Positions 1-64,000 of a stretch of 64,000 bases of DNA are shown one piece after another. The DNA comes from Blastobasis lacticolella (Eukaryota; Arthropoda; Insecta; Lepidoptera; Blastobasidae). Position 1 is the first letter of the stretch, and each line of letters begins with the position of its first letter. Both the position numbers and the translations under genes were made by a program. The notes under the pieces were generated by a model. The model saw only the letters and a list, made by a program, of their open reading frames with translations, was not told the origin of the DNA and did no database searches. The stretch covers positions 4,042,501 to 4,106,500 of the forward strand of contig LR990050.1 in NCBI GenBank assembly GCA_905147135.1. Reading direction: 5' to 3'.

Positions 1-335
1 ATTTTTTACCAAAAGGTTCAACGAAATGTATTTTAATACAAACCTTTCATATTATCTATGATTTGTATTGCGTCCATTCTTGATCCTAGTGTCCATGAAA
101 CGAATTGACTCAGTCAAATTGATGTTTGTTTTGTTTGCAATAATTTATTACAACCTCTAAAATGGTTAAAAAATAGTGATAAATATAATATTATCCAATA
201 CAACGTACCCAGTGTTTATATTCTCTTTGCTAAGAACCTATTTCAAGCGATTATCAATTACCGAAATTGTCGGGGCGCCATCTAGGGAGTGGTTAGGAAT
301 GCTTTAGATACCTATTGGAAAACTGCTCATTTCGC
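1..335 (-). mobile_element. Palindromic MITE-like element, truncated by the window edge
   Basis: This segment is an imperfect reverse complement of 3932-4240. Shared landmarks, read on the other strand, include a GGCGCCATCTAG block, a run resembling AATTATTACAACCTC, and a terminal block TTTTCCAATAGGTAT. At 3932-4318 the same element has two opposing copies of the terminal block, so it is a foldback or MITE-like element. Here only one terminus (about 250-330) is inside the window. No protein is encoded. The family name is unknown to me. Confidence 0.65.
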
Positions 336-413
336 TCACTCAAGTGTTGTCAGTTGGAACCGTGTTCGCTGTGTGCACTGTGACCTCTTATTAACGTGAA
401 GGACATAATTAAG

Positions 414-507
414 AATGTTCATCATCGCAATGTACGGAACTTCGAAAAATTTTGTATTGAACACTTCGAAGTTCCGTAGATACATCGTGTTGATGAACGT
501 TCTCAAT
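414..507. repeat. Short hairpin-forming inverted repeat
   Basis: The arms GTTCATCATCGCAATGTA...CGGAACTTCGAA and TTCGAAGTTCCG...GATGAAC pair with a short loop near 450-462. The arms are imperfect, with a small internal bulge. It is probably part of a transposon terminus next to the preceding element. No gene lies in it. Confidence 0.5.
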
Positions 508-680
508 ATTGGTACAATGCTATTTTGAACGTAGAGATTCAAAATAACACTCACATATTGCATAATAGAAAACGATTTTGTTTACTTTGACATAATAATT
601 TGAAGACAATACGCACCTTGTATGATACCCGTAGTATAGAGAACGATCCATTTTGTTATTTATTACAATAAAGTCATATT

Positions 681-950
681 GGCGTTACTGACCCGGTTAT
701 GCTCTCGCGCACGAGGACCCGGGGTCCGCCTTGACCATGATCTAGGATTTAGCAGAACAGGTAATTACAGTGGAGCGACTGCCATCTCCGCGACCCTGCT
801 ACCATGGAAACATGACCAGATTGGATCATGTTTACACATTCAGCTGCCTGAATGTGCAGGTTTCATCACGATGTTTTCCCTCACTAATGTACATAACTCA
901 TAAAAGAGTCATTGGTGCATTGTGGCAGTGGAAATCGAACCCGGGAATAA
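681..950 (-). mobile_element. tRNA-derived SINE, family 2
   Basis: On the minus strand this reads as a degraded tRNA-like head (GTTCGATTCC-type B box near 925-945), a body containing ACCAATGACTCTTTT, a segment GATGAAACCTGCACATTCAG, and a tail rich in GGACCCCGGGTCC-like sequence ending TAACGCCAATATG. The same order of blocks occurs at many other places in the window, for example 43009-43313 and 6301-6605. It is non-coding; the short open frames across it are chance. Confidence 0.8.
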
Positions 951-1074
951 TATATTGTACTAAATAACTTACCTGACATACAACATACTGGTTTCATACA
1001 CATCACCATGTTTTCCCTCACATTAAGTATTTTGTTATTTTATTTTATTATGTACTCTATAACAGACGATTACC

Positions 1075-1650
1075 GAATGTCTATTGAACTTAAAGGGAAA
1101 ATATACAAGACTATCATTAGACCTGCCCCATTGTATGGGTCTAAATGTTGGGCAAGCAAAGAGTCGGAAGAAAGGCGAGTGCAAGCGCCGGAGATGAGAA
1201 TGATAAGATGGATGAAAGGACAAAATAAAAAGGGTGTACATAAGAGGAAGTTTGAAAGTAGTGCCAGTGATGGAAAAGATGAGGGGCAATAGACTAGTTA
1301 TGCTTTTTTTATTATTGCCTGGGACACGGTTGGTCGGTCCACCTGATGGAAAGTGACCACCGTCGTCCAGGACACCTGCTGCCTATGGGCATGTAATGCA
1401 TAAGGGTGAAACTCATATTGTGACAAGGAAGCGATGAATATGAATGATGGATACTTCAGTAGAGGCCGACTGTAGACAATATGGATGGACTGGGTGAATG
1501 ATGACATGCGGATAAAAGGAATCAGGACAGAGATGACGAGTCTGTTGATTGGAAGAAAGAGGCATATTGTGCCGACCTCACCTAGCAGGATAAGGACACG
1601 TAGAAGATATACTCTGTACAAGATACACAACGGACAATATGACGTTATTT
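1075..1650 (+). pseudogene. RTE-like LINE reverse transcriptase C-terminus, broken
   Basis: The frame from about 1075 reads LKGKIYKTIIRPAPLYGS followed by KCWASKESEERR and EMRMIRWM, the conserved C-terminal region of RTE-type non-LTR reverse transcriptases (relatives read RPALLYGSECWA...EMRMLRWM). The frame is interrupted at about 1302-1390 by a different repeat, then resumes as HVMHKGETHIV and, after stops, WMDWVNDDMRIKG, again matching the family. It is a dead 5'-truncated copy. The poly-T run at 1652-1663 may mark its end or belong to adjacent sequence. Confidence 0.75.
1302..1395 (+). mobile_element. LINE 3' UTR-type fragment (family D) inserted in the LINE
   Basis: Contains GGTCCACCTGATGGAAAGTG and CTGCCTATGGGCATG-like sequence shared with 5283-5394, 47083-47193 and 54105-54305. 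It interrupts the RTE-like frame between ...GNRL and HVM. Non-coding. Confidence 0.6.
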
Positions 1651-1830
1651 ACTTTTTTTTTTTTAATTACACTTGTTTGTGCCAGCACGTTGGCCAGTAT
1701 TCCCAATATTAAATTGTGGAGCGTGACTGAATACGTTCTCTCGTTCGTTGCCTATAGTTAGAGTGAGAGGACTGCAAGAGATTGTTATAATGTTTTAGCT
1801 TGTGCTTTATAGCAAAATATTGTTTTATAG

Positions 1831-2152
1831 GTCGGTGGCGTAATGGTTAGGTTAGAGGTACCGCGCGGGTTAGGACCCTAGTACCGCCATGTATCAATGT
1901 TAAGTTAAACACAAACCGATGCTCGTACAGTGATATAAAACATCGTGATGAAACCTGCACATTCAGGCGACCTGCTGAATATGTAACCATGTTCAAAACT
2001 GGTCAGGTTCCCCTAGTAACAGGGCCACGGAGGTCAGATAATAGTCGCTCCATTGTAATTACCTGATCTGTTAAATCCTGGATCTTAGTCCAAACGGACC
2101 CCCGGGCTCTCACGCGCGGGGGCATAACCGTAACAATTCTCGCCAAAATGGC
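1831..2152 (+). mobile_element. tRNA-derived SINE, family 2
   Basis: Plus-strand copy starting with the tRNA-like head GTCGGTGGCGTAATGGTTAG (A-box region). It continues through GATGAAACCTGCACATTCAG and CTGGTCAGGTTCCCC to a 3' end CGGACCCCCGGGCTC...AACAATTCTCGCC. A middle portion is diverged from other copies. Non-coding. Confidence 0.8.
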
Positions 2153-2169
2153 CATTGTTTTATATTTAG

Positions 2170-2475
2170 ATATGTATTTTTTTATTTTGTATTATTTTAC
2201 TAGCCAGGCATTTGACCGCCACCTTACCTGGTGGTAAGTGACGATGCGGCCGATGATGGAGCATGCCTGTCTGGGATCAGCCTATTCACTCTAGCCTTGA
2301 AGGCATCCAGATTATGTTGATCAATGAACACACTCGCAGGCAACGCATTCCACTCCTTATTTACGTTTTTATCAGAAACAGTTTCATTCGTAGTAAAAGA
2401 TAGTCTGTAGAGTCGCTTTGCTCGTATAGATAAAGGATTAACCAATTTGTAGTGATCTCTATAATTCAACCAAGG
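2170..2475 (-). pseudogene. LINE ORF2 C-terminal fragment (CR1/Jockey-like)
   Basis: The minus-strand reading frame contains NKEWNALPASVFIDQHNLDA and FKARVNRLIPD. A WNxLPxxVV...SLxxFKxxLD signature is the usual C-terminus of CR1/Jockey-type reverse transcriptases. Only the last ~80 codons remain; the frame ends within CCACCAGGTAAGGTGGCGG-like sequence. A related fragment lies at 50990-51130. Upstream reverse transcriptase motifs are absent, so this is a 5'-truncated dead copy. Confidence 0.7.
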
Positions 2476-2691
2476 AGCTCCAACAAGGAGCGAGATAGCA
2501 AGACATTAGAATGATAGCAACTTTCAAATCTACATCGAGTTATCGGACTGTTCCATCTACAATATATAAAACAATTACTCATGACAGCGATGCCCTGGCC
2601 ACAGCGCAACATGGACAGGCGAGTCGTCGTCGTCATCGTCCCACCCTCCAATTGCCCTTTTCTTCACCACTTTTGATAACTTTATACCACT

Positions 2692-2880
2692 CAAAGGTGG
2701 CAAACAAGCATACGGCCGGTCTTATGGTAATCAGTCACTGCAGCCTATGGAGTATGGACCTTTGCAATACCAGGGGCATCATCCACGCGTTGCCGACCGC
2801 ATAAAAACCTTTTCACCCCTTTCTTAAAGAACTCAATGTTGTACTCTCCAGGGAAACCTCTCCAGATAGTTCATTCCACA
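2692..2880 (+). mobile_element. LINE 3' UTR fragment (family C)
   Basis: Shares GGTGGCAAACAAGCATACGG, TGCAATACCAGGGGCATC and GCGTTGCCGACC with 8012-8115 (plus strand) and 21655-21785 and 44045-44195 (minus strand). The copy at 21655 runs into a (GAATCT)n tail after AATAAA, which marks this as a LINE 3' end. Non-coding. Confidence 0.65.
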
Positions 2881-2884
2881 ACCT

Positions 2885-3925
2885 TAGTGTGCGTGGGAGA
2901 AAGTTCATTTGGAACCGGATTCCTTCTTTCACCTTAACTCTCAGAAGTTGAATTCAATACTTTAATTTTTATCTACGAAACTAAAACGGGGTCAACCCCG
3001 ACCACGTAAGGTTTGAGGTGATCAAGCTCAGAGGACGTTGCTGTCGACCAAACTATGTAAAGTTTTCCTTGACAAAGGGAAACTTTGGTAGTGTGAGGTT
3101 CAAACTACAGGATGTGGTGGATGCAGCCTTTGTGTAGTCGCAGCTCTTGACCCCGATGTTTATCTTGTTGACACTATGCATACCTGTGTAAGTACTTATT
3201 GAACAAGTTAGGCAACTATAACAATAACCATGTAAGTAACCTACACTGAGGTTAATTAATACCTGTAAAATAAAAGTAATTTAGTTATAAGTGCTTCATA
3301 TTGCCTCCATCGCTCTTTAGATCTCCTTTCAGAGGGTCTAAGGTTGGCTGGAAGAAATCCCATTGTGGGATAAGCCCGCCTTTGCTTTGAAAAATGATAT
3401 TTTTCTCATTACTGTATTTATTTTTAATTGCAATAAAGAGTTTGCATACATTCATACATACAGTAGCATCATTATGCGAATTTAAGTGAGACACATCTAA
3501 GTAAATACAGTACGTTAAATAAGGTTCGATAGTTGGTCAATTTTGCTCACTTCGGATACAAAGTGCCTATCGCCACTTAAGTATTGTCAGTTACAGTTCG
3601 CGCGCACTTTGAGACATGCCCGAATACTAGTCTGATTCTTAACTATAACTCCTCCATAAATATTATGATGTTACTTTCAAATCTTTGACTATTTGCAAAA
3701 ATATAATATAGAAGAGCATAATATCTCATGAACCCTTAAAATTAAGAGACATTCGAGTATTCGGACGTTAGTAGCGGTTCTGAATATTCTATAATCCGAA
3801 AGCGATCAGTTTCTATGCTCACTCGGCTCCGCTGTGTGGCCATAAACCACTTTCTCTACAAAAGTCTCCTTTACATTTAACCGAACTCCGTAAAATGGAA
3901 AACTATTTAGATAGCCATAATAGAA
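2885..3925. other. Unassigned intergenic stretch
   Basis: A+T-rich with no convincing gene. Around 3530-3615 a block (GGTCAATTTTGCTCAC...ACTTAAGTATTGTCAG) recurs with changes at 22413-22515, so at least part is another dispersed repeat. Nothing else is recognisable. Confidence 0.5.
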
Positions 3926-3931
3926 GTTAAT

Positions 3932-4318
3932 GATCAGTTTTCCAATAGGTATCTAAGGCATCCCTAACCACTCACTAGATGGCGCCCCAACAATTTTGGT
4001 AATTGATAATCGCTTGAAATAGGTTCTTAGCAAAGAGGATATAAACACTGGATACGTTGTTTTGGATAATATTATATTTACAATAGGTTTCAACCATTTT
4101 GGAGGTTGTAATAAATTATTACAAACAGAACAAACATCAATTTGACTGAGCTATTTCGTTTCATGGACACTAGGATCAAGAATGGACGCAATACAAATAT
4201 GAAATGTTTGTATTAAAATACATTTCGTTGAACCTTTTGTTAAAAAATTACCAAAATTGTAGGAGCGCCATCTATTGATGCTTTTTGAAACCAATTGATA
4301 ATACCTACTGGAAAACTC
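3932..4318. mobile_element. Palindromic MITE-like element
   Basis: The left terminus (TTTTCCAATAGGTATCTAAG ... AGATGGCGCCCC) and right terminus (near 4249-4318: GGAGCGCCATCT ... TACCTACTGGAAAA) are inverted copies of each other. The interior (4020-4240) matches 1-250 in the opposite orientation. About 390 bp, no coding capacity. It has the structure of a non-autonomous DNA transposon or foldback element; target duplications are not clear. Confidence 0.65.
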
Positions 4319-4690
4319 CTCATTTGTACGTAAATAATTTGCCAGTTCCATCTATTCGTTGCACTTACAGCAGCCTAAACCAACTCTTTTTGAAAATGTG
4401 ATGTCATGATTTACCCTACAATTTATATTGGTTCGCGCTGAGCGCACATCAGATCCTTGGCATATTTCAGAGCGCTTGTTATATTTTTTTTAACATAAAA
4501 TGGCAAAATATTCCTTTGAAAATTATGTTGCTCAAAGAGAATTAAGTAATGTATAAATACACAGATGTGCTTCACGTAAATAAACGATTCAATATCGCAT
4601 TCTATCAAATAGCATTCCATGCGAGGCTGTTCGCGACAACCGGGAGATGATAGAAAAAAAGAGATTTGCCATTATAAATCATCTTTTCGT

Positions 4691-4910
4691 AAATGTCGCG
4701 GTTGTGCTCTTGCTCACGAGGGCCCGGGGTCTGCCTTCACCATTATCCAGGATTTGGCAGATTAGGTCATTACAGTGGATAGACTGCCTCCATGATCATG
4801 CTACCAGAGGAACCTGATTGGACTATGGTTACACATTCGCCTGAATGTGCAGGTTTCATCACGACCTCTCTCTTAAGAGTCGGATACTTAACTACTAGGC
4901 CACCGTGCTA
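4691..4910 (-). mobile_element. tRNA-derived SINE, family 2 (internal deletion)
   Basis: Minus-strand copy: GGGCCCGGGGTCTGCCTTCACC tail, ATCCAGGATTTGGCAGAT, GAATGTGCAGGTTTCATCAC, then directly a tRNA-like head near ACTACTAGGCCACCG. The usual ACCAATGACTC body block is missing, so this copy has lost part of its middle. Confidence 0.75.
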
Positions 4911-5282
4911 AGATATACCTATATTATTATTGTAATATTTTACTTACATGGTATACAAGCTACGAATTTGAGCCCCTTCTCATCCGGTGGCAGCCACAAG
5001 TGGTCAGCGGTGGCAAAATTTTGTGAAGAGTATTCATGGTCTCGTTTTTTTAATGAAATCAATTTATTCCTTATTAATTATTTTTAATTTAATTTAATTA
5101 ATTTCCTTTCGTATACCTTCACCTATCGCGAACCATCAAGAAATAACTTTCTGGTGACCCCGTCACCCCCTCGGTGACGGATGTGTTGGTTTCGTATGTG
5201 TTAGTAATTTCGCGCATTATGATCACCGATATGGTGGTTACCCATTACATCAGTGTTTTTGTGAAGTATTTTTTTTATTTTA

Positions 5283-5394
5283 GAACGGTAACGCATTGGT
5301 AACGCCCCTGGTGTTGCTGATGATGGACAGGCGGCAGTAATCACTTTTCATCAGGTGGCTCACAGGTCTGTTTATCTGCCGTATAACATAAAAA
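5283..5394 (-). mobile_element. LINE 3' UTR-type fragment (family D)
   Basis: GCCCCTGGTGTTGCTGATG ... CATCAGGTGGCTCAC ... CTGCCGTATAACAT, the reverse complement of the family D block also present at 1302, 47083 and 54105. Non-coding. Confidence 0.6.
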
Positions 5395-5699
5395 AAGCAG
5401 CAATCAGTGCTTTTATAATAATCATGGAACCACTAATTTATTAGGACTGTAACGAACTGTAGTAAGCGCTTTTAACCCCCGGAAAAGGGCCCAATTTGTA
5501 GGCGTACTCTTTCTTCTAAGATAGTAGACTTGGTGTCCAGCACTTTAGTTCTAGTTATAGATGGACTACGCAGAACTGACTGCTCCTCGCTAAGCCAACT
5601 ATAAGCGCTTAACAGATCTATACAAGACTCTAACGTACACCGTGCTTCTGTTAGTAGAGGAAGGGTTGCGTTTCGGTCGGATGCAAGAGCGTTCCGGTT

Positions 5700-5815
5700 T
5701 GAAGGGTAAGGCCGGCAGCGCCATTACAGTCATGAGGCATTTCAAGTTAGCCCTCCTTCACGAAGACAAAGCAGTTGCCGTCCTCCATTTTTTTATCTGC
5801 AAACTAAAATCATTA
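5700..5815 (+). repeat. Dispersed repeat fragment (family H)
   Basis: CAGCGCCATTACAGTCATGA followed by GGCATTTCAAGTTAGCCCTC resembles 47330-47425 and 48535-48600 (CAGACATCAGGCATTTCATT and TGAGGCATTTTAATTTTAG). Probably LINE-derived, but I cannot place it. The open frame around it is not recognisable as a gene. Confidence 0.45.
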
Positions 5816-6300
5816 CGTGTATTAGAGCTGCGGTTACGGATTACCATCAGAGAGAATGTCTTACTGAGTAGCAAAAAAAAATTGAGGCACAGTTATGTTT
5901 CCACGCGAATAGTGTCTTAAGTCAAAACATCAGCTAGTTTCTTTGCCCGCAAACGAGAGCGGCTGCTTTTGACATGCCTTTGTGCGACTCACTTCTTCGT
6001 TCAATATAGCCGACGCTCCTCTGGCCAACGTTGTAATACGGTCTACCATGTCTATTTAGAGGTTAGGTTTTGTTTTTGTTAGACCGCTAGCTGTTTCCCA
6101 TAGTTTTTACTCGCACAAAATTTGTATTGGGCTATGTGTAACCAAGGTTATCGTTTAGTAAGATATTTCCTACTTGCTAGTCGATCATTATATGCACAAG
6201 CGCGATGCGTCACTACTGCCTATAGACATTATTAACACCACGGGCACAATACATTGTGACAAAATGTATCACTAATGAGTTGAAACAATCATCTTGACCT

Positions 6301-6605
6301 TAATGTTCTGGTTGTGCTCTCGTGAATAGGGCTCAGGGTCCGCCTTGACCATGATCCAGGATTTGGCAGATCAGGTAGAGCAACTGTAATCCAACCTCCG
6401 TGATCCTGCCAGGGGATCCTGACCAGATTGGATCATGGTTGCACACAATGTCACGTTGTTTTCCCTCACCATAAGATCTTCGGTTAGTGTTCAACTAAAT
6501 GTACATTACACAGAAAAGAGTTATTGGTACACGGCGGCAGTGGGATTCGAACCCAGTACCTCTCGTTTGCTAGTCGAATACCTTTACCACTACACCACCG
6601 ACGCC
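6301..6605 (-). mobile_element. tRNA-derived SINE, family 2, near full length
   Basis: Reads on the minus strand from a clear tRNA-like head (6540-6605, B box GGGTTCGAATCC, A-box region TAGTGGTAAAGG) to the tail around 6310-6350 (CAGGGTCCGCCTTGACCATG in plus orientation). It contains the family's ATCCAGGATTTGGCAGATC and TTTTCCCTCACC blocks. Good reference copy for the family. Confidence 0.85.
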
Positions 6606-6651
6606 TATAATAATAAAAATATTCAATAGAAATTACTTACCAATATAGTTT

Positions 6652-7232
6652 TGACGCCCGTCAAAGCTTCGCTGCGGAAGATTTCTAACTAAGATAAAAC
6701 GCGTGCGCCTACGCTGATGGATTATACGGCACTGCGATTATACGGTACGGCACCAACATCCCTAATATGGTGTATTTAAAACCGGGGCAAGTATCCGGCT
6801 TTTACCCATTTTATAAACATACAATTAATTTGTAATTTATTTGGGATTTTCGATGTTGATATTATGAAATTTTGACATTAATTGATAATAATTGAAAGAA
6901 TATTTATTTTTTTAAATGAAATTGACATTATATAATTAATAAAAGCCGAAATTTTAAATTTATTTTGACACTTATAATTAAATTAAAACATTTTTATGTT
7001 CATATATGTAATTTAAATAGGTACCCTATTTAAAATTTTGATTATGTAAATAATTGTTTGTGCGTTGTTAATGTCATATAAATGATTTTATTTACTTAAA
7101 TGATAGTAATGAATAACAATAGGGTATTTATATAATAATGACTATCTCGATACATACTTTTATATATTACGTAATAATTTTATGTGAAAATTGTATCTTT
7201 GAGAATTAATAAAAACTAAACTAAACTAAAGT
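6652..7232. other. A+T-rich stretch ending in a (CTAAA)n run
   Basis: No gene. The end, GAGAATTAATAAAAACTAAA followed by CTAAACTAAAG, looks like a LINE-type simple tail on the plus strand, and TTTGACACTTATAATT/ATTGACATTATATAA motifs recall the LINE-like 3' end at 45640-45785. The assignment is weak. Confidence 0.35.
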
Positions 7233-8011
7233 TTATAAAATACTTTGTCACAACCATTGATATGGTCCTTTTGTTCATTATTTAAAAATATAAAAATATA
7301 CCTACAGCACAGAATACCTTGCCTACAGTGTAGATACACGTACCGTAGCTAATTATAAATTAATTAAGTCTATCTCTGACCACCATAAAGCTCTAACTAA
7401 GCCCAATTTTAAAATGATGACTCTTGAACGCCAGCATATTAGATCCGAGGAGGAAAATTTTGTATTTTTCCCCTGACTGTAAGACGGAGAAGAATTCCTT
7501 CAAACTTTATGGTTCATTAAATACTGGATCGTGTCGTAAAAATGCCGCTTGCAATCAATTTTACACCAACTCATTAGTTAGAATCATCATCTAAAATACT
7601 GAAAAGCAGACGCCTTCATTACGAAAAATAGGCCGGACAATTTAGATTCTTTGCACAAATTACTGTTTCTTACTGCTTCGTTTCATTGTTAGGTAACGAT
7701 AATTGAGTACCATAGTTTGAAATCTATACTCATTGTGTACGAGTGTGTGTAAGTAACAGCTGAAATCTGAAACTGTATTTTTCAGACAATTAAAGAACAC
7801 GTGCATCTTAAGTGGGTGCAAACAGACCTGGGTTGGGAGCAGTGGTGAATCTTTATGGCAGAGGCCAAGATCCACTTCGGGTCGGTATGCCAGCGAAGTA
7901 AGTAAATAGGAATTAAAAATTAAAACTGAGATTTAGCTGATTGGTTGGATTTCATATTTTTGTAGTTAGCATAGAACCGATTCTCCACTTCTTTCCAGCC
8001 AGCATTTTTTA

Positions 8012-8115
8012 TACCAATAAGATAGCAAACAAGCTTACCGCAGCCGTTAGACGTTTGCAATACCACCCATGCGCTGCCGACCATGTAAAAACCTTTTTAC
8101 CCCCTTTCTTGGAGA
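8012..8115 (+). mobile_element. LINE 3' UTR fragment (family C)
   Basis: TAGCAAACAAGCTTACCGCAG ... TTTGCAATACCACCCATGCG ... GCCGACCATGTAAAAACC. Same family and orientation as 2692-2880. Confidence 0.6.
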
Positions 8116-8804
8116 ATGCCTGGCAAATTTCAGCTTTCTAGCACTTCGAGAAGTGCCCTATATGTTTAATTTTATACAGGTACAGACCTGCACCTTCGTT
8201 TATGGTGGATGGTTAAAAGTTGATTTCTTAATTTTCTTGTCATTTACCATATTGGGTGATTGATTTCTTAGACAAGTTTTTATCTCATTCTGAATGCTAA
8301 TTCGCCCTTGAGCCTTTCAAAATCGCATTGTGGCGGCACGCATTCTGAGTCAAGTGTCTATTTCACTGAACATAAAAAAATTAATAAAAGTTAATAAAGC
8401 CTTTTCTTGCATATGTTATCATTTAGATATATACTAAAGCTTCATGCATATTTATTATTCTACTGCGTTTTAAATTTTATTATTAGTAGTTTTGTCTAAG
8501 TACAAACTTTATCGATCGAATATTGTATAGCTACATTAACTACCTTCTTTATGAAAGAATAGCATTTTCCATTTTAATTCGTGTCATGGTTAATTAGCCT
8601 TATTCTCTCCAGGGAAATTAGAAATTTGTCTTTCATTTGTTCCACCATTGAATTTGTTTAGGTTAGCTGCTTCTAATAATTTTCCTGTTCATTTTTGTCG
8701 AAATATAATCTGTTTGTTACCGTCTCTTACGAGAACTTGGTGTAAATTATTTTTATAAAAGTGTGCGTATAAGATAAGTTATTTAGTACAACTATATTAT
8801 TTCC

Positions 8805-9035
8805 AGGTTCGATTCTCACTGCCACAATGCACCAATGACTCTTTTCTGAGTTATGTACATTAATGAGGGAAAACATCGTGATGAAACCTGCACATTCAGA
8901 ACACTGAATGTGTAACCATGATCCAATCTGGTCAGGTTCCCTCTTCAACAGGGTTACGGAGGTCAGTTACTGGTAGTCGCTCCACTGATCTGCTAAATCT
9001 TGGATCATGCTCAGGGCGGATCCGGGCTCGGAATG
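8805..9035 (+). mobile_element. tRNA-derived SINE, family 2
   Basis: Begins inside the tRNA-like head (CAGGTTCGATTCTCACTGCC, a B box) and continues with CACCAATGACTCTTTTCTGA, GTGATGAAACCTGCACATTC, CCAATCTGGTCAGGTTCCC and TGGATCATG to a degenerate 3' end near 9035. The overlapping open frames are chance. Confidence 0.8.
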
Positions 9036-9039
9036 TACG

Positions 9040-9714
9040 GTTACACCGCTACACTTGCAGTAGAGGGTTCTGTAAATGTCAGTCCATATGTTCTTATTGT
9101 CTACGATATGATTTTGACATGGCCAAGAATAAATGTCCTGTTTATGGGAATTCGATTTTTTGTTATCCTCGACGAAAATTAGAAGGTTGCGAAATGTTAA
9201 TAAATAATTACGTAGGTATTGTTTTGCTCTCCCGCTTCCGATACTCGCAATTTGACCGTCTCAACAAGAGATTTTAATTGTTCGAAACTGGAGACGTATT
9301 TACAACTTCCTTTGTATCTGTAACTAACTGCCTGGAAACGTCAAAGTTCCACACTTAGTTCAGTTAATGGAAACTTGCCCTGAATCGTCGAGAAATTCAA
9401 CACCTGTGTCGCGTGCTAACTTTATTAATTTGGTACGTTCGCCAGTCGGCATTGCAAATCATAACTTCCTGGTGTACTGTACAAGAGCTATATTGTGTTG
9501 ATAATCTGTGTGATTTTCTCATTTTCTACCGCTTTTTTTAATTCATGTATAATAAACAATTAAAAGTAGATTTCAGTAATCAAACTGGGTCCAAACAATT
9601 TTAACTCAACTGATCGTTCACAAATTTTTATTAGCATTAAAAATCTCTATCCAATCACTCGTGATAACATTTGCGTTCTGGTCCACTAATAAAAGTTAAG
9701 TAACGAAGTTAAAT
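9040..9714. other. Unassigned stretch
   Basis: No gene. GGAAACTTGCCCTGAATCGTCGAG near 9370 resembles 46788-46812 (GGAAACTTGCATCTGCAACG), so one dispersed repeat is present; its class is not clear to me. Confidence 0.35.
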
Positions 9715-9950
9715 AAATAAATAAATATTCGTGGACAAATTCACACAGCGCCATCTAGCCCCAAACTAAGCAAAGCTTGTGCTATGGGTGCTAGATAACT
9801 GAAAAACTACTTAAATACTTATTATGCATAGAACACCCAGACCCGTAACAGAAATTAAAATTTATCATTTCAATTTCCCGGCCGGGAATCGAACCCGGGA
9901 CCTCTTGCGTGGCAGACCGGATGTTGACCACTAAACCACTCAGGTCGTCA
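9715..9950 (-). mobile_element. tRNA-derived SINE, family 1, full length
   Basis: On the minus strand: tRNA-like head GACCTGAGTGGTTTAGTGGT with B box GGTTCGATTCCC, then TTAATTTCTGTTACGGGTCT, a body GTTATCTAGCACCC, and 3' block GGGGCTAGATGGCGCTGTG ending in TTTATT repeats (9714-9728). A tRNA-derived pol III SINE; matching copies lie at 18971-19150 and 25834-26098. Confidence 0.88.
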
Positions 9951-9964
9951 AGGTTCCGGCCTGA

Positions 9965-10065
9965 GCGTCGGTGGCCGAGCGGTAAGAGTATGCAGCTCGT
10001 AAGCCAGAGGTCCCGGGTTCGAATCCCGCTCCGGCCATGTACCAATGACTGTTTTCTGAGTTATG
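9965..10065 (+). mobile_element. tRNA-like head of SINE family 2
   Basis: GCGTCGGTGGCCGAGCGGTA carries an A-box-like motif and GGTTCGAATCCC is a good B box. It is followed by CATGTACCAATGACTGTTTT, the start of the family 2 body, so it is a truncated SINE and not a working tRNA gene. It abuts the head of the oppositely oriented family 1 SINE. Confidence 0.75.
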
Positions 10066-10069
10066 AGAC

Positions 10070-10990
10070 AATATCGATTATTGTCTCAACGTAAAACTTG
10101 TCAGCAGGAAGTGCTCTTCATTTTACTTCCAACAATAAATAAAAAACGAAAGGACAACCCATCTGATGGAAAGAGAGGTACCTCTTTCCACTCATCTACG
10201 ATTCATGCACTTATGTAATTAATAATGCAGAACACGGTTCATAGTGAGCACTAACCTGATATACCTCATGCCTGAAACTGTGTTACCTTAGCCCTCAAAC
10301 GGGGTGTGATATATTTCATTTAAATTGTACGGGAAATATATGGCGCGAGTGTATACAATGTAGCCTCTATTGTATTCTCAGGTGCTAAACTATTCTGTAC
10401 CGAATTTCGTCAAAATCGATGCAATGGTTTAGCCGTGAAAGCGTAATAGACAGATATAGTTACTATAGCATTTGTATTAGTACGTAGAGTTTATTCTTCC
10501 TTATGTAGCTTGGCATCAATCAAGCAAATTATAAGTTTTCGGTATGTTACGATATTCCAATTAGTAAAATAATTAGGTTAGAATGTCCGTTCAGTATGTT
10601 TTAGTAACTGATATTTTCTAATCACAAGATATTTCGCGTTTTCTTTCATCCTCTTTTAATACTGTAAATATACACTTTTATCCCCAATTCCCTATTATCC
10701 CCTCAAGGCAGGAGCCAGAAGGAAAATATGGCAACAGATCGTGTTTCGCCAGTGACCGGATATAAATCATCTACAATCTTTTGTTTACGAGGGCCAACAA
10801 CTATAACCGTTGCTTCGCTTGTAAAATTTTTCGCCAAGAAGAGCGATTTTGTGTCAGATTTCTATTTAATATGAGCAAGGATTTTGAAGAAATTTATCTC
10901 TTCCTTTCAGTACAGAATATCTAATGATACGATTTTGTTTTAGTTTCACATGACAATAAATTTGGGTTTAATACTTTAGTCGGCTTCTGT
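10070..10990. other. Unassigned stretch
   Basis: No gene seen. 10375-10455 (CTGTACCGAATTTCGTCAAA ... GTGAAAGCGTAATAGACAG) has the flavour of a common lepidopteran dispersed repeat, but there is no firm match inside the window. Confidence 0.35.
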
Positions 10991-10992
10991 CT

Positions 10993-11087
10993 GTAATTAC
11001 CTGATCTGTCATATCCTGGATCATGGTCAAGGTGGACCCCGGGTCCTCGCAAGCAAAAGCACAACCGGCACACTAACGCCACGATGA
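10993..11087 (+). mobile_element. SINE family 2, 3' end only
   Basis: TGTAATTACCTGATCTGTCA ... TGGATCATGGTCAAGGTGG ... GGACCCCGGGTCCTCG ... CTAACGCCACGATGACC. 5'-truncated copy. Confidence 0.7.
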
Positions 11088-11132
11088 CCACCACTTTTGT
11101 CGGCGACACCGTCCACGTAAACTTGTAATGAG

Positions 11133-11372
11133 ATCATAATCATCGCAGTCCATAACAGTTCACTGCAAGACTTAGGGCCTCTCCCACGAAAGGGGAGGTT
11201 ATTGCCATAATTTCCACGCTTCGCAGGCGGGATGGAGATCGCAGTGTTATATATATACAACAATAAAAAACGCTGCTGCCCATTTTCCAGCCTACGGAGA
11301 CTCTTATGTATGTATGTACTACACCCACGAGTGTAAGGGATTGGTGCTATTCTCTGCCGGACACCACACGGC
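11133..11372 (-). mobile_element. ~250-bp dispersed repeat (repeat 3), full length
   Basis: Reverse complement of a unit that starts GCCGTGTGGTGTCCGGCAGA and ends CAGTGGACTGTTATGGGCTG followed by a TGATGATGA run. Both ends are shared by 13039-13292, 22061-22317, 42172-42434 and 47635-47890. Constant ends and short length suggest a SINE-like unit; the 3' end resembles RTE-type LINE tails. Non-coding. Confidence 0.75.
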
Positions 11373-11398
11373 TTGTTCACTGTTATGAGATACTGTCT

Positions 11399-11785
11399 CT
11401 AATATTCATACCCTCCAAACAAGGATATTATCAATGCTAATGATATAACTAAAGAATGGCCACTATAGCTGCATTGGTGTAGTCGGACATAACCATAGGG
11501 TACGAAAGAAAACAAGCCCCCGATAAACATCACTGTCACATCGCATACAATTGCGAAGGCACACATACAAAGCCGACAGCGGTAACAAACGCTGCCCCCT
11601 TTGTGCATCCAACACAATTCCAAGCGGTTAAGTGCAAAATATTTGTTCTGGCATCCGAGACCGAGGAAATTCAATGTGGTAAAATAAATTGTAGACCTTT
11701 GAACGCGACTAAATCTGTTAGACGGGACGGCCCAGTAGAGGACGTAGAAATAACGAGATGGCAGCCAGTGGATTTGATGTAGCAC
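11399..11785 (-). other. Unexplained 128-codon open frame
   Basis: A Met-initiated minus-strand frame of 128 codons, among the longest in the window outside transposon genes. It is Cys-rich in the middle (CWMHKGGSVCYRCRLCMCAF) and hydrophobic near the end (LVISLALIISLF). I recognise no family. It starts just after a repeat 3 copy and shows no clear splice or promoter context. It may be chance. Confidence 0.2.
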
Positions 11786-11829
11786 TAGCAGCGCATACTA
11801 TATCAATCACATTTAGGAACATTTAGTAG

Positions 11830-13035
11830 TAAGTACGGTAGAAGCTTAGGTAGAACTGCTAACATACAAAGTAAGGTTATCTTGTGACATGGGTATCAGA
11901 GATCCTCCAAATCAGACTTAAACATAACATAACATTATTTATTTATTATGAAAGAGTACATATAGTATACGTAAAAGGTATGGTTCCAAAATAGTTCCTT
12001 GAGGTAGCCCTTTCAAAATTTTGTTTATTGAATTTATTACAAGTATTTCTGTCCTACCAGTATTATAAACGCCAAAGTTTTTGAGTGTGGATGAAATGAT
12101 GGATATAGATTATTAAATACTTAAATATATATAGTAATGGATACTACCTGACGAAAAGTATTTATCAGATTTTGATCAAACTCACTTGAAATAGTAACAT
12201 ATAAACTTATCGCGAGACTGACCAAAGTTAAATTAGGTATTTCTTTTAAATGGTGCTTGCAATAATATCTTACTAAGGTTAAGAAAATAAATCATCAAAA
12301 TAATTAGTTACCACCAAAATTTGCAATGACATCTTATTTTTACTATCAGCTCTGATTAGTTCAGTCTGGCATAAGCGTTTTTCACACCTCCTTGCAAATT
12401 GTGTTTGAAAAGTCGCTAGCGTTTGTCGAACTCAGCTTTTGTTTGAATTTAAAATAAGATTATTCGTTCGAGATCTCTTAGACCCTTCCTTTGTGGGAGC
12501 TATAAAACTTACCTTGGGAGACTCGTCGACAGTTCCGAACAAAGAGATATCCGGTGTGTACTTACAATGTTGTTCAGAACATTGTCTTCTAAAGTAGTGT
12601 TAGCGCAGACAATCTAGATGAAGCGGAACTTTTCTTCGACCAATTTGTACTTAATGATACACTAGCCGCTATACTGTGTCATAGTTTCTACATTTAATAT
12701 CTTTAACCTACATATTACAGCGATTGACTAAACTGGTCAGTCATAAATTATAATAAAAAGAGAGCGCTCGCAAGATAAATTTACTATGGAGTTCCATAGC
12801 AACTTGAAGATTGGGTGCTGCTGTCTGTCAATTATAGTTCCATTCTCAGCCGAACGCCAAGTTGTCTTATGGAATTGTTTTTTTAAGTCGTATATAAAAA
12901 TTCTGTATTCAGAATTATATTTATGTTTATCCTTTTTTAAATGTGTAGGTACGTTATATCGTTAACAAAGGAATCCGGGGAGTTTCATTCTGAACCTGTA
13001 GAACAAAACTAAATACTCTACAATAATTATTTAAA
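11830..13035. other. Unassigned A+T-rich stretch
   Basis: No gene, tRNA or recognisable transposon. A palindromic motif near 12565-12585 (GTTGTTCAGAACATTG) is too short to interpret. Confidence 0.4.
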
Positions 13036-13038
13036 GTG

Positions 13039-13292
13039 GCCGTGTGGTGTCCGGCAGAGTAGAATAGCACCAACCCCTTACACTCGTGGGTGTCGTACAA
13101 GGCGACTAATGTTTTCGAGGCAAAAGATCTAAGCGCCTCCGTAGACTGGAAAATGGGCAGCAGCATTTTCCATTGTTATATTAAAACACTGCGATCTCCA
13201 ACCCGCCTGCCAAGCGTGGAGATTATGGCAATAACCTCCCTTTTTGTGGGAGAGGCCCTGAGTCTTGCAGTGGACTGTTATGGGCTGTGATG
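13039..13292 (+). mobile_element. Repeat 3, full length
   Basis: CCGTGTGGTGTCCGGCAGAG at the start, GGCGACTAATGTTTTCGAGG, AAAATGGGCAGCAGCATTTT, GGAGATTATGGCAATAACC, and the end GTTATGGGCTGTGATGATG. Confidence 0.75.
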
Positions 13293-13299
13293 ATGAATT

Positions 13300-14680
13300 A
13301 TTTAAAATTATCTAGAAAACAAACTCAACCAACTCGTATATTTACCTATAACATTACAAAAACATACTGAGAAAGTGTATCTTGGTATTTTTCTTAAGAA
13401 TTACAATTGAGAAACCTTTAAAGTTTCCTACAGAAGAAGAAAATAAAACAGGAGTTGCTAAATTCGTTTACAGCAACTCCGAGACCACGGTAAGCCGCAC
13501 GACGTGACACCGATATAAATTGGTATCGTTCATATAAATTGGTATTATTTCTATTATCTACGAAGATTTGTGTGCGGTCTTATTTTTCAATTTACGCAGC
13601 GGCTTCAGTGTCGTAAAACAAACCGTGGAGCCCGATAGGAAACTTTTCTGTACCGAGTTCGGTAAAGATAGGAGATCTAATTTATACCTTTGGCGGATGA
13701 AAGTGCCCGGGTAAAGGAAACTTCGGCACACAGCCACAAATATTCAACTCCGCATTGCTATCATTGGAAATTTCTGATTATTTCTCAATAACGTTTGATG
13801 TCTTTGTATATTTTACTGATCGTTGCGTTTTATTTCGCGTTCATTTCAAACGTTGAAAGTTGAATGTGAGATTTCATACTAAGAAAATGGGTTGGTATCA
13901 GACAGCTTACCAATTCAAAGATTATCTTTTTTCTCCTTATATTCCATGATGTACCGTGGACTGGGGTTACTTTGATTTTAGAGGAGACCTTGATTACCTT
14001 CTTTAAGTTCTAAGGGAAATATTGCTGATTTTTGGTAAATTTACTTATCAGTGTTGTCACATGACATGTTTTGTTTGCATGAAAATAATACTTAATTAAT
14101 AGAGAAAACTCAGTGATCAATGTGTCCGCAAATCAAAGTAACCCCAGTCTATCGTATTGTTATAATTAATAAAAAATATATTTCAAAATTTTATTCTTTC
14201 AGTATTTGAAAGTAGCAAAAAAAAAATATAGTACCTACGCTCCCAACATAGGTTAATTGATTTAACGCCTTTATTTCTACGATTACTGAATTCCATATAC
14301 GTAATATTAACGATAAATTAAAAATCTGTTTTTCAAATCCCCACAGAGCAGATGTATAATTGCTGGGAGGAAAATATCCATCCATCTTTTCCCCTTAATG
14401 CAGTGTCTGGGAAATGGGAAATAATTACGCGAGCATTTTTCCCTTTCTAATTGCTTGGTCGAAATTACCTGACATTCCCTTAAATGGCAATCTAAGAATC
14501 AGGACTGGCCATAATGATTTCTCTAGGGGCTCGCTTAAATATCAGCTACCGGGCCGCTGAACTAGGTAAATGGGCCTTTGTCGAAAAGGCCGAATTTATT
14601 TGAGTTCTGAATATCGTCTTACTTAAGCAGGGTCGTGTTGGCAATTAAAATAGTATAATTGCAAAAGTTTGTAAGGCTGC
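13300..14680. other. Unassigned stretch
   Basis: No gene recognised. A+T-rich with short homopolymer runs. Confidence 0.4.
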
Positions 14681-14684
14681 ATGT

Positions 14685-14875
14685 TTGGATGTTTGTTACT
14701 CCTTCACGCAAAAACTACTGAAGGAATTTTGATGAAATTTGGCAGCGCTATAGCTTATAGCCCAGTATAGCACATAGTCTATAATTTATCTCGAAATTCA
14801 ATGTGGTTCCTGCGGGAACGGGTCTAGAACGTTATTATAACCGAATTTTACGCTGACGAAGGCAAAAGCTAGAGG
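14685..14875 (+). repeat. Dispersed repeat family E
   Basis: TGTTACTCCTTCACGCAAAA, ACTACTGAAGGAATTTTGAT, AATGTGGTTCCTGCGGGAAC and CCGAATTTTACGC also occur, in the same order, at 57775-57930. Probably a non-autonomous transposon; its class cannot be told from two copies. Confidence 0.6.
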
Positions 14876-14879
14876 TTAG

Positions 14880-17800
14880 TATTGCTGAGAAAGAGGCAGA
14901 ATTATGACTTAGTAGTAATCATTCCTCTTTCCTAGCGTAACAAATGAGTAAGTTCCCTAAAACGAAATCCTTCCTATTAGATGCAAAAACATCGGTCGAT
15001 CAAGAAGGAAAACAAGATTACCGGTGATTTATATCTACGACTCATTTCTGATAACATTCTGTTTTGACTGTTTACGTAAACAACGAACAAACAGCACCAG
15101 ACGGTTTCCTGATAAAAATAACAGAGATATACGTCATCGGAGGAAACTTGTGGAGCTCTCTTTGATGGAAATTGTGTCTGCTTCGTATAAAATGTTTGTC
15201 CCGAGAGACCGTTCGTATCAAAAATTACGACTGATTGTCTGTTTGTATTCAAAATGGTAAGGGCATCGGTCGAATTCGGCTTGCCGCGATCATATCTAGC
15301 TTATGTTTTCTTTGTTCTATTATGGCTTAGTATTTTATCATATACTCGTTAGGTTAGATTATGAATGCAAATGTTTCGGTGTTTCTGCAAAGCATATGTC
15401 TGAGGTAAATAATGCACATTGGCCAGTTCGATGACGTCATTGTAGCACGCATGTAAATAAATACGAAACAGAACTACCCTATTGACTAAGGTCTTCCGCC
15501 AGCGACCCTGAAACTGGGTCTGGGTTTCGAGAGCCGATTTGTATTCCGTGACGGTTTTTAACAGAACAAAGCCAATGGACTTGATTATTTTTGTTTATAA
15601 CTAGCCGTTGCCGGCGGCTTTCACCCGCGCGCATTTCGGATCTCTGTAAATATTCAACTTTCCCGCGGGACACTTTTAATTTTCTAGTATAAAAAAAGGA
15701 AACACGTAGCTTCCTATTAGCGAAAGCATGTTAAATATAGGCCCAGTCTTTGAGTTTACTCATTACAAATAAAAATATAAAAATACAGATATTTTCTCTT
15801 TATAATATTATAGACGTAAAAGGAGGGGCGTTTTAACGTATGTATCTTAAAAAGTTGCTCTCTAGTCCTGCTAAATTCCGTCCTAGGCATAGGGCTAGAT
15901 TAAAAGCGGTCACGGATGTAACCGACAATTTGCTGTCGGCCGGCGCGCGTCCGGAATCTAATTACTGCACCGTTCGCACACTGTTGACATCACATTTTTT
16001 GTCCCCTTTACACATGCATTTGGCTGAAAAATTCGGTTACGTACGGGACAGGTAACTCTTTTTGCTTTAGACATTTTTGTAGCCACGCGCTTTGATATTG
16101 ACGCATAAATTTTGGGCGAGTTTTTACGTCGAATATTCTCGTATATCACTTCCCTTCATTACTCTACTGTCGTGTGGACGGGTTACTTTAAAATAGTAGA
16201 AAATCATATTTTGTGAAATCGTTTATGTTACAGCAAATATGTCTATTTTTAAATCTTTATATGAGGAGCTTTGTCCGAAGACAATGTGACTCCATTACAC
16301 AAGTCAACAAATACAACATAATAAAACACATAGAAAACACAAACATTATCTTCTTGACATCCCAAGCTTAACAATCTCATATTATAGAAAGGCCAATAAG
16401 CTATTGTAATACCCACCAAAAAGCAATTAACATCACAAATCCCAAATAACAAAAAATCTTGTCTTGCTACCTCATTCCGGACACATTCCACCATAATATG
16501 AACCGCATCCTCTATTTAGTCACATTCAGAACAATCTGGAGACGGAACCTTGAGCATTAGAAATACACTTATCTAATAGAATGTGCCCGGGCTGAAGACG
16601 AAAGGCTGTAATGCACTCAAGTGCATATGCATATCCAAATGCCAATGCAAATATAATTAACGATTTAATCGTGATTATTTAATTTATGACGATCGCTTGA
16701 TTTGGTTTAGATATCGCGTCGCTTTTATTTGATAATTGCCAATGTCAATAAAAATATCGATTTCAAAAATATTACAGTAACCTTATGTAGTCCAATAAAT
16801 ATGCTTTTCGCTATTTATTCACAAAATAACGAAAAAAATGCAATGTTCCGTTTAATAAAAATAATAAACAACTTTCCAAGCACTTAAGTCAGGGAAACCC
16901 TTTCTGTTTCCATTTATTATTATAACTATGAAAGTCGTATATTAGAGGCTTAGCACGTCACAACTTTCTCAGTGAATAAACAACAGAGAAGGAACCGAAA
17001 GTAATGCTCCACCCCCGGAACGAACAATAGAAAAATATAAGACTGTTTAAAATAATTCGTTTAATAAACTCGACACTGCCGGAGTTTAAATAAATTTTCT
17101 TTAACCGCGGTCGCCGCAATGTTTTCCTTGCAGACAGGGATGTATCCAGGCGGGGGACAAGTGGAAGGTCTACTGTAATGGGAAAATATTGTGTGACAAG
17201 GAAAGTTCTACTGTAATGGGGAAATATTGTGTAGGCAAATTGTGAAATTACAAAACTTAAGTGATAAATGGCTCTAATAAATTATTAAATTAATTTAGAG
17301 TATTTTCTGTGCAGATTTTATTGTATACACTTATTGTAGTAGTTCCGTTCTCTTCTTATCAGAAAGGTATTTAAAGTATTTTTCAACGATTAATAGAGTC
17401 GAAATTAATTAGTTAAAAGTTTTATATTAAATGTGTAACATTGTATTAAGCTTGCATTGATTTTATAAGTTATAATTATGTAATTTTACTGTTTTAGTAA
17501 CCCACTCTCTACGACTTAGATTTAGGGCTACAGGAAGAGAATTCTTTTAGAGATAAGTAGTCCCTGTTGTGTCGTGACTGATCTGTACTTTCTGTTCAGT
17601 TCTCTTGCGTACAAAAAATTATTAAATATTTAAAATTTAATAAATAGATTATGGGTTTCAAATTTTGTTGTCGGTGGACCAATGACCACTTCTCTCCTAT
17701 CTGAAATAGTGAGCACCGTGTATTATACATTTTAATTCACTGTATGACACCCTACTGTAACACTTGACCCCCCTAAGTACTGACATATACACTGACTACG

Positions 17801-18965
17801 TCCCCCAAGAAGATAATGTAATCAAGAATGTTGAGCTAGGATCCGCGGGATGCAATAAAGGAATCATTATCGAGCGAGAGTATTTTGGGGGATTTCTTTG
17901 GATATAGAGGACGTAGCGAGCCCTGGCTAGGGATTACTTGTTTTATCTCTCTCATGCTGTACATGGGGGTATAAAACTAGGGTTATCTTTCCGAAAAGAT
18001 GGGCGGCAAAAGATAAGGGGAGATCTGAGCGGGATAAGTGACAGGCTTGTCTGTGTTTGTGTCCCAACGTTATTATGAGTTAGCGGTGTCGGTTGAGGTT
18101 TTTATGAGGTCGCCGACGTGGGTGACGTCCCGACCTGGAAATATGAATTATGTTCCGTGACGGGGTGACGAATGTCCCCACACTGTAAGGCAGTTAAATA
18201 ATGTTATGTCTGTGTCATATTTTGAGCACCTATGTACCTGACTATGAAATAAGATAATATTTTTCTTGATTAACACGGTTTCGTTGGGTAACTTCCTGGT
18301 ACGTGTGGTTTTTAAAAAACTCTTTTTTTATAAGGAATTGTTTTTAACGGTTCAGGACTCAAGTTCTTTTGAGCCATGACTGATTATGCCACGATCATGC
18401 ATATAACGAACCGTTGCTGGCGCTATGGTACCGAGGCGCACATGTATTCATCATTTAATTAAGGATGATTATAATAATAAGTTAAAGTCTCCTCGATCTG
18501 AATATAACCGAGATAGTTTAAAACATTACGTTTATAATCTGGACCCAACTAAAACAAAATCGAAGGGAAGCGAAAGCTTTACAACAAACTGACACAAAAA
18601 CCACTGTATCCCCACAGAGTCGTTGTATAATCAAATTAAGTTGCCTAATATGAAACCGCAACGAATGAAAAGCTTCGCGAGTAATTGCATTTCAATCGAG
18701 CGTCCGTCCTCAACACAAGCGCGTGCGGGAAATAACACGTAAAAAAGCGGTCAAGTGTGAAATCGCGCATATGAAGGGTTCCGCATCAATCCTCATACAC
18801 ACGTATTTCTGTATTTATTTAGTCAATTATTGTGCACGTCGTATTGGCGTTACTTTGAAACGTTAAACGTTAAACAACAAAAGTGATACCAAAGTTGCTC
18901 AATATTGTTTGAATCCTGAAATTGTGTTCAATTGTAAAGCTTGATGCGCTAGTCCGCGTTTGACA
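14880..18965. other. Unassigned stretch with small repeats
   Basis: No gene supported. 15600-15680 carries a GCCGGCGGCTTTCACCCGCG block resembling 56035-56075 and 52560-52590 (a common dispersed repeat, family G). 17161-17235 is a short direct duplication around CTACTGTAATGGG.AAATATTGTG. 17815-18200 is relatively G-rich and contains GGGTGACGTCCCGACCTGGA, but I cannot identify it. Confidence 0.4.
17161..17235. repeat. Local direct duplication
   Basis: The unit GGTCTACTGTAATGGGAAAA...TATTGTGTGACAAGG is followed at once by GTTCTACTGTAATGGGGAAA...TATTGTGTAGG. Two copies of about 40 bp. Confidence 0.7.
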
Positions 18966-18970
18966 TTGCC

Positions 18971-19150
18971 AACCTGAGTGGTTTTGTTGGTTAATGTGCC
19001 GGTCGCTACGCAGAGGGTTCGATTCTTTTACGGGTCAGGGTGTAGTATGTGTAATAAGTATGTATTTAATAAAAGTATATAAGTAGTTTATCAGTTATCT
19101 ATCGCCCATAACACAAGCTTCACTTACTTTAGGGCTAGATGGCGCTATGT
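18971..19150 (+). mobile_element. tRNA-derived SINE, family 1
   Basis: Degraded head AACCTGAGTGGTTTTGTTGG with GGTTCGATTC B box, then TTACGGGTCAGGGTGTAGTA and TTATCTATCGCCCATAACAC, ending GGGCTAGATGGCGCTATGTG. Plus strand. Confidence 0.8.
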
Positions 19151-19189
19151 GAATAAAAGAAAAATCCGGCTTGACCAGCGTTTATGTCG

Positions 19190-19420
19190 CATCAAAGTAC
19201 CATTATTATTTAACAGAGTAAAAACAAATAACCTACAGAAAAACTGGAATAAACCCCGAGCAAGTTTACAAATGCTAACATATTTACTAAACTACAAAAC
19301 CGATTTTAATGAAATGAAGCTCTCGACTCTTGATTTGAAATTGGCTTTTAAATAGAGAGAACCGCATTCAATTCCGTCCACCCGTTTGGGAGCTACGATG
19401 CCACAGACACACGTCAAATT
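19190..19420 (+). repeat. Dispersed repeat family F
   Basis: Shares AACCGCATTCAATTCCGTCC and GGGAGCTACGATGCCACAGA with 21365-21560 (AACCGCATCCAAATCGGTCC, GGGAGCTACGATGCCACAGA). The open frame inside is not a recognisable protein. Confidence 0.55.
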
Positions 19421-20019
19421 TACTCTTCTTCCGTCGGGGTTAAAAAATGCCAAACACTAATTAATTTAAATAAAAGATTAATTCTTAATAAAGTGATAAT
19501 TTCAAGAACATATACAATCCCAAAGATACAGCCAGCCATGCAACAAACAGGCACACAGTGTGCCTATAAAATTGTATTAAATTCTATTCTAGGGCCTTGC
19601 ATCATACGGTTACGGATCTCTAAAATACAGAACATTGCATGAGGAGTGTTCGTTAAACTAGACGCTGCATGCAGTTTTTAGTGCACTTTTCTGGTACGTG
19701 GGAGTAAAAATATTTTTATCTACAGTTACACGAATAACAAATTATAAGGTTTGAAAATATCTGCGTATGAAGTGTTGATTTCTTTTATATTTTTCGCAGA
19801 TGTCCTTGAATTATGAACTAATCAATTTTACTTACATTAAGCATGTGTGTGAAGTAAACATATACATAAACAAGTTTTATCAATAAAGTCTAGCCTATAA
19901 CACCGTAAAATACGTTAAGTAGTTCTTAGGAAGTAGTGAAGATCTATCCAAACATTCATCCTTTCAAAAATATTGTCTTTACGGTATTGTACTTTCCATG
20001 CCCCATTGTACTTTGTGTG

Positions 20020-20251
20020 ATCACTAACCGACCCTCTTACGGTGAGGGAATAGATCGTGATGAAACCTGCACATTCAGGTGACTGAATGTGTAACCGTGA
20101 TCCAATCTCGTCAGGGTCCCCTGGTAGAAGGGTCACGGAGGACATATGGCATTCGCTCCGCTGTAATAACCTGACCTGCCAAATCCTGGATCATGGTCAA
20201 GGCGGACCCCGGGCCCTCGTACGCACGATGCTGCCAAGATGATGATGATGA
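20020..20251 (+). mobile_element. tRNA-derived SINE, family 2, headless
   Basis: CTTACGGTGAGGGAATAGAT, GTGATGAAACCTGCACATTC, CAATCTCGTCAGGGTCCCC, GATCATGGTCAAGGCGGACC, CGGGCCCTCGTACGC and a GATGATGATGATGA end. The tRNA-like head is missing. Confidence 0.78.
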
Positions 20252-20343
20252 CTTTCTGTGCCCCGCGGTACGGCCACCTACCCACCACACTTTGTGAACT
20301 ACGAAAGTTCCAAAAATAAACAAAAAGACTCATCAGTTTTGAT

Positions 20344-20587
20344 GGTGATTTCAAATTGATGATACCAATTGGAACCGTATGCATGTGATCGTGATAACAA
20401 AAAAAATTTACTATGTCATCAACTCTGAAATCGCAAAAAATCAGCTGTTTCATACAAAAAACAGCAACAGCTGCTGATTTTCTGCGATTTCAGAGTTGGT
20501 GCCATAGCAAAAGTTGTTTGCTATGGCACCTTACACGAGCACATGTAGGTATACGGTACCACTTAGTATCATCAATTTGAAATAACC
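20344..20587. mobile_element. Palindromic MITE with long terminal inverted repeats
   Basis: The left arm GATTTCAAATTGATGATACC and right arm (GTATCATCAATTTGAAAT) pair over about 44 bp. A second stem inside pairs CAACTCTGAAATCGCAAAAA (20420 on) with 20459-20498. The right half also carries its own 14-bp perfect hairpin (20498-20530). At 244 bp and non-coding, it has the structure of a MITE. Two short minus-strand open frames across it are chance. Confidence 0.8.
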
Positions 20588-21013
20588 CTGTAAAGATAGA
20601 CCAGCAGGATAGGAATAGGACTGCCGAACTCCGCACTACCACGACATGGCGACTACATTACATTACAGCAAACTCTATCCACACGGTACGGTAATTTACC
20701 GAGAATATCTTCACAACAAAATTCTTCGCTCAGATGCTTTTCATTTGCACAACACTGCACATATTAGCACGTGGTAATTATTCTCAGTTGTGTGTTTCGT
20801 ATAAACTATTATGGCGTTTCTGTTGAACCAAATGTAATGTTGGCATTTCACCTTTTGTAATTACGGGTATTTTGTGGCTGAAATTACAGTGTAGCCATAA
20901 CAAACGGGTTCAAAGAACCCAGTTTTATGATAAGCAACAAAGTTTTATTTGTAAATATTAATTTTGCGTCTAGTGTTCAGTTTTAATGCAGTACCTACGT
21001 GAGCTCTATTTCA

Positions 21014-21191
21014 GAGGGCTGAGTGTAAGTTTTGCTTCGGTTTTACTTTGCTATGGCGTTTTCGTTTAATAGCGTAAAATGTATAGCGCCATCTAGCGGT
21101 ACGTAAATGAAGCTTTTTCTTCATACTAATTTCGTAAAAACGCAACCGCGATAGTAAAGTAAAATTGAAGCAAAACTTAATCTCAGCCCTC
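21014..21191. mobile_element. Palindromic MITE, 178 bp
   Basis: Ends GAGGGCTGAGTGTAAGTTTT and, reversed, GAGGGCTGAGATTAAGTTTT. The match extends inward through TTTTACTTTGCTAT-like sequence for about 45 bp with few mismatches. No coding capacity. No unambiguous target duplication. Confidence 0.75.
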
Positions 21192-21364
21192 CGGAAGTTA
21201 CATTTTATACAATGGCAACTGTCGATCTTTTCAACAAAACATGTACAAAGCAAACGTACAGAAAGATGTAGCTATGCAGTCAGATGCAGAGTAAATAAAC
21301 CCCCCTGTCAATGTTTGCACATGTATGATATATGCAATTGACTGTAATCTGGGTTTTCTTCATT

Positions 21365-21600
21365 ACTCCAAAACGAAATTAACGTATTTTCGATTCGGTT
21401 TTATATATTTTTTTATTATATTATACGTCAGACAAACATTAACAGATTTTAATGAAACATAACTAAGAATCATTTCGATTAAACTGGCTCTCGAATTCAG
21501 AAAACCGCATCCAAATCGGTCCATCCGTTCGGGAGCTACGATGCCACAGACAGACGCACAAAGCCACAGATACACACTTACATACTACTTATAAAACCCA
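21365..21600 (+). repeat. Dispersed repeat family F
   Basis: Second copy of the 19190-19420 family, with GGGAGCTACGATGCCACAGA followed by CAGACGCACAAAGCC and a TTATAAAACCC end. Confidence 0.55.
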
Positions 21601-21654
21601 TCTTTTTTCGATAAGGGCTAAAAATATTCAAACTTACACCCGTATTCTCCAACA

Positions 21655-21785
21655 GATTCAGATTCAGATTCAGATTCTTTATTGATAACAATAGTAACAG
21701 GTCATTTAGGTACATTGAAAATGTCCATAAGCTGCGGTGACTGCTTACCATCAGGCAGGCCGCATGCTTGTTTGCCACCTTAGTG
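21655..21785 (-). mobile_element. LINE 3' UTR (family C) with (GAATCT)n tail
   Basis: On the minus strand: AAGGTGGCAAACAAGCATGC, CTGATGGTAAGCAGTCACCG, then TCAATAAAGAATCTGAATCT repeats. The AATAAA plus short-unit tail is characteristic of CR1/L2-type LINE 3' ends and identifies the family's class. Confidence 0.7.
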
Positions 21786-22060
21786 GTCGAATCGAATCAT
21801 TGGTAGGACAACTTATGTCGTTTAAAATAATTAAATTATAGTACGTAAAACCAAGTATGCACAAATTAGAATATAATAAAAATTACCAAAGTAATTTATA
21901 ATTAATGTCATACCTACCGAAAATTGTAGGCCAAATAAAAAATGACAATTACGATTAAATCAATAAAAATATTAATGGCATAACATTAAAATGTTTAAAT
22001 ATTTATAACAATACAATAATGTCAAGTATTTAATAATTGAATAATTTCAAATGTAAATTA

Positions 22061-22317
22061 GCCGTGTGGTGTCCGGCAGAGTAGAATAGCACCAACCCCT
22101 TACACTCATGGGTGTCGTACAAGGCGACTAATGTTTTCGAGGCAAAAGATCAAGAGTCTCCGTAGTCTGGAAAATGGGCAGCAGCATTTTCCATTGTTAT
22201 ATTTAAACACTGCGATCTCCAACCCGTCTGCCAAGCGTGGAGATTATGGCAATGACCTCCCCTTTCGTGGGAGAGGCCTAAGTCCTGCAGTGGACTGTTA
22301 CGGGCTGTGGTGATGAA
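22061..22317 (+). mobile_element. Repeat 3, full length
   Basis: GCCGTGTGGTGTCCGGCAGA to GGGCTGTGGTGATGAA, closely matching 13039-13292 and 47635-47890. Confidence 0.78.
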
Positions 22318-22319
22318 AT

Positions 22320-25215
22320 AAATACAACAATACTTGTCTAAGTAAAGTAGCTTGACTATGCGTTTTCACAGTGCTCGTCTGCTAAGTGAACGCACAGTTT
22401 TAAATACGGCTCTATGATTGGTCAATTTCGTTCATTTTGACGGATGCATAGTACAGATCGTCACTCAAGTATTATCACTTAAAAACTTGGGATTTAGTGC
22501 ATTTCGTGCGTACTGTAAGACGTTTCTGAATACAGGTGTTCTTATTTTATTTTTATTGTAACCGTGCTCTGTTGCCGTTTCGCACGCCAATTCACCCATT
22601 ATTCGAGCCTTGGGTGTGCTCAACGCGTTCCTAGCATCGGCACCCGAGTATGACGTATTTGCCTGGCGATGGATGGATGTGTGCAAGGAATGCCTGAAGT
22701 ACTGCAAGAGGATTAATCAATTAGAATATTTTATAATGGAAACTGATATATCTATAGCTTTTAGTGAATTAATTAACACTGTAATACTGTAAAGTTGTTT
22801 TAAATAAATAATGAATAGTCATAGTCAGGAGGCGCTCTGGAAACCGACGTCACGGCGACTGTCGTGGCGATTCTGAGTGTGTCCCCATTCCACTCTCCAC
22901 ATGGCACAGGTTACAAGATTAGAGTATCTTTTTTTCGTTGACATCTCTGTTATACTTATTTTTCTTTCCCTATGAATATTTTTAATTTCGTGCCGTGTCT
23001 AACTTTACTTTACTTCATAATGAATCAAGAATCACGATTGAACAGTATGCAACTAAAGTAACCGCAGTTGTCGTATAACGCCGTGAGATTCAACTACGTC
23101 TATGTCAAAGATTCAAGCCCTCCTAGTGTGTGAGTTGTATACTAAAATAACATTGCGATCACACGCTCTACTTAGGCACATAAATAGCTGTAAGCCACTA
23201 TTCAACAGCCAACATACCCTCGCGTCACTTCAGTTCGCTACGCTGTGGTGCCTACGTCATGTTCGAGCACACTATGTCACTTTAAAGTGACATGTACATG
23301 ACACAGGTTACTTGTGACAGTGGTGTACGCTGTTTATGCGTATAGTTTGATACAGTTTAGTTTGAGACCTATGTAGCGCAGTAGTTAGAACTGCCTTGGT
23401 TTTGGTGTAGATTATCGGCTGGAACAGATTTCTAGATCAAGACTCAAGTCCGCTATTTTTACTTATTACACAATTTGATTGAGATTAGTTAAAAGTATAT
23501 TACACTCGAGACAAATTGGATATTCAGCAAAAACTTGTAGGTAAGCCCATATGACTTCTAATGGAATCGACTCTCCATCGACGCTTTCCTATGTTGCCTT
23601 CTAAAATGTACCTACATACCCTGTTCCATAGTTACCACAGTTATATGGACTCAGAACAAAACAGGTATCTTAGACCAACATGCTGATATAAGAGTGACCG
23701 TAACCAATTTTTTGTGGTACAAACTACTACAAACACAAAAGTGCCGTGCCAGTAGGTAAACAAGTATCAAGCAAAACTAATACTAGTTAGTTCATACTAC
23801 AATGTCAGGGATCTGACTGGCACTAGCCAGGGGTACCGGGATATCTAGGTACTAACCTGGGTATCCCTGTATCAACACACCACAGCCCACACAAGAGTGC
23901 CAAGGTTCTAACTAGCTGGTAGGTAAGCGTGTGATATATCGCTTCGACCATAACGTATGCCGACGACAAACTGACGTGGCGACTCTATTACTCACAACCA
24001 GTGGAATTTATGAACCGAATAACAGCACTCTCCAGATATTGGATACGTGATGTAAATCCCGATCCGTGCTATGAAAACAAAAGCGATTTCTTGTAGCATT
24101 TAACTAAATGTTGCGATGTGTAAAACGGTCTGATTTGTACCTTGAACAGATCCGAGATTTCGCACCGATGGACGGAATAATCCAGAACTATATTACGAGA
24201 GCGGTTATATTTTTTTGGTTTATGAAAATATAGGTACACGTCGTCGTACGTCTTTGAATTATGTAGCAATTTTCTATTTGATATTTTAGCATATTGTTTG
24301 TCTTTATTTTCTTCGCGAAATGGAAATTCAATATCGTATCCCTGAATATTTTCAATAGTGGTTTTCTTTGAGAATGTATTTGTTGCTGTTTGTTTTTGGA
24401 TCTGGGTATCGTTTAAGTGTGCCAGACTAGTTTGATGTATCTAAGTAATTTTTGGAACAACTTAGACTTATTATTTTAATCAGAATATATTAAAATTAAC
24501 AGGTTCCTCTATGGAGCAGTTAAACGGTTGCAAATTATTATCATATTATATAGACAATAGACACCTATAGTAGACGTCATAAGCCGCGTCGAAAGCCTCT
24601 TGGGCAACTTCGATGAATAAATAAGCCATAGTTGGAATGGCTGAAAATAGGCAATATTTGTGTGTGGGATTCTGTGTAGGTACATCTATCGCCACCCTGT
24701 TTAGAGGTAGTGCCGAGGAGATATACCTGTACCTAGGTAGATGCAAATTGTTCCAGCAATTTACATAGTAATTCCTGTTTAGACGTAATCCGGGATAAAG
24801 ACAATTTTCTGTAAAGGTCAGCTTTCGGTACCGTTGTAAAATTCGCAGCAGCTTAAGAAGCTATTTTATATGATTAGATACAAAAATTATGATTATAATT
24901 TTAGAACAATTTCTTTTATTGTTTTCTTAAGAACTAAAGAACTAGAGAATCAACTCCTTGTAAATACTAACGAAACACATTAGGACCATCCAGGCCTTCG
25001 ATAGACCAAAAAATGGGCAGTATTTTGAGTATAGTGGCAGCGTGCTTGCGAGACCGATGTGAAAAGTTAAGCAACGCACGCGGATGGTAACTGGATGGGT
25101 GACCGTTTCGTGCTTTAATGCTAATCGAAGTTTGATACCGCAACGGTCAAGATCTCCTGCTGAAGACCCTGAGAGTGGTTTAATAGTCTCAGGAGCCTCG
25201 TGCCGGTAATTATTA
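22320..25215. other. Mostly unassigned; 22805-22920 is a dispersed repeat
   Basis: No gene recognised. 22825-22915 (GGAAACCGACGTCACGGCGA ... TGAGTGTGTCCCCATTCC ... CATGGCACAGGTTAC) has a relative at 58825-58920. Repetitive GTACC-rich DNA around 23820-23900 contains a small local duplication (GGGGTACCGGGATATCTAGG / GGGTATCCCTG). Several short open frames have no family features. Confidence 0.4.
25033..25212 (+). mobile_element. 5S rRNA-derived SINE (SINE3 type)
   Basis: AAAAGTTAAGCAACGCACGC ... GGTAACTGGATGGGTGACCG matches the internal control region of 5S rRNA (AAATTAAGCAGCGTCGGGC...TAGATGGGGGACCG). The remainder, CAGGAGCCTCGTGCCGG, is a non-5S tail. It is too diverged to be a 5S gene. A related minus-strand copy lies at 39107-39275. 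Confidence 0.72.
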
Positions 25216-25217
25216 TG

Positions 25218-25835
25218 ATTTACAACTGACGTGCCAAACTAAAACCTAATAATTAATATGCTTTGTAAATAAATATAATTAGTAATAAACTAACGTATTT
25301 CAACATTGACACGATAAGAAGAAGAATATGCTTTGTCAATTCTCACAGCGCCATCTAGCCCCAAATTATTAAGCAAAGCTTGTTATTGGTGCTAGATAAC
25401 TGACAAACTACTTATAAAGTACTTACGTCGCTTCTTGCGCCTCACAGCACATGCTCAGTGGGTACCATTTACGCTGGCTGCTGCGGCACCGACAGTGGCA
25501 TGGCAGGCTACGATTACGTCTTAGATTTTTAATTATTTAAGTTTCCTTTGTCTGTAACTGTAACTGTTATTGTGTTGTTTGCAATGTGTAAAATAAATGT
25601 CTTTTCACTCTTTATTTCTTTCTTTCTATATAATTTAAAATAAGTCCGTTTTTAAGAATCCGTGACATCTGCGGCAGAGGACCAACTGAACTACTCAAGT
25701 CGGCATTATCCATATGGTATAGTACTCACGGCTCGCACAACCTTCCGTTGCGTAATACCAATCACACCAGGCCCAATCCAAGTCCGATGCAACAGTATAT
25801 CAATACACAATTCCGTACACCAAACTATTTGAAGA
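25218..25835 (+). repeat. Left copy of a local direct duplication, expanded by insertions
   Basis: AACTGACGTGCCAAACTAA (25225), a minus-strand SINE 1 piece (25322-25420) and a unique block CACGGCTCGCACAACCTTCC (about 25690-25830) recur in the same order at 26129-26350. The left copy also holds a LINE-like 3' tail (25440-25625, GTAAAATAAATGTCTTTTCA and TTTCTTTCTTTC). Confidence 0.7.
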
Positions 25836-26098
25836 CCTGAGTGGTTCAGTGGTCAACATGCCGGTCTGCCACGCAAGAGGTCCCGGGTTCGATTCCCGGT
25901 CGGGCAGAAATTGAAATGACGAATTTTAATTTCTGTTACGGGTCTGGGTGTTCTATGTATAATAAGTATGTATTTAAAAGTATATAAATAGTTTATCAGT
26001 TATCTAGCACCCATAACACAAGATTTGCTTACTTTGGGGCTAGATGGCGCTGTGTGAATTTATACACGATTATTTATTTATTTATTATTATTATTATT
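25834..26098 (+). mobile_element. tRNA-derived SINE, family 1, full length
   Basis: Best-preserved copy: GACCTGAGTGGTTCAGTGGT (A-box region), GGTTCGATTCCCGG (B box), TTACGGGTCTGGGTGTTC, GTTATCTAGCACCCATAACA, GGGGCTAGATGGCGCTGTG and a TTATTTATTTATTATTATT tail. Not a functional tRNA gene: the tRNA-like part runs straight into the SINE body. Confidence 0.9.
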
Positions 26099-26128
26099 TA
26101 GATTCCCAATCGAACCATTTAGATTTCC

Positions 26129-26350
26129 AACGGACGTGCCAAACTAATAATAATAATATGGTTTGTCAATTCATACAGCGCCATCTAGCCCCAAATTAAG
26201 CAAAGCTTGTGCACTCAAGTCATCGTTGTCCATATCGTATAGTACTCACGGCTAGCACAACCTTCCGTTGCGTAATACCAATCACATCAGGCCCAATTCA
26301 AGTCCAATGCAACAGTAGGTATATCAATACACCATCCTGTACACCGAACC
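26129..26350 (+). repeat. Right copy of the local direct duplication
   Basis: AACGGACGTGCCAAACTAAT, the SINE 1 fragment (26156-26212, minus strand) and CACGGCTAGCACAACCTTCC ... GCGTAATACCAATCACATCA. About 90% similar to 25690-25830 by eye. Confidence 0.7.
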
Positions 26351-26359
26351 ATTTAGGTC

Positions 26360-27777
26360 GCACGCTGTGTCACGTGGAAAAGTCCATTGTATCCAAACTT
26401 CCGACTTCAGTGACCCGTTTGCAATGGTTCAAAGCTGGGGTTCGACCTAGTAATTTAGTTGCTGTTTCGGCAACAGATCGATATCGGACCGTTTTCGTTA
26501 TGCGAACTAAAATGCAACGCATGATGATATATTGATTCTTAATATTGCTTGAACACATGACTTAGAAACATACTTATTGCATGCTATGTTCCTTATGATA
26601 AGTCTGTTTCTAATTAATTTTATTTACAATATTTCCATTCTTTTTTATTCAAGGGCTCGGTTGTTATAATGCGGTGCTTGCGTTGCATACGAGCACTGTA
26701 GTTTCAGTTTGTCGGGATCTTTAATTTCACTAACACTTAATGTAAGACGTAGAGCCCCGTATTTAGGAATGAACAATGTATTAATGGCTCCCATACGACA
26801 CAGAGAGAGATAGATACAAATAAATGAGAGTAACGCAAGTGGTTGAAAGACTAGCGTTTGTCCGCAACTAAATTTGGTTATATCGCGTTACCGCAAGATT
26901 AGCATTGAATTTCACTATAGATTAGAGTCTATGCATTATGATGTGATATAAGCAATAACATTGTCAACAATTTCATCACAATGCGGTCAGTAGTCTTTAC
27001 GTGAAAGAGTGACAAACATCCATCCCTTCCTAATATAACTATAACACAACTAGCTTCGCGTAAAATTCGAGTATAACGTTCGTGCCGGAACCGCATTTAA
27101 TTTCGGGATTATTCTATGAAATCGCAGTTTTCTGTGAAGAATAAACAAACTAAAATAGGATGGCCCAACTCTTCGATCGTAACGATGTCGATAGGGCGAA
27201 ATTTTAGCGAACCGAAAACCTCCATGTACACATATAACAGATAAAACGACCAAGTTACATAGTTGCATCCTCGTCCGTGACAGTTCAAAGCGGATCGCAA
27301 ATACGTGCGGACATCAAACATCGATTATCACAGGACCGTATCAATATTGGCACAGGTCTAACGCATTCAGCCGGATCTTGCATGAGGCCACCTAATGGGC
27401 TCACTTAATACCCTTGACTCCCGGATGGTGGAATCTCGTTGGAGCTTGCCGAGATTAGAACTGCATGTACAATGTTCTTGCAATATTTGTTTTTGTATTT
27501 GTTTTTGTATTTATTTTATAGTTTTATAGTTATTTTATTGGATTGTCTATAGAGATGTGGTTAGAATGAATTTATGCATAGCCTCATGGAGGAGGCTATG
27601 ATTTGTGTAATTATTTGACATTATTGTAATTGATTAACTGACATAAGTATTGAATTGACATGTTTATGGTAAATTGAATTACTGTACCTACCTACTCTAC
27701 TAAAAATATGGAGTTGCTTAAATTCTGAAGTAAAGATTATTTGTTTATTATTTTTACTGAGTACTAAAATAAAAGTT
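26360..27777. other. Unassigned stretch
   Basis: No gene recognised. 27480-27690 is A+T-rich with TTGTATTTGTTTTTGTATTT runs and TTATTTGACATTATTGTAA motifs similar to the LINE-like tail at 45640-45785. Confidence 0.4.
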
Positions 27778-27834
27778 GGCCGTGTGGTGTTCGGCAGAGT
27801 AGAGTAGAACCAACCGTGGGTGTCGTATTAGGCT
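27778..27834 (+). mobile_element. Repeat 3, 5' part, split by the LTR array
   Basis: GGCCGTGTGGTGTTCGGCAG ... GGGTGTCGTATTAGGCT. The rest of the same unit resumes at 38793 (GGCTACTAATGTTTTCGAGG). Joined across the array, with one GGCT removed, it gives a normal repeat 3, so the array inserted into it. Confidence 0.85.
27831..27834 (+). repeat. Target-site duplication GGCT, left
   Basis: GGCT directly precedes the first TGTAAC and recurs at 38793-38796 directly after the last GTTACA. Four base pairs is usual for Ty3/gypsy-type integration. Confidence 0.8.
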
Positions 27835-30224
27835 TGTAACGATCACTATGTACCATGAGCTCGTCACCGTATAATTTATTTATATATCATATGATTGTAA
27901 TTGATGGACTTGGAAATGAATACGCATATCATACACAGAGCAGTGTGTGGTTAAAAATAGTTTGCTTATCATGATTTCTTTTAACAAATGCTCTCAAATA
28001 CTTAACCAAAACTTGGTTTTGTAATAAACTTAAACAATTTATTTGACGATAAGAGAAATATTTTACTTCAAAAGCCCGTAATAAATTTACGCTATTGATT
28101 GGTTGTACGACAGGCGAAATATCGTGAATGTCTTAAATGTTTGGCGTCAAGTATGGGACTCAAGAAAAATACTCACAAGTGATAGTGATGTGAAATTCAT
28201 ACAAATACGTTCCAACAAGATATCGAAATAAATAATTGAATAAAAGCACACTTAAATATTAAACGAGTCTAGAATTTAATTTGAATCTACTTGTTTGATG
28301 ACTCAAATGGATTTGCTTCATAGGAATTAAATATATCTAAACTCAGTCTGATGAAAGATTACATCGAGTTTATAGTACCTAAAATGTCTTTATATTGTTT
28401 ACTTATAACTCCCTACATTATAAATTTTGGTCTAAAGAAATTACACATCGAATCCATTTGCTTACGTATTTTTGTTTGCGTTGTTTAAATTTAATCGACT
28501 CGGTAAATAAATAAAACGTCGTATGCACACATCCCTACATCCCTAGCGGTTGTAACATTTAACTATTTTCGGTTTAACAGGAACACTTTGTAAAATTTAT
28601 GGATATGCGAACGTTATAAGAGCAGTCGCTTTAGACCTCATAAACTTAGAAATATTTCATTTTTTGTTTGTTTGTAATATTGAATTGTGGGAATTTTGAC
28701 GATAACGATTTAAAGCAAGGTGGCCAGAGTAGGAGAAACGGGACAGTCAGCCCTTGGGTCGCGTCGCGTGAGCATCATCGTATCCATTTCCGTAACTAAG
28801 AAACCCCAAGCTTTTCCAAATTTCCTCGAAAAATTCATTACAACTCGCGTGTAGTTTGTTAAATTAATTAGTGCTTCATTATTTTGTGTTATCTTTCAGC
28901 TTTGTGTCGTTTCTTTCGTTCTCTATCTATTTCTTAAACTACTTAGTGTCAGTGATTTGGTTTGTTTTATATTTGTCTTTGTTTCTAAGTTTCGAAAGCG
29001 TAAGTTACATTCTCATTACTTATGGTAGTTAAGAGTATTTATTAGGGCTCTTAGAGATTTCAACATAAGTGTAAAAGGTGAATAAAACACAAATTTTGAG
29101 AAAAATATTACCAAATTAAATATCATCAGTACACACCCGCACTGAATAAAAAACTATAAAACTAACCTGGGACACAGTTTCGGATGTGACATCGAATACA
29201 CTCTAAGAGAATGAGTCCGGCATGAATCCCGACTTGGTCTTCGATGGCCTAGGCGCTCTAACTAAGTCTACGCCTAGGTTTGCCGCCGAATTCTGGTACG
29301 ATTTTGGCCCATGTTCCGTTTAATACCCTTTGTGCTTTTAAAGCTTTAATGACATTTTCCTACGGACATGAATCTCGAGTTTGGATCGAAACCTGGCCCG
29401 AGTCGTTATCGTCCCTCACTAGGCACACAACTTACACACGCGAAGTAAATAAAATTTAAATAATAGTCTCTCCTTTGACTCGTGAGTCGATAGGTAGGAC
29501 CATAATAATGCCTGACGAGATGATCGGAATATGAGTGACGGTTTGAGCGAAGTAGACAATAGGTCACTGGTTCGATTGATTTCGAAGGCTTTGCTGGTTG
29601 GCTGAGATATAAGGTGTGATGGGAGTCTCAGTTCCTTATCGATTAGGTAGGTTTTCCGAGACCTAATGGCCTCTATTCTATATTATTTAAGTGAGGACAA
29701 CGTTAGGATTTCGCAATCATAGGGTTAGAGTGGCCACAGAAGAAAGAAGAATCCGTTGCCGTTTCGAGTGTTGTCAAAGCTAAGTCGCATGTTTACTTTA
29801 CTTATACTTTGTTTGATTTTTGTACGGATTTTATAAATTGTTTGACTATTTCGATTTGCGTGAATTACATTTAAATCATCTTATTTACGTGGATTTATGT
29901 TTGTTTCGTTTAATTTTTAAGGATTTTGATACTTTTATTTAGGTGAACTAAACTTTATTCATATGCGAATTTCTTCCTAATTCGTGTAGTTGAATTACAG
30001 ATAAATGCTATAAAACTTACATATTCCTTGTGACGTTTTTTAAAATGTGTACACAACGTAATGGGTCTGAAAATTTAAATCAATAACTAGACGATCACTT
30101 GCTTACGGCCAAATCTCAATATGTGAAATGATATTTATTATGTTATGTCTACTCTTTATAGATAGATACTCGTATGTGTGTATTTATACAGACGGATAGG
30201 TATTAGGGTGACTGTGAAGTTACA
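27835..30224 (+). mobile_element. Long terminal repeat 1 of tandem LTR array (2,390 bp)
   Basis: Begins TGTAACGATCAC and ends GTGAAGTTACA, so the tips form the short TGTAAC/GTTACA inverted repeat typical of LTRs. Copies at 32119-34508 and 36403-38792 look identical in a visual comparison and are exactly 4,284 bp apart with no net indel. At 2.39 kb the LTR is longer than most insect LTRs. It contains several AATAAA motifs (such as AGGTGAATAAAACAC near 29079) but no protein motif. Orientation is inferred from primer-site placement: TGG-starting PBS after 30224, purine tract before 32119. Confidence 0.85.
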
Positions 30225-30228
30225 GATT

Positions 30229-30245
30229 TGGTGCGCGTGTCCAGG
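30229..30245 (+). promoter_or_regulatory. Candidate primer-binding site, copy 1
   Basis: TGGTGCGCGTGTCCAGG starts with the TGG that pairs with the CCA end of a priming tRNA and lies 4 nt downstream of the LTR. The tRNA is not identified. The same site is at 34513-34529. Confidence 0.5.
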
Positions 30246-30586
30246 ATAATTGCGTCATTAAAAATTGAATTAAATTGATTCAATTACGCGACAAAAGAAC
30301 CTGGTTACTATGAAACACAACGTAGCATGTCATAACCGTTAGCTTTTCTGGGAAAACAAAAAAAAACCAATTGGGAATATTTTGGGTCGTTCGCTCTTTA
30401 CAAGGAATGCATTTTTTGTTGCTTAGTGAAAAAAAATATGGGTCACACATCAGTTAGAACAGCTGAGGTCCCTTTTTGTATCATTTTGGATTTGGACATA
30501 GACGAATTTAAAATTACTGTATTCGTTCAATAAACCACGTCTTTGCTTATTACAACAAATTATTCGTTAGCGTTATTTTTTTATCT

Positions 30587-31456
30587 AAGGGGCGTTTAGT
30601 GACTGTAGTTTATAATGTGCATTCAAAATGTTAGTAATGGAAACGTTAAAGATTAAAGTAACGAATTCTATAAAAGATGATTTAGGAATTGATATGAGGA
30701 AGGTGATACGTAGGAAAGCTTTGTGTTCCTTAAATTAAAACATTTATAGATATAAGGGGCGTAGAACGAGTACATTTAGCTCGTCATTTTTGTTCAAATT
30801 TCAATACCTAATAGAAAATAATAGTTAAAGCAATATTTGTGTAAATGTGAATACTAAATCTTAAGATTTAGAGAATTAAGGGGCGTAATACAATGCATAT
30901 GCGATTCTTCAGTTTAGTTACATAGAGCGAGGTAGTTACTACAGTAAGTATGGCTTTGTTTATATATGTGTCGAATCATAGGCGTTCTCGGGCTAAGTTC
31001 TTGTGGAAATGAAAATACGGATTCAACGTAATATATTATTGTTAACAAATGTTAGGTACATACACAGTACTATCGCGCGCGTGCCTCTTCAATCCTAGCG
31101 GGCGTCCTGCCGCCCCGCAGCGATGCCCAAGCGACGCGCATTCCTCGCAAAAGCACTTGACATATTCAATTGCCATTGGTTTGAAATAAAAAACGCGCTA
31201 CTATTAGCTGGCAGCGTGCACCGATTAGTTTATAACAGTAAATGGCGCAAGAGCGCATCAAACTTAAAACTACGATGATTACAAATGTAGTTATAGGCAG
31301 GAAATAATATTACAATTTGGTTTAATAAATTGTAATCTACGACATATGTATGTAAATCGTAGTGCGGGAAGAGTTTGAACCGTAGATTCTGAGGAACATT
31401 TTCTATTTTCAATCGGACCGACTTCCTACATATTTGTCGCAGATGTTAAGGGGCGT
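30587..31456 (+). repeat. Four internal purine-tract-like motifs AAGGGGCGT
   Basis: AAGGGGCGT occurs at 30587-30595, 30754-30762, 30878-30886 and 31448-31456, each after an A+T-rich stretch. The polypurine tract beside the downstream LTR reads AAAGGGGCGC (32107-32116). All five recur 4,284 bp downstream in internal region 2. Confidence 0.8.
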
Positions 31457-31563
31457 TTTGCTTATTAGTAATTGCGTAGGAAATTAATATGTGCATCTTA
31501 TTTTTCATTTTTTGCTCTTCTAAATAGTATAACGCGATTTAAAAGCTTACCATCTGGCGGACC

Positions 31564-31854
31564 GTGCGCTTGCTTGCCGCCTTATTGGTAAACAAAAAAA
31601 AGGGGAATCCGGAAATGTTAATACTTATAAAAAACGAACACACGGTCATTCACCCCAAAACAGATGCGTATGAAAAAAGGGATCACTTTCAGCACAGATG
31701 GTGTGACTGTGACCTTTATAAAAAGTTTGCGAGTGACATTGGGTTTGCGATGTTGACGTCAAATAGTGACAAACATATAAGTTTTCTATTTTGGGTTAGG
31801 TATTTGAAAGGATCACAACATGTACTTTTTAAGACTGCAAGGGACGAAGAGTGA
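31564..31854 (+). other. Unrecognised 96-codon frame in the LTR-element interior
   Basis: Opens MRLLAALLVNKKKG and ends FKTARDEE. The first dozen codons lie in antisense LINE 3' UTR (family C, 31549-31597), so the start is probably fortuitous. The centre (HRWCDCDLYKKFASDIG) is charged and has no motif I know; two Cys are too few for a zinc knuckle. An overlapping 63-codon frame follows (31820-32011). Identical copies lie at 35848-36138 and 36104-36295. Coding status is doubtful. Confidence 0.25.
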
Positions 31855-32106
31855 TAAAACGCAAGCTTCAATAAGTTTGGTTATTAAAAGGGGAGTACCT
31901 GGAGCACGGATAAAATTAGTGTTATTTTCAAATCAATCTAAGAATTTGGAATGTACGAGGCTTGCTTTTATTCTATACCTGACTCAGAAAGAACGCATAA
32001 TTAAAATATGACGATTTAGATTAGACATCTTTGTCGTTTTTATGTTTTTCAAGTGGTGATTTTCCACGTTCTTCTTCCCTTCAGGAATTAAGAACATGTT
32101 CAAATC

Positions 32107-32118
32107 AAAGGGGCGCTC
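32107..32118 (+). promoter_or_regulatory. Polypurine tract before LTR 2
   Basis: AAAGGGGCGCTC immediately precedes TGTAACGATCAC. This is the expected position and composition for the plus-strand primer of an LTR retrotransposon. Repeated at 36391-36402. Confidence 0.65.
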
Positions 32119-34508
32119 TGTAACGATCACTATGTACCATGAGCTCGTCACCGTATAATTTATTTATATATCATATGATTGTAATTGATGGACTTGGAAA
32201 TGAATACGCATATCATACACAGAGCAGTGTGTGGTTAAAAATAGTTTGCTTATCATGATTTCTTTTAACAAATGCTCTCAAATACTTAACCAAAACTTGG
32301 TTTTGTAATAAACTTAAACAATTTATTTGACGATAAGAGAAATATTTTACTTCAAAAGCCCGTAATAAATTTACGCTATTGATTGGTTGTACGACAGGCG
32401 AAATATCGTGAATGTCTTAAATGTTTGGCGTCAAGTATGGGACTCAAGAAAAATACTCACAAGTGATAGTGATGTGAAATTCATACAAATACGTTCCAAC
32501 AAGATATCGAAATAAATAATTGAATAAAAGCACACTTAAATATTAAACGAGTCTAGAATTTAATTTGAATCTACTTGTTTGATGACTCAAATGGATTTGC
32601 TTCATAGGAATTAAATATATCTAAACTCAGTCTGATGAAAGATTACATCGAGTTTATAGTACCTAAAATGTCTTTATATTGTTTACTTATAACTCCCTAC
32701 ATTATAAATTTTGGTCTAAAGAAATTACACATCGAATCCATTTGCTTACGTATTTTTGTTTGCGTTGTTTAAATTTAATCGACTCGGTAAATAAATAAAA
32801 CGTCGTATGCACACATCCCTACATCCCTAGCGGTTGTAACATTTAACTATTTTCGGTTTAACAGGAACACTTTGTAAAATTTATGGATATGCGAACGTTA
32901 TAAGAGCAGTCGCTTTAGACCTCATAAACTTAGAAATATTTCATTTTTTGTTTGTTTGTAATATTGAATTGTGGGAATTTTGACGATAACGATTTAAAGC
33001 AAGGTGGCCAGAGTAGGAGAAACGGGACAGTCAGCCCTTGGGTCGCGTCGCGTGAGCATCATCGTATCCATTTCCGTAACTAAGAAACCCCAAGCTTTTC
33101 CAAATTTCCTCGAAAAATTCATTACAACTCGCGTGTAGTTTGTTAAATTAATTAGTGCTTCATTATTTTGTGTTATCTTTCAGCTTTGTGTCGTTTCTTT
33201 CGTTCTCTATCTATTTCTTAAACTACTTAGTGTCAGTGATTTGGTTTGTTTTATATTTGTCTTTGTTTCTAAGTTTCGAAAGCGTAAGTTACATTCTCAT
33301 TACTTATGGTAGTTAAGAGTATTTATTAGGGCTCTTAGAGATTTCAACATAAGTGTAAAAGGTGAATAAAACACAAATTTTGAGAAAAATATTACCAAAT
33401 TAAATATCATCAGTACACACCCGCACTGAATAAAAAACTATAAAACTAACCTGGGACACAGTTTCGGATGTGACATCGAATACACTCTAAGAGAATGAGT
33501 CCGGCATGAATCCCGACTTGGTCTTCGATGGCCTAGGCGCTCTAACTAAGTCTACGCCTAGGTTTGCCGCCGAATTCTGGTACGATTTTGGCCCATGTTC
33601 CGTTTAATACCCTTTGTGCTTTTAAAGCTTTAATGACATTTTCCTACGGACATGAATCTCGAGTTTGGATCGAAACCTGGCCCGAGTCGTTATCGTCCCT
33701 CACTAGGCACACAACTTACACACGCGAAGTAAATAAAATTTAAATAATAGTCTCTCCTTTGACTCGTGAGTCGATAGGTAGGACCATAATAATGCCTGAC
33801 GAGATGATCGGAATATGAGTGACGGTTTGAGCGAAGTAGACAATAGGTCACTGGTTCGATTGATTTCGAAGGCTTTGCTGGTTGGCTGAGATATAAGGTG
33901 TGATGGGAGTCTCAGTTCCTTATCGATTAGGTAGGTTTTCCGAGACCTAATGGCCTCTATTCTATATTATTTAAGTGAGGACAACGTTAGGATTTCGCAA
34001 TCATAGGGTTAGAGTGGCCACAGAAGAAAGAAGAATCCGTTGCCGTTTCGAGTGTTGTCAAAGCTAAGTCGCATGTTTACTTTACTTATACTTTGTTTGA
34101 TTTTTGTACGGATTTTATAAATTGTTTGACTATTTCGATTTGCGTGAATTACATTTAAATCATCTTATTTACGTGGATTTATGTTTGTTTCGTTTAATTT
34201 TTAAGGATTTTGATACTTTTATTTAGGTGAACTAAACTTTATTCATATGCGAATTTCTTCCTAATTCGTGTAGTTGAATTACAGATAAATGCTATAAAAC
34301 TTACATATTCCTTGTGACGTTTTTTAAAATGTGTACACAACGTAATGGGTCTGAAAATTTAAATCAATAACTAGACGATCACTTGCTTACGGCCAAATCT
34401 CAATATGTGAAATGATATTTATTATGTTATGTCTACTCTTTATAGATAGATACTCGTATGTGTGTATTTATACAGACGGATAGGTATTAGGGTGACTGTG
34501 AAGTTACA
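32119..34508 (+). mobile_element. Long terminal repeat 2 (shared)
   Basis: Same 2,390 bp as LTR 1. It is the 3' LTR of the first unit and the 5' LTR of the second, the product expected from LTR-to-LTR unequal crossing over. Confidence 0.85.
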
Positions 34509-36402
34509 GATTTGGTGCGCGTGTCCAGGATAATTGCGTCATTAAAAATTGAATTAAATTGATTCAATTACGCGACAAAAGAACCTGGTTACTATGAAAC
34601 ACAACGTAGCATGTCATAACCGTTAGCTTTTCTGGGAAAACAAAAAAAAACCAATTGGGAATATTTTGGGTCGTTCGCTCTTTACAAGGAATGCATTTTT
34701 TGTTGCTTAGTGAAAAAAAATATGGGTCACACATCAGTTAGAACAGCTGAGGTCCCTTTTTGTATCATTTTGGATTTGGACATAGACGAATTTAAAATTA
34801 CTGTATTCGTTCAATAAACCACGTCTTTGCTTATTACAACAAATTATTCGTTAGCGTTATTTTTTTATCTAAGGGGCGTTTAGTGACTGTAGTTTATAAT
34901 GTGCATTCAAAATGTTAGTAATGGAAACGTTAAAGATTAAAGTAACGAATTCTATAAAAGATGATTTAGGAATTGATATGAGGAAGGTGATACGTAGGAA
35001 AGCTTTGTGTTCCTTAAATTAAAACATTTATAGATATAAGGGGCGTAGAACGAGTACATTTAGCTCGTCATTTTTGTTCAAATTTCAATACCTAATAGAA
35101 AATAATAGTTAAAGCAATATTTGTGTAAATGTGAATACTAAATCTTAAGATTTAGAGAATTAAGGGGCGTAATACAATGCATATGCGATTCTTCAGTTTA
35201 GTTACATAGAGCGAGGTAGTTACTACAGTAAGTATGGCTTTGTTTATATATGTGTCGAATCATAGGCGTTCTCGGGCTAAGTTCTTGTGGAAATGAAAAT
35301 ACGGATTCAACGTAATATATTATTGTTAACAAATGTTAGGTACATACACAGTACTATCGCGCGCGTGCCTCTTCAATCCTAGCGGGCGTCCTGCCGCCCC
35401 GCAGCGATGCCCAAGCGACGCGCATTCCTCGCAAAAGCACTTGACATATTCAATTGCCATTGGTTTGAAATAAAAAACGCGCTACTATTAGCTGGCAGCG
35501 TGCACCGATTAGTTTATAACAGTAAATGGCGCAAGAGCGCATCAAACTTAAAACTACGATGATTACAAATGTAGTTATAGGCAGGAAATAATATTACAAT
35601 TTGGTTTAATAAATTGTAATCTACGACATATGTATGTAAATCGTAGTGCGGGAAGAGTTTGAACCGTAGATTCTGAGGAACATTTTCTATTTTCAATCGG
35701 ACCGACTTCCTACATATTTGTCGCAGATGTTAAGGGGCGTTTTGCTTATTAGTAATTGCGTAGGAAATTAATATGTGCATCTTATTTTTCATTTTTTGCT
35801 CTTCTAAATAGTATAACGCGATTTAAAAGCTTACCATCTGGCGGACCGTGCGCTTGCTTGCCGCCTTATTGGTAAACAAAAAAAAGGGGAATCCGGAAAT
35901 GTTAATACTTATAAAAAACGAACACACGGTCATTCACCCCAAAACAGATGCGTATGAAAAAAGGGATCACTTTCAGCACAGATGGTGTGACTGTGACCTT
36001 TATAAAAAGTTTGCGAGTGACATTGGGTTTGCGATGTTGACGTCAAATAGTGACAAACATATAAGTTTTCTATTTTGGGTTAGGTATTTGAAAGGATCAC
36101 AACATGTACTTTTTAAGACTGCAAGGGACGAAGAGTGATAAAACGCAAGCTTCAATAAGTTTGGTTATTAAAAGGGGAGTACCTGGAGCACGGATAAAAT
36201 TAGTGTTATTTTCAAATCAATCTAAGAATTTGGAATGTACGAGGCTTGCTTTTATTCTATACCTGACTCAGAAAGAACGCATAATTAAAATATGACGATT
36301 TAGATTAGACATCTTTGTCGTTTTTATGTTTTTCAAGTGGTGATTTTCCACGTTCTTCTTCCCTTCAGGAATTAAGAACATGTTCAAATCAAAGGGGCGC
36401 TC
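34509..36402 (+). mobile_element. LTR-element internal region 2
   Basis: Repeats internal region 1 at an offset of exactly 4,284 bp, including the candidate primer-binding site, all purine-tract-like motifs (34871, 35038, 35162, 35732), the G+C-rich patch and the unrecognised frames at 35848-36138 and 36104-36295. Confidence 0.85.
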
Positions 36403-38792
36403 TGTAACGATCACTATGTACCATGAGCTCGTCACCGTATAATTTATTTATATATCATATGATTGTAATTGATGGACTTGGAAATGAATACGCATATCAT
36501 ACACAGAGCAGTGTGTGGTTAAAAATAGTTTGCTTATCATGATTTCTTTTAACAAATGCTCTCAAATACTTAACCAAAACTTGGTTTTGTAATAAACTTA
36601 AACAATTTATTTGACGATAAGAGAAATATTTTACTTCAAAAGCCCGTAATAAATTTACGCTATTGATTGGTTGTACGACAGGCGAAATATCGTGAATGTC
36701 TTAAATGTTTGGCGTCAAGTATGGGACTCAAGAAAAATACTCACAAGTGATAGTGATGTGAAATTCATACAAATACGTTCCAACAAGATATCGAAATAAA
36801 TAATTGAATAAAAGCACACTTAAATATTAAACGAGTCTAGAATTTAATTTGAATCTACTTGTTTGATGACTCAAATGGATTTGCTTCATAGGAATTAAAT
36901 ATATCTAAACTCAGTCTGATGAAAGATTACATCGAGTTTATAGTACCTAAAATGTCTTTATATTGTTTACTTATAACTCCCTACATTATAAATTTTGGTC
37001 TAAAGAAATTACACATCGAATCCATTTGCTTACGTATTTTTGTTTGCGTTGTTTAAATTTAATCGACTCGGTAAATAAATAAAACGTCGTATGCACACAT
37101 CCCTACATCCCTAGCGGTTGTAACATTTAACTATTTTCGGTTTAACAGGAACACTTTGTAAAATTTATGGATATGCGAACGTTATAAGAGCAGTCGCTTT
37201 AGACCTCATAAACTTAGAAATATTTCATTTTTTGTTTGTTTGTAATATTGAATTGTGGGAATTTTGACGATAACGATTTAAAGCAAGGTGGCCAGAGTAG
37301 GAGAAACGGGACAGTCAGCCCTTGGGTCGCGTCGCGTGAGCATCATCGTATCCATTTCCGTAACTAAGAAACCCCAAGCTTTTCCAAATTTCCTCGAAAA
37401 ATTCATTACAACTCGCGTGTAGTTTGTTAAATTAATTAGTGCTTCATTATTTTGTGTTATCTTTCAGCTTTGTGTCGTTTCTTTCGTTCTCTATCTATTT
37501 CTTAAACTACTTAGTGTCAGTGATTTGGTTTGTTTTATATTTGTCTTTGTTTCTAAGTTTCGAAAGCGTAAGTTACATTCTCATTACTTATGGTAGTTAA
37601 GAGTATTTATTAGGGCTCTTAGAGATTTCAACATAAGTGTAAAAGGTGAATAAAACACAAATTTTGAGAAAAATATTACCAAATTAAATATCATCAGTAC
37701 ACACCCGCACTGAATAAAAAACTATAAAACTAACCTGGGACACAGTTTCGGATGTGACATCGAATACACTCTAAGAGAATGAGTCCGGCATGAATCCCGA
37801 CTTGGTCTTCGATGGCCTAGGCGCTCTAACTAAGTCTACGCCTAGGTTTGCCGCCGAATTCTGGTACGATTTTGGCCCATGTTCCGTTTAATACCCTTTG
37901 TGCTTTTAAAGCTTTAATGACATTTTCCTACGGACATGAATCTCGAGTTTGGATCGAAACCTGGCCCGAGTCGTTATCGTCCCTCACTAGGCACACAACT
38001 TACACACGCGAAGTAAATAAAATTTAAATAATAGTCTCTCCTTTGACTCGTGAGTCGATAGGTAGGACCATAATAATGCCTGACGAGATGATCGGAATAT
38101 GAGTGACGGTTTGAGCGAAGTAGACAATAGGTCACTGGTTCGATTGATTTCGAAGGCTTTGCTGGTTGGCTGAGATATAAGGTGTGATGGGAGTCTCAGT
38201 TCCTTATCGATTAGGTAGGTTTTCCGAGACCTAATGGCCTCTATTCTATATTATTTAAGTGAGGACAACGTTAGGATTTCGCAATCATAGGGTTAGAGTG
38301 GCCACAGAAGAAAGAAGAATCCGTTGCCGTTTCGAGTGTTGTCAAAGCTAAGTCGCATGTTTACTTTACTTATACTTTGTTTGATTTTTGTACGGATTTT
38401 ATAAATTGTTTGACTATTTCGATTTGCGTGAATTACATTTAAATCATCTTATTTACGTGGATTTATGTTTGTTTCGTTTAATTTTTAAGGATTTTGATAC
38501 TTTTATTTAGGTGAACTAAACTTTATTCATATGCGAATTTCTTCCTAATTCGTGTAGTTGAATTACAGATAAATGCTATAAAACTTACATATTCCTTGTG
38601 ACGTTTTTTAAAATGTGTACACAACGTAATGGGTCTGAAAATTTAAATCAATAACTAGACGATCACTTGCTTACGGCCAAATCTCAATATGTGAAATGAT
38701 ATTTATTATGTTATGTCTACTCTTTATAGATAGATACTCGTATGTGTGTATTTATACAGACGGATAGGTATTAGGGTGACTGTGAAGTTACA
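36403..38792 (+). mobile_element. Long terminal repeat 3
   Basis: Complete third LTR, ending GTGAAGTTACA at 38792. The next bases are GGCT, the repeated target site, and then the host repeat resumes. Confidence 0.85.
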
Positions 38793-38991
38793 GGCTACTA
38801 ATGTTTTCGAGGCAAAACTTCTAGAGTCTCCGTAGGCTGGAAAATGGGCAACGGTGTTTTCCATTGTTACATTTATAATGCAGCGATCTCCAACCCGTGC
38901 GTGCCAAGCGTGGAGATTATGGTAATAACCTCCTCTTCCGTGGGAGAGGCCCTAAGTCCTATGGACTATTATGGGCTGTGATGATGATGAT
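38793..38991 (+). mobile_element. Repeat 3, 3' part, split by the LTR array
   Basis: GGCTACTAATGTTTTCGAGG ... AAAATGGGCAACGGTGTTTT ... TTATGGGCTGTGATGATGAT. Continuation of 27778-27834. Confidence 0.82.
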
Positions 38992-39106
38992 AATTAGTAG
39001 GTATATCTACCGTCACGGGGTACCAATCAGCTCTCGAGACTGTTCCATCAGTCAGGTTCCCAGCGGAAGATCTTGGTTAACCTCACTTTGCCAGCGGTAT
39101 TAGGAG

Positions 39107-39275
39107 GTAAACCTAACGAGTGGCGAGCTCGTTGCGTGCTGAGTTTTGACTAGCCTCTAAGTTCAAAACGGTCACCCATCTTGTTCCCGGACTCTGCGAG
39201 CGTTGCTTAATCTTGTTTTTCGATCACGCAAGCACCTTACTGGTCTATGGCAGCGTGCATGTGGCTACTGTCAGG
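39107..39275 (-). mobile_element. 5S rRNA-derived SINE (SINE3 type)
   Basis: On the minus strand: ACCAGTAAGGTGCTTGCGTG, then AGATTAAGCAACGCTCGC and GATGGGTGACCG, the 5S-like internal control region seen also at 25033-25212. It immediately precedes the truncated mariner, whose 5' end is lost here. Confidence 0.7.
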
Positions 39276-39284
39276 CGGCAAGAA

Positions 39285-39708
39285 ATTTAAGAAAACCGGC
39301 AATTACCTATGAAAATATTTGAGGACAATTGGGGATTGATATGGGCCAAATTTAAAAAATCTTGCATCAACATTAAAGGCTAGAACTTAGTTGCCCCACA
39401 GGACTCCTCATGGACTCACCCCAGAACAAAAACGGACTCGAGTTGATTGATGTAAAAAATGTTGTTTAAGTACGATCAAGGACATTGAAATATTGCGTAT
39501 AACATTTTGACAGGAGATGAAACATAGGAATATCTGACACTTCGAATGCGACAGCAAACCATTAAAATTGAGGCATATCAAAAGTGTAGGCAAAAAAAAA
39601 TGATTGTGTTATCTTGCTCCTGGATGGGACCTGTCTGCACGATCCCACTTGAAGAACAAAAGATAGTTAATGCTGAGTGGTACGCCACCATTTGTTTGCT
39701 CAGTGTCT
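39285..39708 (+). pseudogene. mariner transposase, 5' part, dead
   Basis: Shifted frames give HGLTPEQKRTRVD, then YNILTGDETWEYL (relatives read YDIVTGDESWIY, carrying the first catalytic Asp) and, from 39600, MGPVCTIPLEEQKIVNAEWY (relatives: VATIPLEDRRTVTADWY). These are mariner-family transposase signatures. Several frameshifts and stops make it non-functional, and the terminal inverted repeat and DNA-binding region are missing. It stops where a minus-strand LINE is inserted and resumes near 41960. Confidence 0.75.
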
Positions 39709-41955
39709 TTATATATTCTTTATTGTACATCAAACAATGTTACATAGTTACGACTTTATGATAGTTTACAAAGGCGAGCTTATCTCTGCAAGAGATCTCT
39801 TCCAACCAAATTGAGAGGTATAGAAGCGATATCACGGGTACTTAAGCATGTACTTTTACATATAGTTATTAAAAAAGCTAATATTAACCTAAACTAAATC
39901 CTGTAAACTGACATGTACATAAATAATAATAATACTATATATAACATAAATACGTTAATATATACATACTATATACCTATCATAACTGTGTAGATACCCT
40001 TACTCGTACCCTTACTCTCTTCTTAAAAATGGGGAAAATAGGGCTTTCTTGGATAGCCTTGGGAAGTCTGTTCTATAGCTGCACAGCACGCACAGAGGAG
40101 CTGCGAAAAAATATTGTATTGGTTCTAGGAAACTCCAACATACTCGTTATACAGGGGCGCCTAGAACGAGTGTCAGGGGGAACATGTTGGAAACGTGAGC
40201 GGAGATAGTCGGGAGCAGTGGGATCATGGAGCATTTTGTACAGAAAGGAAAGGATATACATGTCACGCCGCCGCCGGATGGAGAGCCACTTCAACTGAGC
40301 ACGATACTCGGAAACACGATCGTATTTGAGAAGACCGTAAATAAAGCGTATCGCAAAATTTTGCAACCGTTCGAGTTTGTTAAGTAACTCCTACGTAACA
40401 TCTAAGTAGCATGCGTGAGCATAATTGAGTATAGGGAGGAGTAACGCTTGAGCAATAATGTTTGGTGGGGCAAAAAGTTTTGGAGAAGCTTTAAGGCGTG
40501 AAAAGAGTACTGCTTGCGTCTGCTCACTTCACCAACCTGCGCCGACCATGACAAGTCACAGTCTATAATCAGACCCAAGGTTTTGTCTTTGTTTGTGTAT
40601 GGAATACACACCCCATCATAGAAAATCTTGGGTACATCATCTAACCGGAGCTTACCTCTGAGCCTTTCGCTACCAATAATCAAGACCTGTGACTTGCCAG
40701 GATTCACCAGCAAACCAAAACGTCTGGCCCAGTCGTGTATGGCGGCAAATCGCATCGAGCGCATCAACGGCGAGTGATACATTTGATACAGTAAAATGTC
40801 TGTAGACTAGTGAGACATCTGCATACAGGTGGAAGGGAGAAGAAATAGCATGGGAAATATTGTTAATAAACACAGAAAAGAGCAATCAGAAAGTACTCCA
40901 CCCTGCGGTATACCAGCAGATATTCCTAAATAGTCTGATGAAGAATCATCTGACCTAACGCTTTGCAGGCGACCGTGCAGATAGGAACTAAAGCACTTAA
41001 CCACAGGGGGAGATAGGCAAAGGGAGTGAAGGACACCAAGCAATATATCGTAATACACCGAGTTGAATGCATTGCTGAAGTCAAGTAGCGTCATGATAGT
41101 AAGTTGAGTATTGTATATCTTCTGTGACGTTCAGCAATTCACCCATCGTGCTATGGGATGGACGAAAGCCAGATTGGAATGGACATAGAAGGTAATAAAT
41201 TGGTTAAAAGATATGAGTAGAGCTGCTGATGCACAATACTCTCAAGGGCTTTAGAATGGACCGGAAGGATGGATATAGGACGGTACTGAGGAAGGGAGGT
41301 AGAACTATAAACGCCTTTTTCCAAGATGATGGAAATACATTCTAGGATTGGCAAGAGCATGTCTAGGCTTAGATCATCACTACCAACCGCCTTTGTGGAG
41401 ATGGAAAGGATACTCTTTCTAACCTTGTCGTCCAAAACAGGTGGACAATCGGGACGGAGAAGTTTGGATCAGTAAGAAAGGGAAGAGGATTTAGTTAGGT
41501 TATCTAGAACAACAGGAGGAGTGAAAAAGTGTTTATTTATACAATTTAGGTCCACGGTTGCCTTAGAAGCATTCATGTGTTTCCCGATACCAAGAGTTTA
41601 CAAAAAATTTCAGGTATGAGCTTGAGATAGGTTTTCCAGAGAAGAATAAATGTACCGGCGTTTTGAATCCCTACACATCCTGTTGCATATATTGCGCAGT
41701 TTTTTATAAGCAGCGAGATTTATCTCAGGCGATTCCCTGTAGTACCGTACTGGTCTTACAGGTGCATGAGTGTCAAAAAGCCCGATAAAAGTGGAGGTAA
41801 ACGTCTACTTTGTTTTCAATGTTGTCAGCGGTCAAAACTATAGACCAGTCGATTTTTATAGCATCCTCTCTCAAGCGAACAAGGTCGATGCATCTGACAT
41901 TACGCCGAAAAATAACCTTGCTCCTAATTTTGGGGGGATGAATGTAACCCAGGTA
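39709..41955 (-). pseudogene. Non-LTR retrotransposon (CR1/Jockey-like), broken reverse transcriptase
   Basis: Read on the minus strand: an endonuclease-to-RT linker (about 41900-41450, several stops), KAVGSDDLSLDML and YRPISILPVHSKALE (RT blocks), FSNAFNSVYYDILL, then IPQGGVLS. The catalytic box reads YADVSLVY where YADD is expected. Then come WARRFGLLVNPGKSQVLIIG and the C-terminal RFIYGLLKYDRVSEYRAQ. A gap of roughly 40 residues before YRPIS and shifts between frames show decay. The 3' end, near 39709-39800, is CAATAAAGAATATA after GAGATAAGCTCGCC-like 3' UTR. It sits inside the mariner. Confidence 0.85.
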
Positions 41956-41959
41956 AACT

Positions 41960-42600
41960 AGGCCATGATGTAAAAATGGTTTTAAAAGCCTTTAAAAAGG
42001 TAAGGGAAAAATAACCAAGAAATCGCATCCTATTGCACCTTGACAATGCTTCGGCGCAGATTGCGGACGAGACAAAGTCATTTTAAGCATCTGAAGTGAC
42101 CCATTTCGCACATTGTCCAGATCTGGCACCGTGCGATTTCTATATTTTATCAAAAATCAAAGATTTAATAAGTCGTGTGGTGTCCGACAGAGTAGAATAG
42201 CACCAACCCCTTGCACTCGTGGGTGTCGTATAAGGCGACTAATGTTTTCGAGGCAAAAGAACTAGAGTCTCCGTAGGATGGAAAATGGGCAGCAGCGTTT
42301 TCCATTGTTAAATTTATAACACTGCGATCTCCAATCCGCCTGCCAAGCGTGGAGATTATGGCAATGACCTCCCCTTTCGTGGGAGAGGCCCTAAGTCCTG
42401 CAGTGGACTGTAATGGGCTGTGATGTGATGTGTGAAGAGGCCGTGATAGCTTTCAACCTGCACGTGACAAATATGCCCTCAGACCAATTGAATGGTCCAC
42501 TTGTTTTCAAAAACGGTTTGACCGAATAAATATCTGTTTAAATTGTAATGAAGAATACTTCCTCAGTAAATTATTTTATTAATGAGTTACGCAAAACTTT
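41960..42600 (+). pseudogene. mariner transposase, 3' part, dead and interrupted
   Basis: FKKVREK, then ILLHLDNASAQIADETKSF (relatives ILLHHDNASAHTA, second catalytic Asp) and CPDLAPCDFYIL (relatives SPDLAPCDFFLF, third Asp). After the repeat 3 insertion at 42172-42434 the C-terminus resumes as EEAVIAFNLHV and, shifted, KRFDRINICLNCNEEYF (relatives W..R...CI...G.YFE). In-frame stops and frameshifts throughout. Same mariner copy as 39285-39708. Confidence 0.8.
42172..42434 (+). mobile_element. Repeat 3, full length, inside the mariner
   Basis: GTCGTGTGGTGTCCGACAGA ... GCAGTGGACTGTAATGGGCT followed by GTGATGTGATG. Mariner coding sequence lies on both sides. Confidence 0.8.
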
Positions 42601-43008
42601 CAGTGTATCCTACGTATAAAGTTATAACAGCTAATATTAACCCTTTCACTAATTTGTTAGCAAGTATTAAAGTTTATTTTCTGTTGCATTATTTAAAATG
42701 AGGTTTTGCGAGACTTACTTACTACGAGACTTTGAGGCGTAGGAATGTTTTAAATATTCATGAAATTTGTTTTATCGAACTCCAGTTTTATCCAACAAGA
42801 TCGTAGACTTGTAGTCTACCCTGAGACTGGTTGAACAGTTTTGGCAGCCGATCGGCACTTACTCATATTCTTCCACTTTGTAATGGCCGAGAGAAAGGTC
42901 ATTTCTATTTAATTTTATGTAAAATCTCTAAATAAGCCTATAAGAGTCCACACAGACGTACACGATTTATCACTAAAATGTTATACGATTTTATTTTCTA
43001 TACTAATA

Positions 43009-43313
43009 GGAATTCAGTGGTCGAGTGTTTAAAATATCCGACTCGTAATCGAAAGGTACCAGGTTCGAATCCCACTGCGGCCAAGTACCAATGACTCTTT
43101 TCTGAGTCATGTACATTAGTTGAAAGCTAACCGATAACCTTACAGTGAGGGAAAATATAGTAATGAACTGAATGTGTAACCATGATTCAATCTGGTCAGG
43201 TTCCCCTGTGGTTACGAAAGTAAGATGGCAGACACTCCACTGTAATCAACTGGTCTCTCGGCCCTCTGGGCCCTCGTGCGCGACAGCAGAACCGGGACAT
43301 TAACGCCAAGATA
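43009..43313 (+). mobile_element. tRNA-derived SINE, family 2, full length
   Basis: Head AATTCAGTGGTCGAGTGTTT with B box GGTTCGAATCCCAC, then ACCAATGACTCTTTTCTGAG, TTACAGTGAGGGAAAATATA, TCTGGTCAGGTTCCCCTG, and the end CGGGACATTAACGCCAAGAT. All family blocks are in order. Confidence 0.87.
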
Positions 43314-43319
43314 ACTATA

Positions 43320-44040
43320 CTAACTACAGACAGCTTATTTTATTATTTGTAAAAAATACGCCCGCTTAATCACCGCACAGTAATCGTGTAGCATCCGCAC
43401 AGTCGTCGTGCCGCACCCGCGTAGTCACCGTACCAATAGACTAGACTACACGTTTTCTGACCGTTTTTATGCAGTGACTATGCCAGCAGGCCGCGGTCCC
43501 TTTATGCCGTCCGGTTTGTAAGCGACGACATATACATTTGCCCCAAATAAGTAAAAAGTTAAGAAGTAGAATCTGTTACGTAAATCTATTAGTAGAAACA
43601 ACAATTGCGATATTCTTAACCAATGTATTTCTATTACTGCACATGGCGCTAATTCAAGTTTCAAATAGCTTACGAAATAATAAAGAAAATCATACTTACT
43701 AACACGTTTTAGAGTCAATAGTAATTGCAGATATTTATTATTATGCTCTACCGTTACAGGACAATCATCAACCCTCCCTATATCACAATATTAAAACAAT
43801 GGCCAGCAATATAGACGACTCTCAATGTTTCAAAGGCCTAAGCTTATTTTCTATCACCAGCGTAGTCTAACAATGTTAGGGCGCGATTATTATGCAAATA
43901 GGCGGTCGATCAAATTTTACACCAACATTATAACTACGGTTTTAAATAGAGGTAAGGCAGGGAATATAATATGATAAACAATGAAACGCTTAGCGTATCG
44001 TTCTATGTTTTCAGACATACATTTTTTAAGTAGGTTGTGA
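43320..44040. other. Unassigned stretch
   Basis: No gene. 43370-43435 has a short irregular repetition (AGCATCCGCACAGTCGTCGT / CGCACCCGCGTAGTCACCGT). Confidence 0.4.
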
Positions 44041-44044
44041 GTAC

Positions 44045-44195
44045 AAAATGGAGTTCTTCAAAGAAGGGGTTAAATGGTTTTTACGGGGTCGGCAACGCGT
44101 GGGTGCCCCTGGTATTGCAAACGTCCATAGGCTGCGGTGACTGCTTACCATCAGGCAGGCCGTAAGCTTGTTTGCCACCTTAGTGGTATAAAAAA
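44045..44195 (-). mobile_element. LINE 3' UTR fragment (family C)
   Basis: Minus strand: AAGGTGGCAAACAAGCTTAC, CTGATGGTAAGCAGTCACCG, TTGCAATACCAGGGGCACCC, GTTGCCGACCCCGTAAAAAC. The most complete copy of this block in the window. Confidence 0.7.
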
Positions 44196-44302
44196 ATACT
44201 AATTTTGGGTAGAATGTTATGAATGAACTTAAATAAATCAGCAATTAAGGTTAACCAAATTACCTAGACATTGTGTTCCTGAAAAATGATCTTTGGAACC
44301 CT

Positions 44303-44477
44303 CTTCAATCTGGTCAGGTTGACAGGGTCATTGAGGTCAGATGGTAGTCGCTTCAGTGTAACTACCTTATCTGCCAAATTTATGGTTATTAACCATGATG
44401 ATGATTGATGATTATTGGTCAAGGCGGGCCCCAGGCTCTCACGCGAGATCAGAACCGGGGCATTAACGCCGAAACAA
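44303..44477 (+). mobile_element. SINE family 2, 3' half
   Basis: CAATCTGGTCAGGTTGACAG ... GGTCAGATGGTAGTCGCTTC ... a short (ATGATGATTG) interruption near 44395-44415 ... GGTCAAGGCGGGCCCCAGGC ... GGGGCATTAACGCCG. Confidence 0.72.
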
Positions 44478-44566
44478 GTATTCTTATTTATTTTAGCTGT
44501 AGCGACTGCTTTTTAAACAAAATTTATTACCTAATTTCAATTTTTTAACGAACACACCTCCATTAA

Positions 44567-44739
44567 GGGCCGATTTTTCAATCCTCTGATAAAACTTATC
44601 TGCCCGATAAAGTAATATACATCCACATTAAAACACACTATAATCCTTCACTTATTTAAGAAGTAATGACAATTTTATTTTATTCGCACAATAACTTATC
44701 GGACTGATATGTTTTATCTGAGGATTGAAAAATCGGCCC
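44567..44739. mobile_element. Harbinger-like MITE, 173 bp, TAA target duplication
   Basis: Terminal inverted repeat GGGCCGATTTTTCAATCCTC followed by a GATAAAAC-like block on both ends. It is bounded by TAA at 44564-44566 and 44740-44742. GGG-starting termini with a 3-bp TWA duplication fit PIF/Harbinger MITEs. No coding capacity. Confidence 0.75.
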
Positions 44740-45183
44740 TAAGTCTACCATTCATTTAAAACAGAGACAAAACTGGCAGGTAACTTTTATAAAATTGGAC
44801 AGCGGTAGTTCAGAAGACTAATAAATCAATCGGCGAAGAGACAGTATAGACGGCGATCAATAACCATTAGTAACTTTAAACTTTTAAGACAACGGATGAC
44901 GCAGTAGCTTTTCTGTGAAACAATGTGTGGTAGATAGCAAAATAGCTATTCTTTGGCAATTTAAGAATATTCAGTGTATGCGAAAGGTGAAAAGGAGTAA
45001 ACAGAGATGTCATAATTTAAGAGATAAGCTCCTTGTAAAAGTTTTCTTAGAAAGTGTAGCCTTAAGTTGTCTTCTTGTAATGTGTTAAGGTCAAAGGTAA
45101 CTATGTTATTAAAAATAGGTAGTTATGGTTATAATATGGCATTCCGATACTTCTTTTAGCCATTATATATTGGCACTCTGGGC

Positions 45184-45350
45184 AGCCGGTTGGAGATCGC
45201 AGTGTTTTAAATATAATAATGGTAAACACTGCTGCCCATTTTCCAGCCTACGGAGACGCTAGATCTTAGGTTTCTAAAACATTAGTCGCCTTGTACGACA
45301 CCCACGAGTGTAAGGGGTTGGTGCTATTCTACTCTGCCGGACACCACATG
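45184..45350 (-). mobile_element. Repeat 3, 3'-truncated
   Basis: Minus strand begins GTCATGTGGTGTCCGGCAGA and runs to CACTGCGATCTCCAACCGGC, where the copy ends about 80 bp short of the normal 3' end. Confidence 0.72.
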
Positions 45351-45639
45351 ACCCGAAAGTCGCCTCGCCGAAATTTCGAGTATCTCGAAAGTTATTTAGT
45401 TATTTAATAGTGATACAATATTATACAAACTATTTGTTAATAAGAACGCATACCTACCAATTAAATTTGCTTCTCCAGACTTATGTTTCTCGCCAGAGCG
45501 CGTCGAGTAAATACGTATCACTTTTACGCATATAGTAAATAGCCACATACACTAACTTTATATTACGAAATATGCTTTACTAACAGAAAATGAGACATTT
45601 TACTTGTGAATTTATGGATAAATTGGAATTTCAATTTTT

Positions 45640-45785
45640 GACATGGCTATTATATTTACATCTTGACATTTTCAATTGTAATACTAACTATTTATATTTT
45701 AATTATTTGACATTGTACTATTAACTTTGACATTCTAATGTAATATGGACTACTTCGTCTGAAATAAATGAATTTTAATTTTTAT
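45640..45785 (+). mobile_element. LINE-like 3' end
   Basis: Repeated TTTGACATTNTAATGTAAT-like motifs followed by GACTACTTCGTCTGAAATAA and ATGAATTTTAATTTTTATAA, which looks like the 3' terminus of a lepidopteran non-LTR element. No coding part remains. Confidence 0.45.
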
Positions 45786-45789
45786 AATA

Positions 45790-47080
45790 GTAAGAAATAC
45801 CAAGACAGACTATCTAGACATGTCAACGAGTTGGCATATAATTTAAAAGGCATGGTAAGTGTCCACCATCAGCGCCTGAGAAGAAATACCCGGAGACATA
45901 GTATATCGGAGAGATTCTAAATACATAAAGAAGCTGAAGAAGAAAGAGGTCATTGGATTCTCTGACTGAAATAGAAAAGAAAAGAGAGACACCATTTAAA
46001 ACCAGAGAAGAGGCTTATTGTTGATACAACAGATTGCCATGTAACAATTAGGGAAAGAAAAAAAACTGGTACGTGTATCGTAACGTATCGTTGAGTCATG
46101 AGACTCCGGTGAATATTCTTAAGTAGACTAAATACGGATACTTAATTATGGAAAATCGACACCGCTGCCTATGGACAACAACACATCAGGGGCGCGATTA
46201 ATACGTTGCCCATCTCTAACGAGGTCTAATAACAAATGGATTGGAAAGTTAGATACCTTCATTGGCAATTTCTTTTTGCTCTGTGCCCAATAAGTTTAGC
46301 ACCGTATCCGCTCCCCAGGCTGCTGGACAGCGCGGTGACTACGCGGGCGCTGCGCGTTTGTTTACAAAAGATAAAAGAAGATTTCTGTCATTACTATAAA
46401 AACAAAATTGCCGAAAAGGAACAAATGTTGTAAAAATCATGTAAGTCTGTATGGGCTCTTGTTGAATAAATTGATAATTTCGGCGAAACGTTGGTTTAGT
46501 AACTTAGTTTGAAAGATGATTCTACACGCGTAGACACGTGATAAACCCCCTCATTCGACGCTCACTGAAAAAGGTATTTACTCTAACCTATTTCTGGTTT
46601 AGTTAAAAACTAAAATAGCTAACCAAAATCCGCGCAAAAAACAGCACCGCAGCTATTGTCGGACGATCGTAAAACCTAAACTCTGCCGCAACTAGACCAA
46701 ATGTTCTGAAACTAATTCTTGAATACAAGCCAAGTCTGGCCACTATTTCAGCTGACCTTACATAGGGTGTCCCAATTTCAGATGTTGGAAACTTGCATCT
46801 GCAACGTCGAGGAAATAAACGCCATTAATCCAGCGGCTAACTTGTGGATAATTTTATACACCCTCTAACTTAAAACTAGATTGGACTACGCTCGGAGTTC
46901 GAGTGGGGCTAACTTCAACGAAAATGTCGTTGAATAGTAAGCATTGCAGTTTTAGATATACCTACTTGTTCTAAGTGAGGAAAACTAAATGAAAAATAGT
47001 TTAATGATTAGGCTTTGGGGAACCGTGGCTTTGGCAGTTTAGGGCCATTTGCCTTTTTGCTGCCAGAGTAACGTGTTATA
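45790..47080. other. Unassigned stretch
   Basis: No gene supported. 46160-46210 (GCCTATGGACAACAACACAT ... AATACGTTGCCC) may be a worn family D LINE fragment; 46785-46850 resembles 9360-9430. Confidence 0.4.
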
Positions 47081-47082
47081 GA

Positions 47083-47193
47083 GGTGTGGAACGCATTGGC
47101 GATACCCTCGGTGTTGCTAATGTCTATAGGCAGTGGTGACCACTTTCCATCAGGTGGCCCGCTTGCCTGTTTGCCTACCGTATGAGATAAAAA
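47083..47193 (-). mobile_element. LINE 3' UTR-type fragment (family D)
   Basis: GGAACGCATTGGCGATACCC ... GTGTTGCTAATGTCTATAGG ... CATCAGGTGGCCCGCTTGCC in plus orientation; reverse complement of 54105-54305. Confidence 0.65.
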
Positions 47194-47634
47194 AAAAGTC
47201 AAGTCAAGTGTGAAGAGTCCGCCTGGGTAGGTACCACCTTATCTATTTCTGGCGACAAGCAGCAATGCTTGCATTGTAGGGTTCTGGTGGAGCGAACCGT
47301 TTTTTATTTTAGGTTCCAGTTTGAAAGTTAAGGTGGTCAGCGCTATTACAGACATCAGGCATTTCATTTTAATCTTAATAGGGAACGCGCCTGCGGATCT
47401 GCATTTCGTTGCCTGCAACTTAAATTATGAACGCTTCATCCTTAAATCATGCATCTTCCAGCTATCCGTATGAGCCGCTTTGGTTCAATGTTTATTGTAT
47501 GGAATGGAACACGTTGCCTATGAGTGTGTTCCTTGATTACTATACTATACTATCTGGACACTTACAAGGTTGATAAGCTGTTCTTAGATAGCCATGCCCC
47601 ATCTTCTGTCGCATCGACACTTACTACCAAGTGT

Positions 47635-47915
47635 CATCATCAAAGCCCGTAACGGTCCACTGCAGGACTTAGGGCCTCTCCCACGAAAGGGGAGGTTATT
47701 GCCATAATCTCCACGCTTGGCAGGCGGGTTGGAGATCGCAGTATTTAAATATAACAATGGAAAATGCTGCTGCCCATTTTCCAGACTACGGAGACTCTTG
47801 ATCTTTTGCCTCGAAAACATTAGTCGCCTTGTACGACACCCATGAGTGTAAGAGGTTGGTGCTATTCTACTCTGCCGGATACCACACGGCCAACTCTGCC
47901 GGATACTACACGGCC
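47635..47915 (-). mobile_element. Repeat 3, with a partly duplicated 5' end
   Basis: Full unit on the minus strand (3' end CCCGTAACGGTCCACTGCAG in plus orientation, 5' end GCCGGATACCACACGGCC at 47874-47891). A second copy of the 5' tip (ACTCTGCCGGATACTACACG) follows immediately at 47894-47915. Confidence 0.75.
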
Positions 47916-48868
47916 AATTACCTGGATAGTCTATAAAAAAAATATTGCGTGAATCTTAGATGTTATGGGAGATAGTTACCGCTAACCATCACCTGTCGCT
48001 GTTTGTTGCTGCGCAGAATAAAATAAAATTCAAATTTCTGGCCAACGAATAAATACTGTTAGGTAAATCTAATAGGTAAGTATACGTCCCACAGCTATAT
48101 TTTGTATGGGTTGTATTAGAAAATGATGTTTGAGATGTTGGCACAGAGCAATTAGACGGTAGGGGCAAAAAATCCATGTCAGTCGCCGGTAGCCGCTATT
48201 AACTACCATCAATCATCCTTGTTGTTGCCGGGAAGCACCTAAGGCGATTTTTTATATTATTTTTCACTACCCCCACCAATTTGCCATTGTTGATCTGTTC
48301 TTGCCTTTTTCAAATACCTACTCGTTCGCTATAATCTCAATATTTAACATCACTGATCTGAAAATTTTATTGGCCCTATTTTTTAATCGCTCGCCTCGAT
48401 TTGAACGGTTTTTAATTTTGATTTTCGGCATGAAATAGAGCTCTTTGTCCTTGTTTAACATCATTAATTTTATGGCTAAATCTATCTGTAAAATAAATAA
48501 ATCTGTTGATTCACGTAGATCAGCAACATTGCATATATGAGGCATTTTAATTTTAGTCCTTACAGTGACAACGCACCTGAGGTTCTGGATTTTTGTTGCC
48601 TGCAATCCAAATGCAATGCAATACCATCAGTTTGGTCGGCTTTCTCTGCGTAGCATGAAAAAAATATGTTTGTGAAAGTATAATATTTAGTCCATTCGAT
48701 GGAAAAGGGTAGCTGCTCATAACAACGGCGAATTAAGTGCCATAGGCAGAATATATAAAAATAATAGCAGCAAGCTCTCAGTAATACCGAAATAAAATTT
48801 GGATCGGTTTCCCAGATTTCTGAATTGATATGCTGCAAAGAACTCGACGCGTGTATTTTGATACAACG

Positions 48869-48960
48869 TAGGTACAGATATTTCAACTCAGTTGTGCGCG
48901 CGGCCCTATGTGTGGGTAAACCTTGTACATATACAGTGACTTTGTGTGCGTGACAAGAGG
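48869..48960 (+). repeat. Left arm of an outer inverted repeat around a Tc1-like element
   Basis: TAGGTACAGATATTTCAACT then CAGTTGTGCGCGCGGCCCTA and CTTGTACATATACAG. The right arm (50560-50699) carries the reverse complement with scattered differences. The G+C-rich core GTTGTGCGCGCGGC is identical. Confidence 0.75.
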
Positions 48961-48962
48961 TA

Positions 48963-50557
48963 CAGTCGGGTACAAAATACAAATACAGTTATTTAAACAA
49001 ATTTGAAACAAAAAGGAATATCTCGGTTTTTAAGGTCTTTGTAACTTGTTGTGTTTGATAATATGCGGGTTCTTTAAAAAAAACAATAATTTGTTAATTT
49101 AATGTTTATGTATTGAACATATTATTCTGAATCGCTATTTGAAAAATTAAATGATTAATTTTCGGATTCGCTGCTGTCACAAAGGTTAATTATGAATTCT
49201 GCCTCCAAGTCAAAGTGTCGATAGTATTCTTCTTCTTTCTTTTGTACATGTCGACAAGTATTACCCCACATTCCTTCATCAATTTGACTTAAACGTTCAT
49301 TTATTAGTTTCATTATTCCCGTCACATTTTGGTCGACATTACGCAAAGCAATTTAAAAAAATTATATTTTTTAAAATTCCCCACACATTTTCTATGGGGT
49401 TTAGTTCAGGATGATATGGTGGCAGTCGAAGAACTTTTATGCCATATGGCTGAAGTATGTCATCAATCTTATAACAAATATAGTTTTCTTTATTGTTTTT
49501 AATCAAATCATACAGTTAAATTTTTTTCATATCTAAATTAAAAGCTATATTTTTTTCAGTCAGCCATCTCTGCATTTCAATTTTTTTGGAATTAGAATTT
49601 GGAGCTCTGTCATTTTAAACATTATGGTATGAGGCATTATCAAGCACAACCACAGAGTTAGGTGGAAGATTCGGTATTAGACGTTCTTTTAGCCACTTTT
49701 CATAGTTTTCTGCATTCATGTTAGAGTGGTAATCACCGGAAACACTATTTGCTTTGTATGTCAATAGTGCGTTAGGTACGAAACCTTGTTCTGAACCAGC
49801 ATGCACAATAATAATTCTTTGTCCTTTCGACAGGTTTCTCTTTAGAGGTGGTCCATCTTTATTACCCCATCCTTTGTTTTGCACATGATTAGTTAAGATA
49901 TAGCTCTCACCTGTATATACGATACACCGATTTTCTTGACGGTATCTGAGTAAGTTTTTCAGGTAAGAAAATCTTAGTTTTTGGATGTCATGCCGCTCTA
50001 TGATAACACGTCTGTTATCCACAGTTTTTCGCCATTTGTATCCCAACTTTAACAAAGCTGTACGCAGAGTCGAAATACTTCCATCATAATTAAATTTCTC
50101 TTGAAATATTCTTTTCAACTTTAGCAATGTAGGTAACTCGTGATGTTCTAAATGGTAATTTTGAATAGTTGAACGTATAACATCAACGTTAAAGTTGTCT
50201 AATTCTAACTTCTTCGAACGTTTTTTGCGGTCTTTATGCGGAGATTTAAATTTAGAGTCAGATTCTTTTCCTTCAGCTAATATATTAGTTATTGTTCTCT
50301 CTGATATTGGTGTACTGCCATTGGTGTTCTTTTCCGTACGCTGTTTAAATGTTCACTTCATTTCGATATTAAAATTGGACTTGCACTGCAAACTGGATCA
50401 CTTACTAGTTGCAATATATCTCTCGTATCTTTTTTCAGAAATTCGTATACCTTAGCAATGGTTTCTTCTTTTATATCTAAATTCAAAATAAACAAATATT
50501 TACCTGACTCCTTAAACATTTTCTTCGTCAAGAACTAGACATTTTTGTTAACGACTG
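48963..50557 (-). mobile_element. Tc1/mariner-superfamily transposon, 1,595 bp
   Basis: Bounded by TA at 48961-48962 and 50558-50559. The ends CAGTCGGGTACAAAATAC and, reversed, CAGTCGTTAACAAAAATG are inverted copies. TA duplication, CAGT-starting termini and length fit the Tc1/mariner (IS630) superfamily. It carries one dead transposase gene (49155-50519). It lies inside a longer inverted repeat; either that is a separate palindromic host element or this copy has composite long termini. Confidence 0.75.
49155..50519 (-). pseudogene. IS630/Tc1-type DDE transposase, dead
   Basis: The N-terminal part reads MFKESGKYLF and SERTITNILAEGKES, followed by a basic KDRKKRSKK and LELDNFNVDVIR: the helix-turn-helix region of insect IS630-like transposases. 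The longest intact piece (49615-50127) holds LGYKWRKTVDNRRVIIERHD, a first catalytic box reading IVYTGESYI where relatives have an Asp before the Glu, GFVPNALLTY, and VVVLDNASYHN (second Asp). A TAA follows; beyond it come another stop, then HPELNPIENVWGILKN (third acidic residue) and a frameshifted C-terminus with CDSSESEN at its end. Loss of the first Asp, stops near residue 171 and later, and frameshifts make it inactive. Confidence 0.85.
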
Positions 50558-50559
50558 TA

Positions 50560-50699
50560 CCCGTAAAAAAAAACGATAAGAACACGTCTTGCTCGGACGA
50601 CGACTGCCGCGTCACTGCCACATAAATGAAAGCTGTATATTTACAAGCGCACGCACACATAGCGCCGCGCGCACAACTGAGTTGAACTATCTATACCTA
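50560..50699 (-). repeat. Right arm of the outer inverted repeat
   Basis: ATATTTACAAGCGCACGCAC, CGCCGCGCGCACAACTGAGT and CTATCTATACCTA. Pairs with 48869-48960; the inner part contains extra sequence (about 50565-50620) absent from the left arm. Confidence 0.75.
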
Positions 50700-50989
50700 T
50701 ATGTACAGAATGTAAGAGATATCTGTATGGACGACGTCAAAAGAACTAATTATCCACAGTAAAAAAATATATAAACAGTCGCTACTTGTGAAATTAATCA
50801 AAACGAACGTTTAAAATTAAAAAGCAATTTCTATTACAAACCATTGATTTTCTCTAGTGGCAATTTAATTTTCTTTGAGCACGATAAAATTACCCTAAAT
50901 CTTAACAATGTATTCCCGGATTCTTTTTGTGGAATTCTAAGAATTTCAAATTTCTCAATTTATTACAATTATAGCCAGATATACAATAC

Positions 50990-51130
50990 TAGCCAGGCAT
51001 TTAACCGCCATCTCACCTGGTGGTGAGTGACGATGGGGCCGAAGATGGAGTATGACTGCCTAGGATCAGCCTATTCACTCTAGCCTTGAAGGCGTTCAGA
51101 TTATAATGATCATAGAACACACTCGCAGGC
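50990..51130 (-). mobile_element. LINE 3' fragment related to 2170-2475
   Basis: CTAGCCAGGCATTTAACCGC, CTCACCTGGTGGTGAGTGAC, GGATCAGCCTATTCACTCTA and GAACACACTCGCAGG are shared with 2200-2340. End of a CR1/Jockey-like ORF2 plus 3' UTR, minus strand. Confidence 0.65.
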
Positions 51131-51505
51131 CACGTGTTTCAATATTTATCCGTACGCATCCAAACCGGCTCGTGCCGAACTCGCGCTCACCGGGATCTGT
51201 AAACTGTATAGCAATGACTACAGCTATGAAGATGATTGTCATTATTATACTGTTAAAAATATCATACATAATTGATGATACCTTTTTCCCGTAGGGGTAG
51301 GCAGACACTACATTGTTCCACTTGCAACAGTCCTGACAAATATCTCGCTTACTCTAAATTCATCAACCTTTTCATGCATGCTCGAATTAGCAGAACGATG
51401 GCCTGGACCTTACTTTAAATTATTATCAATTTGACCGTGATATGTTTGTCCACTCCAAAAACTTCCATTCACACGTGACATTCCGGTCCGATCGTCCCAA
51501 GAACG

Positions 51506-51612
51506 TCATCATCATCATCATCTTGACGTTAATGTCCCGGTTGTGCTCTCGCGCACGAGGGCCCGGGGTCCGCCTTGACCATGATCCAGGATTTGGCAGG
51601 TCAGGTAATTTC
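51506..51612 (-). mobile_element. SINE family 2, 3' end with (CAT)n
   Basis: CATCATCATCATCATCTTGA, GTTGTGCTCTCGCGCACGAG, CCTTGACCATGATCCAGGAT, TTGGCAGGTCAGGTAATT in plus orientation. A worn piece of the same 3' end is at 52290-52330. Confidence 0.75.
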
Positions 51613-51614
51613 CA

Positions 51615-53365
51615 AGTCCTTAGGTAAGTTTCTCAGTCCCAAGAAGAAGGCTTTAAAATTCGACCGATTTCTATATCAAGTCTAGGTCCAAAGTTAAATA
51701 TTATAGGTATTAGCGGTCACCCGGGAAATACACACAGCCTAAGTTCCATAGCCAATTCGATTAGTTGAGAACAAATAGGTAGCCAATAAAACCCAAGAAC
51801 TAGGTCAAAATAGTTCGACAAACAACCTTATACCAATACTTCAAAAGTCCATAAGAGGCTTTCTTCGGAACTTATAACAATACCGTTACAGTGTCTGGAT
51901 ACCTGGTCGCCTTTATAAAATGTACTTATGATTTTTTATTGTCTTTTATGCATGTATACTTTGTGGTTAGAGTATTTAATAACAGCTGTATATATTACCT
52001 ATGTTGATGAATAAATGAAATTGAAAATTGAAATTGGTTATTTTATTGAACGCTCAGATATTTAAGAGGTCATGTTGGACCATCGAAAAAAAATTTATGT
52101 GTTGGGCAATTATTAATTAAAAAACAAATAGTAGGTACCTAAATACGTACGCAAGATGTCGAGTTTTATTAATTGATTTTTGCAAGTGAATGAAATGTAT
52201 TGTTTCGTGATGTAGACGGAGATATAGGTAATTGAGTTTATCGCAAACAGGCCGACAGAGGGATATGTAGTGATGTAGTCATCGTCAGTTGTGTCCCCGC
52301 GCGGCACGCGAGGGCCCAGGGTCCGCCTAAAATGTAGTGATGTAGCGATAGGTTTATGATACTATTACTAGCGCCATATATCGGTGTGTAGCATTACTAC
52401 TTTGAGCTACTTAGCTCCTATGCTAACAATGATGGCAATACTAGAAAAGGACACAGGACTATCGATGGTGACTCTCGCTCGGCTCGGTTTTTGTCTTAGA
52501 AGCGCGCAGTCCCTTTTGGGTAGTAAGTGGTCCAAACCTAGGTGTTAACTTTATATTTGCTCGACCCGCCTGGCTTCGCGCGGGTTTTCTCATGGATACT
52601 CTATTACCTATTATAAAGCTTCCTCATGAATCAATTGGTCTATTGGTAAAAACCGTGTGAGTCCGTTCAGTAGTTTTTGAGTTTATCGCAAACAGACAGA
52701 CAGACGTGGTATGGGACTTGTTTTATAATATATAGTGAAATACTTTCAAAAATAATACAAACATTTTAATGAACTGAAAGTTGTGCTTCTGGCAACTGTT
52801 AGTTCATTAAAATGTTAAAGCAAACATTGAGGTAGAAAATGTCACGGCAATGTAAATAACTTTAATCGAGACTGAAACGGGCCTGGTGTTGTTTGTGCTT
52901 TGTTGTAGTTCGCTAATTAACAAGGTATACTATCTTCGCTATTATTTTGTTCGCTACTACGCTCAATACGTTGAGTCTCTTGTCTAAGATAATTGTGAAC
53001 TAGTCGATGACTATATAGTACTCACTTTAGGTTGTGGATGCAATTTGTTAAAATTTTTATTTAAAGATCTGTGCCGCTCCATCCTGTTACAGTTTTATAT
53101 AGCCACCTATAAACGAGCGAAGTTACCTACGCTTCAAACCCTTCTTTGACCCTGACCAATTTGTAACTATAGTTACCAAGGGAGGCCCCTTGATAGAGGG
53201 AAAGAGCACTATCACATCCATCGACTGCGCAAAATATTTTACAAAATGATTGCATGTTTACTTTTATGTTCGATCCGCACTCATTATAATATGATGAACA
53301 TCGTGGCACCGAATAAAGTGCTGTATGTGAAAGTGTCTATGATGGATTTTCTTGATGCTTCAAGG
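51615..53365. other. Mostly unassigned
   Basis: No gene. 51900-52035 looks like a LINE 3' end (TTGATGAATAAATGAAATTG then AAAATTGAAATTGG). 52560-52740 contains a GGCTTCGCGCGGGTTTTC block and ACAGACAGACAGACG-like sequence of a common dispersed repeat (family G). 52759-52817 is a 16-bp hairpin, AACATTTTAATGAACT and its complement. Confidence 0.4.
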
Positions 53366-53369
53366 CCAC

Positions 53370-53477
53370 GTCCTATCACGCATGTGGGCCTGGGGTCCGC
53401 CAATTTATAATGATCCAGGGTTTAGCAGATCAGGTAATTACAGTGGAGCGACTGTCATCTGATCTCCATGACCCGTG
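53370..53477 (-). mobile_element. SINE family 2, 3' half
   Basis: GGGCCTGGGGTCCGCCAATT ... ATGATCCAGGGTTTAGCAGA ... GGTAATTACAGTGGAGCGAC in plus orientation. Confidence 0.7.
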
Positions 53478-54104
53478 CGCGTTTGCGTATGCGTGTGCCT
53501 GATATTTTCAAGTTATATTTCTAATTATTTTTTCCGTATTCTCATAATCAATATCCAGCAGCCAGCTTGTCAAAATCTTCCTACATTCTGCATTACTCAA
53601 AGGATAATTTGTAAAATTTGGTAATAAACAAAGCTTCCCAAAAAGTATTCAGTACGCTGGACAGTTTATCGGTACAGATGGACAAAGGTAGAAAATGTAC
53701 ACGAAGTAGGAAGATTGATTGGATCGTAAAGAGTCAGCGAATGCTTCCGCAGAGTTAGCTGAAGTATGAAGAGTTGACGAATGGAAAGAACCTTACATAG
53801 TATATAAAGTTTGGAACTATGAAACCGATACGGAAGTTGCCAACCAACTTTCAGAAGCGCTCTCTGAGCACACTCAAGTTTTAATAAATATATAATGTCC
53901 TCTCAATGAAAAACGTGTACATCAAATGACGAAATTTACGAAATTATATGTAGCGAATTATAACTGGTATCGACCATAGTATTGTATCGTGATTGTATCT
54001 TGGACTTCCGGTTCGGCATATGTCAAGTAAAGAGTGAAGTTACGCGGTCAGCAATGTTTTGTAAAAATGGTGTGCAAAATCTTGATGAATCAATATTTAT
54101 GTTT

Positions 54105-54305
54105 TTTTTTATGTTATTTGGCAGACAAACAGGCAAGCGGGCCACCCGATGGAAAGTGGCCACCGCCGCCTATGGACATCAGCAACACCAGGGGAGTCAC
54201 CAATGCGTTGCTCGCCTCTGAAGAGACCTCTAATATACCTCTTGAACGATCCCATGTCATAGTCCAAAGGAAACACTATGGCTGGGAGCTCATTCAACAT
54301 CTTGT
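54105..54305 (+). mobile_element. LINE 3' UTR (family D), longest copy
   Basis: CAGACAAACAGGCAAGCGGG, CCACCCGATGGAAAGTGGCC, CATCAGCAACACCAGGGGAG, AATGCGTTGCTCGCC, then GGAAACACTATGGCTGGGAG. The three overlapping open frames here are chance translations of the repeat. Confidence 0.7.
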
Positions 54306-54309
54306 TTAA

Positions 54310-56820
54310 TCTCGCAGTGCAAATAACTACATAAATTGCTACTGAAATCTGTACAAACCCAGAGATTGAACGAAGAACAGTGATTTATAATTTTGTGCAT
54401 TATACTTTGTCAAATTTAGGATGATAATTTTGACAGTTCACAGTAGGGATGGGGTACTGTAAAATCGTTATTCGATTATCGATTATCATTCTCATAAATT
54501 AGAATCAAAAGTTGAATGGTTATGCTGTATGTATTATACAAAACAAATCATTATTTTCTTTGAATTAATAATTTATTTATACATTGAAAACCCTTCCACA
54601 TTGATGATTTCGACACATGCGTATTTTTATCGGTCAGGCAGCCTATTCCTTAGAATACGCGCGAGTCAATATAATTGTTGTGAAAGGTCTTTTAGGGTGA
54701 AATACAAACAAGGAATAAGAATTTAGTAACAAAAAATTATATAAATACCTACCTAAATTTTAAATCTAAATGTTCGATTACTTTATTTTAAAACCGATTT
54801 TCGATAGTCTGTTGTTATTCGTTATTTGTGGCACTTCACTAAAGGGGCGGCACCTGTCTATGAAGTACGACATTATCCTTAGTACATTTTACTTAGTTCA
54901 TTATTTGTTGTTGCTCAGCCACAATAATCTATAGGTCTGAGTATCCAAAAATATTAATAGGAATAATGGAGAATATGGAGATGTAACTTAAATTGCGATA
55001 TAAGTAAAGCTAAATTATCAGAACGTGTATCTAGTAGAAATAAGTAATGTTAAGGAAGTAGTATAAACATAATTATAGATTAGTAAAGGTAAGCGGAGAA
55101 ACCACATTCAAATCAATCACGAAAAGCAGAAAAAAGATGATTACATTTCCAAAGACATCGATTAAATTCGATGGTAGTTTATAGCATGGCCGGTAGGGGT
55201 TTTAGCCGGTAAAATTTCGACACTATCTGGGTCGTTCCTTCCCAGGTGTCGATGCGGATTTCCTCTACCTGCCAAAACAAATATTAAAGAAAAAAAATAT
55301 GGTATCTTGTGAGTATCGCAATGGAAGATGAACCTTAGAAAAGACGCGGACGGTCTGATACTGACGTCACCGTCAGTAATATCGTTGTCTCACTCAATTG
55401 TCTTGTCTTTCTCTATTGAAATACACCATACATTCATTTACAGTATATATGTTTTTATATGTATTTATTTATTTAATAGTTTATTGCACACAAAAATGGT
55501 AACAAAGATATGGCAAATATATACCTACATGACACAAAAGGCACTACTTATTTCTAAAAAGAAATTTCTTCCAGCAGGCCTACTTATACTAAATAATAAT
55601 TAAAAAATCTCCAGTGATAACTCGATAATCGATATCTGATACAATCATGAAATAAAAAAGTAACAAATACGCCGCCATACTGGCCGGTAGCAATGAAAAA
55701 GAAAAAAAAGAAATCCTTTAAAAATATTCCAGTCCGGATCGAGTTATCTGACGATCACGGGAGTAATTTAAAACCCAATCAGTGCGAAATAAATGCTATA
55801 AATAAAATGGCGGACTCTCGGGTGTTGGAAGAGAGGAAAATATATATTTTCCCTGCGCCATGAATCGCCGACAGCTATAACATTATAGTAGCAGCTTTGT
55901 GTCGATAAAATTAAATACTAAGCCGTGTGATTTGAAATTGAAATAAATTGTTCATTTATAATAAAACATTCATTCATTCAGATATTAGCCAAGTAAAAAA
56001 CGCTGTAAGTAAGCTGTTATTCGTTGCATAACTAGCTTTTGCCCGCGACTTTGTCCGCATGGAAATAACTTAAAGGGCATTTTATCTTCTTCCCGATCGA
56101 CCATTTTAAATGACCTCTCTAATGTATGAGAGCTAGTACAACGGAGAGGTCAAGCTATTACTCTGAGTTTACCCAACCTAATTAGATAAAACATACATAC
56201 TACCAACCCATGAAAATCCCATCAAAGTCCATTTCGCGCCATTTCCATATCTCTTATAGTTTAGCTGGTCTGTTATGGTTCTCTGTCTGGTGTTCCAGTT
56301 TAAAAAATTAAATATGTTGCCCAGGCTTAATAGCCACACAACAGCAAAAAGTTTCATTCAAATACGTCTAGTAGTTCCGGAGATTAGCGTGTACAAACTG
56401 ACAAATATACAATCAAAGATTTAAAAAAAATCTCATTCTATTAACTCAATTCTCGCCCTAAATTATTTTTTTATATATACATTAAATGTACAGACAGATA
56501 TAGATATAAAAATGTTAAAGAAACAAATTACTTTTAACCTACAACAAGTTTTTGCGCAGATTGGTTCACAATATGTACAATAAGTTTAATACTAAAATGG
56601 TGATTATGCAAATCGGTATCACCGATTATGATAATAGCTTGATTCATGGATGCAGTTATTTCCATGCATGCGATTGCTCCAATAACGGTTCACTGTCAAA
56701 ATACCGATAAATTGCGAAGCTTTATGGGACATGCAAATAAAAAATATTTCGTGCCAATATTTTTTTTTCACCACTGGACAACCTGGATATGTTACGTTAC
56801 AACGGAGACGTTGAGTGGAT
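54310..56820. other. Mostly unassigned; LINE tail at 55440-55590
   Basis: No gene. 55440-55590 on the minus strand (CTGGAAGAAATTTCTTTTTA ... TTTTGTGTGCAATAAACTAT) has the form of a LINE 3' end. 56035-56075 (AGCTTTTGCCCGCGACTTTG) belongs to dispersed family G. Confidence 0.4.
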
Positions 56821-56824
56821 AGCA

Positions 56825-56915
56825 TCTGTCATCATCATCATCATTAACATCAACCTCATCACCATCATCATGGACTGCGAGCCATTGCTGGAAGTAGGCC
56901 CCCCAAAACACCCAT
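56825..56915 (-). mobile_element. RTE-like LINE 3' terminus with (ATG)n tail
   Basis: In plus orientation CATCATCATCATTAACATCA, ACCATCATCATGGACTGCGA and CCATTGCTGGAAGTAGGCCC. Reversed, this resembles the CAGCAATGGACTGC...ATGATGATG ends of RTE elements. Confidence 0.5.
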
Positions 56916-57774
56916 ATTCAGAAACGTTACTTTGAGTCTCACAGTGAGCGGGAACGGTTCCAACTGACAACGCTTGAGCGGCCTTCGGCACAGAAAAGAC
57001 ATTGGACATAGAACATAGGTGGAGCCTCGACCTACAGAGTACACTGTCACTCTAGCACAACTTAAAAGAAAGAACTCAATTACAAAAAGATAGAACATTA
57101 GCTGACCAAGGCCACCAAATAAGATATTAGCAGTGGTTATGGAGGAGTATTTGAAAACTTATAGCCGTCCCTTTTGCACGCGCTATAAACACCATTAAAA
57201 AGGGGAAAAAATAGAAATTGTGAATTCAGCTGTGAGTAGGCTCCATCTATGCTATATGTCCAATATCTTTTGCAATATGAGTCCGTCCAAATGAACAAAC
57301 TTGACTATTCATAGATCCGTATTGAACGCAGCGCCTTCATTTAGTAAATAACTGCTTTTAAAATAAATGTAATTTACTTAGACAAGTATTATATCTAAAT
57401 AGTGATGTGAGGAAGGTCAGCAGTTTTTAAGCACCCAGTCACTGCTACTTTAGCCTAAATCGTCGCTAGTACAAGTAGCTAGGTAATTTTAATCTGCGAA
57501 GATCCATTAGAAAGTAAAGGTAGAAAGCTTAAGGATTCAGAGTTACGTCAACTTTCCCAATCTAATTCCGTCCCAATTAGTACAAAATAAATAACAAACA
57601 GAAGAAATAAGTTCGAAACGGGAGTTGGGATTGTAAATTAAACCTACGCGAAATCAGGTAAATGGTTTTATAGGTACTAATTTTCCTTGATCTTTTAATA
57701 TAGAAGACCTTTGAATTGAGAGGTTGAATTGGACTAGCTTTAGTCTGCCCCACTGAGCAACTTGCTCCAAGGAA

Positions 57775-57930
57775 TGTTACTCCTTCACGCAAAAACTACT
57801 AAACAGATTTTGACGAAACTTGAGAGCAATATAGCTTAAAGCCAAAAACAGCACACAGGCTCTTATTTATCGCGAAATGCAATGTGGTTCCCGCAGGAAC
57901 ATTATAACTGAATTTTACGCGGAAAGCTAG
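57775..57930 (+). repeat. Dispersed repeat family E
   Basis: TGTTACTCCTTCACGCAAAA, GCAATGTGGTTCCCGCAGGA and TGAATTTTACGCGGAAAGCT, in the same order as 14685-14875. Confidence 0.6.
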
Positions 57931-58824
57931 TTTCAATTATAAAGGAGAGTTTGGTAGCCGACTGTGACGTCACAGCGCCCCTTCGTAACCCAGCACGGTA
58001 AGCTCCATTTTCTGGGAAAGTGAATGCCAATAATCTTAAACAAAAGCCTAGAACTCCTTTGTCTTTTATCCGATTTTCATTTTTGTTACCGAATTATTGC
58101 TTTTTTCTTAATTTTTTGTCAACATAACTGGGATATAACAATTCAGAAACAGCCTGCCGGGTGGCACGATGAAATAAGGGTTTTTTCAAATTCGCCAGTA
58201 AGTATCGAGTCTAGTCGAAGCCGTACTAGTGACGCACGTTTTATAAGACTTACAAAATTCAATTTCTTTATGGACTAGGGGTAAAACGCTATATAGGACA
58301 TAGATAGGAAGATAGGAATGATACATACGCTTATTACACCATTAAAATTTTACGCACTTTTATTGCTGTGACTTGTAGGTAGGTCGGTTGTAACCATCTC
58401 GACTTTACACGTAATTTGAATCCTGCCATTGAATGTAGTGTCGATAGAATCTAATGATAGAATAGAATTTAATTACTGTAGAATCATATCATTTGTTTTA
58501 TAATTTAAATTTATTGCAATTTTCAATTTTAAATTAGAGCGTGATATAGGTGCATGGCGACCGGGAAGGAATGTAGATAGGTACACGGATGTGGGTAGAT
58601 AGCTTTGTTCCGGACCCACGCACGACGTTTGTGTCTTTTTAAATTAGTCGTATAATTTTATATACTCCGCAATACGTAGACACTCACCACTAAACAAACT
58701 ACAATTTATTTATTTAGAATTCATTTATTTATATTATGTACCTATAGTATTTTGTAGATAAGTATTATTGTTTTTATTTTTATATATTACTGGCATGTGA
58801 AATCACTTACGTCCGTGCTTCACT

Positions 58825-58925
58825 GAGGGGCACACTGAAAACCAGCGCCATTGCGTCAGCCGTGGCTTATGCTGAGTGTGGCCCCGTTGCACGTCTCCTT
58901 ATGGCACAGGTAACGAAGTAACGAT
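58825..58925 (+). repeat. Dispersed repeat (relative of 22825-22915)
   Basis: GGGGCACACTGAAAACCAGC, GCTGAGTGTGGCCCCGTTGC and CCTTATGGCACAGGTAACG. Class unknown. Confidence 0.5.
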
Positions 58926-58992
58926 AGCATTGTCCCTTTCTCATTGTTTCTTGTAAGCTGTATTATGACTAAAGGCCTTGCCACACACAAAG

Positions 58993-59150
58993 CTCGGCGC
59001 GAGCGCGGCGCGAGCGCGGTGCGATATTTGCTAGGCAACCATCGCGCGGCGCGATAGTTGCCTAGGCAACGCGCCAGCATCGCGCCGCGCTCGCGCCGCG
59101 CTCAGGCCGCGCTCAGGCCGGCGTGAGCGCGGCGCCGCGCCTGCGCTGTG
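58993..59150. repeat. G+C-rich palindromic island
   Basis: GAGCGCGGCGCGAGCGCGGT at 59001 and its near-perfect complement at 59079-59103 (24 of 25 positions pair) enclose a second palindrome around GCTAGGCAACCATCGCGC / GCGCGATAGTTGCCTAGGC. Further GCTCAGGCCGCGCTCAGGCC repetition follows. The base composition differs sharply from the flanks. Confidence 0.75.
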
Positions 59151-59154
59151 CAGT

Positions 59155-60120
59155 GCCACAAACTTATCAGACCTGGTACCGGCGGCGCTGTTTTTGGGAT
59201 TGACATGTCAGTTCAAATACATTTCAAAAGTAAGTGTCGTTATTTTTCCGCAGTTCCAGTTTTGGCCACCGCGTTTCTATGCAAATCGGCACACATAGAG
59301 TGGCTGCTCCATTATTCGGGGAAATGAATTTTTAGGATGGTAATACTCCCGCATGTCGTAATAGCGGGTTAATTACTCGTTTCTTTTTACCAACAGTCCG
59401 AATCTTTCCTCCTAATTTGACTGGTGCATTACGCAGATAATTTTAAACCTGAGGAAGAATATAGGCTTACTTTTTATTCCCCTCCACTCGCTAGCTTGCA
59501 AGAGTATATATAAGGTAGGTAAAAACCTGAAGCTTGGAAAAGTAACGCCCTACCTCTGAAATAAGTCGCCTTTTACGACACCTCTTAGTGTGGACAGCGA
59601 TGCTATTTTACTCTGTTGGACACCACACTGCAAATTTTGCTCCTTAGGTAGGCCCCCTAAGGTAGGTAGGATGAGGGGGCACAGCTCTCCTACATCAGAA
59701 TCAAAACATTTCAGTACGACTTACTTGTCGAGTTAGACAAACTTTTAATGATACCGTAACATAGAGCACAAATTCTACAGAGCAAAAATTCGGTGGCTAG
59801 AGTCTAACGCTGATATAGATGTTTTGTTTAATTACCCGCTACAGTGCACAGAAAATTGCGCTCAATCTTATCCACCACAATTTTCAGTTCAGTATAAAAT
59901 AGACGAACAATTGCCCAAAGCTTACTTCATGGCCATGGATCGTAGTTCTTCTTGTTCGTGTACAATTGACTTACCGCCATACAGAATCAAATTCGACTTT
60001 TTCTAACAGATTTATCTCTAGCGGCTGAACCGGGATTTGTCGCTAGAATAGTCCCCGCGGGCTTAAGTAACCCACTCTTACGTATTTGTGTCTTTGACAG
60101 TTGTCAAAACGCACTTGCCA
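59155..60120. other. Unassigned; repeat 3 fragment at 59560-59632
   Basis: 59560-59632 on the minus strand is a worn 5' piece of repeat 3 (CAGTGTGGTGTCCAACAGAG). 59824-60006 is a 60-codon frame with four Cys (CTENCAQSY, SSSCSCTID); no family recognised and no supporting context. Confidence 0.4.
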
Positions 60121-60127
60121 GGTGAAA

Positions 60128-60195
60128 TTATTAAATATTTATGGTAGAATTTTTTTGTAGTTTTTTAAATATTTATGGTAGAATTTTTTAGTAAT
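60128..60195. repeat. Short direct duplication
   Basis: TAAATATTTATGGTAGAATT and a T-run plus GTAG occur twice, about 35 bp apart. Confidence 0.7.
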
Positions 60196-60209
60196 TTATA
60201 TAATCTGGC

Positions 60210-60934
60210 TATAATAGGACCACGCTTAGTCCGAATCAACTGACAGTGGTAGAAATTATAAAATGTGGATATGGCAATATCTATTGGATAATCTGTCCTT
60301 GTCAGTCATTGTCCATTATTATTTAGGCGATCCGCACACTGGAACGCAGCACCGTACTTTTGTGCGTGACGTGCGTTAGTGCGTGACATAAAGTAATTTG
60401 AGCTGTCATCGGTTTCTATGGAAATTACTCATAGTCGAACACACAGACAACGCATCCACGCGCGTTCGTGCGGATCCGTCGTTTTTTTTCTTTGCAACAT
60501 TTGACACGGGCTGCGGGTCTATAAAGTTTTTGGCGCTGTACTTTCTACATAAAAAGGCGTCAAATAGGCCGCTGCTGTGAAGTGAGGTCTCCAGGATTGT
60601 CAAATAGGTATTCCGTTACTCAGTTCTCTAATTATTTTTTGCCTAAATAATATAATTTTATGAAAAGATTATAACAATTTGGAGAATTCCTAAATTTTTT
60701 ATTGTATTGTATAAAACAATATAAAAAATTACACATATTTCTAAATTTCGCCAGAATGAATGCTGCGCTCCAATGTGCCAATCGCCTCAACAATATTTTT
60801 CAAATCAGTCAAATTCTTTGTTATGACTTTTATAAATGACGTTCTATGACGGATAAAAGACATGGCATTAGTTGCCATACAGAGATTTTTTTTTTTTTTT
60901 TATAGCTATTCGGACTTAGCGTGGTCCTACTATA
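60210..60934. mobile_element. Outer MITE-like element with 27-bp terminal inverted repeats
   Basis: Ends TATAATAGGACCACGCTTAG and, reversed, TATAGTAGGACCACGCTAAG, matching at 25 of 27 positions. The outer TA-rich tips suggest a TA-type target, but the boundary is not certain. Contains the inner inverted-repeat element at 60326-60786. Confidence 0.7.
60326..60786. mobile_element. Inner element with 26-bp terminal inverted repeats
   Basis: Ends GGCGATCCGCACACTGGAAC and, reversed, GGCGATTGGCACATTGGAGC (22 of 26 positions match). 461 bp, A+T-rich interior, no recognisable protein. It sits entirely inside the outer element. Confidence 0.65.
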
Positions 60935-60939
60935 CCAGT

Positions 60940-62125
60940 AGACACTGGCAAAGACACATAACAGACTAGACACAAATCAAAAATATTCCCTGTTCGCTCA
61001 CTCTACAATTATTATGAACCTCGCTATCCCGTTTTTTCGTCTATTGAAATAAGCTGTCAGAAAATAACGCGCGCAATGTTTTGAACGCTCCACATGTTGC
61101 TGGAGCTCCTGAAGACCTGACGTTTCTTTTGAAACATCGGTGAATAATTTTATAATTTCCTAATATAATTTAAATCAAAGCACCTAAAAGACGGTGTAAT
61201 TTAGTGCACATCTAAATGAAAATTTTAGAAATTTAAATATTGTAATCGAAAAGTATAAAATAATAACATAATTCTTTTTTTTTTTCAATAAACCCACTAC
61301 GTAATAGAAAATAATAATTGACCATAGATAGGTAACATGTAGGGAAAGCAAAATTGGCATAATGTCAACTCGAAGCAAATGGAACAAATGGGTGTTTTAT
61401 TAGATACATGACTGTTTTAATCAATGTCTAAACAATCCTAATGTCAAACTGAGTACCTACTTCAACTGTCACAATATAGATAAATTGGAATAATAAGTTT
61501 AAGGGAAGTGTTGGATATAGAAATAATATTCTTGTATACCTATATCCTTATTAATTTATTAACCGTAACACTGTTAACGTTGTAATGTCAATCTCTTAGC
61601 AATGTTCTGTCTCTCTGTGTCACTGTTTGACCAGCCAGTGATAATGATTTACTACGATTTCCGAAATTAAAAATAGATTTCTCAAGTTTCTCTGACCGAG
61701 GGTCAGCAGGGTTTCATTTCACCAGCACCGAATAGCCTTAGGTACATTGCACTGTGCCTGGATATAGATCTAGATACTGTCAAACAACAAATATCAAAAA
61801 TACAAAACGAACAAAGCTACCATAATATTTTTCGGTTAATTTTGTAACCTCAAATAAATGTAAACAATAAGTACTACAAAATACATTAATTCCACTTAAA
61901 TTCAAATGATTTCCAAAAGATCACATTTATTTCAATATTTTCAAAATCTATCTGAATACATGTTACGTACCGTTTAAATCTTTGCTGTACATCTTCCAAA
62001 TCAAACAGCAACTTATCTGCTCTAAACTCGGCCATACATGCTTGAGAAACTCAAAATATTACTGTTTTCGTGCCGCTTTTATTTTTTTGTACTTATTTCG
62101 AAAATAAATGTCCCACACAGTAAAA
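60940..62125. other. Unassigned A+T-rich stretch
   Basis: No gene, SINE or recognisable transposon. Several short A+T-rich open frames are without family features. Confidence 0.45.
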
Positions 62126-62126
62126 T

Positions 62127-62134
62127 GCTGGAAA
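62127..62134 (+). repeat. Target-site duplication GCTGGAAA, left
   Basis: Identical to 63486-63493 on the far side of the element. Eight base pairs, as expected for P elements. Confidence 0.88.
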
Positions 62135-62165
62135 CACAGAAATGAAACAAAAACAGAATCCATGT
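62135..62165 (+). repeat. Left 31-bp terminal inverted repeat
   Basis: Starts CACAGAAATGAA and ends GAATCCATGT. All 31 positions pair with 63455-63485, and the next position differs, so the length is exactly 31. Confidence 0.9.
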
Positions 62166-62301
62166 TACTTTAAAGAGATGTGGTGCATGCAAGGTGTGAC
62201 AATCTCCTTTGTTGTACATGACATACACTCATCGGGTCTTACAACGCGCCGCCATTTCGTAGCGATCGGACATATTAATCCTCGATGAAAAATATTTAAA
62301 A

Positions 62302-62913
62302 ATGCCGTCATGTGTAGTGAAATCGTGTAAGAGTTACTGGAAAAAATGTAACAAGGCAGGAGGAATTACCTACCACGCATAAGTAATTATGGTTCGGGCT
62401 ACTTTTTTTTATTAATGTTTTATTTACTATGGTGCAAATTTCAAACAAAAGTACAACGATGTGGCTACCTGTTTTTCGGGAAAATTCCCATAAAATGGGG
62501 AATTCTTTATTAAATTTGTGACTCAGATCAGGTTCCGAATTTTTATTACCTATCGTATCTGAAAAGAACTTGAATGATTGTAATTATAGTCTACCCTACG
62601 TACTGCTATGATGTAAGCATAGTAGTCCGATTTTGTAATTAAATAATATAACACCGCTTTCTGCGGAGCCCTTATTATTTTCGATCCCGATTTTATTTTA
62701 ACCGGGTTATATTATTTTAATAGGTTTCCTAGTAATAAAAACCGTAAAGACGATTGGATTCTAATTATACGAAACTGTAGAAGAGAAACCAATTGGAACC
62801 CATCATCTGCGAGTACCGTGTGCAGTGCACATTTTGATGACGTGGATTTTATAACAACCGCGAAGGGGCTACGATGCTTGGTTCCGTACGCCTTTCCAAA
62901 ACGTGTAAATTAA
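62302..62913 (+). CDS. THAP-domain protein of the P-like element, two exons
   Basis: Exon 1 (62302-62378) encodes MPSCVVKSCKSYWKK and ends in YH plus two bases. Exon 2 (62724-62913) follows ...TTTTAATAG and begins G TTT CCT, giving AFPSN. Joined, the ~88 residues form a C2CH zinc finger: Cys4, Cys9, Cys59, His62, with invariant Pro28, Trp37 and Phe63 and a C-terminal AFPKR in the place of the AVPTI box. THAP domains bind DNA in a sequence-specific way, and in P elements recognise the transposon's own ends. The 345-nt intron interrupts the domain after codon 25 in phase 2, as in human THAP1 (from memory). The intron starts ATAAGT, not GTAAGT; if unspliced, a TAA at 62380 ends translation after 26 codons. 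A GTAAAT at 62905 could be a further donor. Possible self-repressor; may be a pseudogene. Confidence 0.75.
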
Positions 62914-62984
62914 CTGAATAGCTATTTTGTTTTTTATAATTTGATGTATCTATTTGTACCCGCCTCGAATAGCAGAATAAGAAA

Positions 62985-63133
62985 ATAGGGCAGGATAGGG
63001 GTACGGGAGGGGTACGGCAGGCATACGGTAGGGATACGGGAAGGTGACAAGAGAGGTACGGGAAGGTGACAGGAGAGGTATGGGAGTTGTACGAGAAGGT
63101 TACGGCAGGCATACGGTACGGGAGGGTTACGAG
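62985..63133. repeat. Minisatellite inside the P-like element
   Basis: About a dozen irregular units of GGTACGGGAG / GGATACGGGA / GGTGACAAGA type, 9-16 bp long. The two minus-strand open frames rich in Pro, Ser and Tyr are simple translations of this array and not genes. Confidence 0.8.
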
Positions 63134-63454
63134 AACAAATTGAACCGGACAGCTGTCTGTTATTTATTTTTAATAACACTGCCAGAAATGCGCAATATTG
63201 AAAATATGATCAAACTTTATTTGTATGGAGCGTACTCGGGGAGACTCCTCTTATCAAAATATTTCATTACTTAAGAATTTTTAAATAAATAATTACAATC
63301 AGAAATTTATAATTTTTATTTATTTATTATTGTAAAGTTGTATTGCTAACATAATACATAAAGAGGGCAAAATGGATCATGTATATGGCAACCCTAAAAT
63401 TACTTAGACATATAAAATGGCGGCCATTTCTATGCTTCCCTCATGACTTAAGAC

Positions 63455-63485
63455 ACATGGATTCTGTTTTTGTTTCATTTCTGTG
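63455..63485 (-). repeat. Right 31-bp terminal inverted repeat
   Basis: ACATGGATTCTG ... CATTTCTGTG, exact reverse complement of 62135-62165. Confidence 0.9.
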
Positions 63486-63493
63486 GCTGGAAA
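63486..63493 (+). repeat. Target-site duplication GCTGGAAA, right
   Basis: Exact copy of 62127-62134; flanking bases beyond it differ. Confidence 0.88.
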
Positions 63494-63782
63494 TATCACA
63501 GTGATATCACATGAAAACTTAAACATAAAAAAAACAATGTCTGGTCGATGTGACAGCTGAAGTATCAGTTTGTTTACAGATAGGAATATTATATTTGAGT
63601 TTTAAAGTAATGTAGTGCTGCCAGCAAAGACTTCTATATATGGACCGGTTCATTGTACAAAGGCAATGAGACCACTTCATTGGAGCTAAAACTGCAATAG
63701 AGCTCCAATGTCGTCTCAGTGACGTCTCGGACATGTCTACGAATGGTCGTTACTTTACAATGTAAAGGTATTACGAATTAGA

Positions 63783-63905
63783 GCGGCTCAGCCCGAGGCA
63801 TGCTCGCCGTGCGCGGCGAGATGCTCACCGCGCGCGGTGAGGCTGCTCAGCTGCGCATTTGTTTGTTCGTTGAGGCAACGTGCTCGCGGCGAGCCACAAA
63901 TGCGC
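63783..63905. repeat. G+C-rich palindromic island
   Basis: CTCGCCGTGCGCGGCGAG and CTCACCGCGCGCGGTGAG are back-to-back palindromes, followed by GCGCATTTGT and its complement ACAAATGCGC (63854 and 63897 regions). Similar in composition and in its GAGGCAACG motif to 58993-59150. Confidence 0.65.
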
Positions 63906-64000
63906 CGCACAAATAAAATGCTGATGCTGCTTTTATCATAATTGATGGGATTGTTAAAATAATTTTAGTTTTTTCGATCCTCGTTGGTATCTTCAATCAA

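Follow-up and report, generated by a model that had tools for sequence, protein, structure and literature searches.

The P superfamily was described in a review from 2018 as mostly restricted to Drosophila (PMC5791352). The P element of Drosophila has 31-bp ends, P elements prefer promoter regions, and the KP protein comprises 207 aa (PMC7776569). P elements of Anopheles carry ends of 27–31 bp, are flanked by 8-bp duplications and have P-MITE derivatives (PMC1562414). Lepidoptera are represented in a review table by a P element of Trichoplusia ni, a moth, which was found as an insertion in a baculovirus (PMC5704228). This published entry bears on the question raised in the first-pass annotation, namely whether such lepidopteran P derivatives are already described. 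Among the open-licence papers searched, no entry for Lepidoptera beyond this one was found.

The locus analysed here lies in a stretch of 64 kb, hereafter called the window, and consists of an element of 1,351 bp at positions 62135–63485. Like the Drosophila P element and KP, which contains a THAP domain, it features perfect 31-bp ends, an 8-bp duplication, an apparent internal deletion and, on its left side, THAP exons. Unlike KP, which makes a dimerising 207-aa protein, it retains THAP only, and its first intron has no GT donor. The P-MITEs of Anopheles gambiae share with it P-like ends, 8-bp duplications and a centre without transposase (PMC1562414), but the element in the window retains recognisable THAP exons. 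The Trichoplusia ni element is, by its table entry (PMC5704228), likewise a lepidopteran P element.

Boundaries and target site

The coordinates of the first reading proved to be exact, and the element is delimited by the following features:

62127–62134, no strand: left copy of the target-site duplication, 8 bp, GCTGGAAA
62135–62165, + strand: left terminal inverted repeat, 31 bp, CACAGAAATGAAACAAAAACAGAATCCATGT, identical to the right end at 31/31 positions
63455–63485, − strand: right terminal inverted repeat, 31 bp, identical to the left end at 31/31 positions
63486–63493, no strand: right copy of the target-site duplication, 8 bp, GCTGGAAA, perfect match to the left copy

The perfect ends, the perfect duplication and the length given in the first-pass annotation were all confirmed at these positions. 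Both 31-bp ends are flush with GCTGGAAA and begin with CACAG; when extended to 36 nt, their identity is 94%. Within the 64 kb, the + strand has GCTGGAAA three times, two of which are flush with the element ends. For a perfect 31-bp inverted repeat that directly adjoins an 8-bp direct repeat, also perfect, the chance expectation was calculated to be ~1e-15 per window (own arithmetic: 0.25^39 × ~2.6e8 pairs, base frequencies taken as equal), and the probability that ends and duplication arose by chance is negligible. Just two other perfect inverted-repeat pairs of at least 31 bp, with a spacing within 4 kb, are present in the window:

223–262 and 3998–4037: perfect inverted-repeat pair
846–877 and 1937–1968: perfect inverted-repeat pair

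An 8-bp target-site duplication, here GCTGGAAA on either side, and terminal inverted repeats, here matching at 31/31 positions (compared to 27–31 bp in Anopheles and 31 bp in Drosophila), are traits of the P superfamily. Exact searches gave no match (0 each) in viral_contigs for the 31-bp and the 22-bp end, nor in genome_contigs for the 22-bp end, a moth element being hardly expected in either collection.

Ends and duplication together provide 39 paired sites, which bound the divergence between the two sides only to less than ~7% (95%, own arithmetic). The perfect ends were therefore rejected as proof of recency and are weak evidence for a recent mobilisation.

THAP exons and coding capacity

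Six-frame translation yielded MPSCVVKSCKSYWKKCNKAGGITYHA followed by a stop, with the remaining THAP, FPSNKN...PKRVN and a stop, 345 bp further on. The coding part is divided as follows:

62302–62378, + strand: THAP exon 1, encoding MPSC..C..GITYH, with two further bases that belong to a split codon; located by tblastn to relatives; CACGC precedes the donor
62379–62723, + strand: intron 1, 345 bp, donor ATAAGT (AT where GT is usual), acceptor TTTTAATAG
62724–62904, + strand: THAP exon 2, FPSNKN...VPYAFPKR
62905–62913, + strand: probable remnant of the intron-2 donor, GTAAAT, read through as V-N-stop

When joined, 62302–62378 and 62724–62904 matched the Pfam domain THAP (PF05485) with 49 bits (cut-off 23.9), a score obtained with an approximate query protein in which one residue was missing and one changed. 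Matches of the window THAP to THAP2 and THAP1 in the PDB were weaker (E values of 4e-5 to 0.013). The THAP zinc finger recognised in the first-pass annotation is thus upheld by Pfam as a domain, but not as a single reading frame, since it is spread over two exons around the 345-bp intron. The N-terminal THAP typical of the P superfamily is coding only with this AT-AG intron removed. At the exon junction, most relatives show ITYH, one variable residue and FP (ITYH[R/K/V]FP); as the variable residue falls exactly at the junction, the codon appears to be split 2 + 1 by the intron.

At the acceptor, TTTTAATAG, nothing is unusual. The donor CACGC|ATAAGT agrees with the usual donor at positions +2 to +6 and has A at +1. 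With a crude donor score, the AT site reached −5.1, versus +5.5 for the GT at 62327, which is in the wrong phase, and +4.4 for the GT at 62383, which follows the stop. Donors other than GT, of the AT-AG type, are very rare. Eight GT sites in the right phase lie beyond the stop at codon 27. The two that precede it, at 62307 and 62325, are both weak and would lead to proteins of 64 and 70 aa in which the first two cysteines are not both present. The unspliced in-frame read ends after 26 residues, within the zinc finger. Given the AT donor, the rarity of AT-AG introns and no suitable GT alternative, the product of the window copy is most likely a 26-residue fragment or none.

At the place of the V-N-stop, two proteins of Chilo suppressalis (P0006 and P0007, see below) continue with LLSN..., and the end of the open frame is probably a remnant of the second donor (GTAAAT). 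We infer the introns of the relatives from their proteins alone.

Subterminal repeats and interior

Three further features were found between the terminal repeats:

62248–62257, + strand: left copy of a subterminal inverted 10-mer, GCCGCCATTT, 113 bp from the end; weak candidate for a protein-binding site
63415–63424, − strand: right copy of this 10-mer, 61 bp from the end
62990–63148, no strand: G-rich minisatellite with an 11-bp unit

P elements feature subterminal inverted repeats or transposase-binding sites, and the 10-mer GCCGCCATTT may be a weak candidate for one. A shared word as long as this was reached in 60 of 2000 Markov shuffles. The ~540 bp between THAP and the right end gave no match to P proteins in tblastn and are partly minisatellite, which possibly expanded after the internal deletion.

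Protein relatives and superfamily membership

A protein search with the THAP query, which admitted proteins of ~48–152 aa only, returned four proteins from four candidates, all of Loxostege sticticalis (P0001–P0004). With a padded query, three of five candidates were obtained as relatives, namely P0005 of Aricia agestis and P0006 and P0007 of Chilo suppressalis. A profile search based on P0007 and P0006 yielded 14 proteins from 4,325 candidates, both query proteins included. Chilo and Loxostege belong to the Crambidae, Aricia is a lycaenid and Parnassius, also represented, a papilionid, in line with the lepidopteran setting noted in the first-pass annotation.

Comparison of the window THAP with its five nearest whole-domain relatives resulted in identities of 65–77%, with P0006 at 77% over 87 aa, P0001 at 72% and P0002–P0004 at 65–70%. 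P0007, the second Chilo relative, is 70% identical over 63 aa, and the THAP of P0012, a Chilo transposase without ZAD domain, 47%. The predicted protein P0005 has two THAP domains, which are 44% and 60% (second THAP) identical to that of the window.

P0007 includes the N-terminal RNase H domain of P transposases (7e-11) and overlaps with P0009, also of Chilo, at 95% identity over 83 aa, the overlap ending within the leucine zipper. P0009 is a near-complete P transposase without the N-terminus, with HTH (1.2e-17), RNase H N-terminal (3.3e-42), GTP-binding (3.3e-40) and RNase H C-terminal (9.7e-18) domains, and its match to the Drosophila P transposase of known structure, 6p5a, had an E value of 5.2e-27. 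P0006 goes from the zipper straight to the residues corresponding to 582–602 of P0009, the end of the RNase H C-terminal domain; the predicted protein looks internally deleted, either by a deletion in the DNA or by splice prediction. The zipper of the relatives was putatively assigned from its location and from a long helix predicted for P0006 (296–346), without Pfam match. The Chilo proteins P0006, P0007 and P0009 thus offer the closest THAP, but differ from the window element in that they go on with ZAD, leucine zipper and, in P0007 and P0009, catalytic parts. In viral_contigs, 130 stretches matched the pattern of the THAP alignment and 29 that of P0009; none of either set was confirmed as a relative.

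The whole window was searched by tblastn with 20 protein queries, i.e. the 19 fetched proteins and the THAP of the window itself. Fifteen of the 20 matched, all inside 62299–62955, while P0009, P0010, P0014, P0015 and P0019 gave no match. No remnant of the P catalytic part was detected in the window at E ≤ 1e-3, and neither leucine zipper nor HTH was detected in the element with the relatives as queries. An RNase H-like domain with GTP-binding insertion, the trait of an autonomous element, is present in P0009, P0012 and P0016. As no catalytic domain was detected in the element, it is filed only as a non-autonomous derivative.

Membership in the P superfamily is well supported by sequence comparison, because the nearest proteins are THAP proteins of crambid moths, of which P0007 features a P RNase H domain and overlaps P0009. 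The link between these particular ends and a P transposase would run through the THAP exons between them. Both the superfamily proposed in the first-pass annotation and its remark on the missing catalytic domain are in line with the protein relatives and the tblastn result.

Origin of the element

Based on the ends, the duplication, the THAP exons with their AT donor and the catalytic part of which no remnant was detected, the element is very probably a lepidopteran P-superfamily transposon, non-autonomous and with an internal deletion, that was moved in trans by a P transposase and is a passive passenger. Of a transposase gene, it would still have exons 1 and 2, which encode THAP, in addition to both ends; the sequence downstream of the exon-2 donor would be lost, and non-coding, partly minisatellite DNA is found in its place. 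By analogy with known P elements, a full-length P transposase made elsewhere would bind the ends, excise the element and insert it with an 8-bp stagger, i.e. by cut-and-paste. The window copy would contribute its ends only and no working THAP protein, so that it would be carried along passively instead of acting as a repressor.

The first-pass annotation had favoured such a repressor, a THAP-only protein that, as a reduced version of Drosophila KP, would sit on the ends of the element and repress its transposition. The THAP codons are intact over both exons and a stop follows soon after; the four short predicted THAP proteins of Loxostege also fit, but came from a search that admitted only ~48–152 aa. 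This role is nevertheless quite unlikely for the window copy, in which intron 1 has an AT donor, the GT sites of usable phase either follow the stop (eight) or cost one or both cysteines (62307 and 62325), and the open frame stops at 26 residues in the zinc finger. Moreover, it is without leucine zipper or HTH, whereas KP dimerises according to the title of Lee et al. (1996). The expressed protein of THAP and leucine zipper that characterises a KP-type repressor is not apparent from this sequence, as no zipper was detected and the donor is AT.

Transposons of the hAT superfamily also generate 8-bp duplications, and one that had captured THAP exons might resemble this element. Their ends follow the pattern CAGNG, whereas the present ones begin with CACAG, and the nearest proteins found were P transposases, albeit with queries of THAP and P type. 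We regard a hAT origin as highly improbable. Less remote, though still doubtful, is a P-MITE-like chimera of P ends and mostly unrelated filler, in which the THAP exons were kept through their closeness to the left end. This reading overlaps with that of an internally deleted passenger; the two part only over where the filler came from and over copy number, which is high in a P-MITE, an element expected to have no coding capacity. It would account for the ~540 bp to the right of THAP and has a precedent in the P-MITEs of Anopheles, in which P ends enclose an unrelated centre (PMC1562414), but the THAP exons are still recognisable.

ZAD domain in related proteins

By itself, the internally deleted element is one more non-autonomous P copy, and its interest lies mainly in pointing to a lineage with ZAD, a domain through which the ZAD-zinc-finger regulators of insects form dimers. 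ZAD was found beside THAP and/or P-type zipper sequence in five predicted lepidopteran proteins (P0006, P0007, P0008, P0010 and P0011). The E values for zf-AD were 4e-7 (P0006), 4.9e-7 (P0007), 5.5e-17 (P0008, Parnassius apollo) and 2.5e-8 (P0011, Parnassius mnemosyne); P0010 of Aricia, with 5.9e-6, was slightly under the curated cut-off. In P0006 and P0007, the ZAD is located between THAP and zipper. P0008 has two ZADs, the second one between THAP and a zipper-like stretch, P0011 shows the second half of a THAP-like domain ahead of its ZAD (by alignment, without Pfam match) and P0010 is without THAP.

The spacing CxxC-44-CxxC was observed in 5/5 ZAD proteins from four species, which also have similar linkers, and was absent in 3/3 P transposases tested as ZAD-less (P0012, P0013 and P0016). 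Based on this conservation, a chimeric gene prediction was judged unlikely as the source of the THAP-ZAD combination. The structure predicted for P0006 was of low quality (mean pLDDT 49, pTM 0.25), and none of its 19 Foldseek matches had an E value ≤ 0.001. THAP domains (THAP1 and the P transposase 3kde) shared ranks 1–10 with ZAD domains (M1BP, Pita, CG2712), most of the others being chance-like, so that the matches to the model lend mild support to THAP and ZAD.

A tree of 15 THAP domains, some of them partial, showed a split with a local support of 0.993. One side comprises the window, the four Loxostege proteins, both ZAD-bearing Chilo proteins and the second Aricia THAP. Opposite to these stand the ZAD-less proteins, together with the first THAP of Aricia and the partial THAPs of both Parnassius proteins. 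The ZAD-bearing proteins are hence not all grouped, with Parnassius apart from the window and Chilo. Either an early gain followed by loss, an exchange of THAP and ZAD parts or misleading partial domains could lead to this distribution. With less certainty, and on the closest neighbours only, a ZAD between THAP and leucine zipper is also assumed for the parent of the window element.

We lean slightly towards the view that the element derives from a lepidopteran P lineage that gained a ZAD between THAP and zipper, and in which deletion copies that are short and bear THAP form again and again; by means of the ZAD, the transposase or its truncated forms could pair among themselves or with ZAD proteins of the host. 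If true, such pairing would tie transposition or repression to host chromatin factors. The nearest relatives suggest that moth and butterfly P transposases took up the interaction domain of a host regulator. This is the fresher point of the analysis: among the matches listed from open-licence papers, no title or abstract start was found that describes a ZAD in a P transposase. THAP on two Drosophila ZAD-zinc-finger genes (PMC9810180) is a different combination from the THAP-ZAD P proteins.

Insertion site and other repeats of the window

A possible first coding exon was noted on the − strand close to the element:

61971–62035, − strand: possible first coding exon, MAEFRADKLLFDLEDVQQRFKR followed by GTACGT

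The insertion is located upstream of this putative exon, at a distance of 91 bp (duplication) to 99 bp (element), and would fit the promoter preference of P elements. The 22 aa encoded by the exon gave no Pfam match.

Elsewhere in the window, a unit of 4,284 bp is repeated in tandem ~2.56 times with 100% identity (27835–38793), which points to a tandem duplication of very recent date or else to an artefact of the assembly. A dispersed repeat of ~260 bp is present at 13022–13300, 22040–22320, 42167–42430 and 47634–47893, with 92–96% identity among these four copies. It is probably a short mobile element, and more diverged copies were also found in the window. An open frame of 170 aa on the − strand (49615–50127) may be a remnant of a Tc1/mariner-like transposase, to judge from a weak match to DDE_3 below the cut-off (6.8e-6, 26.4 bits, cut-off 28.6).
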